NCBI GenBank assembly: GCA_014729995.1
Contig: WJIZ01000017.1
Span: forward strand, 1-45,926
DNA from: Candidatus Woesearchaeota archaeon
Lineage (GTDB): Archaea; Nanobdellota; Nanobdellia; Woesearchaeales; WJIZ01
DNA length: 45,926 bases
Direction: 5' to 3'
Part shown: positions 1 through 45,926 of the stretch, one piece after another
Layout: the number at the start of each line of letters is the position of its first letter
How positions within the stretch are numbered: the stretch's first letter is position 1
Position numbers and translations under genes: made by a program
Notes under the pieces: model-generated
What the model was told of the DNA's origin: nothing
The model's input: the letters and a program-made list of their open reading frames with translations, nothing else
Database searches by the model: none

Positions 1-1
1 A

Positions 2-139
2 AACGTTAAATCTCACAAAGATAAGCAGCAGAGAGTAGAGATATTAACAAGGGTTGTTGCTTATAATATCGATCGGCTTATCAGGATGGGAAAACAGATA
101 ATCTTGATTTACATCAGGATTTTGAGGATTTCATATTAG
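2..139 (+). CDS. C-terminal fragment of an unidentified gene, possibly a transposase
   Basis: The frame is open from base 2 and ends at a TAG at 137-139, giving 45 residues of a gene whose start lies left of the window. The fragment contains a stretch reading AYNIDRLIRMGK, which resembles the tail of some DDE transposases where a helix with a YN..R.. pattern closes the catalytic domain. That resemblance is weak and from memory of the family pattern. No terminal inverted repeat is visible in the following 100 bases. It could equally be the end of an unrelated gene or a chance open frame. Confidence 0.3.
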   Translation, partial: NVKSHKDKQQRVEILTRVVAYNIDRLIRMGKQIILIYIRILRISY

Positions 140-156
140 CCCAAAAAATAGAAATA

Positions 157-166
157 TTTATATATG
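157..166 (+). promoter_or_regulatory. TATA-like box of the giant surface protein gene
   Basis: TTTATATATG lies about 80 bases before the start codon. If transcription begins about 25 bases downstream, the leader is about 55 bases and carries the G-run at 231-236. Confidence 0.4.
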
Positions 167-245
167 TTTAACTCTGAAAATTACAAAATAGATAATAATC
201 TAAAATTAACAATAAAAAAGACCTTAAAAAGGGGGGATGTTAAAG

Positions 246-3200
246 ATGTTAAAAGACGCTAAAGTTGATTATAAGGTTTTTCTGATTTCTGTTTTGTTTG
301 TTGTGTGTTTGGCGGGGCTTGTTTCTGCTGCAACTTTTGAAGGCACTGTTAAGTTTTCTAATGGTACAGCAGCTGATAATGCAAATGTTACTATTAGCTT
401 GAAGAATCATTCCAATAATTATCAATCCACTGTTTGGAACTCTACACTTACAGATAGCGATGGGAATTTTAGTATAGGGTATGATGATGGTCTTGATTCA
501 AATGACTATACTTATGATGTTGATGTAGTTTATCAAAGCGGAAACAATGTTTGGGTAAACAAGCCATTCGGGGGTCTGGAACCAAATATGATCGGCATGG
601 CATTGGATGGTGTTACTTTCTATCTAATGGAAGGCGCGAAGATAGTGTTAGAAGTTGTTAATGGATCTGGCAGCAATCTGCCTTTCTACTATCAGATCAA
701 GGATATGAATTTAGGATTTCCAGTAGCTGAACAGTATGATGGATATGTAACTTCTGCGGAAGTATACACTATGAAGAACAGAAATTATTCGATAATGGTG
801 AATCCAAATGAGAGCATGACAAGGATATATACCCTCAATAATATCTCAGATTATTCTGATATGATGGATGTTAACGTAACAATCAATGCAAGCGATACTT
901 ATGTATGGGTTTCAGGAAATGTAACTATTACCGGCGGCAGTTCTGGCCAATATGATTTTTTTCATATAATCCCTTATATGGATGAAGGGCTGGGTCAAGT
1001 CTTTATGGACTATGGAAGCCTAATCAAGAACCTGTCATCAAACAGAGGAGATTATACTGATGTTATAAATGCAACCAGCGGAATTTATAATATAACTTTG
1101 TTAGGGGGCAATACTGCACAAAATTATATGCTTTTATTCTATGCGAGAAACGGAACTAACCACTATGCTATGTACCAGAATATCAGTGTTACAAGCACGG
1201 ATGTTGAACTAAATGTAACACTTCAGGAGCTTGCAGGTGTGAAGAACACGACACTACAGCAGTATGATGAAGGCGGTTTTTATTACATGAATATCAGTGC
1301 AGTGAATTTTTCTATATTGGATTCAAGCAATCTCCCTTTTACTGATTCCTTATTTGTAGAGGTAGAGTTAGATTACAGCAGTTATGGCGGCAAGACCTTT
1401 TCATTCGTGCAGGATGTTGTTGGGGGATCTTTTATGCTGCCACTGCTAAATACCAGTGTAAAAAAGCTTATTATATACCCTTCGGGAACAAATGGCCCTT
1501 TGAAAAAGAAATTTACAAGAGACGAGATAAATGTAAATCCTGTCCAGCTTTCTCTTTCAACATTTAATGTAAGCGGCATTGATGATGAAGATTTTTCTGA
1601 TTCTGTCCAAATTGAGTTTTTGGAGGATTCAGCTGATTGTAATGTACCTAATCCCCATTCTAATTGCACGCTATTTTCTTTTAACCAAGATGATTTTATG
1701 CAAGAGGTAGCAAAGATAATTTTCGGCGGCGGGCAATTCAGCTTTAGGATGCGAAAGACTGACAATAATGTAACAGTTCATTACAGGAACGTAGATATGC
1801 TTGCTTCAGGGCCGCCAGATGCATTATTCGATGGAGACGGAAATGAGACACAATCTGGTTCAAGTCTTGATGAAGTGTGGAGATTTGGAAGCAACGGTCC
1901 TGACATATATGATGATGTATTGATAGGAATACCTTTTGGAGTTGCAGTAGATCCTGCTACAGTAAGCGCTCATATCGATAAGCTGTATGATGAAGATGAT
2001 TTTGCCTCTGCGAGTTGGGATCTGAGCGTTAACGGTACCCCAACAGACAGGGATAACTTATCAGAGGATTTCAAGGATTTCTATGACAATAACCCTGACT
2101 ATTTCAATATTTCTGCGGATGATTTCTGCAATATGACTGATTCCACTATGGCAAATCATGACTGCTATGTAGATGAATCAAAAAAGATGGTGTGGCTGAG
2201 GATTCCGCATTTCTCTGGAACGGGTCCGAAGATTACAGGTATTGTTGACTTAGGCAACATTACTTTTGATAGCGGACTTTATAACTGCTATTCCAACTGC
2301 ACAGCTTATGTTAATGTTACAGTGGCAAACAACAGTCTTGATGGCGTGCAGAATATTACTATCAATAATTCAGAGCTGCCTGATTCAGTAATTGAGTATA
2401 AGATAAGTTATTACAATAATACTGATAGTACATGGAATTATGCAGGAGATGCTAATACGAACAACACAGAGATAATTGATTTCAACCTAACTTTAGGAGA
2501 CAATCAGTTTATGTTTAATATAACAATGTCTTCAGCTACTACGGCAAAATGGAATTTCAGCATACAGCTGAATAATTCAGGAACTTATTATTCGGCTTAC
2601 TCCTATCTGGATGCAGTAAGCTTGTCTTCACCGGCTATTGGAGCATCGACAGCAGATCTGACACCTGATTTTACATATACGTTGTATACGCACAATGAAA
2701 CGCAGAAATGCATATTATATATCAACGGAAGCAATTATGGGCAGAATACATCGACACCGAACGGAACTGCAGCGACGATAACTGCAAATTCAGCATTGTC
2801 TGCAGGTAATTATGAATGGCTTATTGGATGCAATCTGACCGGGAATTCGAGTGCGAGAACATTGACAGTAAGTAGCTTGGTGCCTGTGGTAAGCTTGAAT
2901 TCTCCTGCTAATAATACCTATGATCAGGATGGCAGTGTAGAGTTCAACTGGACAGGGACCAATGCTTCAGGAACAGATAAGGATTTGGATGCTTGCGTGT
3001 TATGGGGTAATTTTTCAGGCAGCTGGAACGCAAATGCAACGGTAAGTAATGCAGAATCAGGTGTACATAATACCACAACATTGAGTTTAGGAAATGGAAC
3101 ATATGTATGGAATGTCAAGTGCAACGACTCAGTAGGAAATTCAGCTTTTAATGGAACGAACAGGACATTGACTATCGATCAGGTCGCTCCAACAATTACG

Positions 3201-5987
3201 ATAAATGCTCCGGCTTCAGGGCAGAATGTGACTACGAATACAACAATCAATGTGACTTTCCATGACCCAGCAAGAGGGATCGACAATACATCACTACAAG
3301 TGAACATCAGCTCAGATGTCTATGAATTCCCGACAAACATAACATGCAGCCCTATACCTTTATCAAATGATACAAGGGCGACAATATGCAACTTAAGTAC
3401 AGCAGATAGTGACGGAGACTATACTTTAAGTATAGCTGCTAGTGACGGGCTGGGCAATTCTAATAATGCGTCGAGGGCGTTTACCATAGACAGCACTGAT
3501 CCAGTGATCAATGCAGATTCTATCACTTTTGATGACAATTTTATCACATCAGGTCAGGCCCTATGGGTTACTGTCAATGCTACTGACACCACAAGCGGAG
3601 TTGCATCGGTTGTTCTTTCAGGAACAGGGCTGAGTTTTAATTCTTCGAGCCTGAGCCACAATGCTGGCGGTGACGTATGGAATGCGTCAGTCAACATAAC
3701 AGGAGATGAAAGTACCTATAATCTGACAGCCACAGCTACTGATCATGCAGGAAATAGTGTTAATGATAGTTCATACCAGTTTACTATCCAGACTGCAGGG
3801 CCGCAGATTACGGTGACTTCACCTACTGAGGGGCAGATAATTACTAATGCAGATGGAAATGTGATGTTTAACTGGACTGTGATTGGCACTAATCTAAGCT
3901 ATACCAATGTTTCGATAGACAACTGGAAATGGACCACGGCAGGCAATACCTCCAACGGCACTACAGTGCAGAATGCTACAGGAATAACTGCAGGAATCCA
4001 TACAGCAGTATTCATCGCGATTGATGAAGCAGGGAATTGGGCAACTAATGTCACCAGGAACTTCAAGGTTAACAGGCAGGTTGATGTAACTAATTATTTA
4101 GTGGATCTTAATACATCTCTTGGAAATTCCAGGGTAAAGACAGTGCAGATAAAGAATAGTTCAGGAGGCTCCATGGACGGGAATAACTGGATGAACCAAA
4201 GCTTGGATATTGTAATATCCACAAATGAAAGCGTCTCTAACCTTAACGTCACTATAAGCTTATCAGACGGCTTAGAGGCAGACTGGAACCGAAATTTCAG
4301 CATGGAGAGTGATGCTGCAGGAACTACAGGGACAAATATTGCCAATAACTGGACAACAACTGTGAAGAAAATAGTTGAATTCAATTCGTCACTGGATGAT
4401 TTTATCAGCAATAATTCAGTTTACTATGGCAGTATTGTGATACCATACGATGCTTCTGACAGCACGCAGATCACGAATGTTTGGTGGTTTGAAGATGAGA
4501 CTGATATTACTGCTCCAACGAACTTATCTGCATGCACAAGCGTGGGAAACACGAGCGCTTATACAGTAACAAATACAACCCCTTGCTTTAGTGTGACAGC
4601 TTCAGATTCAACAACCATATATCTGCCACATTATAGTATAGTGATGGCAGGCAATGATTCAAGGGCGCCAACTGTAACAAAGAACAAGCCAGACGACACG
4701 CAAACAACAGCAACTTTCTATATTAACATAACAACAACACTTGATGCAAGAAGCTGCGTATTCAATCTGGACTATAACTCCTCCGCTCTTACTGCTTTGA
4801 GCTGGTCTAATAATACCAATAAGACAGGGGAATTGTCTTCAATTGTAGGGGGCAAGAAGCACTGCACTTATTTTACAAGCCTCAAGAACAATGCAACAGG
4901 AGCCAATTATACGCTGACTGTCTACATCGATGATGCTGCCGGCAACATGAATATTACATCCTTTAACTTTGAGGCAGCAGACACAACAACGCCTGGCATT
5001 AGCGGAGTAAGGAATTCAAGCATAACTACAAGCGGAGCTGTAATTACATGGAACACGACGGAATATGCAAATGCCAGTGTAAAATACTGGGCAAGCGGAA
5101 TCTCGGCTGCTTATCAGACTGATACCAGCTTTGACCAGAAAACACAGAGCATTTCTTTGTCCAGCTTAAGTGCAAGCACAACTTACATATACAACACTAC
5201 AAGCTGCGATTATACCGGAAACTGCAATATGACTGGAACCTATAATTTTACAACAGCTGCGAGCTCTTCCACAACTACTACAACAACAAGCAGCTCATCA
5301 GGCGGAGGCGGAGGCGGAACAGCAACCTCGACCAATGTCATAGCGACAGAAGCAAGGATATGGGCAAGCATAACATCGGGAGATAGCATAAGCTGGGATA
5401 TTGCCAACAGCAAGATTGCGGTAAGAGGGCTGTCATTCAGCACAAAGAGCAATTATAATAATGTGGGTCTGGATGTGTCAAGCATAAACAAGCCTGCAAG
5501 CCTGGCTGCCCCAAACATGGAGGTATACCAGTACATTGACATTGATGCGCAGAACCTTCCTGATTCAGGAATCAGCTCAGCAAAGATCAAGTTCAGGATA
5601 CCTTTCAGCTGGTTTAACGCTAATAACATAAAGAGAAACACAGTAAAGCTTCTTAGATACAACAACGGATGGAAATCATTAAGCACTGAAGAGGTAAGCA
5701 CGGACAGCAGCAATGCTTATTTCGAGGCAGAAACGCCCGGATTCAGCTATTTTGCAATTGCAGGAGAGAAGCCTGAAGCAGAAGCTCCGGATATGGCTCT
5801 TCAATCTCCGTTATCTCATCAGGATGAAAGCCAGGAAGAAGCGGCAGGCGAAGAAGATGGAGAAGATCAGATAGTGGAGCAGAAATCATATGCATGGATA
5901 TTCTGGCTGATATTGATTGTTGTGATTGTGGGTCTGGCTGTCTACTTTTTTATCAGCCACAGGAAGAGGGAAGAAAGCCAACAATAA
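246..5987 (+). CDS. Giant secreted surface protein with Ig/FN3-like repeats, PGF-pre-PGF-type domain and C-terminal membrane anchor
   Basis: About 1,913 residues. A signal peptide covers roughly the first 30 residues, ending around LVSAA. A CnaB/carboxypeptidase-regulatory-like domain follows, then a long unassigned region. Serial Ig-like modules with openings such as VVSLNSPANNTYDQDG and TITINAPASGQNV fill residues about 880-1300. An FN3-like module ends near residue 1672, and a Thr/Ser/Gly linker (about 1673-1692) leads into a domain matching PGF-pre-PGF (about 1700-1840). An acidic stretch, one membrane helix and a basic RKRE tail close the protein. NxS/T sequons are extremely dense, so it is probably a glycosylated S-layer or adhesin-like protein anchored at the outer membrane face. 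An ATG at 237 directly abuts the GGGGGG run; the ATG at 246 lies nine bases after it and is preferred. Binding target unknown. Confidence 0.85.
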   Translation: MLKDAKVDYKVFLISVLFVVCLAGLVSAATFEGTVKFSNGTAADNANVTISLKNHSNNYQSTVWNSTLTDSDGNFSIGYDDGLDSNDYTYDVDVVYQSGNNVWVNKPFGGLEPNMIGMALDGVTFYLMEGAKIVLEVVNGSGSNLPFYYQIKDMNLGFPVAEQYDGYVTSAEVYTMKNRNYSIMVNPNESMTRIYTLNNISDYSDMMDVNVTINASDTYVWVSGNVTITGGSSGQYDFFHIIPYMDEGLGQVFMDYGSLIKNLSSNRGDYTDVINATSGIYNITLLGGNTAQNYMLLFYARNGTNHYAMYQNISVTSTDVELNVTLQELAGVKNTTLQQYDEGGFYYMNISAVNFSILDSSNLPFTDSLFVEVELDYSSYGGKTFSFVQDVVGGSFMLPLLNTSVKKLIIYPSGTNGPLKKKFTRDEINVNPVQLSLSTFNVSGIDDEDFSDSVQIEFLEDSADCNVPNPHSNCTLFSFNQDDFMQEVAKIIFGGGQFSFRMRKTDNNVTVHYRNVDMLASGPPDALFDGDGNETQSGSSLDEVWRFGSNGPDIYDDVLIGIPFGVAVDPATVSAHIDKLYDEDDFASASWDLSVNGTPTDRDNLSEDFKDFYDNNPDYFNISADDFCNMTDSTMANHDCYVDESKKMVWLRIPHFSGTGPKITGIVDLGNITFDSGLYNCYSNCTAYVNVTVANNSLDGVQNITINNSELPDSVIEYKISYYNNTDSTWNYAGDANTNNTEIIDFNLTLGDNQFMFNITMSSATTAKWNFSIQLNNSGTYYSAYSYLDAVSLSSPAIGASTADLTPDFTYTLYTHNETQKCILYINGSNYGQNTSTPNGTAATITANSALSAGNYEWLIGCNLTGNSSARTLTVSSLVPVVSLNSPANNTYDQDGSVEFNWTGTNASGTDKDLDACVLWGNFSGSWNANATVSNAESGVHNTTTLSLGNGTYVWNVKCNDSVGNSAFNGTNRTLTIDQVAPTITINAPASGQNVTTNTTINVTFHDPARGIDNTSLQVNISSDVYEFPTNITCSPIPLSNDTRATICNLSTADSDGDYTLSIAASDGLGNSNNASRAFTIDSTDPVINADSITFDDNFITSGQALWVTVNATDTTSGVASVVLSGTGLSFNSSSLSHNAGGDVWNASVNITGDESTYNLTATATDHAGNSVNDSSYQFTIQTAGPQITVTSPTEGQIITNADGNVMFNWTVIGTNLSYTNVSIDNWKWTTAGNTSNGTTVQNATGITAGIHTAVFIAIDEAGNWATNVTRNFKVNRQVDVTNYLVDLNTSLGNSRVKTVQIKNSSGGSMDGNNWMNQSLDIVISTNESVSNLNVTISLSDGLEADWNRNFSMESDAAGTTGTNIANNWTTTVKKIVEFNSSLDDFISNNSVYYGSIVIPYDASDSTQITNVWWFEDETDITAPTNLSACTSVGNTSAYTVTNTTPCFSVTASDSTTIYLPHYSIVMAGNDSRAPTVTKNKPDDTQTTATFYINITTTLDARSCVFNLDYNSSALTALSWSNNTNKTGELSSIVGGKKHCTYFTSLKNNATGANYTLTVYIDDAAGNMNITSFNFEAADTTTPGISGVRNSSITTSGAVITWNTTEYANASVKYWASGISAAYQTDTSFDQKTQSISLSSLSASTTYIYNTTSCDYTGNCNMTGTYNFTTAASSSTTTTTTSSSSGGGGGGTATSTNVIATEARIWASITSGDSISWDIANSKIAVRGLSFSTKSNYNNVGLDVSSINKPASLAAPNMEVYQYIDIDAQNLPDSGISSAKIKFRIPFSWFNANNIKRNTVKLLRYNNGWKSLSTEEVSTDSSNAYFEAETPGFSYFAIAGEKPEAEAPDMALQSPLSHQDESQEEAAGEEDGEDQIVEQKSYAWIFWLILIVVIVGLAVYFFISHRKREESQQ

Positions 5988-5990
5988 GGC

Positions 5991-6023
5991 TTTTAATTTT
6001 CTTTTTATTTTTTAGCTATTTTT
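5991..6023 (+). terminator. T-rich archaeal-type terminator
   Basis: Runs of T begin a few bases after the stop codon of the giant surface protein gene, without a clear hairpin. T-tracts alone commonly end archaeal transcripts. The rest of the gap to 6258 is AT-rich and shows no convincing gene. Confidence 0.4.
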
Positions 6024-6258
6024 AGTATTATATCTATATTAGAAGCTATATTAGAAAATTAAATTTATTTTACATATAAATAATGCTAAAAAATAAAGTT
6101 CTACTCGTTATTAGAAATGCTTTGAATAAAGAAGGAAAGAGCTAATACGATTTGAAAGGCTGTATAAATAAATGATTAAAAAGGAAATTGCCATTTGCTT
6201 TTTGAGATCCTAAAAAATTTTAAGTTAGCAAGCTTTTTATTAAGCTGATTGCGCTTCC

Positions 6259-7101
6259 TCATATAACTTTTATAGCTGCATATCCCACAGCTGAGGAATA
6301 GTCCTGTATTATGTCTCCAGATGTATAATAATTAATTAAGCAAGCTTTTTCAGCACCAATCTTTTTGCAGAGCTCTATGAGGACAGCAATAGGGTATTTT
6401 CCGCAGATTGTTGCTTTTGTCTCCCTTATGTACTTTAGGAATTCTTCTGCTTTAAGAGCCATTATTTCCTTTATAGCCTGCTTATCCAGCCTATACATAT
6501 TTTCCTTGATGTTTTTTTCAAAGGGCATATAACCATAGCTGAGCCCGTAATGCGTAAAGTCAGAACTTGCTATTATTATTGGCTTTTTGTTTGTCGTCTT
6601 TATTGCTTTGAATATCTTTTCAGCGAGCCCTTTGCAGGGCAGGTCATGTGATGCTATGATGGGAGCTATTCTGGGCTTATTATTCACGAACTGCAGGAAA
6701 GGGAGCTGTACTTCTATGCTGTGCTCTGAGGCATGGGCAGATTCATCCACAGGCAATTCCCCTGAGAGCTGGTTTTGAAATTCCTTATCTGTTTTTACTG
6801 TGCCGAAAGGGGTTTTCCAGTCTTCCATGGACAGGCAGCTGGGAAAGCCGGAATGGCTTAGCCCCAGAATAATGAATAAATCCGCTTTGCTTTCTGCTAT
6901 TTCCTTATAAGCTGAAGCCTGGCATGGCCCTGAGAATGCATAGCCTGCATGGGGGGAGATAATTCCTATTGTTTTTTCATTTTTTTGAGCCGGCAGGCTG
7001 CCAGGGCCGAATTCTGAAGAAAAGCATTTTTCTATCTGTTTTTTCAGATTCTTTTGGCCGGCAGGATAGAACTGGCCTGCAACAATCGGGAAGCGAGTCA
7101 T
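6259..7101 (-). CDS. MEMO family protein (AmmeMemoRadiSam system protein B)
   Basis: The 280-residue protein matches the MEMO1-like family over its whole length. It opens with RFPIVAGQFYPAG and carries SPHAGYAFSG, a LGLSHSGF stretch, HSIEVQLPFLQF, SSDFTHYG and a late ATICGKYPI. These supply the two histidines and the cysteine that form the metal-binding pocket in human Memo. The family is related to class III non-haem-iron extradiol dioxygenases; its archaeal substrate is not established. It is often found with an AMMECR1 protein and a radical SAM protein, but neither is in this window. The start codon overlaps the stop of the upstream membrane protein gene as ATGA, so the two are probably co-translated. 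Confidence 0.9.
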   Translation of the reverse strand: MTRFPIVAGQFYPAGQKNLKKQIEKCFSSEFGPGSLPAQKNEKTIGIISPHAGYAFSGPCQASAYKEIAESKADLFIILGLSHSGFPSCLSMEDWKTPFGTVKTDKEFQNQLSGELPVDESAHASEHSIEVQLPFLQFVNNKPRIAPIIASHDLPCKGLAEKIFKAIKTTNKKPIIIASSDFTHYGLSYGYMPFEKNIKENMYRLDKQAIKEIMALKAEEFLKYIRETKATICGKYPIAVLIELCKKIGAEKACLINYYTSGDIIQDYSSAVGYAAIKVI

Positions 7102-8705
7102 TCTAACTGGTCTATTTTCTTTTCTATTGAGCGTGTCCTTTTTTTGAATACAGCTATGATAACTATTATAATTATTAACAGGACAACAAGGCTGACAGCT
7201 GCTACCATCAACAGATAGCTGCTTTCTTCGGCTTCTTCCTGGCTCAAAGCAGTCTGGTTTTTATTGATGTAGGGATCTTCATATATACCCTCTTCATCTT
7301 CTTTTTGGACAGGTGTGATAGAAAGCACTTCCTTTTTTTCCAGGAAATCCCCGTAAGGAGATTTGTAATTGACATTTACTTCGATATTATGCTCTGTATT
7401 CGGCACGACAAATGACAGCATAAAAACTTCAATTGTCTGCTGGGGCTTAATTTCCTTGACATATGCTTTTGACTTTTCAAGAGGAAGGTCTGATTCAAGG
7501 CTTATGTCAACCCCCTTATATGTGTGGGAGAGGTGAGGATTTGCAATTTTTATAGGAACAACTGCTTTTTTGCCTGCTATAAATTTTTCCCTTGGCAGGA
7601 CTATATTCAATGGCCTGGTTGTAACCTCTATATTATGCTCCTTCTCCACAGTATGCATTATTTTCCTGAAACCGTATTCTATCTTTTCCCTAAACGTGAA
7701 ATTACCTAATTTTTCTGCCTTTATGTCGTATGAGAAAGAGGCATTCTTGCCTTCGGCTATTTTTTCGTCGTAAACATAATAGTCTGCAGTAAACCATTCG
7801 TTTCCGGATTTTTTTGCCTTAAAGCCGTCCGGGAAATACAGGCGGTGCCTGAACGGATTTATTTCAAATTCTTTATTATTGTTTTTTACATTTATTGTTA
7901 TTTTAGCTGTATCCCCCAATTGGAATTTTTTTTTGCTGAAAACCGCATCTAACCAGAATGGGGATGCGATGATTTCTATATCCTGCTGCAATGACTCATT
8001 TTCTGAGCCATAAAGCAAATAACCCCGAGAAGTAAAGCTAATGTTGTTTTTTCCTTTTATGTAATAGACTATTACTGTTACAGAAGAGCTTGGGTTGCCT
8101 GTCCATGTAATCCTGTTATTTTCCTGTTTGCAGTTATGGGTCTCAATAATGCTTACCTGCCTGGGATATGGGTCAAAATATTTAGCGCCTATAATACTTT
8201 TGCTGCCGGTATTTTTAATCTTAACCTCTACTCTTGAAACTTCGCCCACAGCTAGTTTTGTTTTTTCGAAATTCCTCTCTATCTGCACATCTGTCTTGGG
8301 CTTGGAAATTGTCAATTTAGCATATATTGGATAATGCTGGGTGCGTATGTCAAATTCCTTGTCAGAGCCCCTCCTGACATGCATAAGGCAGGCATGGTAT
8401 ATGCCTACGTCCGTGCAGTCGCAAGCTATGGTGTTATCATTATTGTCTTTGCATTCACAGGTATCTTCATCATCCGTGAAATAGCATCTTCCAGGGTATC
8501 TCAGCGTGCTGGTCTGGCTGTTCGGAAAAATTATTTTCGTTGTATATATGTCGCTGTTTTCCAAATTCCTTATTACAAAAGGCTTTTTGTCTATGGTAAT
8601 ATTAGCAGTATCTTTTACTTCTTCATTATAGACTTCTTCGAGTTCTACTTCTGCGTATGCTATGCTTATTAAAATTAAGAAAAGGAGTGAGAGATACGGC
8701 TTCAT
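7098..8705 (-). CDS. Secreted membrane-anchored protein with Ig/CARDB-like domains
   Basis: 535 residues. A signal peptide covers about residues 1-18 and a single membrane helix about 498-518, followed by a short charged cytoplasmic tail. Between them are a cysteine-rich segment (about residues 75-108, with seven Cys) and three beta-rich stretches resembling CARDB or DUF11-type Ig folds. These begin near DVQIERNFEKTKLAVGE, LDAVFSKKKFQLGD and LNIVLPREKFIAGK. Such folds usually serve as spacers or protein-binding modules on archaeal surfaces. The gene has its own TATA-like box and overlaps the MEMO gene by four bases. It lies just downstream of the pilin genes, so a role in surface assembly is possible but unproved. 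Confidence 0.75.
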   Translation of the reverse strand: MKPYLSLLFLILISIAYAEVELEEVYNEEVKDTANITIDKKPFVIRNLENSDIYTTKIIFPNSQTSTLRYPGRCYFTDDEDTCECKDNNDNTIACDCTDVGIYHACLMHVRRGSDKEFDIRTQHYPIYAKLTISKPKTDVQIERNFEKTKLAVGEVSRVEVKIKNTGSKSIIGAKYFDPYPRQVSIIETHNCKQENNRITWTGNPSSSVTVIVYYIKGKNNISFTSRGYLLYGSENESLQQDIEIIASPFWLDAVFSKKKFQLGDTAKITINVKNNNKEFEINPFRHRLYFPDGFKAKKSGNEWFTADYYVYDEKIAEGKNASFSYDIKAEKLGNFTFREKIEYGFRKIMHTVEKEHNIEVTTRPLNIVLPREKFIAGKKAVVPIKIANPHLSHTYKGVDISLESDLPLEKSKAYVKEIKPQQTIEVFMLSFVVPNTEHNIEVNVNYKSPYGDFLEKKEVLSITPVQKEDEEGIYEDPYINKNQTALSQEEAEESSYLLMVAAVSLVVLLIIIIVIIAVFKKRTRSIEKKIDQLE

Positions 8706-8726
8706 AAGATGCTTTTAGATTATTTT

Positions 8727-8735
8727 GTATATAAG
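8727..8735 (-). promoter_or_regulatory. TATA-like box for the CARDB-like protein gene
   Basis: CTTATATAC on the minus strand ends about 22 bases before the ATG at 8705, the spacing expected for a leaderless transcript. Confidence 0.5.
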
Positions 8736-8768
8736 TTTTTGGATTTTGGCTGCTTTGGCAATTTTCAA

Positions 8769-9122
8769 TTATATAAAATCAGTCATGTTCCTATAGATTA
8801 ACCTGGATGCCTTTATTTTCTCATACCAGTCGCAGTTGACACCTGGATTGGAAATGTAGCTCAGGAAACCGCCGAATGTTATGGCAAAGTAAATAAGGTA
8901 TGCTATTAGAATGATTTTCATGAGCGCCGGATTTTTTATCCTGATAAGGATGAAAGGGATTACTAGAGCTATATAGAGCATAATCATATTGAGGGAGAAC
9001 CATATAGGATAGTGGCATGTTTTTATACAGATTGACGCATGGAAGATTATTAAGAGGATAGATGTTATGGCAAAAAATACCTTATAGCTGATATTCTTTT
9101 TGTTTTTCATATTGTTCTTCAT
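8769..9122 (-). CDS. Small membrane protein, unknown function
   Basis: 117 residues with a basic, Asn/Lys-rich N terminus and three predicted membrane helices (about residues 13-32, 40-60 and 66-90). Cysteines lie in a CIKTC pair after the first helix and in the last loop (NCDW). No family is recognised. A TATA-like sequence at 9161-9168 would give a leader of about 15 bases. A second ATG sits four codons in (MKNK), so the start is uncertain. The three-helix layout with paired external cysteines would suit a small thiol/disulfide or quinone-linked membrane protein such as VKOR-like or DoxX-like proteins, but no diagnostic CxxC motif is present. Confidence 0.6.
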   Translation of the reverse strand: MKNNMKNKKNISYKVFFAITSILLIIFHASICIKTCHYPIWFSLNMIMLYIALVIPFILIRIKNPALMKIILIAYLIYFAITFGGFLSYISNPGVNCDWYEKIKASRLIYRNMTDFI

Positions 9123-9210
9123 ATTTTATTTTCTCTTTTGCTGAAAAATATGGCTTTTTGTATATAAGCATTTTGTTTGCCTAGGAGAATATCTTTCAGA
9201 AAAAGCCTGG

Positions 9211-9777
9211 CTAGCCTGACCTGCCTATGATATTATAGTAGCCTTTGTGCGCCTGACCTGTTTCTGTGTTTAGGTAAAATATGGTTATTTCTGCACGAAA
9301 CCTGTCTTCTGTAATTGCTGTGCCTGAATACATCCTTATCTTGGCCATATTTCCGAATAATACGGATGTGCCGTTAGCATCTATTGTTTGTGTAGATACG
9401 TCTCCGGGAACATTTCCGCCGCTGCCTGATACTGCGTTGAAATGGCCGGGCCCTGCCCCGCTGCTGTCTTCTATAATTGATATATCTCCTTTTGCAGTAG
9501 CGGGATGGCCTGCATCAGCGTCCAGGATTATGACTTCGTTTCTCAGCTGGTTCTTGATGACAAACTCAACATACGCTGTCCCGGGCGGGCCTTCTTTTAT
9601 GGTGGCTTTTTCCAGGCAATTCAATAAGTCCATCGGGCCCTGGCACCTTTCAGGAAGGGACCTTTCGGGAGTTAATACGCCAAAATAAGCCAAGGCGCTG
9701 ATCACGACCAAAACAACTATTATTGCCCAGCCATAAGTCAACAGAAATTCCATTCCTGCCTGTGATTTTTCCGGCAT
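9211..9777 (-). CDS. Type IV pilin-like protein with class III signal peptide (paralogue 2)
   Basis: 188 residues. The N terminus has a short positive leader, then SQAGMEFLLTYGWAII and a hydrophobic helix to about residue 30. This is the archaeal class III layout: a FlaK/PibD-like peptidase would cut before the Gln, leaving Glu at position +5. The helix is followed by a conserved GVLTPERSLPERC block shared almost exactly with the neighbouring paralogue, then a beta-rich domain. The cysteine pair around the PERCQGPMDLLNC segment suggests a disulfide at the base of the globular head. The protein probably polymerises as a pilus subunit. No prepilin peptidase is visible in this window. Confidence 0.85.
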   Translation of the reverse strand: MPEKSQAGMEFLLTYGWAIIVVLVVISALAYFGVLTPERSLPERCQGPMDLLNCLEKATIKEGPPGTAYVEFVIKNQLRNEVIILDADAGHPATAKGDISIIEDSSGAGPGHFNAVSGSGGNVPGDVSTQTIDANGTSVLFGNMAKIRMYSGTAITEDRFRAEITIFYLNTETGQAHKGYYNIIGRSG

Positions 9778-9795
9778 TTTTCCATAGCTGGGAGA

Positions 9796-9806
9796 ATATT
9801 ATAAAA
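9796..9806 (-). promoter_or_regulatory. TATA-like box before the second pilin gene
   Basis: The minus strand reads TTATAATATT about 20-30 bases before the ATG at 9777, directly after the T-tract ending the upstream pilin gene. This suggests the second pilin has its own transcript. Confidence 0.4.
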
Positions 9807-9822
9807 AAAGAAATAAAAAAAA
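9803..9822 (-). terminator. T-tract terminator after the first pilin gene
   Basis: Immediately after the TGA of the pilin ending at 9823, the minus strand has two long T-runs separated by a few bases. This is the usual form of an archaeal factor-independent terminator. Confidence 0.5.
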
Positions 9823-10407
9823 TCAGCTTACATCTGATGCTGCTCCTGTTATAGCATAGGTGGCAGGATGCTCTAATCCGGTATCTGTATTTATATACCA
9901 GATTGTCAAGTCACCGTTAAACCTGCCTGGGTCTATATCTATAGATGAATAAGCCCTTACCCTCAGGAAGTTATTATTGGGCACTGCCAGGCCGCCTGCT
10001 CCGACAGCTGCTAGGGTTCCTGTCCCGCCTTCCTGATGCGTCTCAGCTTCGATTTCACCCGTGTTGGCTGGTGTACCATCTTCACACGGAGCTCCCAGGT
10101 CACCTGTTCCAGTAGCTTTGTACTTTGTTGCGTTAGTTGTGTCTAGTATAAGAATCGGGTATCCTAAATTGTTTTTCATAGCTATCTCAAGATAGGCTTC
10201 GCCAGCTGTAGCAGCGTCTCCAGCAATAACTGTTGCCTTATCCAGACAAGTAAGGCCTGCAGGACCGTCGCATCTTTCCGGCAGGAACCTTTCCGGGGAA
10301 AGTACTCCAAAATATGCCAGCGCTCCGATAGCGACTAACACAACCAATATAGCCCAGCCATATGTCATCAGAAATTCCATGGCTGCCTGTGCTCTTTTTC
10401 TAAACAT
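9823..10407 (-). CDS. Type IV pilin-like protein with class III signal peptide (paralogue 1)
   Basis: 194 residues from the ATG at 10407. It begins MFRKRAQAAMEFLMTYGWAI, a textbook archaeal prepilin N terminus, with processing expected before the Gln and Glu at +5. The GVLSPERFLPERC block and following cysteine mirror the downstream paralogue, and the globular heads then diverge. A GTG four codons upstream is open, but it lies inside the GAGGTG sequence (10417-10422) that serves as ribosome binding site for the ATG, so the ATG is preferred. A leader of about 100 bases separates it from the nearest TATA-like box. Its position next to the pilus operon, under separate control, suggests a major pilin needed in large amounts. 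Confidence 0.87.
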   Translation of the reverse strand: MFRKRAQAAMEFLMTYGWAILVVLVAIGALAYFGVLSPERFLPERCDGPAGLTCLDKATVIAGDAATAGEAYLEIAMKNNLGYPILILDTTNATKYKATGTGDLGAPCEDGTPANTGEIEAETHQEGGTGTLAAVGAGGLAVPNNNFLRVRAYSSIDIDPGRFNGDLTIWYINTDTGLEHPATYAITGAASDVS

Positions 10408-10519
10408 TTTTTCTTGCACCTCTTTTTATTCTATTTTATTGTTATCGCGTTCCTTGCTGACTGATGGCAATTATCTTGCTTTCATCTCAGTAAGGGCCGG
10501 CATTTCTTCTGTTTTAAAT

Positions 10520-10533
10520 ATCATATTTATTTA
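10520..10533 (-). promoter_or_regulatory. Candidate promoter in the gap upstream of the major pilins
   Basis: The 262-base gap between the pilus operon and the pilin genes contains TATA-like runs on the minus strand, including GATATTTAAAAC here and another ATTTAAATATA stretch about 30 bases farther upstream. No open frame longer than about ten codons with a credible start is seen in the gap. Confidence 0.35.
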
Positions 10534-10669
10534 GCTTATATTTAAATGTTACGTTTTTGTATACTGGTTTAGGAAATTGTTAGAGTAAGCCACTTCTGCG
10601 GCAGGATATAATCCTATATAGTTATTCAAAATATGCATATAGTTCAAATAAATTATAAGAAGAGCCAAA

Positions 10670-11734
10670 TTAAAATATGCCCGACATAGCGTAGCCAAGC
10701 AGCTTATTCAGGATAAAAAATAATACCAGCGTGGAGAATACGAACAAAGGCAAATACCTGAATCCTGCCCTTATGTTGCCCTTTTTTATGGTTGCGACGA
10801 TGCAGGCTGAGAGAAAGCTGGTTATTGTCAGTGTGAAGTATGCAAATATCATAAAGTCTGAGTGGGCGACGCTTACATCTGTTATGCCTATGGGCATCTG
10901 GCTTGCGCCTGTTTCTGGAATTTCTATTGTTGAGACTATTCCCTTGATTATTATCAGCAGCTGGCTGGACAAAGCCAGCAGAAAGGGGGCTGCGAGCACT
11001 GCTGCGAAGCTGATAAAAATGGCATAGGTTGTGACGGAAGCGGACATCTCTTTTTCCATTATCTTGCTCTGCTGTATGTTTGTTGAGATTCTGTCAAGCA
11101 GTTCGCCTATTTCTCCTCCTGCTGCCAATCCTTCTATGAGAAGGCTGATTGACCTTTTCAATAATGGCGAGTCGTATTTTTCAGCAAAGCCCCTTAAGGC
11201 ATCTTCTAAGTCTGAGCCTGACATGGTCTGCTTGGCGACATCTTCCATCTCTTTTGCAAGCACCCCAAAATTAGGCCTTATAGCGTGCCATAATGCCTGG
11301 TCTATCGGCATGCCTGCCCTTATGTTCGCTGAAGTAAGCTGCAGAAAATCCGGAAAGACATCTTCTATGCCTACTTTTCTCTGATAGACCCTGAAGTCTA
11401 TGAATACATAGAATACAAGCCAGGCCAGCAGCATAAGGGCAATGAAGCCGATTATCCAGACAAAAAGCATCACTACCAGCAGGTATGAAAGGGTAAATTC
11501 CTCGTTGAATGAGAATATGAGTATGATATATGCGGAAATTAAAATATTGATGATTACAACAGAATCAAAAATTACCTTGGTTAGCTTGTCTTTACTTATG
11601 TTTAAGCCTGATTTTTCTAGCAGCTTCTGCAGCCGCTTTCTGGGCTTTTTAGCTTTTTCCTTTTTGCCGGGCTTTTTCTTCTTATTCTTCTCGCCATCTT
11701 TCTTTTTCTCATCATTATTTTTTTTGGGCTTCAT
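10670..11734 (-). CDS. GspF/TadC-type pilus assembly membrane protein with Lys-rich N-terminal tail
   Basis: 354 residues. The first 45 or so are almost entirely Lys, Glu, Asn and Pro, a highly basic cytoplasmic tail. Two membrane helices follow (about residues 55-75 and 80-110), then a T2SSF domain. This contains the typical FPDFLQLTSANIRAGMPIDQAL helix and the GLAAGGEIGELLDRIS element. Further membrane helices lie near the C terminus. Proteins of this family form the membrane platform on which the secretion ATPase acts. The start codon overlaps the stop of the other GspF-like gene by four bases, with GTGGAG just before it. It is the last gene of the operon. Confidence 0.88.
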   Translation of the reverse strand: MKPKKNNDEKKKDGEKNKKKKPGKKEKAKKPRKRLQKLLEKSGLNISKDKLTKVIFDSVVIINILISAYIILIFSFNEEFTLSYLLVVMLFVWIIGFIALMLLAWLVFYVFIDFRVYQRKVGIEDVFPDFLQLTSANIRAGMPIDQALWHAIRPNFGVLAKEMEDVAKQTMSGSDLEDALRGFAEKYDSPLLKRSISLLIEGLAAGGEIGELLDRISTNIQQSKIMEKEMSASVTTYAIFISFAAVLAAPFLLALSSQLLIIIKGIVSTIEIPETGASQMPIGITDVSVAHSDFMIFAYFTLTITSFLSACIVATIKKGNIRAGFRYLPLFVFSTLVLFFILNKLLGYAMSGIF

Positions 11735-12543
11735 AACTCCACCGCGGGCCTGTTTGATTTTATCATTGCCAGGAAAAAGAACTGCATAAAACCGAGAAAT
11801 ACTGCCATCACTAAGAGTATGGTAAGGTTTAATGTAAGGCTGAGAAAGCTTGATAGGACAATGAACATTGTAATGCCTATGGAGGGCAGGATAACAGCTA
11901 TTATCATATAGAACATAGCCAAGGGGTTTAGTTTCCTTCCGTATTCCTTTATCTCTATAAGCTGCTCCTGTGTTATCTGGTTGACCACTGACTTAAGGGA
12001 AGATGCTATGTCTGCGCCGGTCTTCTGCGAGTTTATTATCTGCCAGAGGATTTTCCTGAAGTTTGCAGAAGGCGTGAACTCTATCGTCTCGTTCAGGGCG
12101 TGCTCCATCTGGGTTCCGAGATCGATCTTAGTGACTATGTCATTGAAATAACGGCCTATTACAGGGTAATTCTTAGCTATATTCTTGAATGCATCATATA
12201 GGGGGACTCCTGATTCAAGCTCGATTATCAGAAAGCGGCCTGCAAAGACGATCTCTGAGTTTATGCCGCGCTGTATTCTCAGTATCTTAAAGTCGGGCGA
12301 TTTCATCAGGTAAAAGAAAATAACCACGAAAAGGGAAGGGGCCAAAACAAGCAACAGGCCTGTGAAATTTCCAAGCTTTGAAAGTACGAGAAAAAGAAAG
12401 ACAGTAAAGCCAACAGAAGAATAGAAAGCAGCAAAAAATGTTTTTTTAATGAATTCTTCTGGGATGTCTTTCATGTCAGCCTGCCTAAGCTTCAGCTCTA
12501 AGTTAGGGATGAGCTTGGAGAGCCTTTCGAAAAATACAGACAT
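11731..12543 (-). CDS. GspF/TadC-type pilus assembly membrane protein
   Basis: 270 residues with an N-terminal amphipathic stretch, two early membrane helices (about 35-55 and 58-80), a T2SSF domain and two C-terminal helices. The T2SSF domain contains GRFLIIELESGVPLYDAF and SQKTGADIASSLKSVVNQI. Archaellar FlaJ carries two such domains in one longer chain; here they are two separate proteins, as in Tad systems with TadB and TadC. The ATG directly follows the stop of the ATPase gene, and a GGTGATT ribosome binding site lies within the ATPase gene's last codons, so translation is coupled. Confidence 0.88.
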   Translation of the reverse strand: MSVFFERLSKLIPNLELKLRQADMKDIPEEFIKKTFFAAFYSSVGFTVFLFLVLSKLGNFTGLLLVLAPSLFVVIFFYLMKSPDFKILRIQRGINSEIVFAGRFLIIELESGVPLYDAFKNIAKNYPVIGRYFNDIVTKIDLGTQMEHALNETIEFTPSANFRKILWQIINSQKTGADIASSLKSVVNQITQEQLIEIKEYGRKLNPLAMFYMIIAVILPSIGITMFIVLSSFLSLTLNLTILLVMAVFLGFMQFFFLAMIKSNRPAVEL

Positions 12544-14280
12544 TCAATCACCTTTGAATGGGATATTCTTATTTACATATCTCATTAAATTGTCTTTTTT
12601 TGTGTAGAATTCTGCCATTATCCTGCCTACCTCGTCTGTATCATTTATCTCATGCTTTACAAGCCAATTGAGTATTTTTTCCTTCTCCGCTATCTCTTTT
12701 TCTATAGTGGACTTTTTCAGTCCGGTGTACATCTCCAGGGTGTTAAGCACTTCTTTTGATTTGCTGACATCAACCAGCTTGTCTTTTGAAGCATTATACT
12801 GCATCAAAAGATTTGGGGTGCCGTCCTCTTTCATCTCAGCTATCTGGAATGTCCTTCTTAAGCCTGTTCTCCTGTTCCTGTATTGGACAATGATAAGGCT
12901 GATGGCAGGAAGCATTGTTTTAGGGATTTCTATCGGGGGGGAGGTAAGCCTGGTGATTGTTTCTTTTGTGTTGTTTGCATGGACAGTCGCGGATACCGAA
13001 TGGCCTGTATGTATAGCCTCAAAAAGGATCTCAGCCTCTTTTTTCCTTCTTATTTCGCCTACGATAATGCGATCTGGGCGCATCCTTAAGCTGTTCACCA
13101 GAAGATCGAGCATTGTTATTCCGCCTTTTCCTTCTGTATTGGGCTGCCTGGTGACAAGCGGAACCCAGTGAAGAAATTTAGCCAGCTGGATTTCGCGGGT
13201 ATCTTCTATGCTTATTGTCCTCTGGTTCGGAGGGAAGAAGTTGGTGATGACATTCAGCATGGAGGTTTTGCCGGATGCTGTCCCGCCTGCGATAAGTATA
13301 GACAATTCATACTGTATGCACTGCCACAGGAAAGCGGCTGCCTTTGCTGATATCGTGTTCTCTCTTATGAAGTCTGTTATGGTCCAGGGCCTTGCTGAGA
13401 ATTTTCTTAAAGTTATAGTGTTGCCTTTTGCTGAGATCGGCTTTAATGTGGAGTTTACCCTGTCCCCTCCCTCTATGTTAGCATCCATTAGGGGCTCGAG
13501 TATGGAAATCTGCCTGCCCACTTTTCTGCCAAGCATCGCCGAATAGTGCTTTATCTGGTCTTCGTCTTTCAATATAACATTGGTCTTCAGCCAGCCATGC
13601 TTCCTGTGGTAGACCCATATGGCTTCCCCTGCATTGTTTATGACTATTTCCTCGAGCCGGGGATCGTCGTCAAGTATTTCTACATTCCCCATGCCCAGGC
13701 TTTTCTTAATTAAGTAAGAGGTGAGGAATTCCTTTGTCTGGTTGTCGGCGTCTGGAAAATATTTGTCTATCAGGTTTTGTATTGTCTCCTTGAATTTCTG
13801 CTCTGCTGTGCCTTCCTGGGAATAGCTGGCAATATTGACCATGCCCAGGTTAACCTCTTTAATAAGCTCTTTTCTTATCCTTTCAAGTATTATCTCTGTT
13901 GTTTCGCTTATGCTAGAGATAGATATCTCATATATCGGGACAAACTCCTTGGGATCCCTATAAACCTTTATGATTATGGGCATCTTGTCCGATTCGAAAT
14001 TGTACTGGTCAATCAGAGAATGCTTTGAAGAATCGGGCCCCTGTACAGGCTTTTTCTTAGTTATATTCTTTTTTTTAGTTATAGCCTTAGCCCCTTTTTT
14101 TTTCGTAGCTTCTTTTTTTTCCGTCTTTGGAGCAGGGCCGTTCCCTGGCCTTTTAATCCTTTTTTTCTTTGGCGGCTCTTTCTTTGCCTTTTTCTTTTCC
14201 TTTTTGGCTGCCGCGGGCTTTTTTTGCTGCTTACCTGTTTTCTCGACCTTGTCTATAAATCCCATTTTATTTGACTCCAT
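12544..14280 (-). CDS. Type II/IV secretion system ATPase (FlaI/TadA/VirB11 family) with Lys-rich N-terminal extension
   Basis: 578 residues. The first 85 or so are a Lys/Ala/Pro-rich basic extension. A secretion ATPase N-terminal domain follows, and then the RecA-like motor. The Walker A motif GGTASGKTSML lies near residue 331, with the Asp box SIEDTREIQL, the Walker B region DRIIVGEIR near 402 and the His box GHSVSATVHANN after it. It powers pilin extraction from the membrane and assembly through the GspF platform. The ATG at 14280 overlaps the end of the upstream coiled-coil gene; an ATG at 14265, nine bases after a GGAG, is an alternative. No FlaH partner is encoded nearby, which separates this locus from archaella. 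Confidence 0.93.
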   Translation of the reverse strand: MESNKMGFIDKVEKTGKQQKKPAAAKKEKKKAKKEPPKKKRIKRPGNGPAPKTEKKEATKKKGAKAITKKKNITKKKPVQGPDSSKHSLIDQYNFESDKMPIIIKVYRDPKEFVPIYEISISSISETTEIILERIRKELIKEVNLGMVNIASYSQEGTAEQKFKETIQNLIDKYFPDADNQTKEFLTSYLIKKSLGMGNVEILDDDPRLEEIVINNAGEAIWVYHRKHGWLKTNVILKDEDQIKHYSAMLGRKVGRQISILEPLMDANIEGGDRVNSTLKPISAKGNTITLRKFSARPWTITDFIRENTISAKAAAFLWQCIQYELSILIAGGTASGKTSMLNVITNFFPPNQRTISIEDTREIQLAKFLHWVPLVTRQPNTEGKGGITMLDLLVNSLRMRPDRIIVGEIRRKKEAEILFEAIHTGHSVSATVHANNTKETITRLTSPPIEIPKTMLPAISLIIVQYRNRRTGLRRTFQIAEMKEDGTPNLLMQYNASKDKLVDVSKSKEVLNTLEMYTGLKKSTIEKEIAEKEKILNWLVKHEINDTDEVGRIMAEFYTKKDNLMRYVNKNIPFKGD

Positions 14281-15283
14281 ATTCTTTAAAAGTTTCTTTG
14301 ACTAAGGAAAACTTAGGATTCTTGGAAAATTTCCTGATTTCATTCTGGGGCAGTTTTGCCAAGAGGCTGTTGAGCTCCTGCAATGTCTCCCTTACTTTTT
14401 CCTTTTTCCTGCTTAGCTTTGCCTTATACTTATTTTCGAGCTGCATGTTCATTTTCTGGAGCTTATTCTTACCTGGAGATTTCTTTAACTCCTCCAGCTG
14501 CTGCCTCAGCTGCCTCATATTTTGCGATTTTCTTCTTTTATAGAATTCAAACTGCCTTGTTTTTTCCAGAAGCTGCCTGCTGAGCGCATCTACTTTTCTC
14601 CTTAGCGCTGCAGACCTGTCTTTTCCGGCTATTTCCCTTTTCTGCTTTTTAAGGTCATTATCTTTTTCAGCCAGGGATTCCTTTATCCGGAAAATCTCGC
14701 TATTCGCCCTTTTCCTTTGTTTTGACAGCTCGATCTGCTTCCTGCAGATTGCCTGCTCATTATCAAGCACTTCCCTGACAGCGTCGTGGAACTTTTTTTC
14801 CTCGTGCAGCATATCGCTTATATTCTGCTCTTTTTTTCTCAGCCTCCTGTAACGTGCAGAAAGGCTTTTCTTAAGCTTTTCTAAGTTTTCCTGCTTCCGG
14901 TTCTGCTCATCAAACAATTTTTTAAGCTTTTCATCTTCCCTTTTCAAATCATTCTCAAGTGAAGAAAGGTGCTTCTCCTTGCTTTCCAGCCTTTGCTTCA
15001 GCTGGATAAGCTTTTTTTCAAGCTTCGTGGTCCTGCTTTTTTCCTGCTTAACTTTCCTTTCCTTTTGGCGCAGGGCAGACTCTTTTTTGCGTATAGATTC
15101 CTGTTTTAACTTTACAAGCTTATCAAGAATCAGCGATTCCTGCTTCTCAAATTCGATTTTCTTATTCAGGGCGCCCCTTTCCTGCTTCTTGAGCTTTCCT
15201 AATTTAGACCGGAGCTTATTGAAATTTTTAGAACTGGAAATAGCAGGACTATTTTTCACCCCTTTTTTTGATTTTTTTGCCAT
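14267..15283 (-). CDS. Long coiled-coil protein in the pilus operon
   Basis: 338 residues, almost wholly Lys/Glu/Gln/Leu/Arg heptad-like sequence, with no membrane helix and no signal peptide. The protein is strongly basic at both ends. No catalytic domain is recognised. The ATG at 15283 is preferred over a TTG one codon earlier. It sits between the winged-helix coiled-coil gene and the ATPase gene, overlapping the latter by up to 14 bases, so it is very likely made with the pilus machine. A cytoplasmic scaffold or ATPase partner is the plainest guess. The sequence itself only shows the coiled coil. Confidence 0.75.
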   Translation of the reverse strand: MAKKSKKGVKNSPAISSSKNFNKLRSKLGKLKKQERGALNKKIEFEKQESLILDKLVKLKQESIRKKESALRQKERKVKQEKSRTTKLEKKLIQLKQRLESKEKHLSSLENDLKREDEKLKKLFDEQNRKQENLEKLKKSLSARYRRLRKKEQNISDMLHEEKKFHDAVREVLDNEQAICRKQIELSKQRKRANSEIFRIKESLAEKDNDLKKQKREIAGKDRSAALRRKVDALSRQLLEKTRQFEFYKRRKSQNMRQLRQQLEELKKSPGKNKLQKMNMQLENKYKAKLSRKKEKVRETLQELNSLLAKLPQNEIRKFSKNPKFSLVKETFKEYGVK

Positions 15284-15300
15284 CAAAATTGTCCAGCAGA

Positions 15301-16458
15301 TTATTTCTTAAAAATCGAGCTAAGCTTAACGGCTTCCTGCTCGAACCTGGATTTCTTCTTTTTTATGCCTTCGAATGACTTTTCAAGCTCTTTTATGTGG
15401 CCCCTAAGCCCCGAGGATTTAGATGAAAGGTGGAAAGCCTTTGCCTTTTTTATCAGCTCTATCAGCTCCTTTTCCAAATCCTCCTTTTCCTTATCCATCT
15501 TTTTGATAAGTGCTTCGATGGAAGATTTCTTTTCAAAAAATTCCTTGAATTTATTGGTAGAAGCCTTGCTTTCCTCTATCTCATCGGATATCCTTTTTTT
15601 GTTCTTATTAATTTTATCCAGAATTTCCTTTTGCAGGGCATCTATCTTCTTCTTATGCTCTTCACTTTGCTTAACCAATTCCTCCCCTGCGCCTTTCTTG
15701 TCAGACATATCCTTTTTTATTTTTTCCGCAGATTTTTTCATTTCCTTGATCTTTTTTTCGGAATTATTTACTATCCCCTCTTTTTCATCCAATTCCTTGT
15801 TTATTTTGGCAATGTTTTCCTGGAACTGGCTAAGCCTTTTCCTTATCTGCATCTCCTTTTCCCTTATAGAAAGTGTCTCCAGCCTTTCCTTGTCAAGCCG
15901 CTCCTCTTCCTGGCTTACGTTCTCGACGATGTCTGAATATTTCTGCTGATGCCTTCGAATCTCGTTTTCATAGGCGTCTATTTTTTCCTTAAATTCCTTC
16001 TGCTGCTCAGCTATCTGCCTGTCTATATTCCTCTTTAGGCTTTCGAACTTTTCAAGCTGCTTCATCTCCGATTCGACATACTTGAGGTCGGAACCAAAAT
16101 TTTTTTTTAGATTGTTGAATTGCTCCTCAAATTTCTGGAAGCCTTCGCTTTCCCTGTCTAAAATAGCCAAAGTTACCTCAGCTTTTCTTATGAACCCCTC
16201 CTTTTTGCTGTGGAAATCCTTCTCTTTTTCCTTCACTTCCTTGCTGGACGGCCTCCTCTCCACCAGATAAGGGGTAGCAAACTTATATTCTATGCTTATA
16301 ATCCCTTCTTCCTCGAGAAAATCTGCCCATTCTTCAACAACTATCGGGCCTACACCTAGCTGCTTGGAAGCATCCTGTACTGATATCCTCTTTTTTGCCC
16401 TGATAAGCTGGACCAGCTTATCTACACCTGTTTCGATAACAGAACTTCCTTTAGCCAT
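15301..16458 (-). CDS. Winged-helix plus long coiled-coil protein
   Basis: 385 residues. Residues about 8-65 look like a winged helix: a LVQLIRAKKRISVQDASKQL helix pair is followed by VVEEWADFLEEEGIISIEY. The remaining 300 residues are a charged coiled coil broken by short loops. The gene has its own TATA-like box about 20-30 bases before the ATG, so it can be expressed apart from the upstream pilin genes. Winged helices can bind DNA or protein. With a coiled coil this long and this neighbourhood, a scaffold tethered to the pilus base is as likely as a transcription regulator. The family is not recognised by name. Confidence 0.75.
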   Translation of the reverse strand: MAKGSSVIETGVDKLVQLIRAKKRISVQDASKQLGVGPIVVEEWADFLEEEGIISIEYKFATPYLVERRPSSKEVKEKEKDFHSKKEGFIRKAEVTLAILDRESEGFQKFEEQFNNLKKNFGSDLKYVESEMKQLEKFESLKRNIDRQIAEQQKEFKEKIDAYENEIRRHQQKYSDIVENVSQEEERLDKERLETLSIREKEMQIRKRLSQFQENIAKINKELDEKEGIVNNSEKKIKEMKKSAEKIKKDMSDKKGAGEELVKQSEEHKKKIDALQKEILDKINKNKKRISDEIEESKASTNKFKEFFEKKSSIEALIKKMDKEKEDLEKELIELIKKAKAFHLSSKSSGLRGHIKELEKSFEGIKKKKSRFEQEAVKLSSIFKK

Positions 16459-16476
16459 ACTAATTAATTATTGGCC

Positions 16477-16488
16477 TTTATTTAAAAA
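16477..16488 (-). promoter_or_regulatory. Internal TATA-like box in the pilus operon
   Basis: The minus strand reads TTTTTAAATAAA, ending about 19 bases before the ATG at 16458. The gap here is 48 bases, whereas most neighbouring genes overlap, which supports an internal promoter. Confidence 0.5.
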
Positions 16489-16506
16489 TCTTACTGTAAT
16501 CTGTAA

Positions 16507-17457
16507 TCAGGGCCCACACACTGCATCGTAAATGGGGAGAGAGACGGTTTCCAGCCTTATCCATGTGGTATTTGTTCCATTCACTATACAGCCAGAAACC
16601 GCTGTCTCGTTGAAATAGATGAAATCCACTATTGTATTTGTGGCTGGTTTGTGCACTTGGGGAATGTCCTGGGTAGCAAGCTCAAATTCCGGGATGTTTA
16701 CCAGGCTTTCAATCCCATGCGGGGATGCAGAAAGGTTTTTTTCAAAGCGCATGAGAAAGCTTGGAGCGCGCGCGGATGCTATATACCACGAATGGTTCGT
16801 GTGATTCTTAAGATATCCTATTTTTGAGCTGGAGAAATAAGGCACTTTAGTCCTGATTATCTGGTTGCTGTATTTGCCCTCGCTAATGACAGTGTAGAGC
16901 GGATCTTCAAAATCTATTATTGTTATTTCGGTGCTTATATTTATGTCCCTGTCCCATGAAGCGAGGCCCTTATCGTCCGTAAGGTTGGCTTTGCCTGTCA
17001 GGATTACCTTCACTTTCCACGGTGAGATATGATAAGGCTTCAGGTGCAGGCCATGAAATTCTACATTTATGCCGAGCTTTGAGCCGATATTGGCGATCTT
17101 TTCTGTCCAATTCTTAAAGCTCTGGTTTATGGTAAGGTTTACCTGCTGGCCTGATACTGTTGCGTTCAGCATTATCTCGTTAAAGGCTGCTTCAAAACTC
17201 TTATTTATAAATGAGCCGTTCTCGACCATAAACTGGGATATTCCTATCATGCTTCTCATTGAGGAGATATAAATGCCACGCTCGATATCGTGCTCCATGT
17301 CAGCTATGAAGGAATCCATGGTTTTTACCCTGGTCAGAATTACTTTATTTTGTTCAGCGGGCGAGTACTTATTTGTATTTATGTAATAGACTGCAAGGCT
17401 CGTGAACATTATAATGCCTATTATTGTAAAAAAAGCGCCTTTTTTCCCTATTGCCAT
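16507..17457 (-). CDS. Pilin-like membrane protein of the pilus operon
   Basis: 316 residues from the ATG at 17457. It opens MAIGKKGAFFTIIGIIMFTSL, a positive leader followed by a membrane helix in the style of archaeal pilin-like proteins, with the bulk of the chain outside. NxS/T sequons are frequent. The chosen ATG is preceded by a strong GAGGTGAGG and overlaps the end of the VWA gene by ten bases. An in-frame upstream extension of 18 codons lacks this support. The outer part has no recognised domain. It contains several NITE/TIID beta-like stretches and ends with a Cys close to the C terminus. Likely a minor pilin or tip-complex partner of the VWA protein. Confidence 0.75.
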   Translation of the reverse strand: MAIGKKGAFFTIIGIIMFTSLAVYYINTNKYSPAEQNKVILTRVKTMDSFIADMEHDIERGIYISSMRSMIGISQFMVENGSFINKSFEAAFNEIMLNATVSGQQVNLTINQSFKNWTEKIANIGSKLGINVEFHGLHLKPYHISPWKVKVILTGKANLTDDKGLASWDRDINISTEITIIDFEDPLYTVISEGKYSNQIIRTKVPYFSSSKIGYLKNHTNHSWYIASARAPSFLMRFEKNLSASPHGIESLVNIPEFELATQDIPQVHKPATNTIVDFIYFNETAVSGCIVNGTNTTWIRLETVSLPIYDAVCGP

Positions 17458-20099
17458 ATCCTCACCTCTGCGATTGCAGGGCCCCATAAATAAGGCACTT
17501 GAGATACCCACAATGCCTGTATAGTTAAGTCCTGCTGCTCAATATTGATGTTAATCTTTCCGTTATTGTCGAAATCAAGATTCTGGAGCAGGGAAAGGAC
17601 TGCCTGATCTATGCTGTCTTCATCATCGAAGCCACCTAAATCGCCTGACGAATTATATGTGCTTAGCTTGCTGCCTGAATAATCTTGGGGTACAGAGGCT
17701 GTGATTATGTCCCCGTCTTCTGTTTCTATGCTCCATTTTGAGCCTATTGCTTTAGGATAGACGCCGCTATATGTTATGGATGATTTTACTGCTGCAGTGT
17801 AGATTAAAGTATTGTTCTTAGAGCAGCCTGTATCATTTTTTTTGTCGTCTTGGGTCTGAAGCACCAGCTGGTTATCCCCGTTTTGAAGCATGTTTGGCGC
17901 TATCTGCAGTGAGAAAGGGTCTCCAATATCCTCATACCTTGAGCCGTAATCGCTTATGTTGAATATATCATTGCCGTTTACAGACAAAAAGCTTGTCCAG
18001 TAAGGGCCGGAATAAGATAGCACTTTTGCCTCTGTTATTCTCACCTTTCCGGGAATGGTTATTATCGGTGAGCAATTCCGGAACTTGCTTGTTTCGGCTA
18101 CAATTTCAATTTCACCGAATGAAGCAGGCTCTACTTTGGGGGTGTAATTGAATTTTATGTATGAGTCAGGATAAAGAACAGACTTCCTGTATTGGGCGCT
18201 TACCTCTACTATCTGGGATGAGTAATTGGCTATGACCAGTATCCTCTTTCCGATTGCTTCATAAATCTTAGATATATTCGCTGCATCTGAGGCATTATAG
18301 TAAAGGGATTCATTGCATGCCACTCTCTTTAAAGTTTCATGATCAGCGTTTTCCCCAAAACCCACTGCAAAAACAGTTATTCCCTGGCTACACGCTTCAC
18401 TGCCTGCGTCTGTGGAGTTAACAGCCCCGGAATCCGAGCCAGTGTAGTCGTTAAAATTGCTGCAAAACTTATTTTCAATGCCGTCGGACATAACTACCAT
18501 AAACTTCTCATCGGGTGACGACAGAAGCATGTCCTTTGCCTTGTTTATCCCGCAGCAGATGCAGGTTGCCCACCACCAATTCGTCGAATATGAATTTATC
18601 TCGTTTTGCAGGTTGATTTTTATATCAGTGATAGGCTCGTCGCTTTCAAGGCTGCTTTGATAGCTGGCAAGCCCTACCTTATTGCCTGTCAGGTTTAGCA
18701 CTGTGTCTATGAACTGCAGGCCTGCTTCCTTGGCCAGCTGGAGTTTTGTTTTCGGGATGACTGCGTAATTCTGGTCATTTGGGGTCCAGCCGGAGCATGC
18801 ACCGCATTCCTCATTACTGCATGTGCCTGGATAAGGGCAGCTTTTAGAGCGCCAGCCAGGGCACCAGCCCCCGCCAGTACAGCAGTCATAGCTGCATTCA
18901 TCCACTGTTCCGGGCACGAGGTCGTTCATGCTTCCTGACACATCGGTTACAAGAACAGAATCAGAAGGCTGGCCGGATGTTACGTTATAATCTTCACTCA
19001 AGTTGCCTACGCCCATCCTGATGGGAATATTCTCGGACAGCATACTGGTGCTGTTGTCTATAAAATTTACAAACTGATCAGAACCTGAGCCTGAGCTTAC
19101 AAATACAGATTCGTTAGCAATATTCAGGAATGTTGTCTTGTTATTGTAGAAATGTATATATACTTCCATGGAGTTGAGGTTTCCGGGAATATAGAATGAG
19201 GAATAGAGATTTATTATCCCTGTTATGCCCGGGAAGTTATAATATGCTATCCCCGATGTTTGATTGCTCACCATTTCTTTAGTGAGGTATTCTACCTTTA
19301 CATAGCCACCGGCTATGAAAGATTCGTTCAAAAGGCCCGTGAATATTACTGATATGTTATTTTTTACTCCTTTTCTGAAAAAGCCGATGCAGGGTGAGAT
19401 ATTCCATCTTGTAGAAACCATGTTTCCCTTGACAGGAACGAAAGAACTGCAGAAGCTGTTGTTTATGTATAAGTCAAAGGACGTTCCTGCGTCCAGCTCT
19501 AGAAAGGCCGCTAAAATTTCTGCATCTGCAGGAATTAACTCGAGCTGCCTTGATATGTTTCCCTGGCCCACAAAACCCCCAAAGTAAGCATAAGAGGCAG
19601 TTTTTTTCTCCTTTATGCTCTGGAGGTATGCCCTTGATGTAGAGCCCTTCACAGGCTTGCTTCTCTCATATCCTGAAATCATCTTTCTTGCTGCGATCAA
19701 AGTGCTGTTTGTCCCGTAATCCCTCCTGTATATTTCTGAATTAGCGACAGCCAGGCTGAATCCCATGTTTTTTGGGAATAATTCCCATGTTATGTTTTTG
19801 ATAAGATTCCTGCATTCGCCTGTCTCGTTCAAGGCCCATAGCTCGCCTATCAACTCTATCAAAGTGTGGTTTTCGTTCTTTATTTTTCCCTGGCTTCTGA
19901 GATATTCAACATAACTGTTGTTTATCTCGCTTACCTTTATTTCAGACATTATATTTAGCATATCATTTGCCAGAAAATTGATGTGCTCCGTATCTTTTTC
20001 CTGTATGTACAGGTTTGAGAAAATTAATATTCCTGAAACTATTATGATTGCTGCAATCAGGGCATCTGTTGTGAAAAGGAAGGCTTTTTTTACTGCCAT
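17448..20099 (-). CDS. VWA-domain minor pilin-like surface protein
   Basis: 883 residues. The N terminus, MAVKKAFLFTTDALIAAIII, is a short leader and membrane helix like that of archaeal minor pilins, with an acidic residue at the helix edge. A long glycosylation-rich region leads to a von Willebrand factor A domain (about 380-625) with an intact MIDAS motif DVSGS near residue 386. A later VVMSDGIE completes the fold. An insertion just after the MIDAS loop carries about ten cysteines within 45 residues. The C-terminal 250 residues are beta-rich. VWA domains in pilus tips, for example bacterial PilY1-like or pilus tip adhesins, bind ligands through a metal. By position this is the best candidate tip adhesin of the operon. 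Confidence 0.85.
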   Translation of the reverse strand: MAVKKAFLFTTDALIAAIIIVSGILIFSNLYIQEKDTEHINFLANDMLNIMSEIKVSEINNSYVEYLRSQGKIKNENHTLIELIGELWALNETGECRNLIKNITWELFPKNMGFSLAVANSEIYRRDYGTNSTLIAARKMISGYERSKPVKGSTSRAYLQSIKEKKTASYAYFGGFVGQGNISRQLELIPADAEILAAFLELDAGTSFDLYINNSFCSSFVPVKGNMVSTRWNISPCIGFFRKGVKNNISVIFTGLLNESFIAGGYVKVEYLTKEMVSNQTSGIAYYNFPGITGIINLYSSFYIPGNLNSMEVYIHFYNNKTTFLNIANESVFVSSGSGSDQFVNFIDNSTSMLSENIPIRMGVGNLSEDYNVTSGQPSDSVLVTDVSGSMNDLVPGTVDECSYDCCTGGGWCPGWRSKSCPYPGTCSNEECGACSGWTPNDQNYAVIPKTKLQLAKEAGLQFIDTVLNLTGNKVGLASYQSSLESDEPITDIKINLQNEINSYSTNWWWATCICCGINKAKDMLLSSPDEKFMVVMSDGIENKFCSNFNDYTGSDSGAVNSTDAGSEACSQGITVFAVGFGENADHETLKRVACNESLYYNASDAANISKIYEAIGKRILVIANYSSQIVEVSAQYRKSVLYPDSYIKFNYTPKVEPASFGEIEIVAETSKFRNCSPIITIPGKVRITEAKVLSYSGPYWTSFLSVNGNDIFNISDYGSRYEDIGDPFSLQIAPNMLQNGDNQLVLQTQDDKKNDTGCSKNNTLIYTAAVKSSITYSGVYPKAIGSKWSIETEDGDIITASVPQDYSGSKLSTYNSSGDLGGFDDEDSIDQAVLSLLQNLDFDNNGKININIEQQDLTIQALWVSQVPYLWGPAIAEVRIWQ

Positions 20100-20590
20100 A
20101 AATATAACACCATCGTGATGATCCTTTCCTTATAGAAAAGGAACCTTTTAATGGAAACCAAATTATCAGGGTTTTCAATCTCCTTTATGTTTGTCTTATT
20201 CAGTGCGGGATTTCCTATATATTTTATTCCGGATATGCTCAGGACACTGCCTGACCTGTTTTCGAAAAATATGAGGTAATCATATCTGGTTTTTAAAAGC
20301 AGCTTGAGATTTGCATAATCCAAACTGCTCAAATTTGTTATTTTTGAGCTGTTCAGCCTGTATTCTCCGTTGGTAATTCCAACTTCCTCCACTACAGAGG
20401 CAGTCCAATTTTCAGGAAGGCCTGCAGACATTAAGGTATCTGAAACAAATATTGCATTGCTGTAGAGCTGGTCCAACTCCTCACTTTCTGAGAAATTAGC
20501 AACAAAAATAAAATATAAAGCAACCACAATGAGGAAAAGGGTTATTCCTGCTATTAAGTCAAGGCTCCACATTTGGGATTTTTTATACAT
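20090..20590 (-). CDS. Prepilin-like membrane protein
   Basis: 166 residues. It begins MYKKSQMWSLDLIAGITLFL, a variant class III layout with Asp in place of the usual Glu near the helix start, then one membrane helix and an outer domain. The outer part contains a LMSAGLPENW motif seen in archaeal minor pilin-like proteins, and no cysteine. It overlaps the VWA gene by ten bases and the preceding pilin by eight, so it belongs to the same transcript. Probably a minor pilin. Confidence 0.78.
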   Translation of the reverse strand: MYKKSQMWSLDLIAGITLFLIVVALYFIFVANFSESEELDQLYSNAIFVSDTLMSAGLPENWTASVVEEVGITNGEYRLNSSKITNLSSLDYANLKLLLKTRYDYLIFFENRSGSVLSISGIKYIGNPALNKTNIKEIENPDNLVSIKRFLFYKERIITMVLYLWQ

Positions 20591-20981
20591 TTTTTATTAT
20601 TACCGTGTTATTTACCTTACTGATCCTGTTCTTTCCAATTTCAAGCCTGCCTTTTGTTTTCGGCACTATCTTTGCATACCTGTAATGCTCTGTGATGATT
20701 ATAAGTGTAGAATTTCTCATTTCTATGGAATAATTTATTGTACTGTCTATTTTTTTGGGCAGGGTTATCTGCCTTGCATAGCCGTCTTTTACTACAGCAG
20801 CCACATCCAGCTCATTTTTCAGATTATCTCCGAAATCCACTATGCTCTGCTTTTTCTCCTCTTCTGTGAATTCCTTTATCTGCCATCCTGTAGCCAGTAT
20901 AAACGCGAAAGCTATCAGGGAAACGAAACCAATGAGGAAAAGGAATTCCATAGCTACCTGTGATTTATTACGGCTGTGCAT
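20583..20981 (-). CDS. Class III signal peptide prepilin
   Basis: 132 residues. The leader MHSRNKSQVAMEFLFLIGFV gives the expected processing point before Gln with Glu at +5. A membrane helix and a short beta-rich outer domain follow. It overlaps both neighbours by 8-14 bases. Its small size and single helix fit a pilus subunit or minor pilin. Confidence 0.8.
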   Translation of the reverse strand: MHSRNKSQVAMEFLFLIGFVSLIAFAFILATGWQIKEFTEEEKKQSIVDFGDNLKNELDVAAVVKDGYARQITLPKKIDSTINYSIEMRNSTLIIITEHYRYAKIVPKTKGRLEIGKNRISKVNNTVIIKNV

Positions 20982-21378
20982 CTTGAATTTTTACGTTATT
21001 ATCCATAGCGGATATCTTTATGTACCTCAATCCGGAGCTTGAGGATAGGTTTCCTGTTAAGTTTGTCTTGGCTGTGCTGACTATCTCCGAACCAGATTCC
21101 ATCCTGAAAACAACTTCTCTTTGGTATATGCTTATATATTCAATATTTTCAGGCATATAGACTTTCAATGTAGTGGATGAGGGATATCCGAGGTAGTACA
21201 TGGAATCCGCCGAATCTGTAATTTTTCTTGCTATGAGGGCTGCCTGGTTGTTGTTTACATCATTATATGAAGAATATGAGTGCTCATAAAGCAGAACTGT
21301 CAATAAAGCAGTAATCAAGAAAGCAAAAGCAATTGTTATAACTAGCTCTATGCTGATTTGTCCCCTTTTTTTATCCAT
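20968..21378 (-). CDS. Class III signal peptide prepilin, first gene of the pilus operon
   Basis: 136 residues from the ATG at 21378: MDKKRGQISIELVITIAFAF, a classical archaeal prepilin leader cut after Gly. The frame is open for 39 codons farther upstream, but that part runs through the promoter and the hairpin at 21438-21508 and is not coding. A TTTTATATA box lies at -31 to -23 from the ATG, so the message is probably leaderless. This gene heads a run of overlapping minus-strand genes reaching to 10670. Confidence 0.82.
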   Translation of the reverse strand: MDKKRGQISIELVITIAFAFLITALLTVLLYEHSYSSYNDVNNNQAALIARKITDSADSMYYLGYPSSTTLKVYMPENIEYISIYQREVVFRMESGSEIVSTAKTNLTGNLSSSSGLRYIKISAMDNNVKIQDAQP

Positions 21379-21400
21379 GCTAAAAATATATAATAAAGGG

Positions 21401-21409
21401 TATATAAAA
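21401..21409 (-). promoter_or_regulatory. Promoter (TATA box) of the pilus operon
   Basis: TTTTATATA on the minus strand at -31 to -23 from the ATG of the first prepilin gene, the position expected for a leaderless archaeal transcript. Confidence 0.6.
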
Positions 21410-21437
21410 TTATTGTGTTTATGGACTTTTGCTATAG

Positions 21438-21508
21438 AAAAAATCCAGCCATGGCGTAGGATATTTTGCTTCGTAAAATATCCGTCTCCTGCCATGGCTG
21501 GATTTTTT
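21438..21508. terminator. Long two-part hairpin, probable bidirectional terminator
   Basis: An exact 18-base outer inverted repeat (21438-21455 with 21491-21508, centred on GCCATGGC) encloses an exact 9-base inner repeat (21459-21467 with 21475-21483) around a seven-base loop. A small asymmetric internal loop separates the two stems. Both strands end in six T residues after the stem, as in bacterial-type intrinsic terminators. It lies downstream of the adenosylhomocysteinase gene and just upstream of the pilus operon promoter, so it would insulate the two. Confidence 0.65.
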
Positions 21509-21565
21509 CAAATATTCAGAATTAGATTAAATGGATGAAGCTGCGTTTATGCAATGTTTATGTGC

Positions 21566-22831
21566 TTATGTTCCTTCCTGCCAGCTATCCAGGTAGAGCT
21601 CCTGCTCTTTTGTCAGTATATCTTTTTTTGTGCCTAGCGCCTGTAGCTGCAATTCTGCAATTTCATTATCGATTTCATCCGGCAGAGATATTACTTTTGC
21701 AGCCAACTTGTCCTTATTTTTTACAGCATACTCTGCAGCCAATGCCTGGCCGCAGAAGCTTTGAGCCATTACGACAGAGGGATGGCCCTCAGCTGCTGCC
21801 AGGTTGCATAACCTGCCTTCCCCGACCAGATATATATTTTTCCCGTTATTGAGGGAATACCTGTCTAAGCTGTCCCTTATTTTTTCCTTATGCCTTGACA
21901 GTTTCCCCAGCCCTTCCACGTCGATCTCTAAATCGAAATGGCCTGAATTTGCTAGGATTGCACCTTCTTTCATGGATTCAATATGCTCCCTCCTTATCAC
22001 GTGCTTATTTCCTGTAACAGTTACAAAGATATCACCTAGCTTTGCTGCTTCTGCAATCGGCATGACCCTGCAGCCATCGTGGAGAGCCTGGAGCGCTTTA
22101 ACTGCATCCACTTCACAGACAATCACATTGGCGCCCATACCCTGTGCTCTTGCTGCCACACCTTTTCCGCACTGGCCGTAGCCGCAAACGACAAAGGTTT
22201 TTCCTGCAATCAGGATGCTGGAAGCCCTTAAAATGCCGTCAATAGTAGACTGGCCTGTGCCTAAGAAATTATCGAAGAGGTGCTTTGTCTTTAGGCTGTT
22301 AACTGCGATTACAGGATACTTCAGAGCACGGTCTTTTTCCATTGCCTTAAGCCTTATAACTCCTGTGGTGGTTTCTTCTGCGCCTGCTATTATGCCCTTT
22401 ATCAATTCTTGATGCCTGCTGTGAATTTCAGATATTAAGTCGCAGCCGTCGTCTAATGTATAGTGCGGCTTAGTTTTTATTACGTTATTCAGGAAACGGT
22501 AATAGTCTTCTTTTGTCTCGCCCTTATATGCCCAGATTTTGTATCCTTCTTCTGCCAAAGCGGCAGCAACATCATCCTGTGTTGACAGCGGATTGCACGC
22601 ACAGACAGCGACATCTGCCCCCCCTGCTTTTAGGGTCCTGACCAAAGCTGCTGTTTCTTTCGTAGGATGCAAGGCTATGCCTATCCTTATGCCTTCTAAG
22701 GGAAGCTCTTGTTCAAACCGCTCCCTTATTTTAATGAGGGCTCCCATCTGGGCTTCAGCCCAGGCAATATTTTTCCTGCCCTGTTCTGCAAGCTTTATGT
22801 TTCTTATTTCATAATTTTCTGTCTTATCCAT
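21566..22831 (-). CDS. ahcY: Adenosylhomocysteinase
   Basis: 421 residues. It hydrolyses S-adenosylhomocysteine to adenosine and homocysteine with bound NAD, removing the inhibitory product of SAM-dependent methylation. Key elements are in order: the ALHPTKET His; LDDGCDL; AEETTTGV; the TKHLFDN set of catalytic Lys, Asp and Asn; the GYGQCGKG NAD loop; and NSGHFDLEID. The C terminus, LYLDSWQEGT, is the short archaeal/bacterial form. The ATG at 22831 is chosen because GGTGG sits five to seven bases before it; the in-frame GTG at 22840 is part of that site. The gene is divergent from an Lrp-type regulator and may be controlled by it. Confidence 0.96.
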   Translation of the reverse strand: MDKTENYEIRNIKLAEQGRKNIAWAEAQMGALIKIRERFEQELPLEGIRIGIALHPTKETAALVRTLKAGGADVAVCACNPLSTQDDVAAALAEEGYKIWAYKGETKEDYYRFLNNVIKTKPHYTLDDGCDLISEIHSRHQELIKGIIAGAEETTTGVIRLKAMEKDRALKYPVIAVNSLKTKHLFDNFLGTGQSTIDGILRASSILIAGKTFVVCGYGQCGKGVAARAQGMGANVIVCEVDAVKALQALHDGCRVMPIAEAAKLGDIFVTVTGNKHVIRREHIESMKEGAILANSGHFDLEIDVEGLGKLSRHKEKIRDSLDRYSLNNGKNIYLVGEGRLCNLAAAEGHPSVVMAQSFCGQALAAEYAVKNKDKLAAKVISLPDEIDNEIAELQLQALGTKKDILTKEQELYLDSWQEGT

Positions 22832-22872
22832 CAGAACCACCTTTTGTTTGTGAATGATGTATGTTAGACTAA

Positions 22873-22882
22873 TTAATATAAA
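22873..22882 (-). promoter_or_regulatory. TATA-like box of ahcY
   Basis: The minus strand reads TTTATATTAA, placing the start of transcription near 22850 and giving a leader of about 20 bases with a GGTGG ribosome binding site. Confidence 0.45.
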
Positions 22883-22901
22883 TTTCTATATCTTATGTAG
22901 G

Positions 22902-22936
22902 ATTTGTCTATTTTTAATCTTTTTTATTGGACAAAT
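22902..22936. promoter_or_regulatory. Inverted repeat in the ahcY-lrp divergent region, candidate operator
   Basis: ATTTGTC at 22902-22908 and GACAAAT at 22930-22936 form an exact inverted repeat with centres 28 bases apart, between the two divergent TATA-like boxes. Lrp/AsnC dimers often bind such spaced half-sites and frequently regulate their own gene. The link to the adjacent regulator is inferred from position only. Confidence 0.4.
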
Positions 22937-22945
22937 TTAGTAAAA

Positions 22946-22953
22946 TATATAAA
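22946..22953 (+). promoter_or_regulatory. TATA box of the Lrp-type regulator gene
   Basis: TATATAAA lies 18-25 bases before the ATG at 22971 and 24-31 before the second ATG at 22977. The spacing favours a leaderless start at the second ATG. Confidence 0.5.
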
Positions 22954-22970
22954 TAAATTGAACAATTCTA

Positions 22971-23399
22971 ATGAAAATGGACAAAAAAGATTCAGCTGTT
23001 ATAAGCCTGCTTAGGGAAAACAGCAGGTATTCTGTTCGTGATATTGCAAGAAAGACCGGAATCAGGCCTTCTACTGTGCATCAAAGGATGGCCAGGCTTA
23101 AAGAAGAAGGGGTGATAGAGAAATTTACGGTCAAGACTGACAACAAGAAAGCCGGCGAGAGCTTTGTTGTCTGGATGTTTGTGAAAACAAGGCCTTCCAT
23201 ACAGCTTTCCAAAAAAGTCCTGGATAACAGGCATGTCAAGGAAATATTCGGGATAACAGGGGAGTATGATCTGCTGATGAAAATGAAATTTAAAGACATT
23301 ATAGAGTTTAATGATTATATCATCAAGTTCAGAAAGGAAGAGCCAGTCGAAACAACACACACTATGGTAAGCACAGCATTAATCAAGGAGGAAATTTAA
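22971..23399 (+). CDS. Lrp/AsnC family transcriptional regulator
   Basis: 142 residues. An N-terminal helix-turn-helix (ISLLRENSRYSVRDIARKTG, then PSTVHQRMARLKEEGVIEKF) is joined to an effector-binding RAM domain, with ITGEYDLLMKMKFKD as its central strand-helix. These proteins form dimers and octamers and often sense amino acids. Divergent transcription from ahcY suggests control of methionine/SAM-cycle functions. The ATG at 22977 is an alternative start, two codons in. The ligand cannot be told from sequence. Confidence 0.92.
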   Translation: MKMDKKDSAVISLLRENSRYSVRDIARKTGIRPSTVHQRMARLKEEGVIEKFTVKTDNKKAGESFVVWMFVKTRPSIQLSKKVLDNRHVKEIFGITGEYDLLMKMKFKDIIEFNDYIIKFRKEEPVETTHTMVSTALIKEEI

Positions 23400-23427
23400 T
23401 CATATTTTTTGTTTTTTTAGCGGAGCG

Positions 23428-23486
23428 GGAGCCGGGATGAAGTGCCCCCAACAAAAGATTTTTCTGATTCCCGGCTTCCTTTTTTT
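23428..23486 (+). terminator. Hairpin and T-tract terminator of the Lrp-type gene
   Basis: GGAGCCGGGA at 23428-23437 pairs with TCCCGGCTTCC at 23469-23479, with one G-T pair, and is followed by seven T. It lies between convergent genes. Confidence 0.6.
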
Positions 23487-23492
23487 ATTATT

Positions 23493-24134
23493 CTATCGAT
23501 TCCCAAAGATAGCAGTCCCTATCCTTACCATAGTGGCGCCTTCTTCTACAGCTATCTTATAAGAGCCCGACATGCCCATAGAAAGAATGTCTAGATGATA
23601 TGCTGATTTCAGCCTGTCAAATAACTGCCTTGCTTTCCTGAAATAGGGCCTTGCTTTTTCGGGACTGCGGAAATATGGCGCCATAGCCATGATGCCCCTC
23701 AGCCTTAGATTCTTCAATGTGCTGATTTTATGCGCTATTCTTTCCACATCTTCAGGCAGACAGCCGGATTTGTTCTTTTCCTTCCCTATATTAACCTCAA
23801 TCAAGACAGGCATTAGTTTTTTTATCTTGCTGCATTGCTTGTCTATTTCCATGGCTAATTTTTCTGAGTCCACTGTCTGAATCATGTCGAATATACTAAC
23901 AGCTTTCTTTGCCTTGTTTGTCTGGAGATGGCCGATTAAATGAAACCTGGCTTTTTTACCCAATAAACTGAATTTTTCTTCTGCTTCCTGGACGTAATTT
24001 TCTCCGATTACAGAAATTCCTGCTTTCAATGCCTGCATAATCTCTTCAGTTGTGCGTTTTTTTGTGGCTGCTATTATTTCAATGCCCTTAGGAACCTGCT
24101 TTTTAATCTCCCTTATGGAATTTTTTATGCCCAT
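23493..24134 (-). CDS. YggS/PLPBP family pyridoxal phosphate-binding protein
   Basis: 213 residues from the ATG at 24134. The protein is a single alanine-racemase-like barrel. It shows the ATKKRT lysine that holds PLP, GENYVQE, HLIGHLQTNKAKK, LIEVNIGKEKNKSG, and a late SMGMSGSYKIAVEEGATMVRIGTAIFG that binds the phosphate. The family has no known enzymatic reaction and acts in vitamin B6 and amino-acid homeostasis. The frame is open upstream into the end of the neighbouring gene, but alignment with the family favours the MGIKNSIREIK start. No ribosome binding site is evident. Confidence 0.93.
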   Translation of the reverse strand: MGIKNSIREIKKQVPKGIEIIAATKKRTTEEIMQALKAGISVIGENYVQEAEEKFSLLGKKARFHLIGHLQTNKAKKAVSIFDMIQTVDSEKLAMEIDKQCSKIKKLMPVLIEVNIGKEKNKSGCLPEDVERIAHKISTLKNLRLRGIMAMAPYFRSPEKARPYFRKARQLFDRLKSAYHLDILSMGMSGSYKIAVEEGATMVRIGTAIFGNR

Positions 24135-24168
24135 GAATGATACCAGAATGATTTTTAACTGAAGATTG

Positions 24169-26661
24169 CTATCGCTTGCTATCGTTGTTATATGCCTGAT
24201 AAACTGCGCCATAAGCTTCCTGCTTATTGAAGCCCATCCTTAAGAGCATATTATATGCGTAATTGGGGCTTAACCCCCTTGACTTATACCATGCCACGAT
24301 GCTGCTTAATTTTTGATGTTGGTAATTTTGAAGAGGCTGCTGCTGTGCCTGCTGCTGGGCTGTTTGGGATTTTTTAGCGGAGAGCCTGAAAAGAGCGATA
24401 AGCAGGAACGGAATTATAACCAGGATGCCAAGTATCCACACGAGAACTGTTACGATGTTCAGCCTTTCAGGGCTTTTTTTAATATCGCTGCCTGTTTTTT
24501 TTGACTGGCGCTCTGCTTTCACAGCTTTATCCTGCTTTTCTTTTTTTTCAAGCTGGCTGTTAGCTGCTAGGCCCTTTTCTTCTTCGCCTTCTTTTTCTTC
24601 CTCTACAGCATCTATGCTATTTTTTGCCCCATTATCATCGAGCATATTTGATTTCCTGGGATCGGTGTTGCTGTTTTTGGCATATTGTTCTTCTGTTGTA
24701 GAGCAGGATTTTTCTTCTGCAGGCTTATCTGCATTTTCCCCACATGAATTTGCGTCGCTGCACTGCCTGATCTTTTTTCCTGAAATACATCCTGACCAGC
24801 TGGTGCAGGCCCAATCCGGCTGACATTCCTTCTCGCGGGGGATTTGGCAGATACAGTCCTGGCAATAGTATCCTAAGCATGACTGGTCGTCTGTTCCATC
24901 ACATTCTTCCCCCGCTTCTCTTATATTGTTGTGATTGCATCCTGGCTGCTGGTAGTCCTGGCTATCGTTCTGGCTGTTACCTGTAGTGTTCTGTATTCCG
25001 GAGATGACTTTGACTTTCCAGGTTTTGGCTGAGGACAGGCTGTTTGAATCCGCCACATTAAGGCGTATGGAATAATCCCCTAATTTTGTGTTAGGGTTTG
25101 TTAAGAATTCATACTGCCTTATGCTCTGGGAATTCTGCCTTTCTCCATCCAAATACCATATATGATTTAACTCGGAGTATGGAGTATAATCATCTGTACT
25201 TTGGGAGAAGAAGATTACGGACTCTTCTTTTTTTATAGTAATCTTTTCATTTTCCGGGGAACAGTGCAAGAGAGGCGGCTGATTATCGCCCAACACAGTT
25301 ACGGTTATTGTTTTACTCGCCTCTTCATTAAGCGGCGGAGGCTCTTTTACACTGAATTCTATCTGTTCTGTTGCAGGCTTATCAAATGCCTGAAATACAA
25401 GCTTTTTATTTTGCTTATCTATTGTAACTTCTATGTCTTTGTTTCCTGATACTGAATAAGAAAGAATGGCTTCATTAAATATATAATCTATGTCATAACT
25501 GATTTGCCTGGCCTGGTTTTTTTCCAGCGTGACTTTCTGGCTAATGCTAATATCCAGTATTTCCGGATTTCCTATCTTGATAAACACATCTTTTTCTTTT
25601 GAGAATTGGCCGTAATTGCAATCCAGAACTATCCCAGCCCTTTTCTCTGCATCAGGATTCAGCCCTGCAATAACCAGATCTCCAGCCTGCAATTCCAATG
25701 TTATGTCGGGATCTGTATTTATTACCTGCAGATTATCGCCCTGCCTTTCTTTATTGTCCCATCCTTTGCATCTGGATAATATGTCATTGTATACCAAAGT
25801 GCCTGCAGAAGAGGCCTTTTGCACATAAAGCGTGCTTTGGAAAGCTAAAAAATATGCTGCTTTTTTCTTTGTTATGGAGCTATCTTTCAGTTCCTGCATG
25901 ATATCCTGCCCTGCTATTAAGCTTTCTATGGAGAATCCGCCGATGCTGCTTATTGAAGGATCAATGGAAAAATCACCCAGAGATGATAATGAGGGCAGAA
26001 TAGTTATGGTGTCATGGGATACTGTAAAAAGCAGGTCTTCAGAGCATAAAAGATTCAGGTAGGTGTAATCCTTATAATTGTCTATGAAAATTGACAGGAG
26101 CATATCCTGGCCGGAGGGGCATTCAGGATTGCTGCCTTTCTTCCAGTCCAGGATTATTTCCCGCCATTCTCCTGCTTCTACATCTCCTGTAGTTGTATGG
26201 GGAGATGCAATCTCTGTGCTGCCCTTGTCTATGGCTGCAGTACATATGCTGCTGCCTGCTTTCAACTGATTTGATGCAGAACAGTCACCGATATATAAAA
26301 TCAGATCTCCTATGCGCATTAGAGGTATGAACTCTCCTGAAGCGATGCTGCCCAGTTTTAGCCTTAGCCTTAAGCTGCCTTTATCCTCAGAAACCTGCGT
26401 TTCACTGAGCTTAACAGAGAGCGGAGAATCCAGTTCGGCAACAGAAAAAGTCCTGTTCCAGTATTCCTCAAATACTTGGCTGTATCCTTTCGGATTGCCT
26501 GCCCACGCCGAACCCATATTGTTATTGAATTCTTCTACAAATCCATTATTGTATGCCGCGCTACCTGTTTTTTGCCCGAAAAACAATGTAATGAACAAGG
26601 CGGCCAATATTATTATAATAAAGATATACAAGCTGAAGGCCAGTTTCAGTTTATGCTTCAT
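24169..26661 (-). CDS. Large membrane-anchored surface protein with Ig-like and TSP1-like cysteine-rich modules
   Basis: About 830 residues. An N-terminal membrane/signal helix is followed by a beta-sandwich region (WNRTFSVAEL onward, perhaps lectin-like). Two Ig/cadherin-like modules and a PKD-like module (about 470-560) come next. A cysteine-rich segment then contains NIREAGEECDG and a thrombospondin-type WACTSWSGC repeat. After a Lys/Glu-rich linker comes a membrane helix and a Gln-rich cytoplasmic tail ending in a helical pair around LLRMGFNKQEAYGAV. The ATG at 26661 is preferred because a TATA-like TTTTTTATA lies 24-32 bases before it; an ATG at 26682 is also open. Probably an adhesin or receptor-like protein; the ligand is unknown. 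Confidence 0.75.
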   Translation of the reverse strand: MKHKLKLAFSLYIFIIIILAALFITLFFGQKTGSAAYNNGFVEEFNNNMGSAWAGNPKGYSQVFEEYWNRTFSVAELDSPLSVKLSETQVSEDKGSLRLRLKLGSIASGEFIPLMRIGDLILYIGDCSASNQLKAGSSICTAAIDKGSTEIASPHTTTGDVEAGEWREIILDWKKGSNPECPSGQDMLLSIFIDNYKDYTYLNLLCSEDLLFTVSHDTITILPSLSSLGDFSIDPSISSIGGFSIESLIAGQDIMQELKDSSITKKKAAYFLAFQSTLYVQKASSAGTLVYNDILSRCKGWDNKERQGDNLQVINTDPDITLELQAGDLVIAGLNPDAEKRAGIVLDCNYGQFSKEKDVFIKIGNPEILDISISQKVTLEKNQARQISYDIDYIFNEAILSYSVSGNKDIEVTIDKQNKKLVFQAFDKPATEQIEFSVKEPPPLNEEASKTITVTVLGDNQPPLLHCSPENEKITIKKEESVIFFSQSTDDYTPYSELNHIWYLDGERQNSQSIRQYEFLTNPNTKLGDYSIRLNVADSNSLSSAKTWKVKVISGIQNTTGNSQNDSQDYQQPGCNHNNIREAGEECDGTDDQSCLGYYCQDCICQIPREKECQPDWACTSWSGCISGKKIRQCSDANSCGENADKPAEEKSCSTTEEQYAKNSNTDPRKSNMLDDNGAKNSIDAVEEEKEGEEEKGLAANSQLEKKEKQDKAVKAERQSKKTGSDIKKSPERLNIVTVLVWILGILVIIPFLLIALFRLSAKKSQTAQQQAQQQPLQNYQHQKLSSIVAWYKSRGLSPNYAYNMLLRMGFNKQEAYGAVYQAYNNDSKR

Positions 26662-26700
26662 TATCTTATAAATGCCCAGCATATTATAAAAAATTATCGA

Positions 26701-27585
26701 TTAGAATTTACTCAATGCAGCCAGCTCCTTAAACCTTTCTTCAATATTCTCTTCAGTCACTTTTTTTAAGCTATTTAGACCGAAATCTTCTGCATTGAAA
26801 GAAGCGATAACCGCGCCATAAACCATGGCTTTTCTGATGTTTCCTGTCTTTGAATAATGGCCTATAAGCGCACCACCAAAAGAATCTCCGCATCCTGTAG
26901 GATCGACAAGGTTTTCCAGGGGATAGCCGGGGCAGCTGAATACGGAACTGTCTGTGAAAAGCAGAGAGCCGTGCTCGCCTTTTTTTATAATCACTGCTTC
27001 CGGGCCGATAGAGAGCCCTTTTTTCCCGGCTTTGACAAGATTAGGGGTTTCAAAGAGCTGCCTTGCTTCGGCGTCATTGAGGATAAGAATATCTGATTTT
27101 TTTACTGTCTCCAGTAGCTCCTTTTTCTTGTTTTCTATCCAGAGGTTCATAGTGTCCATGATAATGAGCTCGGGAGAGTTCATGGAATTGATTGTTTTGA
27201 GCTGGATTTCCGGATCGACGTTTGCCAGAAAGAGATATTTTGCTTTCTTGTAAGATTCCGGCACTTTGGGATTGAAATTTTCCAGTGAATTAAGCTCTGT
27301 CTTCAATGTTTTTGCCTCATTCATATCAAATTCATATTCTCCTGACCAGCGGAAGTTTTTCCCTTCTGTTTTAACGCCTTCCAGGGATATGCCTTTTTCT
27401 TTGAGAAAATCTAGCCTGTTTTCCGATAAGTCGCTGCCTTTTACGGAGATAATGCCCGGCTTTGCAAAGAAAGATGCAGCATATGCGGCATAGACAGCAC
27501 TTCCCCCGAGCGTATCTGCTACCTTTCCAAACGGGGTCTTTAATGTATCCAGCCCTATGGTTCCTAAAACCGCTATATCGACCAT
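26701..27585 (-). CDS. PfkB family carbohydrate/nucleoside kinase (copy 1)
   Basis: 294 residues from the ATG at 27585. The fold signature starts DIAVLGTIGLDTLKTPFG, has GGSAVYAAYAASFF near the substrate site and ends with DPTGCGDSFGGALIG. That last motif holds the anion hole and catalytic Asp of PfkB kinases. It phosphorylates a sugar or nucleoside with ATP or a related donor. The substrate cannot be fixed from sequence; a Cys replaces the usual Ala in the GAGD motif. A GTG 7 codons upstream is open, but a TATA box fits a leaderless ATG. A second PfkB kinase lies at 37809. Confidence 0.88.
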   Translation of the reverse strand: MVDIAVLGTIGLDTLKTPFGKVADTLGGSAVYAAYAASFFAKPGIISVKGSDLSENRLDFLKEKGISLEGVKTEGKNFRWSGEYEFDMNEAKTLKTELNSLENFNPKVPESYKKAKYLFLANVDPEIQLKTINSMNSPELIIMDTMNLWIENKKKELLETVKKSDILILNDAEARQLFETPNLVKAGKKGLSIGPEAVIIKKGEHGSLLFTDSSVFSCPGYPLENLVDPTGCGDSFGGALIGHYSKTGNIRKAMVYGAVIASFNAEDFGLNSLKKVTEENIEERFKELAALSKF

Positions 27586-27606
27586 GGAAAAAAAATAAAG
27601 CCGCAC

Positions 27607-27617
27607 TATTTAAATAA
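27607..27617 (-). promoter_or_regulatory. TATA box of the first PfkB kinase gene
   Basis: The minus strand reads TTATTTAAATA at -32 to -22 from the ATG at 27585, just after the stop codon of the acidic microprotein gene. Confidence 0.5.
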
Positions 27618-27624
27618 ATAACGC

Positions 27625-27753
27625 TTAGTAGACCTCGTCGCCTTCTTCCTCAGAATAAAAATCGTATTCACTGAGGTCTTCGCCATCGTTTTCGTCTTCG
27701 GAGTAGTCTTCTATAGCGTCCTCATATATTTCCTCATCGGTGTTTTCTTCCAT
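27625..27753 (-). CDS. Acidic 42-residue microprotein
   Basis: An intact frame from ATG at 27753 to TAA at 27625. The product starts MEENTDEEIYEDAIEDY and ends EEEGDEVY. About half the residues are Asp or Glu, six are Tyr or Phe, and there is no Lys, Arg, Cys or membrane helix. A GTATTTAAATT box sits 25-35 bases before the ATG, overlapping the stop of the PLD-like gene, so it seems to have its own promoter. It is too short for default gene callers. It resembles the acidic tails of chaperones or DNA-mimic proteins only in composition. Function unknown; it could be non-translated. Confidence 0.55.
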   Translation of the reverse strand: MEENTDEEIYEDAIEDYSEDENDGEDLSEYDFYSEEEGDEVY

Positions 27754-27777
27754 TTTTTTTGGTTTCTTGAAATACGG

Positions 27778-27788
27778 AATTTAAATAC
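27778..27788 (-). promoter_or_regulatory. TATA box of the acidic microprotein gene
   Basis: GTATTTAAATT on the minus strand lies at -35 to -25 from the ATG at 27753 and overlaps the final codons of the upstream PLD-like gene. Confidence 0.5.
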
Positions 27789-28755
27789 TTTGTTGTTTTA
27801 AAGAATGAAATTCCTTAATATAATCTTCAGCTAATTTCTTGCTTCGGATTATAAGCATATTCTCGTCGTTTCTGTTGCTTCCTGCCCAGGTGGGATTGTA
27901 GCTTCCTGTAATAACAGTCGAATTATCGATGATGAAGACCTTGTGATGGAGGAAAGCTGAATTATTGTCCAGGCTTACATCCAGGCCAAATCCCTTTAGC
28001 CTGCCGTACTGGCTGTACCGGCCTGCTGCCTGGAATTTTTCGAATATGCCCCTGATGTCTGCAGCCTTACTGAATAAAATAGCGTCTGCAACACTCTCAT
28101 CAGTCAGGGTGAAAACCATAAAGTAAACTGAGGCTTTCGCGTCCAAAATCTCCTTTATTAAATGCTGAGCGCATTTGTCTTCGGGGCAGAAGAAATTGCT
28201 TATGCTGTTACCGTTATATATTATTTCAGGATATTTTACCTTATTCCCCCTGCCAAATCTCCTGTCCCATAGCTCCTGAAATTCATCTTCATAATTTAGT
28301 GAGATAAGCTTTGAGCTTATTATTATAAGGTTATTATTATTCTTTTCATCCCCTCTTTCGGTGGGATTGAAGCTGCCTGTGCTTACAACATGGTTGTCTA
28401 TTATGCAGAATTTATTATGCGTGAGCTGATCCTTATCGTCTAGGATTATGGGTATGTTCTGCGCCTGGCCGAAGTAGTTGTCTGAATCGAGGACCATTTT
28501 CACGTCTATTTTTGCTGCCTTTTTGCTTAATTTACTGATGAGATCCGGCAAGTCTATATCATAGAATGCGCAATGGACAGAATATTCAGCATTATCTATT
28601 GCTTTGATTAACTGTTCTTTGCAATTGTCTTTCGGACAAAAATATGCCCTGATTGGGGGGCCGCATTCGTGTTTATCGGGCTTTGTTGTTTCTTTAGGAG
28701 TCTGGCATGCTGCTGTTAACAGGAGAAATATCAGCACAAAGGCGAATTTTTTCAT
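27781..28755 (-). CDS. Secreted PLD-superfamily lipoprotein (two HKD motifs), probable nuclease or phosphodiesterase
   Basis: 324 residues. The signal peptide ends in an LTAAC lipobox, so the protein is likely lipid-anchored outside the cell. Two phospholipase D repeats are each complete. The first has HNKFCIID with a downstream GSFNPTERGDEKNN; the second has HHKVFIID with GSYNPTWAGSNRNDEN. This short two-HKD form resembles Nuc-type endonucleases more than phospholipases. Cysteines in the FCPEDKC and YFCPKDNC stretches at the start of each half suggest paired disulfides or an internal duplication. An extracellular nuclease scavenging DNA or RNA would suit a small-genome organism. Substrate is inferred. 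Confidence 0.85.
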   Translation of the reverse strand: MKKFAFVLIFLLLTAACQTPKETTKPDKHECGPPIRAYFCPKDNCKEQLIKAIDNAEYSVHCAFYDIDLPDLISKLSKKAAKIDVKMVLDSDNYFGQAQNIPIILDDKDQLTHNKFCIIDNHVVSTGSFNPTERGDEKNNNNLIIISSKLISLNYEDEFQELWDRRFGRGNKVKYPEIIYNGNSISNFFCPEDKCAQHLIKEILDAKASVYFMVFTLTDESVADAILFSKAADIRGIFEKFQAAGRYSQYGRLKGFGLDVSLDNNSAFLHHKVFIIDNSTVITGSYNPTWAGSNRNDENMLIIRSKKLAEDYIKEFHSLKQQSI

Positions 28756-28908
28756 ACAATTGGCTGTTTTAGGCTGTATTAATAAAAATTTATCTACATA
28801 AATAAATATAATATATTACAGAAATCTTTAAATATAGGTGTATCTATTTAATAGTGAGAAATTTTGTATTCTATTTGAGAGTGAATACTCTCAGGAATAT
28901 GGAATCTA

Positions 28909-30669
28909 TCACCTCTTTTTTCCCAGCAAAGTGCGAGCTTTGCTGGGTTTATTGTCACTCTTTCCAAATTTTATCTTGAGCTGCATTATAATCATCGCCG
29001 CCACAAAGCCGATTGCTATGCCGCTTAATAATATAGCCAGTTTGGAAATCTCGATTCTTGGCAAATTAAGTGGTTTTTTCTCCTTGAAATATATATCAAG
29101 GTTGGAAAGCTCCAAAGCATATTCAGCATAAAGCAATGCCGAGAACCTGTCTGTTTCCTTAAGTGTATTAGCATATTCAAAATAGCTGTATCCGAGTATG
29201 GGGAATGTATTCTTCTGCTCCGCCTCGAAAATTATGCGCCTGGCAGCCTTGAGCTTGTTATCAATTAATTCAGGTATGTAATCATTGTCCATTCCCAATG
29301 TATTTAATATGATATTTGATTCTGCTTTTGATTTGCTTGCCTTAAAAAGGCACAGCGCATATTCCCCATTATTGAAATCATCATATGCTTTATCAAGTTC
29401 TTCTTTGGGGGATGTAAGCCGAAAAGGAATATATATTGAGGCGTATTGCAGCCTTTCCTCAGCTTCCGCTATCCTTTGCCTGCATGATTCTTTTAAGTTC
29501 TCATTATCCAGCTCAAGCTCTTTTCCCGTGTGCTTAAAGAACTCTGCCCAGGAATAAGCGGAGCGCAGCCTCTCGTTTGCGTATGCATATGCGTAATCAA
29601 GTGACTGGTTTTGCGAGATATTTGTATAGGATATGGCCTCTATAAGCCTCTCCTGCACTATCATATAGCTTTCCAGGTCTGTAATAGTCTTTATTTCCTT
29701 TTTTTCTATCTGATTTTTGAATTCGTTTATACTTTTTGACATCTCCTCAAGAAGAACAGAATATTTTTCCTCTGAAAAATTCTTTGTTCTGAGGAAGAGC
29801 TGATTGAATTTTACATTAGAGCCAAAGCAAAATGAAGCAGCAGAATAATACTCGCCATCATCAAATGCATTTTCTGCTTTTTTTGAAAGGTTAACTGCCT
29901 CTTCTAAGATAGAAGTATCGTTATCGACTTTTTCTGGCATTACTATAGTTTTCAGCTCAGATGTGCGGCCGCATAACCTGTTTGCCAGGCCTTTCATAGT
30001 CTGCTTATAGGAATCCGATATCTCTATCTCTTGGTTATACGATTTGAATGTTTTTCCGGTAAATACCTCAAGAGCGGAATTAAGGCCGGACACTTCGATT
30101 AGCTCTATGCCTAAAGAAGACGCGTACTGTTCCAGGCTTAAAGTTGAGTTGCTTATGTTGGCCCTGGCAGATTCTCCCTCTGGTATCAGTATAGCTTTCA
30201 GCCCGGATTGTGAGCCTGCTTCTATCTTTTCCTTAAGCCCGCCAACCGGACCAATTAATCCGCCTGAGTTTATAGTGCCTGTTATGGATATTTCATGCTT
30301 CACCCCACTGCCGGACAATATAGCGGCAGTCAGGACTGCTGCAGCTGCTCCTGCGCTCGGACCTCCAATTATGGGAGCATCTGCCCTTATGGTATAGATG
30401 AAATCCTGCCTGCTGCAGTCGTGGTCAAGAAAATCGCATGCTATCTCTTTTGCAGAGCGCATGGAGAATTGGGTGTCTATCTTGCTTAAGGGAAATGTAT
30501 CTACAAAAACACGGCCTGAACCGGGCTTGATTTCCAGAAAAAGCTCTGCGGTGCTGCCTTCAAGGCCGTTAACTGTCTGCCTTATAGCAAGCAGGGGCAT
30601 TCCCCCATGCTCAGAAAAAGCCATGGGAACGGCAAACAAAAAGAGCAGTAAAAGCAATTTTTTTCTCAT
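28909..30669 (-). CDS. Membrane-anchored, secreted Lon-like (S16) serine protease
   Basis: 586 residues: a signal peptide (1-19), a Lon-type protease domain (about 25-215), a long helical region, and a C-terminal membrane helix (about 552-575) with a basic tail. The catalytic Ser is in GGPSAGAAAA (about Ser105) and the Lys in GPVGGLKEKIEAG (about Lys146). No AAA+ domain is present, so it cannot unfold substrates by ATP hydrolysis like LonB. This matches the predicted archaeal serine protease family COG1750. It probably trims surface proteins on the outer face. The helical region between protease and anchor may be a substrate-access or oligomerisation stalk. Confidence 0.9.
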   Translation of the reverse strand: MRKKLLLLLFLFAVPMAFSEHGGMPLLAIRQTVNGLEGSTAELFLEIKPGSGRVFVDTFPLSKIDTQFSMRSAKEIACDFLDHDCSRQDFIYTIRADAPIIGGPSAGAAAAVLTAAILSGSGVKHEISITGTINSGGLIGPVGGLKEKIEAGSQSGLKAILIPEGESARANISNSTLSLEQYASSLGIELIEVSGLNSALEVFTGKTFKSYNQEIEISDSYKQTMKGLANRLCGRTSELKTIVMPEKVDNDTSILEEAVNLSKKAENAFDDGEYYSAASFCFGSNVKFNQLFLRTKNFSEEKYSVLLEEMSKSINEFKNQIEKKEIKTITDLESYMIVQERLIEAISYTNISQNQSLDYAYAYANERLRSAYSWAEFFKHTGKELELDNENLKESCRQRIAEAEERLQYASIYIPFRLTSPKEELDKAYDDFNNGEYALCLFKASKSKAESNIILNTLGMDNDYIPELIDNKLKAARRIIFEAEQKNTFPILGYSYFEYANTLKETDRFSALLYAEYALELSNLDIYFKEKKPLNLPRIEISKLAILLSGIAIGFVAAMIIMQLKIKFGKSDNKPSKARTLLGKKR

Positions 30670-30696
30670 AAGGGCAAGAAGTGTTTTACTTTTATA

Positions 30697-32922
30697 TTAC
30701 TTTTGATTGTTTTCTTTCTTGTTCAGCTGTTCTGTGTATCTGCATTTCGGATAGTTTGAGCATCCGTAGAAAGAGCCGTATATTGACTTTCTGAGAGTTA
30801 GCCTGCCATTTTTGCATTTTGGGCATGTCTTTTCAATCTTTCCTTTGGCAACCGCCTTTGCTTCCCTGCCTGCAGCGCCGTCAACATACTTGGACTTGCA
30901 TTTTGGGTTTATGCATAATTCTAACGGCTTTTTTCCTTTTTTTATGGATTGGATCAGAGGATAGCCGCAGACGCCACATTCCTTTTCAGTAGGCTTTACC
31001 AGTGCATTATTGGGAAGGGAGAAAGTTGTTTTGCATTTGGGGTATCGGTTGCATGCAATGAACTGGCCGAACTTGCCTTTCCTCATCTGGAGACTGCCCT
31101 CTTTGCAGACAGGGCAGTTACCTACTGTTATCATGGCATCCCTTGTCTCTATGTCTGCTGCATGAAGCTCTTTGCCTATCTCCTTTTCCTTTGCCTTGAA
31201 ATCCGACAATATTTTTTTTAATGCCTCTTTGGCCTCTTTGAGAACATCTTTTTCTTTTTTCCTGCCCTGCCTGATTTCCTCCATCTTTTCTTCGAAATGC
31301 TTTGTCAATTCCTCATCTATTATTTTGGGGGAATATTTCTCAAGGGTTTCTATGGTTCTTATGCCAAGCTCGGTCGCTTCTATTGCTTTGCCTTTGATAT
31401 ACCCCCTTTGGAACAGCGTGTCAACTATCTGCGCCCTGGTTGCTTTTGTCCCGAGATTTCTTTTCTCGAGCGCCCTTATTATGGATGAAGGAGTATAGCG
31501 CTTGGGGGGCTGGGTTTCTTTGCTCTGGAGCTCTATTTTCTTTATTTTAACCTTATCGCCTTTCAGCACAGCAGGAATTTCTTCCTCTTCTATTTTTACA
31601 TAGGGCTGATAGAAAACATGCCAGCCCTTTTGTACTGTCCTTGTTCCTTTCGCCAGGAATATTTCACTGTTTACACCTATCTCTACCTTATCAGTTTCCC
31701 TCAAAGCAGGCTCAGCAAAAGTTGCCATGAACCTTTTGGTTATGATATCATACACTTTTCTTTCTTTTTCATCCATACTTTTTGGTCTTATGCCGGTCGG
31801 GTATACAGCAGGATGCGCAGGGTCTGTTTTTTTTCCGTTATTTGGGGTTATTCTGCCTTTTGACAGGATTTTTTTTGCCAATTCTGCATATTCGCTGTTT
31901 TTTGACAGTGAGCTGAGGATTTTTTTATAGCCTATGCTTTCAGGATACTGCTGCGAGGATGTCCTTGGATATGATATATAGCCTGATGTGTAAAGTTCCT
32001 GGGCAAGCTGAAGGGTCACTTTTGGGGATATCTTGTGGCAGCGGTAGGTTTCTGTCTGCAATGTTGTGAGGTCAAACGGATAAGGCGGCTGCTGCCGGTA
32101 CTGGCTCTTTTCTACTTTGCTTACCTCTCCCTGCTTTTTACCTTTTGTATTTTTTATTACCTTATCTGCTTCTTTCCTGTCCCAGAACTTGTCTTTGATG
32201 TGCCATGCCTCTATGCTGCCTTTCTTTACATTCCCCAGAAGCTGCACCTGCCAGAAAGGGACAGGCTTGAAATCACGTATCTCTTTCTCGCGCTTCACTA
32301 TTGTCCTTAGAGCAGGCCCCTGGACACGGCCCATAGACATTATCTTGAACTTTCCTATAGACTTTATTGCCAGCGTGAGAGCCCGGGAGTAGTTTATTCC
32401 GTTATACCAGTCCAAGTAATGCCTGGCCTCTCCTGCATTTGCCTGGCCCCAGTCGAGCGTCTTATTTTTTCTCTCGTATGCCTTAACCAAATCGTCTTTT
32501 GTCAAAGTAGAAAATTTCATCCTAGCAGCATCTTTTTGCCTGCAGGCGTATCTGACGACATTTAATCCTATGACTTCGCCTTCGATATCATAATCTGTTG
32601 CTACTGTATATTCTTTTACTTCCTTGCAGAGCCTTTTTATTGTAGAGAGGTATTTACCGGTGAAAGCAGAGCTTTTCTTTGTTTGATACGAGGGCTTCCA
32701 TTCAATATCAAATATGGGGTAGACCCATTTTTTCAGGCCTTCTTTCTGGTCCAGCCCGTATAAGTGGCCTACTGCACAGGCAACTATGATTTCTTTTTTA
32801 GCATGGGTTATCCTGTAATAAGGCACTCCTTTGTTGTTTTCTTTTACGGGCTTTGAGTCGGAGAGAGCGTCTGCTATTTTCCTGGCTGCCTGCGGCTTCT
32901 CGGTTATTATCAGCTCAACCAT
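30697..32922 (-). CDS. topA: DNA topoisomerase I (type IA)
   Basis: 741 residues. The Toprim domain opens LIITEKPQAARKIADAL and has the metal-binding TDYDIEGE. The core follows with GRVQGPALR, and the catalytic Tyr lies in GYISYPRTSSQQYP near residue 316. The C terminus has three four-cysteine zinc ribbons (about 600-735), such as CPVCKEG...CNRYPKC and CPKCKNG...CSNYPKC. The enzyme relaxes negative supercoils by passing strands through a transient single-strand break. The start ATG at 32922 has a TATA-like box at -31 to -21. Downstream of nadB, but apparently independently transcribed. Confidence 0.96.
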   Translation of the reverse strand: MVELIITEKPQAARKIADALSDSKPVKENNKGVPYYRITHAKKEIIVACAVGHLYGLDQKEGLKKWVYPIFDIEWKPSYQTKKSSAFTGKYLSTIKRLCKEVKEYTVATDYDIEGEVIGLNVVRYACRQKDAARMKFSTLTKDDLVKAYERKNKTLDWGQANAGEARHYLDWYNGINYSRALTLAIKSIGKFKIMSMGRVQGPALRTIVKREKEIRDFKPVPFWQVQLLGNVKKGSIEAWHIKDKFWDRKEADKVIKNTKGKKQGEVSKVEKSQYRQQPPYPFDLTTLQTETYRCHKISPKVTLQLAQELYTSGYISYPRTSSQQYPESIGYKKILSSLSKNSEYAELAKKILSKGRITPNNGKKTDPAHPAVYPTGIRPKSMDEKERKVYDIITKRFMATFAEPALRETDKVEIGVNSEIFLAKGTRTVQKGWHVFYQPYVKIEEEEIPAVLKGDKVKIKKIELQSKETQPPKRYTPSSIIRALEKRNLGTKATRAQIVDTLFQRGYIKGKAIEATELGIRTIETLEKYSPKIIDEELTKHFEEKMEEIRQGRKKEKDVLKEAKEALKKILSDFKAKEKEIGKELHAADIETRDAMITVGNCPVCKEGSLQMRKGKFGQFIACNRYPKCKTTFSLPNNALVKPTEKECGVCGYPLIQSIKKGKKPLELCINPKCKSKYVDGAAGREAKAVAKGKIEKTCPKCKNGRLTLRKSIYGSFYGCSNYPKCRYTEQLNKKENNQK

Positions 32923-32942
32923 GCCGGTAGAATTTGGCAGTA

Positions 32943-32953
32943 GATATAAAAAG
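32943..32953 (-). promoter_or_regulatory. TATA-like box of topA
   Basis: The minus strand reads CTTTTTATATC at -31 to -21 from the topA ATG, in the 39-base gap after nadB. Confidence 0.5.
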
Positions 32954-32961
32954 TTTTGGAA

Positions 32962-34506
32962 TTACCTTAGCTTATAGTGCTCTTTATCGATTAACAAATG
33001 CCTCTGCCATATATTGTCGTAACGCTCATGGTACTCCTGGAAGAAATGCGTGCCCCTGCTCTCTTTTCTCCTTGATGCTGCTATGGCTATTATTTTTCCT
33101 ACCAGCAGCATATTCTCAAGCTCGACTATCTTTTCATTTACCTTTTTCTTCTTTATGACCCTTAACCTGGCTTCTATTTTCTTTATTTTTTCCAGAGCGG
33201 AATTCAGGCCTTTCTTGTTTCTGATGATGCCTACATTTGACCACATTATTTTTTGAAGCTGCTTTTTCATCTTGTCAAGCCTTCCGTTCTTTTCTTTGGC
33301 CAGTCTTATTTTATCAAGCTTTTTTTTGGCAATCCTGCCTCCTGCCAGCTTTTTGGCAAGCCTTGCGCCGACTACAAGACCCTCAGTTATTGAATTAGAG
33401 GCAAGCCTGTCAGCACCATGGAGCCCTGTGCATGCACATTCGCCTATTGCGTAAAGATTCTTTATGCTTGTCCTTCCGTAACTGTCTGCCTTTATGCCCC
33501 CGCATATATAATGGGCCGCGGGGCTTACAGGAATCATCTGCTTTGTTATGTCTATTTTATACTTAAGGCATTCTTCATATATATTAGGGAAGCGCTTTTT
33601 CAGGTATTTGCTGTCAAGATGTGTGATGTCTAAGAAAATATTTTTTGCATGGGTTTTCTTCATCTCAACTTCGGAAAACCTGGCTACCACGTCACGGGGC
33701 GCTAATTCACCGTCCCGGTGGTATTTTTTCATATATGCTTTGCCTTTGCTGTTCTTGAGCAGTGCGCCTTCACCTCTCAAGGTTTCGGAAATAAGGAAAG
33801 GGGGATTTGAATTATGGAGCATGGTGGGATGAAACTGTATGAATTCCATATCTTCCAATACTGCGCCTGCCCTGAATGCAAGAGCGATTCCGTCTCCTGT
33901 GGAAATATCAGGATTGGTTGTTTTTTCGTAGAGACATCCTATGCCCCCTGCAGCAAGGATTGTATTGTTTGCGAAAATATCTATTATCTTATTGTCTTTT
34001 ATGCTGATTACCCTGCTTCCTATACACCTCTTTTTGGCTGTTATAAGGCTGATTGCCATATGGTGCTCCAGGATGGTTATTTTTTTGGCCTTTTCTGCTT
34101 TTTTTACCAATGCTTCCTCTATCCTGCGGCCGGTGATATCTGATGCATGCACTATCCTTGCCCTGGAATGTACAGCTTCCCTGCTGAGCTTGAAATCATC
34201 TTTTGCCTTGTTGAATTTTACCCCCATTTTTTCTAATTCTTTTATCCTTGCCGGGGCTTCTTTTGCCAATATTAGCGCCATTTTTCTATTCGATAAGCCG
34301 TCCCCCGCCCTTAGCGTATCTCTTACGTGGTCTTTTACAGAATCATCCTTGCCGAATACAGCAGCAAGCCCGCCCTGGGCATAGAAGGAGTTTGCCTCTT
34401 TCAGCTGCGCTTTGGTTATCAGCAGCACATTTCCCCTGCCTGCTGCCTTAATTGCAAAATTCAAGCCTGCTATTCCGCTGCCTATTACCAAAAAATCTGT
34501 TTCCAT
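32962..34506 (-). CDS. nadB: L-aspartate oxidase
   Basis: 514 residues from the ATG at 34506. It oxidises aspartate to iminoaspartate with FAD, the first step of de novo NAD synthesis. The FAD loop is VIGSGIAGLNFAIKA; the succinate dehydrogenase-type active-site region includes NSFYAQGGLAAV, EFIQFHPTMLH, ETLRGEGA, APRDVVAR and a GADRLASNS near the C-terminal FAD site. A GTGATC ribosome binding site sits four bases before this ATG. An upstream in-frame ATG at 34563 would put 19 extra residues inside nadC and is not supported. Product feeds NadA. Confidence 0.95.
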   Translation of the reverse strand: METDFLVIGSGIAGLNFAIKAAGRGNVLLITKAQLKEANSFYAQGGLAAVFGKDDSVKDHVRDTLRAGDGLSNRKMALILAKEAPARIKELEKMGVKFNKAKDDFKLSREAVHSRARIVHASDITGRRIEEALVKKAEKAKKITILEHHMAISLITAKKRCIGSRVISIKDNKIIDIFANNTILAAGGIGCLYEKTTNPDISTGDGIALAFRAGAVLEDMEFIQFHPTMLHNSNPPFLISETLRGEGALLKNSKGKAYMKKYHRDGELAPRDVVARFSEVEMKKTHAKNIFLDITHLDSKYLKKRFPNIYEECLKYKIDITKQMIPVSPAAHYICGGIKADSYGRTSIKNLYAIGECACTGLHGADRLASNSITEGLVVGARLAKKLAGGRIAKKKLDKIRLAKEKNGRLDKMKKQLQKIMWSNVGIIRNKKGLNSALEKIKKIEARLRVIKKKKVNEKIVELENMLLVGKIIAIAASRRKESRGTHFFQEYHERYDNIWQRHLLIDKEHYKLR

Positions 34507-34511
34507 TTTGA

Positions 34512-35459
34512 TCACAGAATATATTCTTTTATGTCCAATGCTTTTGCTGAATGTGTTAGGCATCCCATCGAAATTACGTCAATTCCTGCCTTTGCATAGC
34601 TTTTAATATTTTTTGGAACTATTCCGCCTGATGCCTCTATCAAAAGGCTGTTATAGAGATTCAGCTTTTTTAATTTGTTTACTGCCAACTGCACTCTTTT
34701 TGGCTTCATGTTGTCAAGCATTATCAGGAAGATGGTTGATTTATCTTTCTTATGCAGCTCTTCTATCTTCATTGCGGCTATTAATGCCCGGCGCAGAGAC
34801 GAAACTTCTATCTCGATGAAGTTTGCCTTTTTCCTGCTCTTAAATGCCCTCTCAAGAGATATTTTGACGGGCTCTTTAATGCCTTCCCTTTCAAGCGCTT
34901 TAATATGATTGTCTTTTATCAGGATCGCTTCCCATAATGCCAGCCTGTGAGTCATTCCGCCACCGATATAAACAGCTTTCTTATCCAGATAACGCCATTG
35001 TGTTTTTCTCGTGGTCGCGATTGGCACGCTGTTTTTTATTGAGCTTATAACAGAATGCGTTAATGTTGCTATACCCGACATCCTTTGTAGGAGGTCCAAT
35101 GCGGAACGCTCAATCTTAAGCAGGTTTTTTTCAGTTCCCTCCAGTTTCAAGATGATATCCCCTTTTTTAATTAAATCCCCGTCATTTTTTATTTTCTTGG
35201 CTTTTATATCATTTTTTTTGTAAAGATAAACTGCCTCTTCCAGCCCTGCTATAATTCCTTTCTCCCTTGATATTACTATTGCACGTGTCTTATTGCCGTT
35301 ATTTATGACAGCATTGCTTGTAATGTCACCTTTTTTCCCGATGTCGCCTTTTGTCTCATCGACTATGAATTTTTCTATCCAGGATTTATAGACAGGGTTT
35401 TTTAGAGTTAAGATACGCCCCCTCTGAAATGCTTTTTCAAGCAATTGTTTTCTGTTCAT
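34512..35459 (-). CDS. nadC: Nicotinate-nucleotide pyrophosphorylase (carboxylating)
   Basis: 315 residues. It converts quinolinate and PRPP to nicotinate mononucleotide with loss of CO2. Recognisable parts are QRMSGIATLT, TRKTQWRYLDKKAVYIGGG, HRLALWEAILIKDNHI, and a final barrel strand with SGGIVPKNIKSYAKAGIDVISMG that binds phosphate. It lies five bases before nadB and 69 bases after nadA on the minus strand. A TTTAAAA sequence about 30 bases before the ATG may be its own promoter, so nadC-nadB and nadA could be separate units. Length is slightly above the usual 280. Confidence 0.95.
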   Translation of the reverse strand: MNRKQLLEKAFQRGRILTLKNPVYKSWIEKFIVDETKGDIGKKGDITSNAVINNGNKTRAIVISREKGIIAGLEEAVYLYKKNDIKAKKIKNDGDLIKKGDIILKLEGTEKNLLKIERSALDLLQRMSGIATLTHSVISSIKNSVPIATTRKTQWRYLDKKAVYIGGGMTHRLALWEAILIKDNHIKALEREGIKEPVKISLERAFKSRKKANFIEIEVSSLRRALIAAMKIEELHKKDKSTIFLIMLDNMKPKRVQLAVNKLKKLNLYNSLLIEASGGIVPKNIKSYAKAGIDVISMGCLTHSAKALDIKEYIL

Positions 35460-35528
35460 TTAAGGATAAGGTTGAATTGGAAAACGTTTTAAAGGTTTGG
35501 GTTTCGAATTTTCAAAGCAGGATTGAGA

Positions 35529-36431
35529 TTAACTTAGCTCAATCATCCTGTCGAGCGCTTTCTTAGCTTTCTTAGCAATTTCTTTGTCTACTTTTATCTC
35601 AAACTGCTCTTTTTCTAAGGAATCATAGGCTTTTTCCAGAGTGATTTTCTTCATGTTGAAGCAGACCCCGCCTATAGCGTAGAATTTTTTATTCGGGACT
35701 TCCTTTATCAGTCTGTTAACCATACCCTCTTCTGTGGCTATGATGAATTCTTCTGATTCTGACTCTCTTGCATATTTTATCATGCCTCCTGTTCCTGTCA
35801 CATAGTCTGCAAGCTTAAGCACTTCCATGGGCGATTCAGGATGCGCAACCAATTTTGCGCCGGGGTGCAATTGTTTTGCCTTTTTTGCCTGCTCTTCCAG
35901 TATCTTTGAATGCACGTAGCAAAATCCTTTACAGGCAATAATATCTTTTTCCGTGTGTGCTTTCACCCATTCCCCGAGATGGACATCGGGAATGAAGATG
36001 ATTTTTTTCTGAGGAAGCCTTTCCACTATCCTTATAGCATTCATGGAGGTGCAGCAGGCATCTGACTCTGCTTTGATATCTGCATTTGTGTTCACATAGG
36101 AAACAACTGCTGCACCCGGATGCTTTGCTTTTAGTTCTTTTAATTTATTTACTGTAATCATGTTTGCCATAGGACAAGCTGCTGATTTTGCAGGCAAAAG
36201 CACCTTAGAGCTTGGAGAGAGTATCTTTGCTGTTTCTGCCATGAAGTCGACTCCGCAGAAGATGATTATTTTTGCCTTGCTTTTCGATGCTTTTTTTGCC
36301 AAATCCAGTGAATCGCCTATGAAGTCAGCTATTTCATAGATTTCTTTCCTTTGGTAGTTGTGCACCAGGATAATAGCCTGCTTTTGCTTCTTGAGAGAGT
36401 TTATTTTCTGGATTAGCTTTTTGTTCATCAT
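35529..36431 (-). CDS. nadA: Quinolinate synthase A
   Basis: 300 residues. It condenses iminoaspartate with dihydroxyacetone phosphate to quinolinate, using a [4Fe-4S] cluster. It has the expected three-domain form, with HNYQRKEIYEIADFIGDSL at the N terminus. Cluster cysteines are likely in SAACPMANMI, FCYVHSKI and GVCFNMKKITLE, and the substrate-binding regions DACCTSMNA and HPESPMEVL are intact. Two adjacent ATGs (36431 and 36428) are possible; the TATA spacing favours 36428. Upstream lies an exact palindrome at 36457-36475. With nadB and nadC it completes the aspartate route to nicotinate mononucleotide. Confidence 0.95.
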   Translation of the reverse strand: MMNKKLIQKINSLKKQKQAIILVHNYQRKEIYEIADFIGDSLDLAKKASKSKAKIIIFCGVDFMAETAKILSPSSKVLLPAKSAACPMANMITVNKLKELKAKHPGAAVVSYVNTNADIKAESDACCTSMNAIRIVERLPQKKIIFIPDVHLGEWVKAHTEKDIIACKGFCYVHSKILEEQAKKAKQLHPGAKLVAHPESPMEVLKLADYVTGTGGMIKYARESESEEFIIATEEGMVNRLIKEVPNKKFYAIGGVCFNMKKITLEKAYDSLEKEQFEIKVDKEIAKKAKKALDRMIELS

Positions 36432-36450
36432 TCAGAAGAAAAAGATGAGA

Positions 36451-36460
36451 GTTTAAATAA
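36451..36460 (-). promoter_or_regulatory. TATA box of nadA
   Basis: TTATTTAAAC on the minus strand at -29 to -20 from the first ATG, and overlapped by the inverted repeat at 36457-36475. Confidence 0.5.
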
Positions 36461-36475
36461 TTGTTGGGCAATTAT
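36457..36475. promoter_or_regulatory. Palindrome overlapping the nadA promoter, candidate operator
   Basis: ATAATTG and CAATTAT flank a five-base TTGGG spacer. It overlaps the upstream edge of the nadA TATA box, where a bound regulator would block or recruit the transcription factors. No NAD-pathway regulator gene is in the window. Confidence 0.4.
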
Positions 36476-36649
36476 TCCGTGAATTTGCCTTCCTTTATTG
36501 AGATTATTATTTTCAAGCAAAAAAGCCTGATTGACAGCACTTTATACTTTCCCAGTGCCTTTCAGTGTTTTATGGAACCAAGCCATTTTATTTATGAGAT
36601 GCTAAACTATAAATATTTTCGCTTATGCGGGCTTATGCATTCAACAAAC

Positions 36650-36658
36650 TATAAAAAT
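36650..36658 (+). promoter_or_regulatory. TATA box of the NurA-like gene
   Basis: TATAAAAAT at -31 to -23 from the ATG at 36681. The rest of the 249-base gap to nadA is AT-rich and shows no credible gene. Confidence 0.5.
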
Positions 36659-36680
36659 AACCCAAACTACTCTTTTCTTT

Positions 36681-37682
36681 ATGAGAGTCGAATTAATTGA
36701 TAAAGCTGTCAAGCCAATAGATGAGTTTATTTCAAAAGAAACTGAGATGCTGCCATTCTCCCGGGAAAAAGGATTTATCCCGATAGAGATTGATGAGGCT
36801 AATTTTCATACTTTAAGCCTGTTTTCGGATGATAGGGAATTGGTAGGCATTGACGGGGGGAATTCTAATATTATCAGCGCACCAAACTTTTCAGTGGATT
36901 TTATAAGGGCGGCTGCTGTTTATTACAGGGGAAAAAAGAGGATTAAAGCCGAGAAAAAGGAATTCTTTTGCATTACCAAAGCAGAGAATAAAAACGAAAA
37001 AATAACCTATTCAATCGATGCAATAGGCGATTCTTTTTTTAAAATAAGCCCTATAAGCTCAAAAATGGAAACCCTTGACGGTGAGAAATATAATCTGGAA
37101 ATAAGTTCTGTTGCAGGAATAGTAAGACGGCTGGCAGAGTTGAACCTTGCTGTGCAGATTAATGCCGCTAACGCCAATATTATAATTGACGGAAGCGTTA
37201 AAGCGAAATATGCTGAGGAGATGGAATTACTGCAAAAGCTTAGGGAGAGGGAAAGCATAGGATTTCTGAGCAAGACGTCGAGGATGCTTACAAAGAATGC
37301 CTCAAGCCTCAATTCAGCCCTGAATGAATTGGGGCCGAAAGCAAGCTGGTATTACCATCCGATATTCAGGATTAACAACCCATATTATCCGGGAGAGATG
37401 TATTTTGTGAAATTAAGCGCTAAATCGAAACACGTTTTTAAGCTGGAAGTGCTTAACGGGGATGCACAGAGATTTATACAGGCTATCTCCATGAATTCAG
37501 ATGACCCTGTATTTCATGGCTATCCTTACTGCTTAATAGACGCTGATAAATTTGCCAGGGTTACGAACAATGAAAAGGAATATCTCAAAACCCTGTTTCT
37601 CTCCAAAATAAAGAATAAGCACAAGATGCAATATCTGCTTTCCAATTCTGATGCCCATGACATATTGGACAATATAGGCTGA
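36681..37682 (+). CDS. NurA domain nuclease-like protein
   Basis: 333 residues. The pattern fits the NurA 5'-3' nuclease family. It has GIDGGNSNI early (residues about 56-64), with the conserved metal-binding Asp, then a central NIIIDGSVKAKYAEE strand. SIGFLSKTSRML follows, and a late YCLIDADKFARV precedes the C-terminal NSDAHDILDN helix. NurA works with the HerA hexameric helicase in processing DNA ends for recombination. HerA, Mre11 and Rad50 usually flank nurA, but none is within this window. A TATA-like box fits a leaderless start. The assignment rests on motif order and should be treated as likely. Confidence 0.75.
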   Translation: MRVELIDKAVKPIDEFISKETEMLPFSREKGFIPIEIDEANFHTLSLFSDDRELVGIDGGNSNIISAPNFSVDFIRAAAVYYRGKKRIKAEKKEFFCITKAENKNEKITYSIDAIGDSFFKISPISSKMETLDGEKYNLEISSVAGIVRRLAELNLAVQINAANANIIIDGSVKAKYAEEMELLQKLRERESIGFLSKTSRMLTKNASSLNSALNELGPKASWYYHPIFRINNPYYPGEMYFVKLSAKSKHVFKLEVLNGDAQRFIQAISMNSDDPVFHGYPYCLIDADKFARVTNNEKEYLKTLFLSKIKNKHKMQYLLSNSDAHDILDNIG

Positions 37683-37777
37683 GGCAATTTACAGAATTTG
37701 AATAAAGGAATAAATCATTTAGTTATACCTTAAAAGTTACATCCTGTTCACTTAAGTCTGCCTGAGATAAAGCAAAG

Positions 37778-37788
37778 GTTTAAATATT
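37778..37788 (+). promoter_or_regulatory. TATA box of the second PfkB kinase gene
   Basis: GTTTAAATATT lies at -31 to -21 from the ATG at 37809. Confidence 0.5.
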
Positions 37789-37808
37789 TCTTAGCTTAAT
37801 TTTTATCT

Positions 37809-38825
37809 ATGTTCGACGTTATATGTGTGGGAAGTTCTACTGTGGATGTTTTTGCCAAGACCAAATACAGCGAGCTAATCAAGATAATGGACAACAACAA
37901 CAAGGAAGAGGATTTGCTCGCCTATCCTGTCGGAGGCAAGATACTGATAAACGAGCTTGACTTCACAACAGGCGGAGGAGGAACGAATGTTGCGGTTTCT
38001 TTGTCAAAGCTCGGCTTAAAGGCTGCGTATCTCGGCTGCATGGGAAAAGGAGGCAATTCTGAGATTGTTTTAGGCGCGCTGAAGAAATTCAAAGTTGATT
38101 CAAGCCTTGTTGTCAGAAAGAAGGGCGATACAGGTTATTCCATTATACTGGACAGCATAGAGCATGACAGGACGATACTTGCTTACAAAGGGCTGAACAA
38201 TGAGCTGGACTTTAAAGATATCAAGAAAGATAAGCTAAAGACAAAATGGTTTTATTTTTCTGCGATGCTCAACAAAGCTTTTAAGACCCAGGAAAAGATT
38301 GCAAAATTTGCGGAAAAAAATAAAATAAAAATAGCCTTTAACCCCAGCTCCTACCTTGCTGAAAGGGGTAGCCATTTTCTAAAGAATATAATTTCCAGAA
38401 CAGAGATACTAGTACTGAACAAGGAGGAAGCAGCGTTGATCGTCGGGAAAGACAGTATAGAATACCTGGCAAAGAAGCTGTACCAGCTGGGGCCGAATTA
38501 TGTTGTGATAACAGACGGCAGAAAGGGAGCGTACTGCTACCATGACGGCTTTCTTTATTTTGCCAAAACCAACAATATTCCTATAGTGGAAACCACCGGA
38601 GCAGGGGATGCATTTGCTTCGGCTTTCCTGGCGGGCATAATCTTAATGAACAGGAAAGGCAGAAAAAATAATGCTGTCGAGTTTGCCCTGAAGCTGGCTA
38701 CCACTAATGCAGAGTCTGTGATATCCTATCATGGAGCGAAGAATAAACTGCTTGCCCTGAAGGAAGCAGAGTATATCTTGAGTAGGAAAAGGCAGATTAA
38801 GGTTAGCAGGAAGAAACTGAATTAA
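37809..38825 (+). CDS. PfkB family carbohydrate kinase (copy 2)
   Basis: 338 residues. It opens DVICVGSSTVDVFAKT, has the glycine-rich TTGGGGTNVAVSLSKLGL near the substrate site and the ETTGAGDAFASAF catalytic/anion-hole motif near the C terminus. This is a more canonical ribokinase-type sequence than the copy at 26701. The substrate cannot be settled from sequence; ribokinase, fructokinase or nucleoside kinase are all possible. It precedes a glucan debranching-type gene on the same strand by about 95 bases, so a common role in sugar mobilisation is possible. Confidence 0.9.
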   Translation: MFDVICVGSSTVDVFAKTKYSELIKIMDNNNKEEDLLAYPVGGKILINELDFTTGGGGTNVAVSLSKLGLKAAYLGCMGKGGNSEIVLGALKKFKVDSSLVVRKKGDTGYSIILDSIEHDRTILAYKGLNNELDFKDIKKDKLKTKWFYFSAMLNKAFKTQEKIAKFAEKNKIKIAFNPSSYLAERGSHFLKNIISRTEILVLNKEEAALIVGKDSIEYLAKKLYQLGPNYVVITDGRKGAYCYHDGFLYFAKTNNIPIVETTGAGDAFASAFLAGIILMNRKGRKNNAVEFALKLATTNAESVISYHGAKNKLLALKEAEYILSRKRQIKVSRKKLN

Positions 38826-38919
38826 ATGCTTTAATAATATTTAACAGGAAAGAATAACAGAAAAGGGAAAAGCCCTGGGATAATCATTTTTGACTTTACT
38901 TAAAAAAGAGGGTGGCACA

Positions 38920-40755
38920 TTGCTGGTATCACATAAGCTTATCGACAGAATGATTGAGGGGGAAACGGAGAATGCAGGATTTATCCTGACCAATAAAATA
39001 GGTGGCTTTTTCAGTTCGGGAATAAATTCAAGGTACAGGGGCCTTTTTTTTAGGTTTGGGAATGATATTATCAAGATACTGGATGATATAAGGACAGAAG
39101 GCAATATAAAGGAATTAAGGAATAATTTCTGGAATGCAGAAAGGGTTAAGGACAGTTTTACAGAATCCTTTTTTATGCCATTTACGACCAATAGCCTTGT
39201 ATTCGAGGCCAGCAAGAGCACAGACATAGAGCTTTTTTTTGATGTCAAGAAGGCGTATGACAACAGGGAATGGGGCAGAATTTATAATCTGGAAAAAGAA
39301 GGGAACAAAGTAATTGTTGAGTTCACAAAGAAAACAGACAGCAGGGAAGACACAAGCAATGATGAAAAAGAATATACTATCTACACAGTTGTTAATTTCG
39401 GGGAAGGAAGCGCAGAATTAGTTAACGAATGGCCCAGGCAGGAATATGGCTTTGACAGGGTAAGGCAGTCCTATCCTGCGGAAAGGCATGTTTTTAAGGG
39501 CATTAAGATAAATTCCGATAATTTTGTAATATCCTCTTCTGAAAGCAGGGAAGAGGCTGTAGACACATGCAATAAGGCAAGGAATAACCTATCGAAATTC
39601 AAGGAGCTTCAGAAGAAGTATGCGCGGGTTTCCATCAGGGAAATAAGCAATAATAAGATTAATTTAGCTGCAAAATGCGCTATGGAATCTTTAGACAACC
39701 TTATCGTGGGCGAAAATGAAAAAGACATCTATGCGGGTCTGCCATGGTTTTTCCAGTTCTGGGCGAGAGATTCGCTGATAAGCTTAAAAGCACTAATGCT
39801 TGACAAGGAGTACAGCACAGTAAAAAAGATACTGATGAAATACCTTAATAGGATACAGGATGACGGCCTGCTGCCTAACAGGCACCCTATGACTGAGACG
39901 GGTAGCGCTGATGCAATCGGCTGGCTTTTCAAGAGATTAAGCGAATTTATGGATATTTTGAGAAGAGAAAACCAGCTTGGGAATTATTTTACAAAGAATG
40001 ACATCAGGCTGATTACAGCTAAGCTGGAAAAATCAATAGACAGCCTGTTTAAGAATTATACCCTTGATAATTTCGCAATAAACCAAGAGCAGGAAACATG
40101 GATGGACAGCCTAAGAGGAGAGACAGGCAGGAAAGGAGCGAGGATTGAAATACAGGCTTTAAGGATGCTTATGTATGATTTTCTTTATAAGCTTACTGAC
40201 AGGACTGTTTATAAGGACATGGCTAACAAATTGATCGTTAAAGTCAGGGAGCATTTCTGGAATGGCTCATCCCTGGATGACGGACTCGGGGACCCTACTA
40301 TCAGGCCAAATATTTTTATAGCAGCTTATATATACCCTGAACTGCTTTCTGATGATGAATGGATAGGGTGCATTGAGAATGCAGTTCCCAAGCTTTTTTT
40401 GGATTGGGGCGGCTTGTCGACAATAGACAAGACCCGGGATATTTTTTACCTGGAAAGCACAGGGGAGAATTGCGCGAGCTATCATAATGGGGACTCATGG
40501 TACTGGGTTAATGACCTTGCTGCCCTGGTGATGGCAAGACTGGACTATAAAAAATTTAAGAAATATATCGATTCTATATTGGAAGCGAGCTGCAGGGACA
40601 TACTTTTCAATGGCTTTGTTGGTTCCCATTCCGAGACAAGCTCAGCCTCTGTACAGACAGCAGGGGGCTGCCTAAGCCAGGCATGGAGCAATGCCTTATT
40701 CGTGGAACTGGCGGAAGAGCTAAATGATCAGGGGAGATACGAAGATTTCCAGTAA
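38920..40755 (+). CDS. Amylo-alpha-1,6-glucosidase / glycogen debranching enzyme-type glycoside hydrolase
   Basis: 611 residues. An N-terminal beta-sandwich domain (about 1-240, with GFILTNKIGGFFSSG near the start) leads to an alpha/alpha barrel. The barrel carries AGLPWFFQFWARDSLISLKAL, DGLLPNRHP, QEQETWMDS with likely catalytic carboxylates, and HNGDSWYWVNDLAALVM. The family hydrolyses alpha-1,6 branches of glycogen. The TTG at 38920 follows a GAGGGTGGC ribosome binding site and is preferred; a TTG ten codons upstream (38890) is also open. The last 36 bases overlap the convergent SpoIIM-family gene. No glycogen synthase or phosphorylase is in the window. Confidence 0.88.
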   Translation: MLVSHKLIDRMIEGETENAGFILTNKIGGFFSSGINSRYRGLFFRFGNDIIKILDDIRTEGNIKELRNNFWNAERVKDSFTESFFMPFTTNSLVFEASKSTDIELFFDVKKAYDNREWGRIYNLEKEGNKVIVEFTKKTDSREDTSNDEKEYTIYTVVNFGEGSAELVNEWPRQEYGFDRVRQSYPAERHVFKGIKINSDNFVISSSESREEAVDTCNKARNNLSKFKELQKKYARVSIREISNNKINLAAKCAMESLDNLIVGENEKDIYAGLPWFFQFWARDSLISLKALMLDKEYSTVKKILMKYLNRIQDDGLLPNRHPMTETGSADAIGWLFKRLSEFMDILRRENQLGNYFTKNDIRLITAKLEKSIDSLFKNYTLDNFAINQEQETWMDSLRGETGRKGARIEIQALRMLMYDFLYKLTDRTVYKDMANKLIVKVREHFWNGSSLDDGLGDPTIRPNIFIAAYIYPELLSDDEWIGCIENAVPKLFLDWGGLSTIDKTRDIFYLESTGENCASYHNGDSWYWVNDLAALVMARLDYKKFKKYIDSILEASCRDILFNGFVGSHSETSSASVQTAGGCLSQAWSNALFVELAEELNDQGRYEDFQ

Positions 40756-41535
40756 TGCCGCTATTATTAAAATTATAACAGAACCGAACAGCATGTCCGC
40801 TGAATCAAGGACAATGTGCCTGAATTTTTTTGAGTTAAGGTCATGCCTTATCACTGCGATTGATATTATTCCCCCAGCCAATCCTGCCATGAAATAGGCT
40901 ATCATTTCCGGTATGCCGTGAATAAGATATTTCAGCAATGCTATTGGTAATATTGTTATATAGTTGCCGATATGGTTTCTTACAAACATCCCGATGGCTG
41001 CGCCCATGATTGAGGCATTCCATGTCAGTATAAATATGGCGCCAAACCCGTAGAAAAAGGCAAAGACAAGACAGAACAGCAATACCCTGAGGTTATTGAA
41101 GAGTATCTTGGAGAAGGTGCCGATAAGGTTAACAGCATTGCCTGTCAGGGGATTGTTGATGTTATTTATGGTATTGACCTGCACCTCAAACAGCTTTACT
41201 GTGATTTCAGGGGGAAGCATTATGTACCATAAGGAAAATGAAACAACAAATCCCAGAAACAAAAATACGAAGAAAGCAAGGACTTTACCGTGCTCCTTTA
41301 TCAATACTTTTTCGCTGTGTATGGAAAGGTCTTTTTTTTCTTCGAGCTTTATGGCCCAGTATATAAGAGGGATAGAAGCTGCTACTGTGAAGAAAATCAT
41401 GACAAGGCTTGCGTACTCCATGAACAGGAATAATGAGATTATTACAGCTGCTGAGCTATACAGAAATCCTATGAAAAACATCTCCCACGGATTCTTTTCT
41501 GCCTTTATGGGGCTGATAATGCTTTCTAAAACCAT
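40720..41535 (-). CDS. SpoIIM/DUF95-family multi-pass membrane protein
   Basis: 271 residues from the ATG at 41535. It has about six membrane helices and the family hallmarks ESIISPIKAEKNPWEMFFIGFLY at the start, NASIMGAAIGMF in the middle and LIHGIPEMIAYFMAGLAGGI later. In Bacillus, SpoIIM is part of the septal peptidoglycan hydrolase complex. Archaeal homologues have no such substrate and may act in membrane remodelling or vesicle-like processes. The GTG at 41553 is open, but a TATA box 22-31 bases before the ATG supports the shorter start. Its 3' end overlaps the convergent debranching enzyme gene by 36 bases. Confidence 0.88.
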   Translation of the reverse strand: MVLESIISPIKAEKNPWEMFFIGFLYSSAAVIISLFLFMEYASLVMIFFTVAASIPLIYWAIKLEEKKDLSIHSEKVLIKEHGKVLAFFVFLFLGFVVSFSLWYIMLPPEITVKLFEVQVNTINNINNPLTGNAVNLIGTFSKILFNNLRVLLFCLVFAFFYGFGAIFILTWNASIMGAAIGMFVRNHIGNYITILPIALLKYLIHGIPEMIAYFMAGLAGGIISIAVIRHDLNSKKFRHIVLDSADMLFGSVIILIIAALLEIFVSPLII

Positions 41536-41556
41536 GCTAAGAATTAGCTGCACTAG

Positions 41557-41566
41557 TATTTAAAAT
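41557..41566 (-). promoter_or_regulatory. TATA box of the SpoIIM-family gene
   Basis: The minus strand reads ATTTTAAATA at -31 to -22 from the ATG at 41535, immediately after the stop of the lipoprotein gene. Confidence 0.5.
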
Positions 41567-41902
41567 TTAGTTTTTTCCATATTTTTTTATGTTTAGTATA
41601 TCTCCTGTTTTCCCATCTATCTCAATTATAAGATTGGCCTGCTTTATATCCCCTGTTTGGTTTGATTTCATGTTCAAATACACGTTCCAGTTGTTATTTT
41701 TTTTCTCGGTATTAAGTATTGTTACCTTTGCGCGGCTAATTATCTGGGAGCTGTTTTCCTCGTTTACATACGGCTTGACCTGCTTATCAACGAAGGCTTT
41801 TGTTATGCTGACTGCATCTTCCTTTGAAATTGACCGGCATGCGGGCAGCAATGCGATTAGGATAAGAAAAACCAGGAGCACTATTATCTTATCAACCCTC
41901 AT
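41567..41902 (-). CDS. Small lipoprotein, PepSY-like
   Basis: 111 residues. The signal peptide ends in LLPAC, a lipobox, so the mature protein should be lipid-anchored outside. The rest is one small alpha/beta unit. A helix (EDAVSITKAFVDKQ) is followed by strands ending in NLIIEIDGKTGDILNIKKYG, the layout of PepSY domains, which often inhibit proteases. Its ATG overlaps the stop of the 54-residue microprotein gene, so the two are likely translated together. Assignment to PepSY is tentative. Confidence 0.7.
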   Translation of the reverse strand: MRVDKIIVLLVFLILIALLPACRSISKEDAVSITKAFVDKQVKPYVNEENSSQIISRAKVTILNTEKKNNNWNVYLNMKSNQTGDIKQANLIIEIDGKTGDILNIKKYGKN

Positions 41903-42056
41903 TTTTTTCGATCTTTTCCCTGCTTAAGGCATCAACCTCTTCAAGTGTGGTGATTCCTTCTTTGTTCAGTATCTCTATGAGGGCGTCAAGCTTTTTTTCC
42001 AGCATCTTTATTGTTGCTTTGTTTTCCTTTACTGTCATTGCCATGCTTTGTTCCAT
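41892..42056 (-). CDS. 54-residue coiled-coil microprotein
   Basis: An ATG at 42056 follows a strong AGGTGAGGAG ribosome binding site by seven bases. The product starts MEQSMAMTVKENKATIKMLE and contains a heptad-like helix through KKLDALIEILNKEG, then a Leu/Glu-rich second helix. It ends at TGA 41892, which overlaps the next ATG. It shares 71 bases with the 3' end of the Cys-repeat protein gene in another frame. No family recognised. The ribosome binding site and overlap on both sides make it a credible small gene. A role as a short oligomerising adaptor is only a guess. Confidence 0.65.
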   Translation of the reverse strand: MEQSMAMTVKENKATIKMLEKKLDALIEILNKEGITTLEEVDALSREKIEKNEG

Positions 42057-43170
42057 TTTCTTTCTCCTCACCTGAATCTTCCTTATCTGTTTTTATATTT
42101 TCTCCTTTGCTTGCTTTCTTACGGAGAAAAAAGTTTACGAGCTTCTTCTGGTTTAAGTACCTGTATTTGTTGATATTCAGAATTATGAGAAAATATATCA
42201 TAAACAGGAGAAATATAAAAAGTATGATGTTGCTGTTGATCCTGCATTCATGGCCTTCTGCTTTCTGAAAAATGTTACAATGCAGCTTTTTACATTCATG
42301 GCCTGATATATACTCGTCAAAGCTGCAATTAAGCTTCAAGCAGGAATGGTTAAAATAAGCCTCATCAAAGCTGCAATTAAGCTTCAAGCAGGAATGGTTA
42401 AAATAAGCCTCATCAAAGCTGCAGCCAAGCTCCACGCAGGTATGGTTTCTGATGTACTCGCCGTATTTGCAGTCCAATTTTTTGCAGGTAAAATTTATAA
42501 TACCCTCTTCAGGCCCACAAGCGCCTGAAGTGCATGTATGATTGATTATGTATTCTTTATCTTCGCATTCCAGCAAAGTGCACTCATGCTCAACGCAGAT
42601 TTGGTTTTTGCTGCAATTCGTGTCTTGACAGCATTCATAATCATAACACCTGTGGTATTTAGGGTATTGGCAGTAAGAGCAGTTTAGGGTTATGCAAGAC
42701 ATATTGCTGCAGGCCTGTTCATCGAGGCAGTCAAAGTCAGCCAGGCATTGCGTGATATCGAAAGTAAAGTTAATATCATCATAGCAGTATTCTATCCTCC
42801 TGCCTGCTTTGCCCCATGATTCCAATTCCGGCCGAGTTATCAGGCAGGGATGCACAATCAGCTTATTATCGGAATTAGGATATGGTATCTTATTGTAGAA
42901 GACAAATTTTTGCTTCACCATCTTATATATCTCTACCGGGCTTTCTTTTTCGTAGTAATAGATTTCTTTACCTTTTTCTGAGTCCTTTATCCTGAAACCC
43001 AAAAGATTCAGCTCTTTATCCCCAAAGTTAGTGATTTCAAGATTCCAGGTCGTGTTTCTCTGCTGGATACATGGATCGCATTCTAAGTTAAGGCTGATAA
43101 AATCATCTGCCAAGGACATACTGCTGAGAAAAGCGATAATAAGCAACATGACAGCTATTTTTAGATACAT
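41986..43170 (-). CDS. Cysteine-repeat surface protein with membrane anchor
   Basis: 394 residues from the ATG at 43170: a signal peptide, an Ig-like N-terminal domain with paired cysteines (LECDPC), a cysteine-rich middle, about seven 16-residue repeats, one membrane helix (about 325-345) and a Lys/Glu/Asn-rich cytoplasmic tail. The repeats have the form Cys, ten residues, Cys, four residues (CSFDEAYFNHSCLKLN and relatives). Two adjacent copies are identical at DNA level. Each repeat carries an NHT/NHS sequon or close variant. A TATAAATATA box fits a leaderless ATG; the open frame 17 codons upstream is not supported. An extended disulfide-stapled stalk is the plainest reading. Confidence 0.75.
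   Translation of the reverse strand: MYLKIAVMLLIIAFLSSMSLADDFISLNLECDPCIQQRNTTWNLEITNFGDKELNLLGFRIKDSEKGKEIYYYEKESPVEIYKMVKQKFVFYNKIPYPNSDNKLIVHPCLITRPELESWGKAGRRIEYCYDDINFTFDITQCLADFDCLDEQACSNMSCITLNCSYCQYPKYHRCYDYECCQDTNCSKNQICVEHECTLLECEDKEYIINHTCTSGACGPEEGIINFTCKKLDCKYGEYIRNHTCVELGCSFDEAYFNHSCLKLNCSFDEAYFNHSCLKLNCSFDEYISGHECKKLHCNIFQKAEGHECRINSNIILFIFLLFMIYFLIILNINKYRYLNQKKLVNFFLRKKASKGENIKTDKEDSGEEKENGTKHGNDSKGKQSNNKDAGKKA
42317..42412. repeat. Exact 48-base tandem duplication
   Basis: Two perfect copies (42317-42364 and 42365-42412) encode one 16-residue Cys repeat each. A third unit starting at 42413 keeps the reading pattern but has diverged. The identity at synonymous sites indicates a recent duplication. 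Confidence 0.9.
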
Positions 43171-43190
43171 GAGATGACCTGGAGGAACGG

Positions 43191-43200
43191 TATATTTATA
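43191..43200 (-). promoter_or_regulatory. TATA box of the Cys-repeat protein gene
   Basis: TATAAATATA on the minus strand at -30 to -21 from the ATG at 43170, overlapping the stop of the upstream basic protein gene. Confidence 0.45.
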
Positions 43201-43624
43201 CTTTATGATGCTGAATCTCATCGGGCTGCTGAAGTATAATTGTGGCTGCGAGTTTAGCTGCCTTTTTTATCCATTTTTTTGTCTCTGGCTTTATGTTCTC
43301 AGCAACAAAGAAATAATCCCTGTTTTCCTTGTCATAAACAAAATATTCCGGGGTGCCGCTGATATTCATACTTATTTTTACCAGCTTTTTATAGCGCCTG
43401 TAAGGAAGCAATCCCCTTATTGCGTGCAGCTTCTTCTGCTGTTTCTCGATTATGGACTTATGGAAAGGAATTGCCTCTATAACATGCTCCTTAAAATGCC
43501 TAAGCCTTGAATGGTCTATCTTATGGCTTGTTAATTTCCTGTGATATGTAGATGGCTTTTTCTTATGCTGGTGCAAATCCCTTATGTATTTTTTATGCCA
43601 TTTAATCTCATATTCCAAATCCAT
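43196..43624 (-). CDS. Basic His/Lys-rich protein, possibly a decayed VRR-NUC/resolvase-like fold
   Basis: 142 residues from the ATG at 43624. The N-terminal half is rich in His, Lys and Arg. The C-terminal half contains GTPEYFVYDKENRDYFFVAE followed by a helix with TKKWIKKAA. This resembles the VRR-NUC core (G-x-P-D-x-x-x-Y, then ExK, then Q..W), but the Asp is Glu and the ExK is AEN. If the kinship is real, nuclease activity is doubtful. The reading frame stays open and coding-like for 23 codons before the ATG, back to an ATT after an AGGTGAT; see findings. DNA or RNA binding is suggested only by charge. Confidence 0.55.
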   Translation of the reverse strand: MDLEYEIKWHKKYIRDLHQHKKKPSTYHRKLTSHKIDHSRLRHFKEHVIEAIPFHKSIIEKQQKKLHAIRGLLPYRRYKKLVKISMNISGTPEYFVYDKENRDYFFVAENIKPETKKWIKKAAKLAATIILQQPDEIQHHKV

Positions 43625-43721
43625 GTTGAAATACGAAGGGGCTGAAAAAACACGGTATCTTTTACTGCGGAATTCATCTATTGATTTTGGAATGCTATCA
43701 CCTTCTGTTTTTATTATCCAC

Positions 43722-43734
43722 GATTTATTTAAAC
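43722..43734 (-). promoter_or_regulatory. TATA-like box of the basic protein gene
   Basis: GTTTAAATAAATC on the minus strand would start transcription near 43703, right at the AGGTGAT sequence (43697-43703). Confidence 0.4.
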
Positions 43735-43764
43735 TTATCGCTGAAAATCTGAAAATTTAAGAAA

Positions 43765-44331
43765 TCAGTATAAAATCCCAACTACAATCCGCTTTACATG
43801 GCTGAACCTTATCTTTTCGGGATCAGTGTAATCAAGATTATCGCCTTTTGTCTTAAAATATACCCCGTTTTCATCTATGCCTTTTTCAATAACCCTGTGT
43901 ATTATGATGCCGTCAGAAAAAGCGGATTCATACGAGATTATATCGCCGACATGGATGTCATCTCCTTTTTCAGGAATTATTTCAATCGCATTAGTATCTT
44001 TGTTCAATACGGGCTCCATTGATTTTGTATCCGCAAATCTTGCAAGCACAGCGTTGTCCACATTTATAATCACAGCCTTGTTATATATCCTGATATCTTT
44101 TTCCTCTATCCTGTTTTTTGGAGAATTAAGCTTTTTAATGCCTCCCGGAATTATATCTGACGGCCGGGGATTATTTACAGTTTTTTGGCTATAGTTAAGT
44201 GAGATTTCCCTATAATCCGAAGGCATGCTTACCTGCCTTATATAGAAGCTGCTCAGACCGAACCCTATCAAAAAGCCGCCGCTTAACATCAAAACCAATG
44301 CCAAGCTTAAAAATATGTATTTAACCCCCAT
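43765..44331 (-). CDS. Signal peptidase I (archaeal Sec11-like, S26)
   Basis: 188 residues with an N-terminal membrane helix. The catalytic Ser is in ADTKSMEPVLNKD and the general base His in IIIHRVIEKG, the archaeal/eukaryotic Ser-His type rather than bacterial Ser-Lys. The box KGDNLDYTDPEKI near the C terminus closes the fold. It removes N-terminal signal peptides from secreted proteins at the outer membrane face, though not class III prepilin leaders. A TATA-like box lies 22-29 bases before the ATG. Many proteins in the window with ordinary signal peptides are candidate substrates. Confidence 0.92.
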   Translation of the reverse strand: MGVKYIFLSLALVLMLSGGFLIGFGLSSFYIRQVSMPSDYREISLNYSQKTVNNPRPSDIIPGGIKKLNSPKNRIEEKDIRIYNKAVIINVDNAVLARFADTKSMEPVLNKDTNAIEIIPEKGDDIHVGDIISYESAFSDGIIIHRVIEKGIDENGVYFKTKGDNLDYTDPEKIRFSHVKRIVVGILY

Positions 44332-44352
44332 AATGAGAGTAATTCACACATG

Positions 44353-44360
44353 TTTATAAA
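44353..44360 (-). promoter_or_regulatory. TATA box of the signal peptidase gene
   Basis: TTTATAAA at -29 to -22 from the ATG at 44331. The remaining gap to 44566 shows no credible gene or tRNA. Confidence 0.45.
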
Positions 44361-44503
44361 TCTTGCTTAATTATACTACTTTAAAATAGTAACTTATTAA
44401 CGGAAGAATTATGGTTATTAAAATTTCAACCTGCGCCAATGTAGGCTAGGAAAACTATTGCACAGGGTATTGGATGCTACTTTCGAGTCTCACTTTTCAA
44501 AAA

Positions 44504-44514
44504 TTTTATATATG
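44504..44514 (+). promoter_or_regulatory. Promoter and ribosome binding site region of the acidic coiled-coil gene
   Basis: TTTTATATATG here would start a leader of roughly 30 bases. It ends with AGAGGT (44555-44560) six bases before the ATG at 44567, so this gene uses a leadered, Shine-Dalgarno-type start. Confidence 0.5.
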
Positions 44515-44566
44515 CAACTCCTGAATTTAATCCTGGTAGATGATAGTATAAAAAAGAGGTTAATAG

Positions 44567-45658
44567 ATGTGGCCATTTAAAAAGAAGAAAAAAGAAGAGC
44601 CTGATAAAGGGGGGGATGAGGGCGATGAGGGAGAGGGAGGAGATGAAAAGCCACTTATCCCTGAAGATGCTTCTCTTGCCCAGAAAGTCAATTTAATCGG
44701 CATCGAGCTTACTAAAATAAACGCTAACCTTGAATCCTTCAAAGAAACAAGGAAAAGCACATCCGAGAGATTCTCCCTGATGAACGAGCAGATAGGAGAG
44801 CTCAGGGGGCAGATAATGGATGCCAACAAGACCATGGGCACTATAGAGGTCAAGGCCACCAAGGCTGCTGATCTTGTAGAGAGCGTGCAGCCTGATAAAA
44901 TGATGATATCCCTGCAGAAGACAGACGGAAAGATAGAGGGGGTTAAGGCGGGGCTGGAAGCCAAGGATGCCATGATGAAGAATATCATGGAGCAGCTCAA
45001 GGGCATAAGAAACCAGATGTCCCTGTTCAAGGGGGTTGAGCAGATAATAAAGCTTAACGAGGAAGTGAAAGATGAGATAATGAATGCCAAGAAGATAGTG
45101 GCGATGGTGGAAAGGCATGCTGATAAGGTTGAGAATGTTTTTGTCGAGTCACAGAAGAGTTTTGAGGAGTTTAACAGGTTTGCGAGCAGCCTGGAATCCA
45201 TTAAGGCTGATATCAAGGAACTGCAGAACAAGCTGGGAAAGGTCGAAACGAAACAAGGAGTATTCCTAAAGAAAAAAGATTTTGACGATAAGTTCAGCAA
45301 GATAGAGCAGAATGACAAACATATGAGAAACCTTGTAAAAAAATTAGAGAAGCTCGATAAGGAAATAAATGACAAGTTTGAGGAAGCTAAAGGGGAGCTT
45401 AAGGGCAAATTCGACCACACCATCGCCAAGGCTGAGATAATGTCCAACGCTTTTGAGACGATACTTAAGCAGAACCCCATGTTTGCCAAGGGGCTTGATT
45501 TGGAAAGATATGTTGAGCAGCATTTGGCAGGCAAGGAAGCTGAAGCCAAGACCGAAAAGAAAGAAGAGAAGAAAGAGGAAGGCGAGAAGAAAGAAGGTGA
45601 AGAGGAGGAGGAGAAAGAAAACGGGGCTGGAGATAAGGGAGAGGAAAAGAAAGAGTGA
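44567..45658 (+). CDS. Long coiled-coil protein with acidic ends
   Basis: 363 residues. It starts MWPFKKKKKEEPDKG, followed by a Gly/Glu/Asp linker. A long coiled coil (about 35-320) comes next, with segments such as LAQKVNLIGIELTKINANLE and KKLEKLDKEINDKFEE. The C-terminal 45 residues are almost only Glu, Lys and Gly. No membrane helix, signal peptide or catalytic domain is present. The central helix with repeated MDANKTMGTIEVKATKAADL-like stretches recalls receptor signalling or structural maintenance-type helices but is not diagnostic. The short aromatic N terminus could be a membrane-tethering or partner motif. Function unknown; cytoplasmic scaffold is a guess. Confidence 0.72.
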   Translation: MWPFKKKKKEEPDKGGDEGDEGEGGDEKPLIPEDASLAQKVNLIGIELTKINANLESFKETRKSTSERFSLMNEQIGELRGQIMDANKTMGTIEVKATKAADLVESVQPDKMMISLQKTDGKIEGVKAGLEAKDAMMKNIMEQLKGIRNQMSLFKGVEQIIKLNEEVKDEIMNAKKIVAMVERHADKVENVFVESQKSFEEFNRFASSLESIKADIKELQNKLGKVETKQGVFLKKKDFDDKFSKIEQNDKHMRNLVKKLEKLDKEINDKFEEAKGELKGKFDHTIAKAEIMSNAFETILKQNPMFAKGLDLERYVEQHLAGKEAEAKTEKKEEKKEEGEKKEGEEEEEKENGAGDKGEEKKE

Positions 45659-45729
45659 ACTCTTAAGCTTAATATGAGCTGAAGATTCTGAATAAACTAC
45701 TTATTCTTTAAATTTAAATTACAGCCAGT

Positions 45730-45772
45730 AATCGGGCAGTAATTGGCAACTGAACAATTAACAGAGCCGATT
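45730..45772. repeat. Nested inverted repeats
   Basis: AATCGG at 45730-45735 pairs with CCGATT at 45767-45772, enclosing TAATTG at 45740-45745 and CAATTA at 45755-45760. It lies between the coiled-coil gene and the last gene. It could be a weak hairpin at the end of the first or an operator for the second. Confidence 0.4.
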
Positions 45773-45800
45773 TATCAGAAAAACCCTAATTAACAGCAAA

Positions 45801-45834
45801 ATATTTAAATAGCTATTAATAGCTATTAATAGCT
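45801..45834 (+). promoter_or_regulatory. Promoter with 10-base direct repeats before the last gene
   Basis: ATATTTAAAT at 45801-45810 is a TATA-like box 25-34 bases before the ATG. Two copies of AGCTATTAAT and a partial third follow it to the start codon, occupying the expected transcription start. Confidence 0.45.
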
Positions 45835-45926
45835 ATGAGAAAGAAAAGGAGCGGAAAAGGCAGGATAAGGCTTAAGCCTATTGAATTTTCAGAGATTTAT
45901 GAGGCTGAAGTCAAGAGAGCCAATAA
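45835..45926 (+). CDS. Start of an unidentified gene, cut by the window end
   Basis: Thirty codons are visible from the ATG at 45835, beginning MRKKRSGKGRIRLKPIEFSE and continuing into a Glu/Lys-rich helix. The basic start and the leaderless-type TATA box make a real gene likely, but no family can be named from this much. Confidence 0.5.
   Translation, partial: MRKKRSGKGRIRLKPIEFSEIYEAEVKRAN

Follow-up and report, generated by a model that had tools for sequence, protein, structure and literature searches.

The DNA analysed here, hereafter called the window, is a stretch of 45,926 nucleotides from a Candidatus Woesearchaeota archaeon, whose genome amounts to 1.33 Mb (98% complete) and carries the pilus operon described below on this contig (C17). 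Ten open reading frames are encoded on the minus strand, from position 21378 down to 10670; neighbouring frames overlap by 4-14 nt or nearly abut, and the widest intergenic gap (48 nt) lies between pilE and the first coiled-coil gene. In order, the run encodes three small prepilins, a VWA protein (883 aa), a pilin-like protein (316 aa), two coiled-coil proteins (385 aa and 339 aa), an ATPase and two T2SSF proteins, and two PilA-type pilins are encoded after F2. An overlapping minus-strand run of ten genes had been predicted beforehand and is borne out by the ORFs and the Pfam domains. The features are as follows:

21401..21409, minus strand: putative TATA-like box TTTTATATA, about 23-31 nt 5' of the first start codon, proposed from a reading of the sequence
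20968..21378, minus strand: minor prepilin pilB, 136 aa, N-terminus KRG/QISIE (ORF; one N-terminal hydrophobic helix; conserved first operon gene)
20583..20981, minus strand: minor prepilin pilC, 132 aa (ORF; weak match to the Pfam model of class III signals, E 0.04; conserved)
20090..20590, minus strand: minor prepilin pilD, 166 aa (ORF; conserved)
17448..20099, minus strand: large modular pilin-like VWA protein, candidate tip adhesin (Pfam VWA, alignment of 50 homologues, AlphaFold2, Foldseek)
16507..17457, minus strand: pilin-like protein pilE, 316 aa (conserved 3' of the VWA gene; 13 invariant residues among 29 homologues)
15301..16458, minus strand: protein with a winged helix-turn-helix (wHTH) and an antiparallel coiled-coil hairpin, 385 aa, candidate ATPase adaptor (alignments, AlphaFold2, Foldseek, charge, gene neighbourhood)
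14267..15286, minus strand: CC2, orphan and very basic coiled-coil ORF, 339 aa, pI 10.3, start probably the ATG at 15283 (ORF, homologue searches)
12544..14280, minus strand: VirB11/FlaI/TadA-type assembly ATPase with a Lys-rich N-terminal extension (Pfam T2SSE; PDB relatives 2oap, FlaI, CpaF)
11731..12543, minus strand: platform protein F1, TadB/TadC/GspF-type (Pfam T2SSF; conserved)
10670..11734, minus strand: platform protein F2, TadC/GspF-type (Pfam T2SSF; conserved)
9823..10419, minus strand: PilA-type pilin 1, candidate major subunit (PilA homologue 3' of F2 in many relatives)
9211..9777, minus strand: PilA-type pilin 2, candidate major subunit (many relatives have pairs of paralogues)

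The last two pilins had been predicted to follow under promoters of their own: the genes are present, and separate promoters are plausible from the A/T-rich, TATA-like stretches found upstream of both. Around the operon, a near-perfect hairpin (AAAAAATCCAGCCATGGC ... GCCATGGCTGGATTTTTT, inner stem GGATATTTT/AAAATATCC; 21438-21508), terminator-like or mobile, lies between the operon and an adenosylhomocysteinase-like gene. This AhcY-like gene and a gene for an Lrp-type regulator (21566-23399) are located upstream of the operon, with synteny kept in several relatives (L052, L059, L074). After the PilA genes, a 535-aa secreted protein with a C-terminal membrane anchor is encoded (7098-8705), with homologues in the equivalent place in L052, L059, L074, L101 and L124, and a plus-strand ORF of 1916 aa is found at 237-5987.

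The components of a type IV pilus are encoded at the locus and elsewhere in the genome. Indeed, the ATPase carries a Pfam T2SSE domain (E 4e-35; 121.7 bits against a cut-off of 24.9), both platform proteins carry a T2SSF domain (E 4e-16 and 3e-16; 59.6 and 59.9 bits), and a prepilin peptidase is encoded on another contig of the genome (Peptidase_A24 at G000:C29, 49.4 bits, over the cut-off). Every pilin-like protein has a single N-terminal hydrophobic helix, and no such helix is predicted in the ATPase or in either coiled-coil protein. The VWA protein shares this helix and is itself pilin-like, although the original prediction had listed it apart from the pilins. QxxxE motifs are recognised by eye in pilB, pilC, PilA1 and PilA2, the curated class III signal model reaches only E 0.04, and the usual Glu5 is missing from pilE and from the VWA protein. 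Clear pilin signal motifs are restricted to some of the proteins. The ATPase, the two T2SSF proteins and the prepilin peptidase together support the predicted dedicated type IV pilus. A second type IV pilus ATPase locus is present in the same genome (G000:C43, L044 4218-5255) and is composed of an ATPase, F1, F2, a stand-alone wHTH protein of 69 aa and a gene for a KaiC-like ATPase (51-57 bits against an ArlH cut-off of 215).

Gene order was compared in 23 relatives of the operon that span 21 families within the order, with genes assigned by phmmer. Seventeen of them, representing 16 families, have the full nine-gene order pilB-pilC-pilD-VWA-pilE-wHTHcc-ATPase-F1-F2; most of the incomplete relatives end at contig edges, and in a few (L032, L042) the place of the minor pilins is taken by other genes. 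A wider set of 80 named loci was picked via the coiled-coil protein, and its counts are therefore conditional on the presence of that protein: the ATPase is found on the contig in 73 of these loci, and in all but one of them (72) it lies directly 3' of the wHTH gene on the same strand, within 550 nt in 69 of the 72, and PilA genes are present in 47 of the 80. As judged from these sequence comparisons, conservation of gene order is far above chance. The predicted co-conservation thus holds for the gene of the VWA-bearing scaffold, for one coiled-coil gene, for the ATPase and for the platform genes, and fails for CC2. In many loci, a subgroup of those from Woesearchaeota, a DUF192 gene separates pilE from the wHTH gene (e.g. 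L068 9565-9906).

CC2 had been regarded as a conserved coiled-coil partner and was rejected as a core component: it is an orphan, absent from all 80 named loci, and genome-wide searches in 20 relatives, the same-genus genome included, returned nothing beyond one coiled-coil match of 22% identity. In other genomes its slot is empty or holds other genes. In L117, a DUF835/KaiC-like and CheC phosphatase fusion is encoded between the wHTH gene and the ATPase (11213-12472), its domains hinting at a chemotaxis-type control of the pilus.

The VWA protein has a helix at its N-terminus and a beta-rich scaffold into which a VWA domain is inserted (about residues 379-640; Pfam VWA, E 3e-8) with the MIDAS residues D386, S388, S390, T512 and D539. 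An alignment of 50 homologues reveals conserved N-terminal (~390 aa) and C-terminal (~240 aa) parts flanking an optional block: the VWA block is present in 41 scaffolds, and the other nine have just 26-56 residues there, which does not support the VWA domain as an obligatory part. The MIDAS is complete in 39 of the 41 VWA-bearing homologues, including the protein of the window. The VWA is also the least conserved segment: its mean pairwise identity is 35%, and the N and C parts reach 40% and 44%; relative to the same-genus homologue, identity is 25% in the VWA and 57% (N) and 55% (C) in the flanking parts. Some homologues carry a further 200-580 residues within the VWA region, among them a LamG lectin domain in L075. 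A TCxCCG motif surrounds the MIDAS Thr in most VWA-bearing homologues (TCICCG at residues 512-517 here; Cys 513 and 516 in 36 of 41 homologues, Cys 515 in 29), and these cysteines could possibly form a redox-sensitive or rigidifying disulfide next to the metal site. The AlphaFold2 model (pLDDT 86) consists of a helix (3-31), the beta scaffold and a Rossmann-like VWA (379-625), and its Foldseek matches include SpaC, Mfa5 and RrgA, which are pilus tip or adhesin proteins, and the VWA pilin PilB of Streptococcus sanguinis (E 4e-8). The protein therefore has the anatomy of a candidate modular tip adhesin, and the resemblance of its predicted fold to known VWA tip adhesins favours the tip location that had been proposed for it. 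Since some wHTH-ATPase loci (L032, L042) have no adjoining minor pilins and nine scaffolds lack the VWA, tip and motor are separable.

The conserved coiled-coil protein is predicted by AlphaFold2 (monomer; moderate confidence, pLDDT 76, pTM 0.37) to form a winged helix in its first ~70 residues (helices 11-22, 27-34 and 38-50, wing strands 54-67), followed by two long helices (72-214 and 223-344) joined by a short turn, from which an antiparallel hairpin of 20 nm is read. No signal peptide or hydrophobic segment is predicted in its 385 residues, and the protein looks cytoplasmic. Winged helices usually bind DNA, and the nearest Foldseek matches of this one are repressors, with Sso10a-2 also among the matches. 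All 52 homologues compared have an acidic recognition helix (mean charge -5), which would be unusual for a DNA reader.

A wHTH profile was searched against 279 genomes of the phylum. Among the 149 matches listed, 122 lie at most 6 kb from a type IV pilus ATPase, 119 of these upstream of it on the same strand. In the initial count, 28 ATPases had no listed wHTH; 16 were followed up and 15 of them have a wHTH gene nearby, and no recognisable wHTH was found on follow-up for the ATPase of L189. As a control, a more distant clade of type IV pilus ATPases from several of the same genomes (L184-L187) has a wHTH neighbour in none of four loci. In other orders of the class, the wHTH occurs (i) as a stand-alone protein of 81-190 aa, (ii) fused to helical repeats of 600-900 aa with TPR-like matches, or to CBS domains, (iii) at the C-terminus of membrane proteins with 2-12 predicted membrane segments, in eight loci. 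In L188 (10263-13268), a single ORF of 1001 aa encodes the wHTH (E 9e-6) between a HerA-like ATPase domain and, on its C-terminal side, a T2SSE domain, a natural fusion of wHTH and pilus ATPase. In L090, a CBS-domain-like protein adjoins the wHTH gene as read from the sequence (6864-7352), and in L150 CBS domains are fused to the wHTH (6737-7726). Because the wHTH stays beside the motor while its fusion partners vary, and because it can be tethered to the membrane or lie within the ATPase chain, the protein is most likely a motor-side (ATPase) adaptor. Coiled-coil proteins had been predicted to act at the base of the pilus; this proposal persists in a sharpened form for the conserved one, with its wHTH and hairpin, and is dropped for CC2.

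Taken more broadly, the chances are about even that the winged helix is a newly recognised, near-universal and dedicated part of those DPANN type IV pilus motors that make up one clade. It would then be an ATPase-binding plug-in adaptor, fused in different lineages to a hairpin, TPR-like repeats, CBS domains, a multi-TM protein or a HerA-like ATPase, that couples the pilus to various inputs, the adhesive domain of the tip pilin being exchanged as well.

The locus type itself is already known from Hamm et al. 2024 (PMC11291902), whose account describes two conserved loci with type IV pilus and coiled-coil genes across cluster-2 DPANN, Woesearchaeota included, in which CpaF-type ATPase, TadC and PilA genes adjoin coiled-coil proteins; a coiled-coil gene beside an ATPase and TadC is found here too. 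The portions of its main text considered here mention neither the VWA modular pilin nor the winged helix with its class-wide fusion partners. Compared by description only, the coiled coils of that account (NAR1_03220, NAR1_01690) are likened to reovirus sigma-1 viral attachment fibres, whereas the wHTH-hairpin protein looks cytoplasmic. The type IV pilus PilB of S. sanguinis (Raynaud et al. 2021, PMC8179133; 7b7p) likewise bears a VWA module with a MIDAS on a pilin with a predicted tip position, but there the VWA is grafted on a small pilin, while the archaeal protein is much larger and holds the VWA within a big beta scaffold whose sequence is conserved to either side of it. The Kil/Tad pili of Myxococcus (Herrou et al. 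2025, PMC12075869) share a Tad/VirB11-type motor and a minor-pilin tip exposing variable domains, and are used on other cells; they differ in being bacterial, with several tips per genome and a T3SS-like partner, whereas here one tip is encoded per operon and varies between species. Among the ten archaeal type IV pilus variants with adhesins of Makarova et al. 2016 (PMC4858521), the halobacterial clade 4F includes an intracellular coiled-coil protein (arCOG07564), presumed to be regulatory, which by its description can be set beside the wHTH-hairpin protein, although no VWA modular pilin is described for that clade. Nothing direct was found in the literature on a VWA in Woesearchaeota type IV pili or on a winged helix in DPANN pili.

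On balance, this Woesearchaeota locus is probably that of a type IV pilus used for adhesion, whose tip is modular and bears the VWA and whose motor has a cytoplasmic wHTH adaptor. In such a machine, five membrane-inserted minor pilins (pilB, pilC, pilD, the VWA protein and pilE) would assemble into a tip complex; this complex would initiate the filament and expose the VWA domain, a grabbing module that depends on metal (MIDAS). PilA proteins would polymerise behind this tip, pushed out by the VirB11/FlaI-like ATPase via the F1/F2 platform. The wHTH-hairpin protein would serve as the cytoplasmic motor adaptor, its winged helix docking on the ATPase or the platform, and its 20-nm hairpin may scaffold the base of the pilus or take regulatory input.

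Other readings of the wHTH-hairpin protein were weighed. It could be a transcription regulator of the pilus genes, with a DNA-binding winged helix and a dimerising coiled coil as in Sso10a; the repressor and Sso10a-2 matches of the fold are in keeping with this, and archaeal type IV pilus loci often carry regulators (PMC4858521). Yet the acidity of the recognition helix is conserved, the wHTH occurs at the C-terminus of multi-TM proteins and inside the HerA-wHTH-ATPase fusion, and its gene is fixed before the ATPase instead of being promoter-proximal, which makes a regulator unlikely. That the protein is exported and serves as a sigma-1-like fibre for attachment, as the account of Hamm et al. 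2024 suggests for DPANN coiled-coil proteins (PMC11291902), is considerably less probable still. Reovirus sigma-1 structures do appear in the PDB search with the wHTH-hairpin profile (6gaj and 6gao, E 0.005-0.009), but as weak matches among 231 that are all generic coiled coils, and the prediction, made for the monomer, gives an antiparallel hairpin where such a fibre would be a parallel trimer. The sigma-1 likeness fits poorly because the protein has an N-terminal wHTH and neither an export signal nor a membrane segment.

An archaellum or Ups-type variant was also considered, the ATPase and platform folds being related and the best curated model of the ATPase being FlaI. However, the ATPase stays below every NCBIfam equivalog cut-off (FlaI, 264 bits against 550; bindosome BasE, 148 against 1000), the platform proteins match FlaJ/UpsF only weakly (28 of 400 and 24 of 400; 24 and 21.5 bits against the UpsF equivalog cut-off of 400), and F1 and F2 are separate genes beside a VWA tip. 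In addition, no ArlH/FlaH over the cut-off of 215 is encoded in the genome (best match 51 bits) and none is present at the locus of the window, as had been predicted, and no archaellin (PF01917) match was obtained in the genome, control genomes being positive. The curated cut-offs and the lack of archaellin led to the rejection of an archaellum, Ups or bindosome identity; the locus is not a known archaellum or Ups-type variant with FlaH nearby, and the probability that it is such a variant is minimal. The use of the pilus is a closer question. A function in attachment to surfaces or in biofilms, in twitching or in DNA uptake, in place of host contact, is a serious possibility, if somewhat short of an even chance: bacterial VWA tip pilins perform several of these tasks (PMC8179133), and no gene of the operon points to a host. 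By contrast, a fast-diverging tip domain on a conserved scaffold fits biological receptors, and DPANN are largely host-dependent according to Hamm et al. 2024 (PMC11291902). Host contact is plausible as a role of the adhesion pilus.

In loci of this type, the coiled-coil protein is argued to act inside the cell, at the motor, and not outside as a virus-like attachment fibre, and its wHTH adaptor may be used as a marker of DPANN pilus motors in genomes. In the VWA modular pilin, a metal site is available for mutation, and the rapidly changing binding face can be set against host range. Type IV pili are a leading candidate for the means by which DPANN archaea hold on to their hosts, and the pilus described here would be a candidate grappling hook for tiny, probably host-dependent cells.
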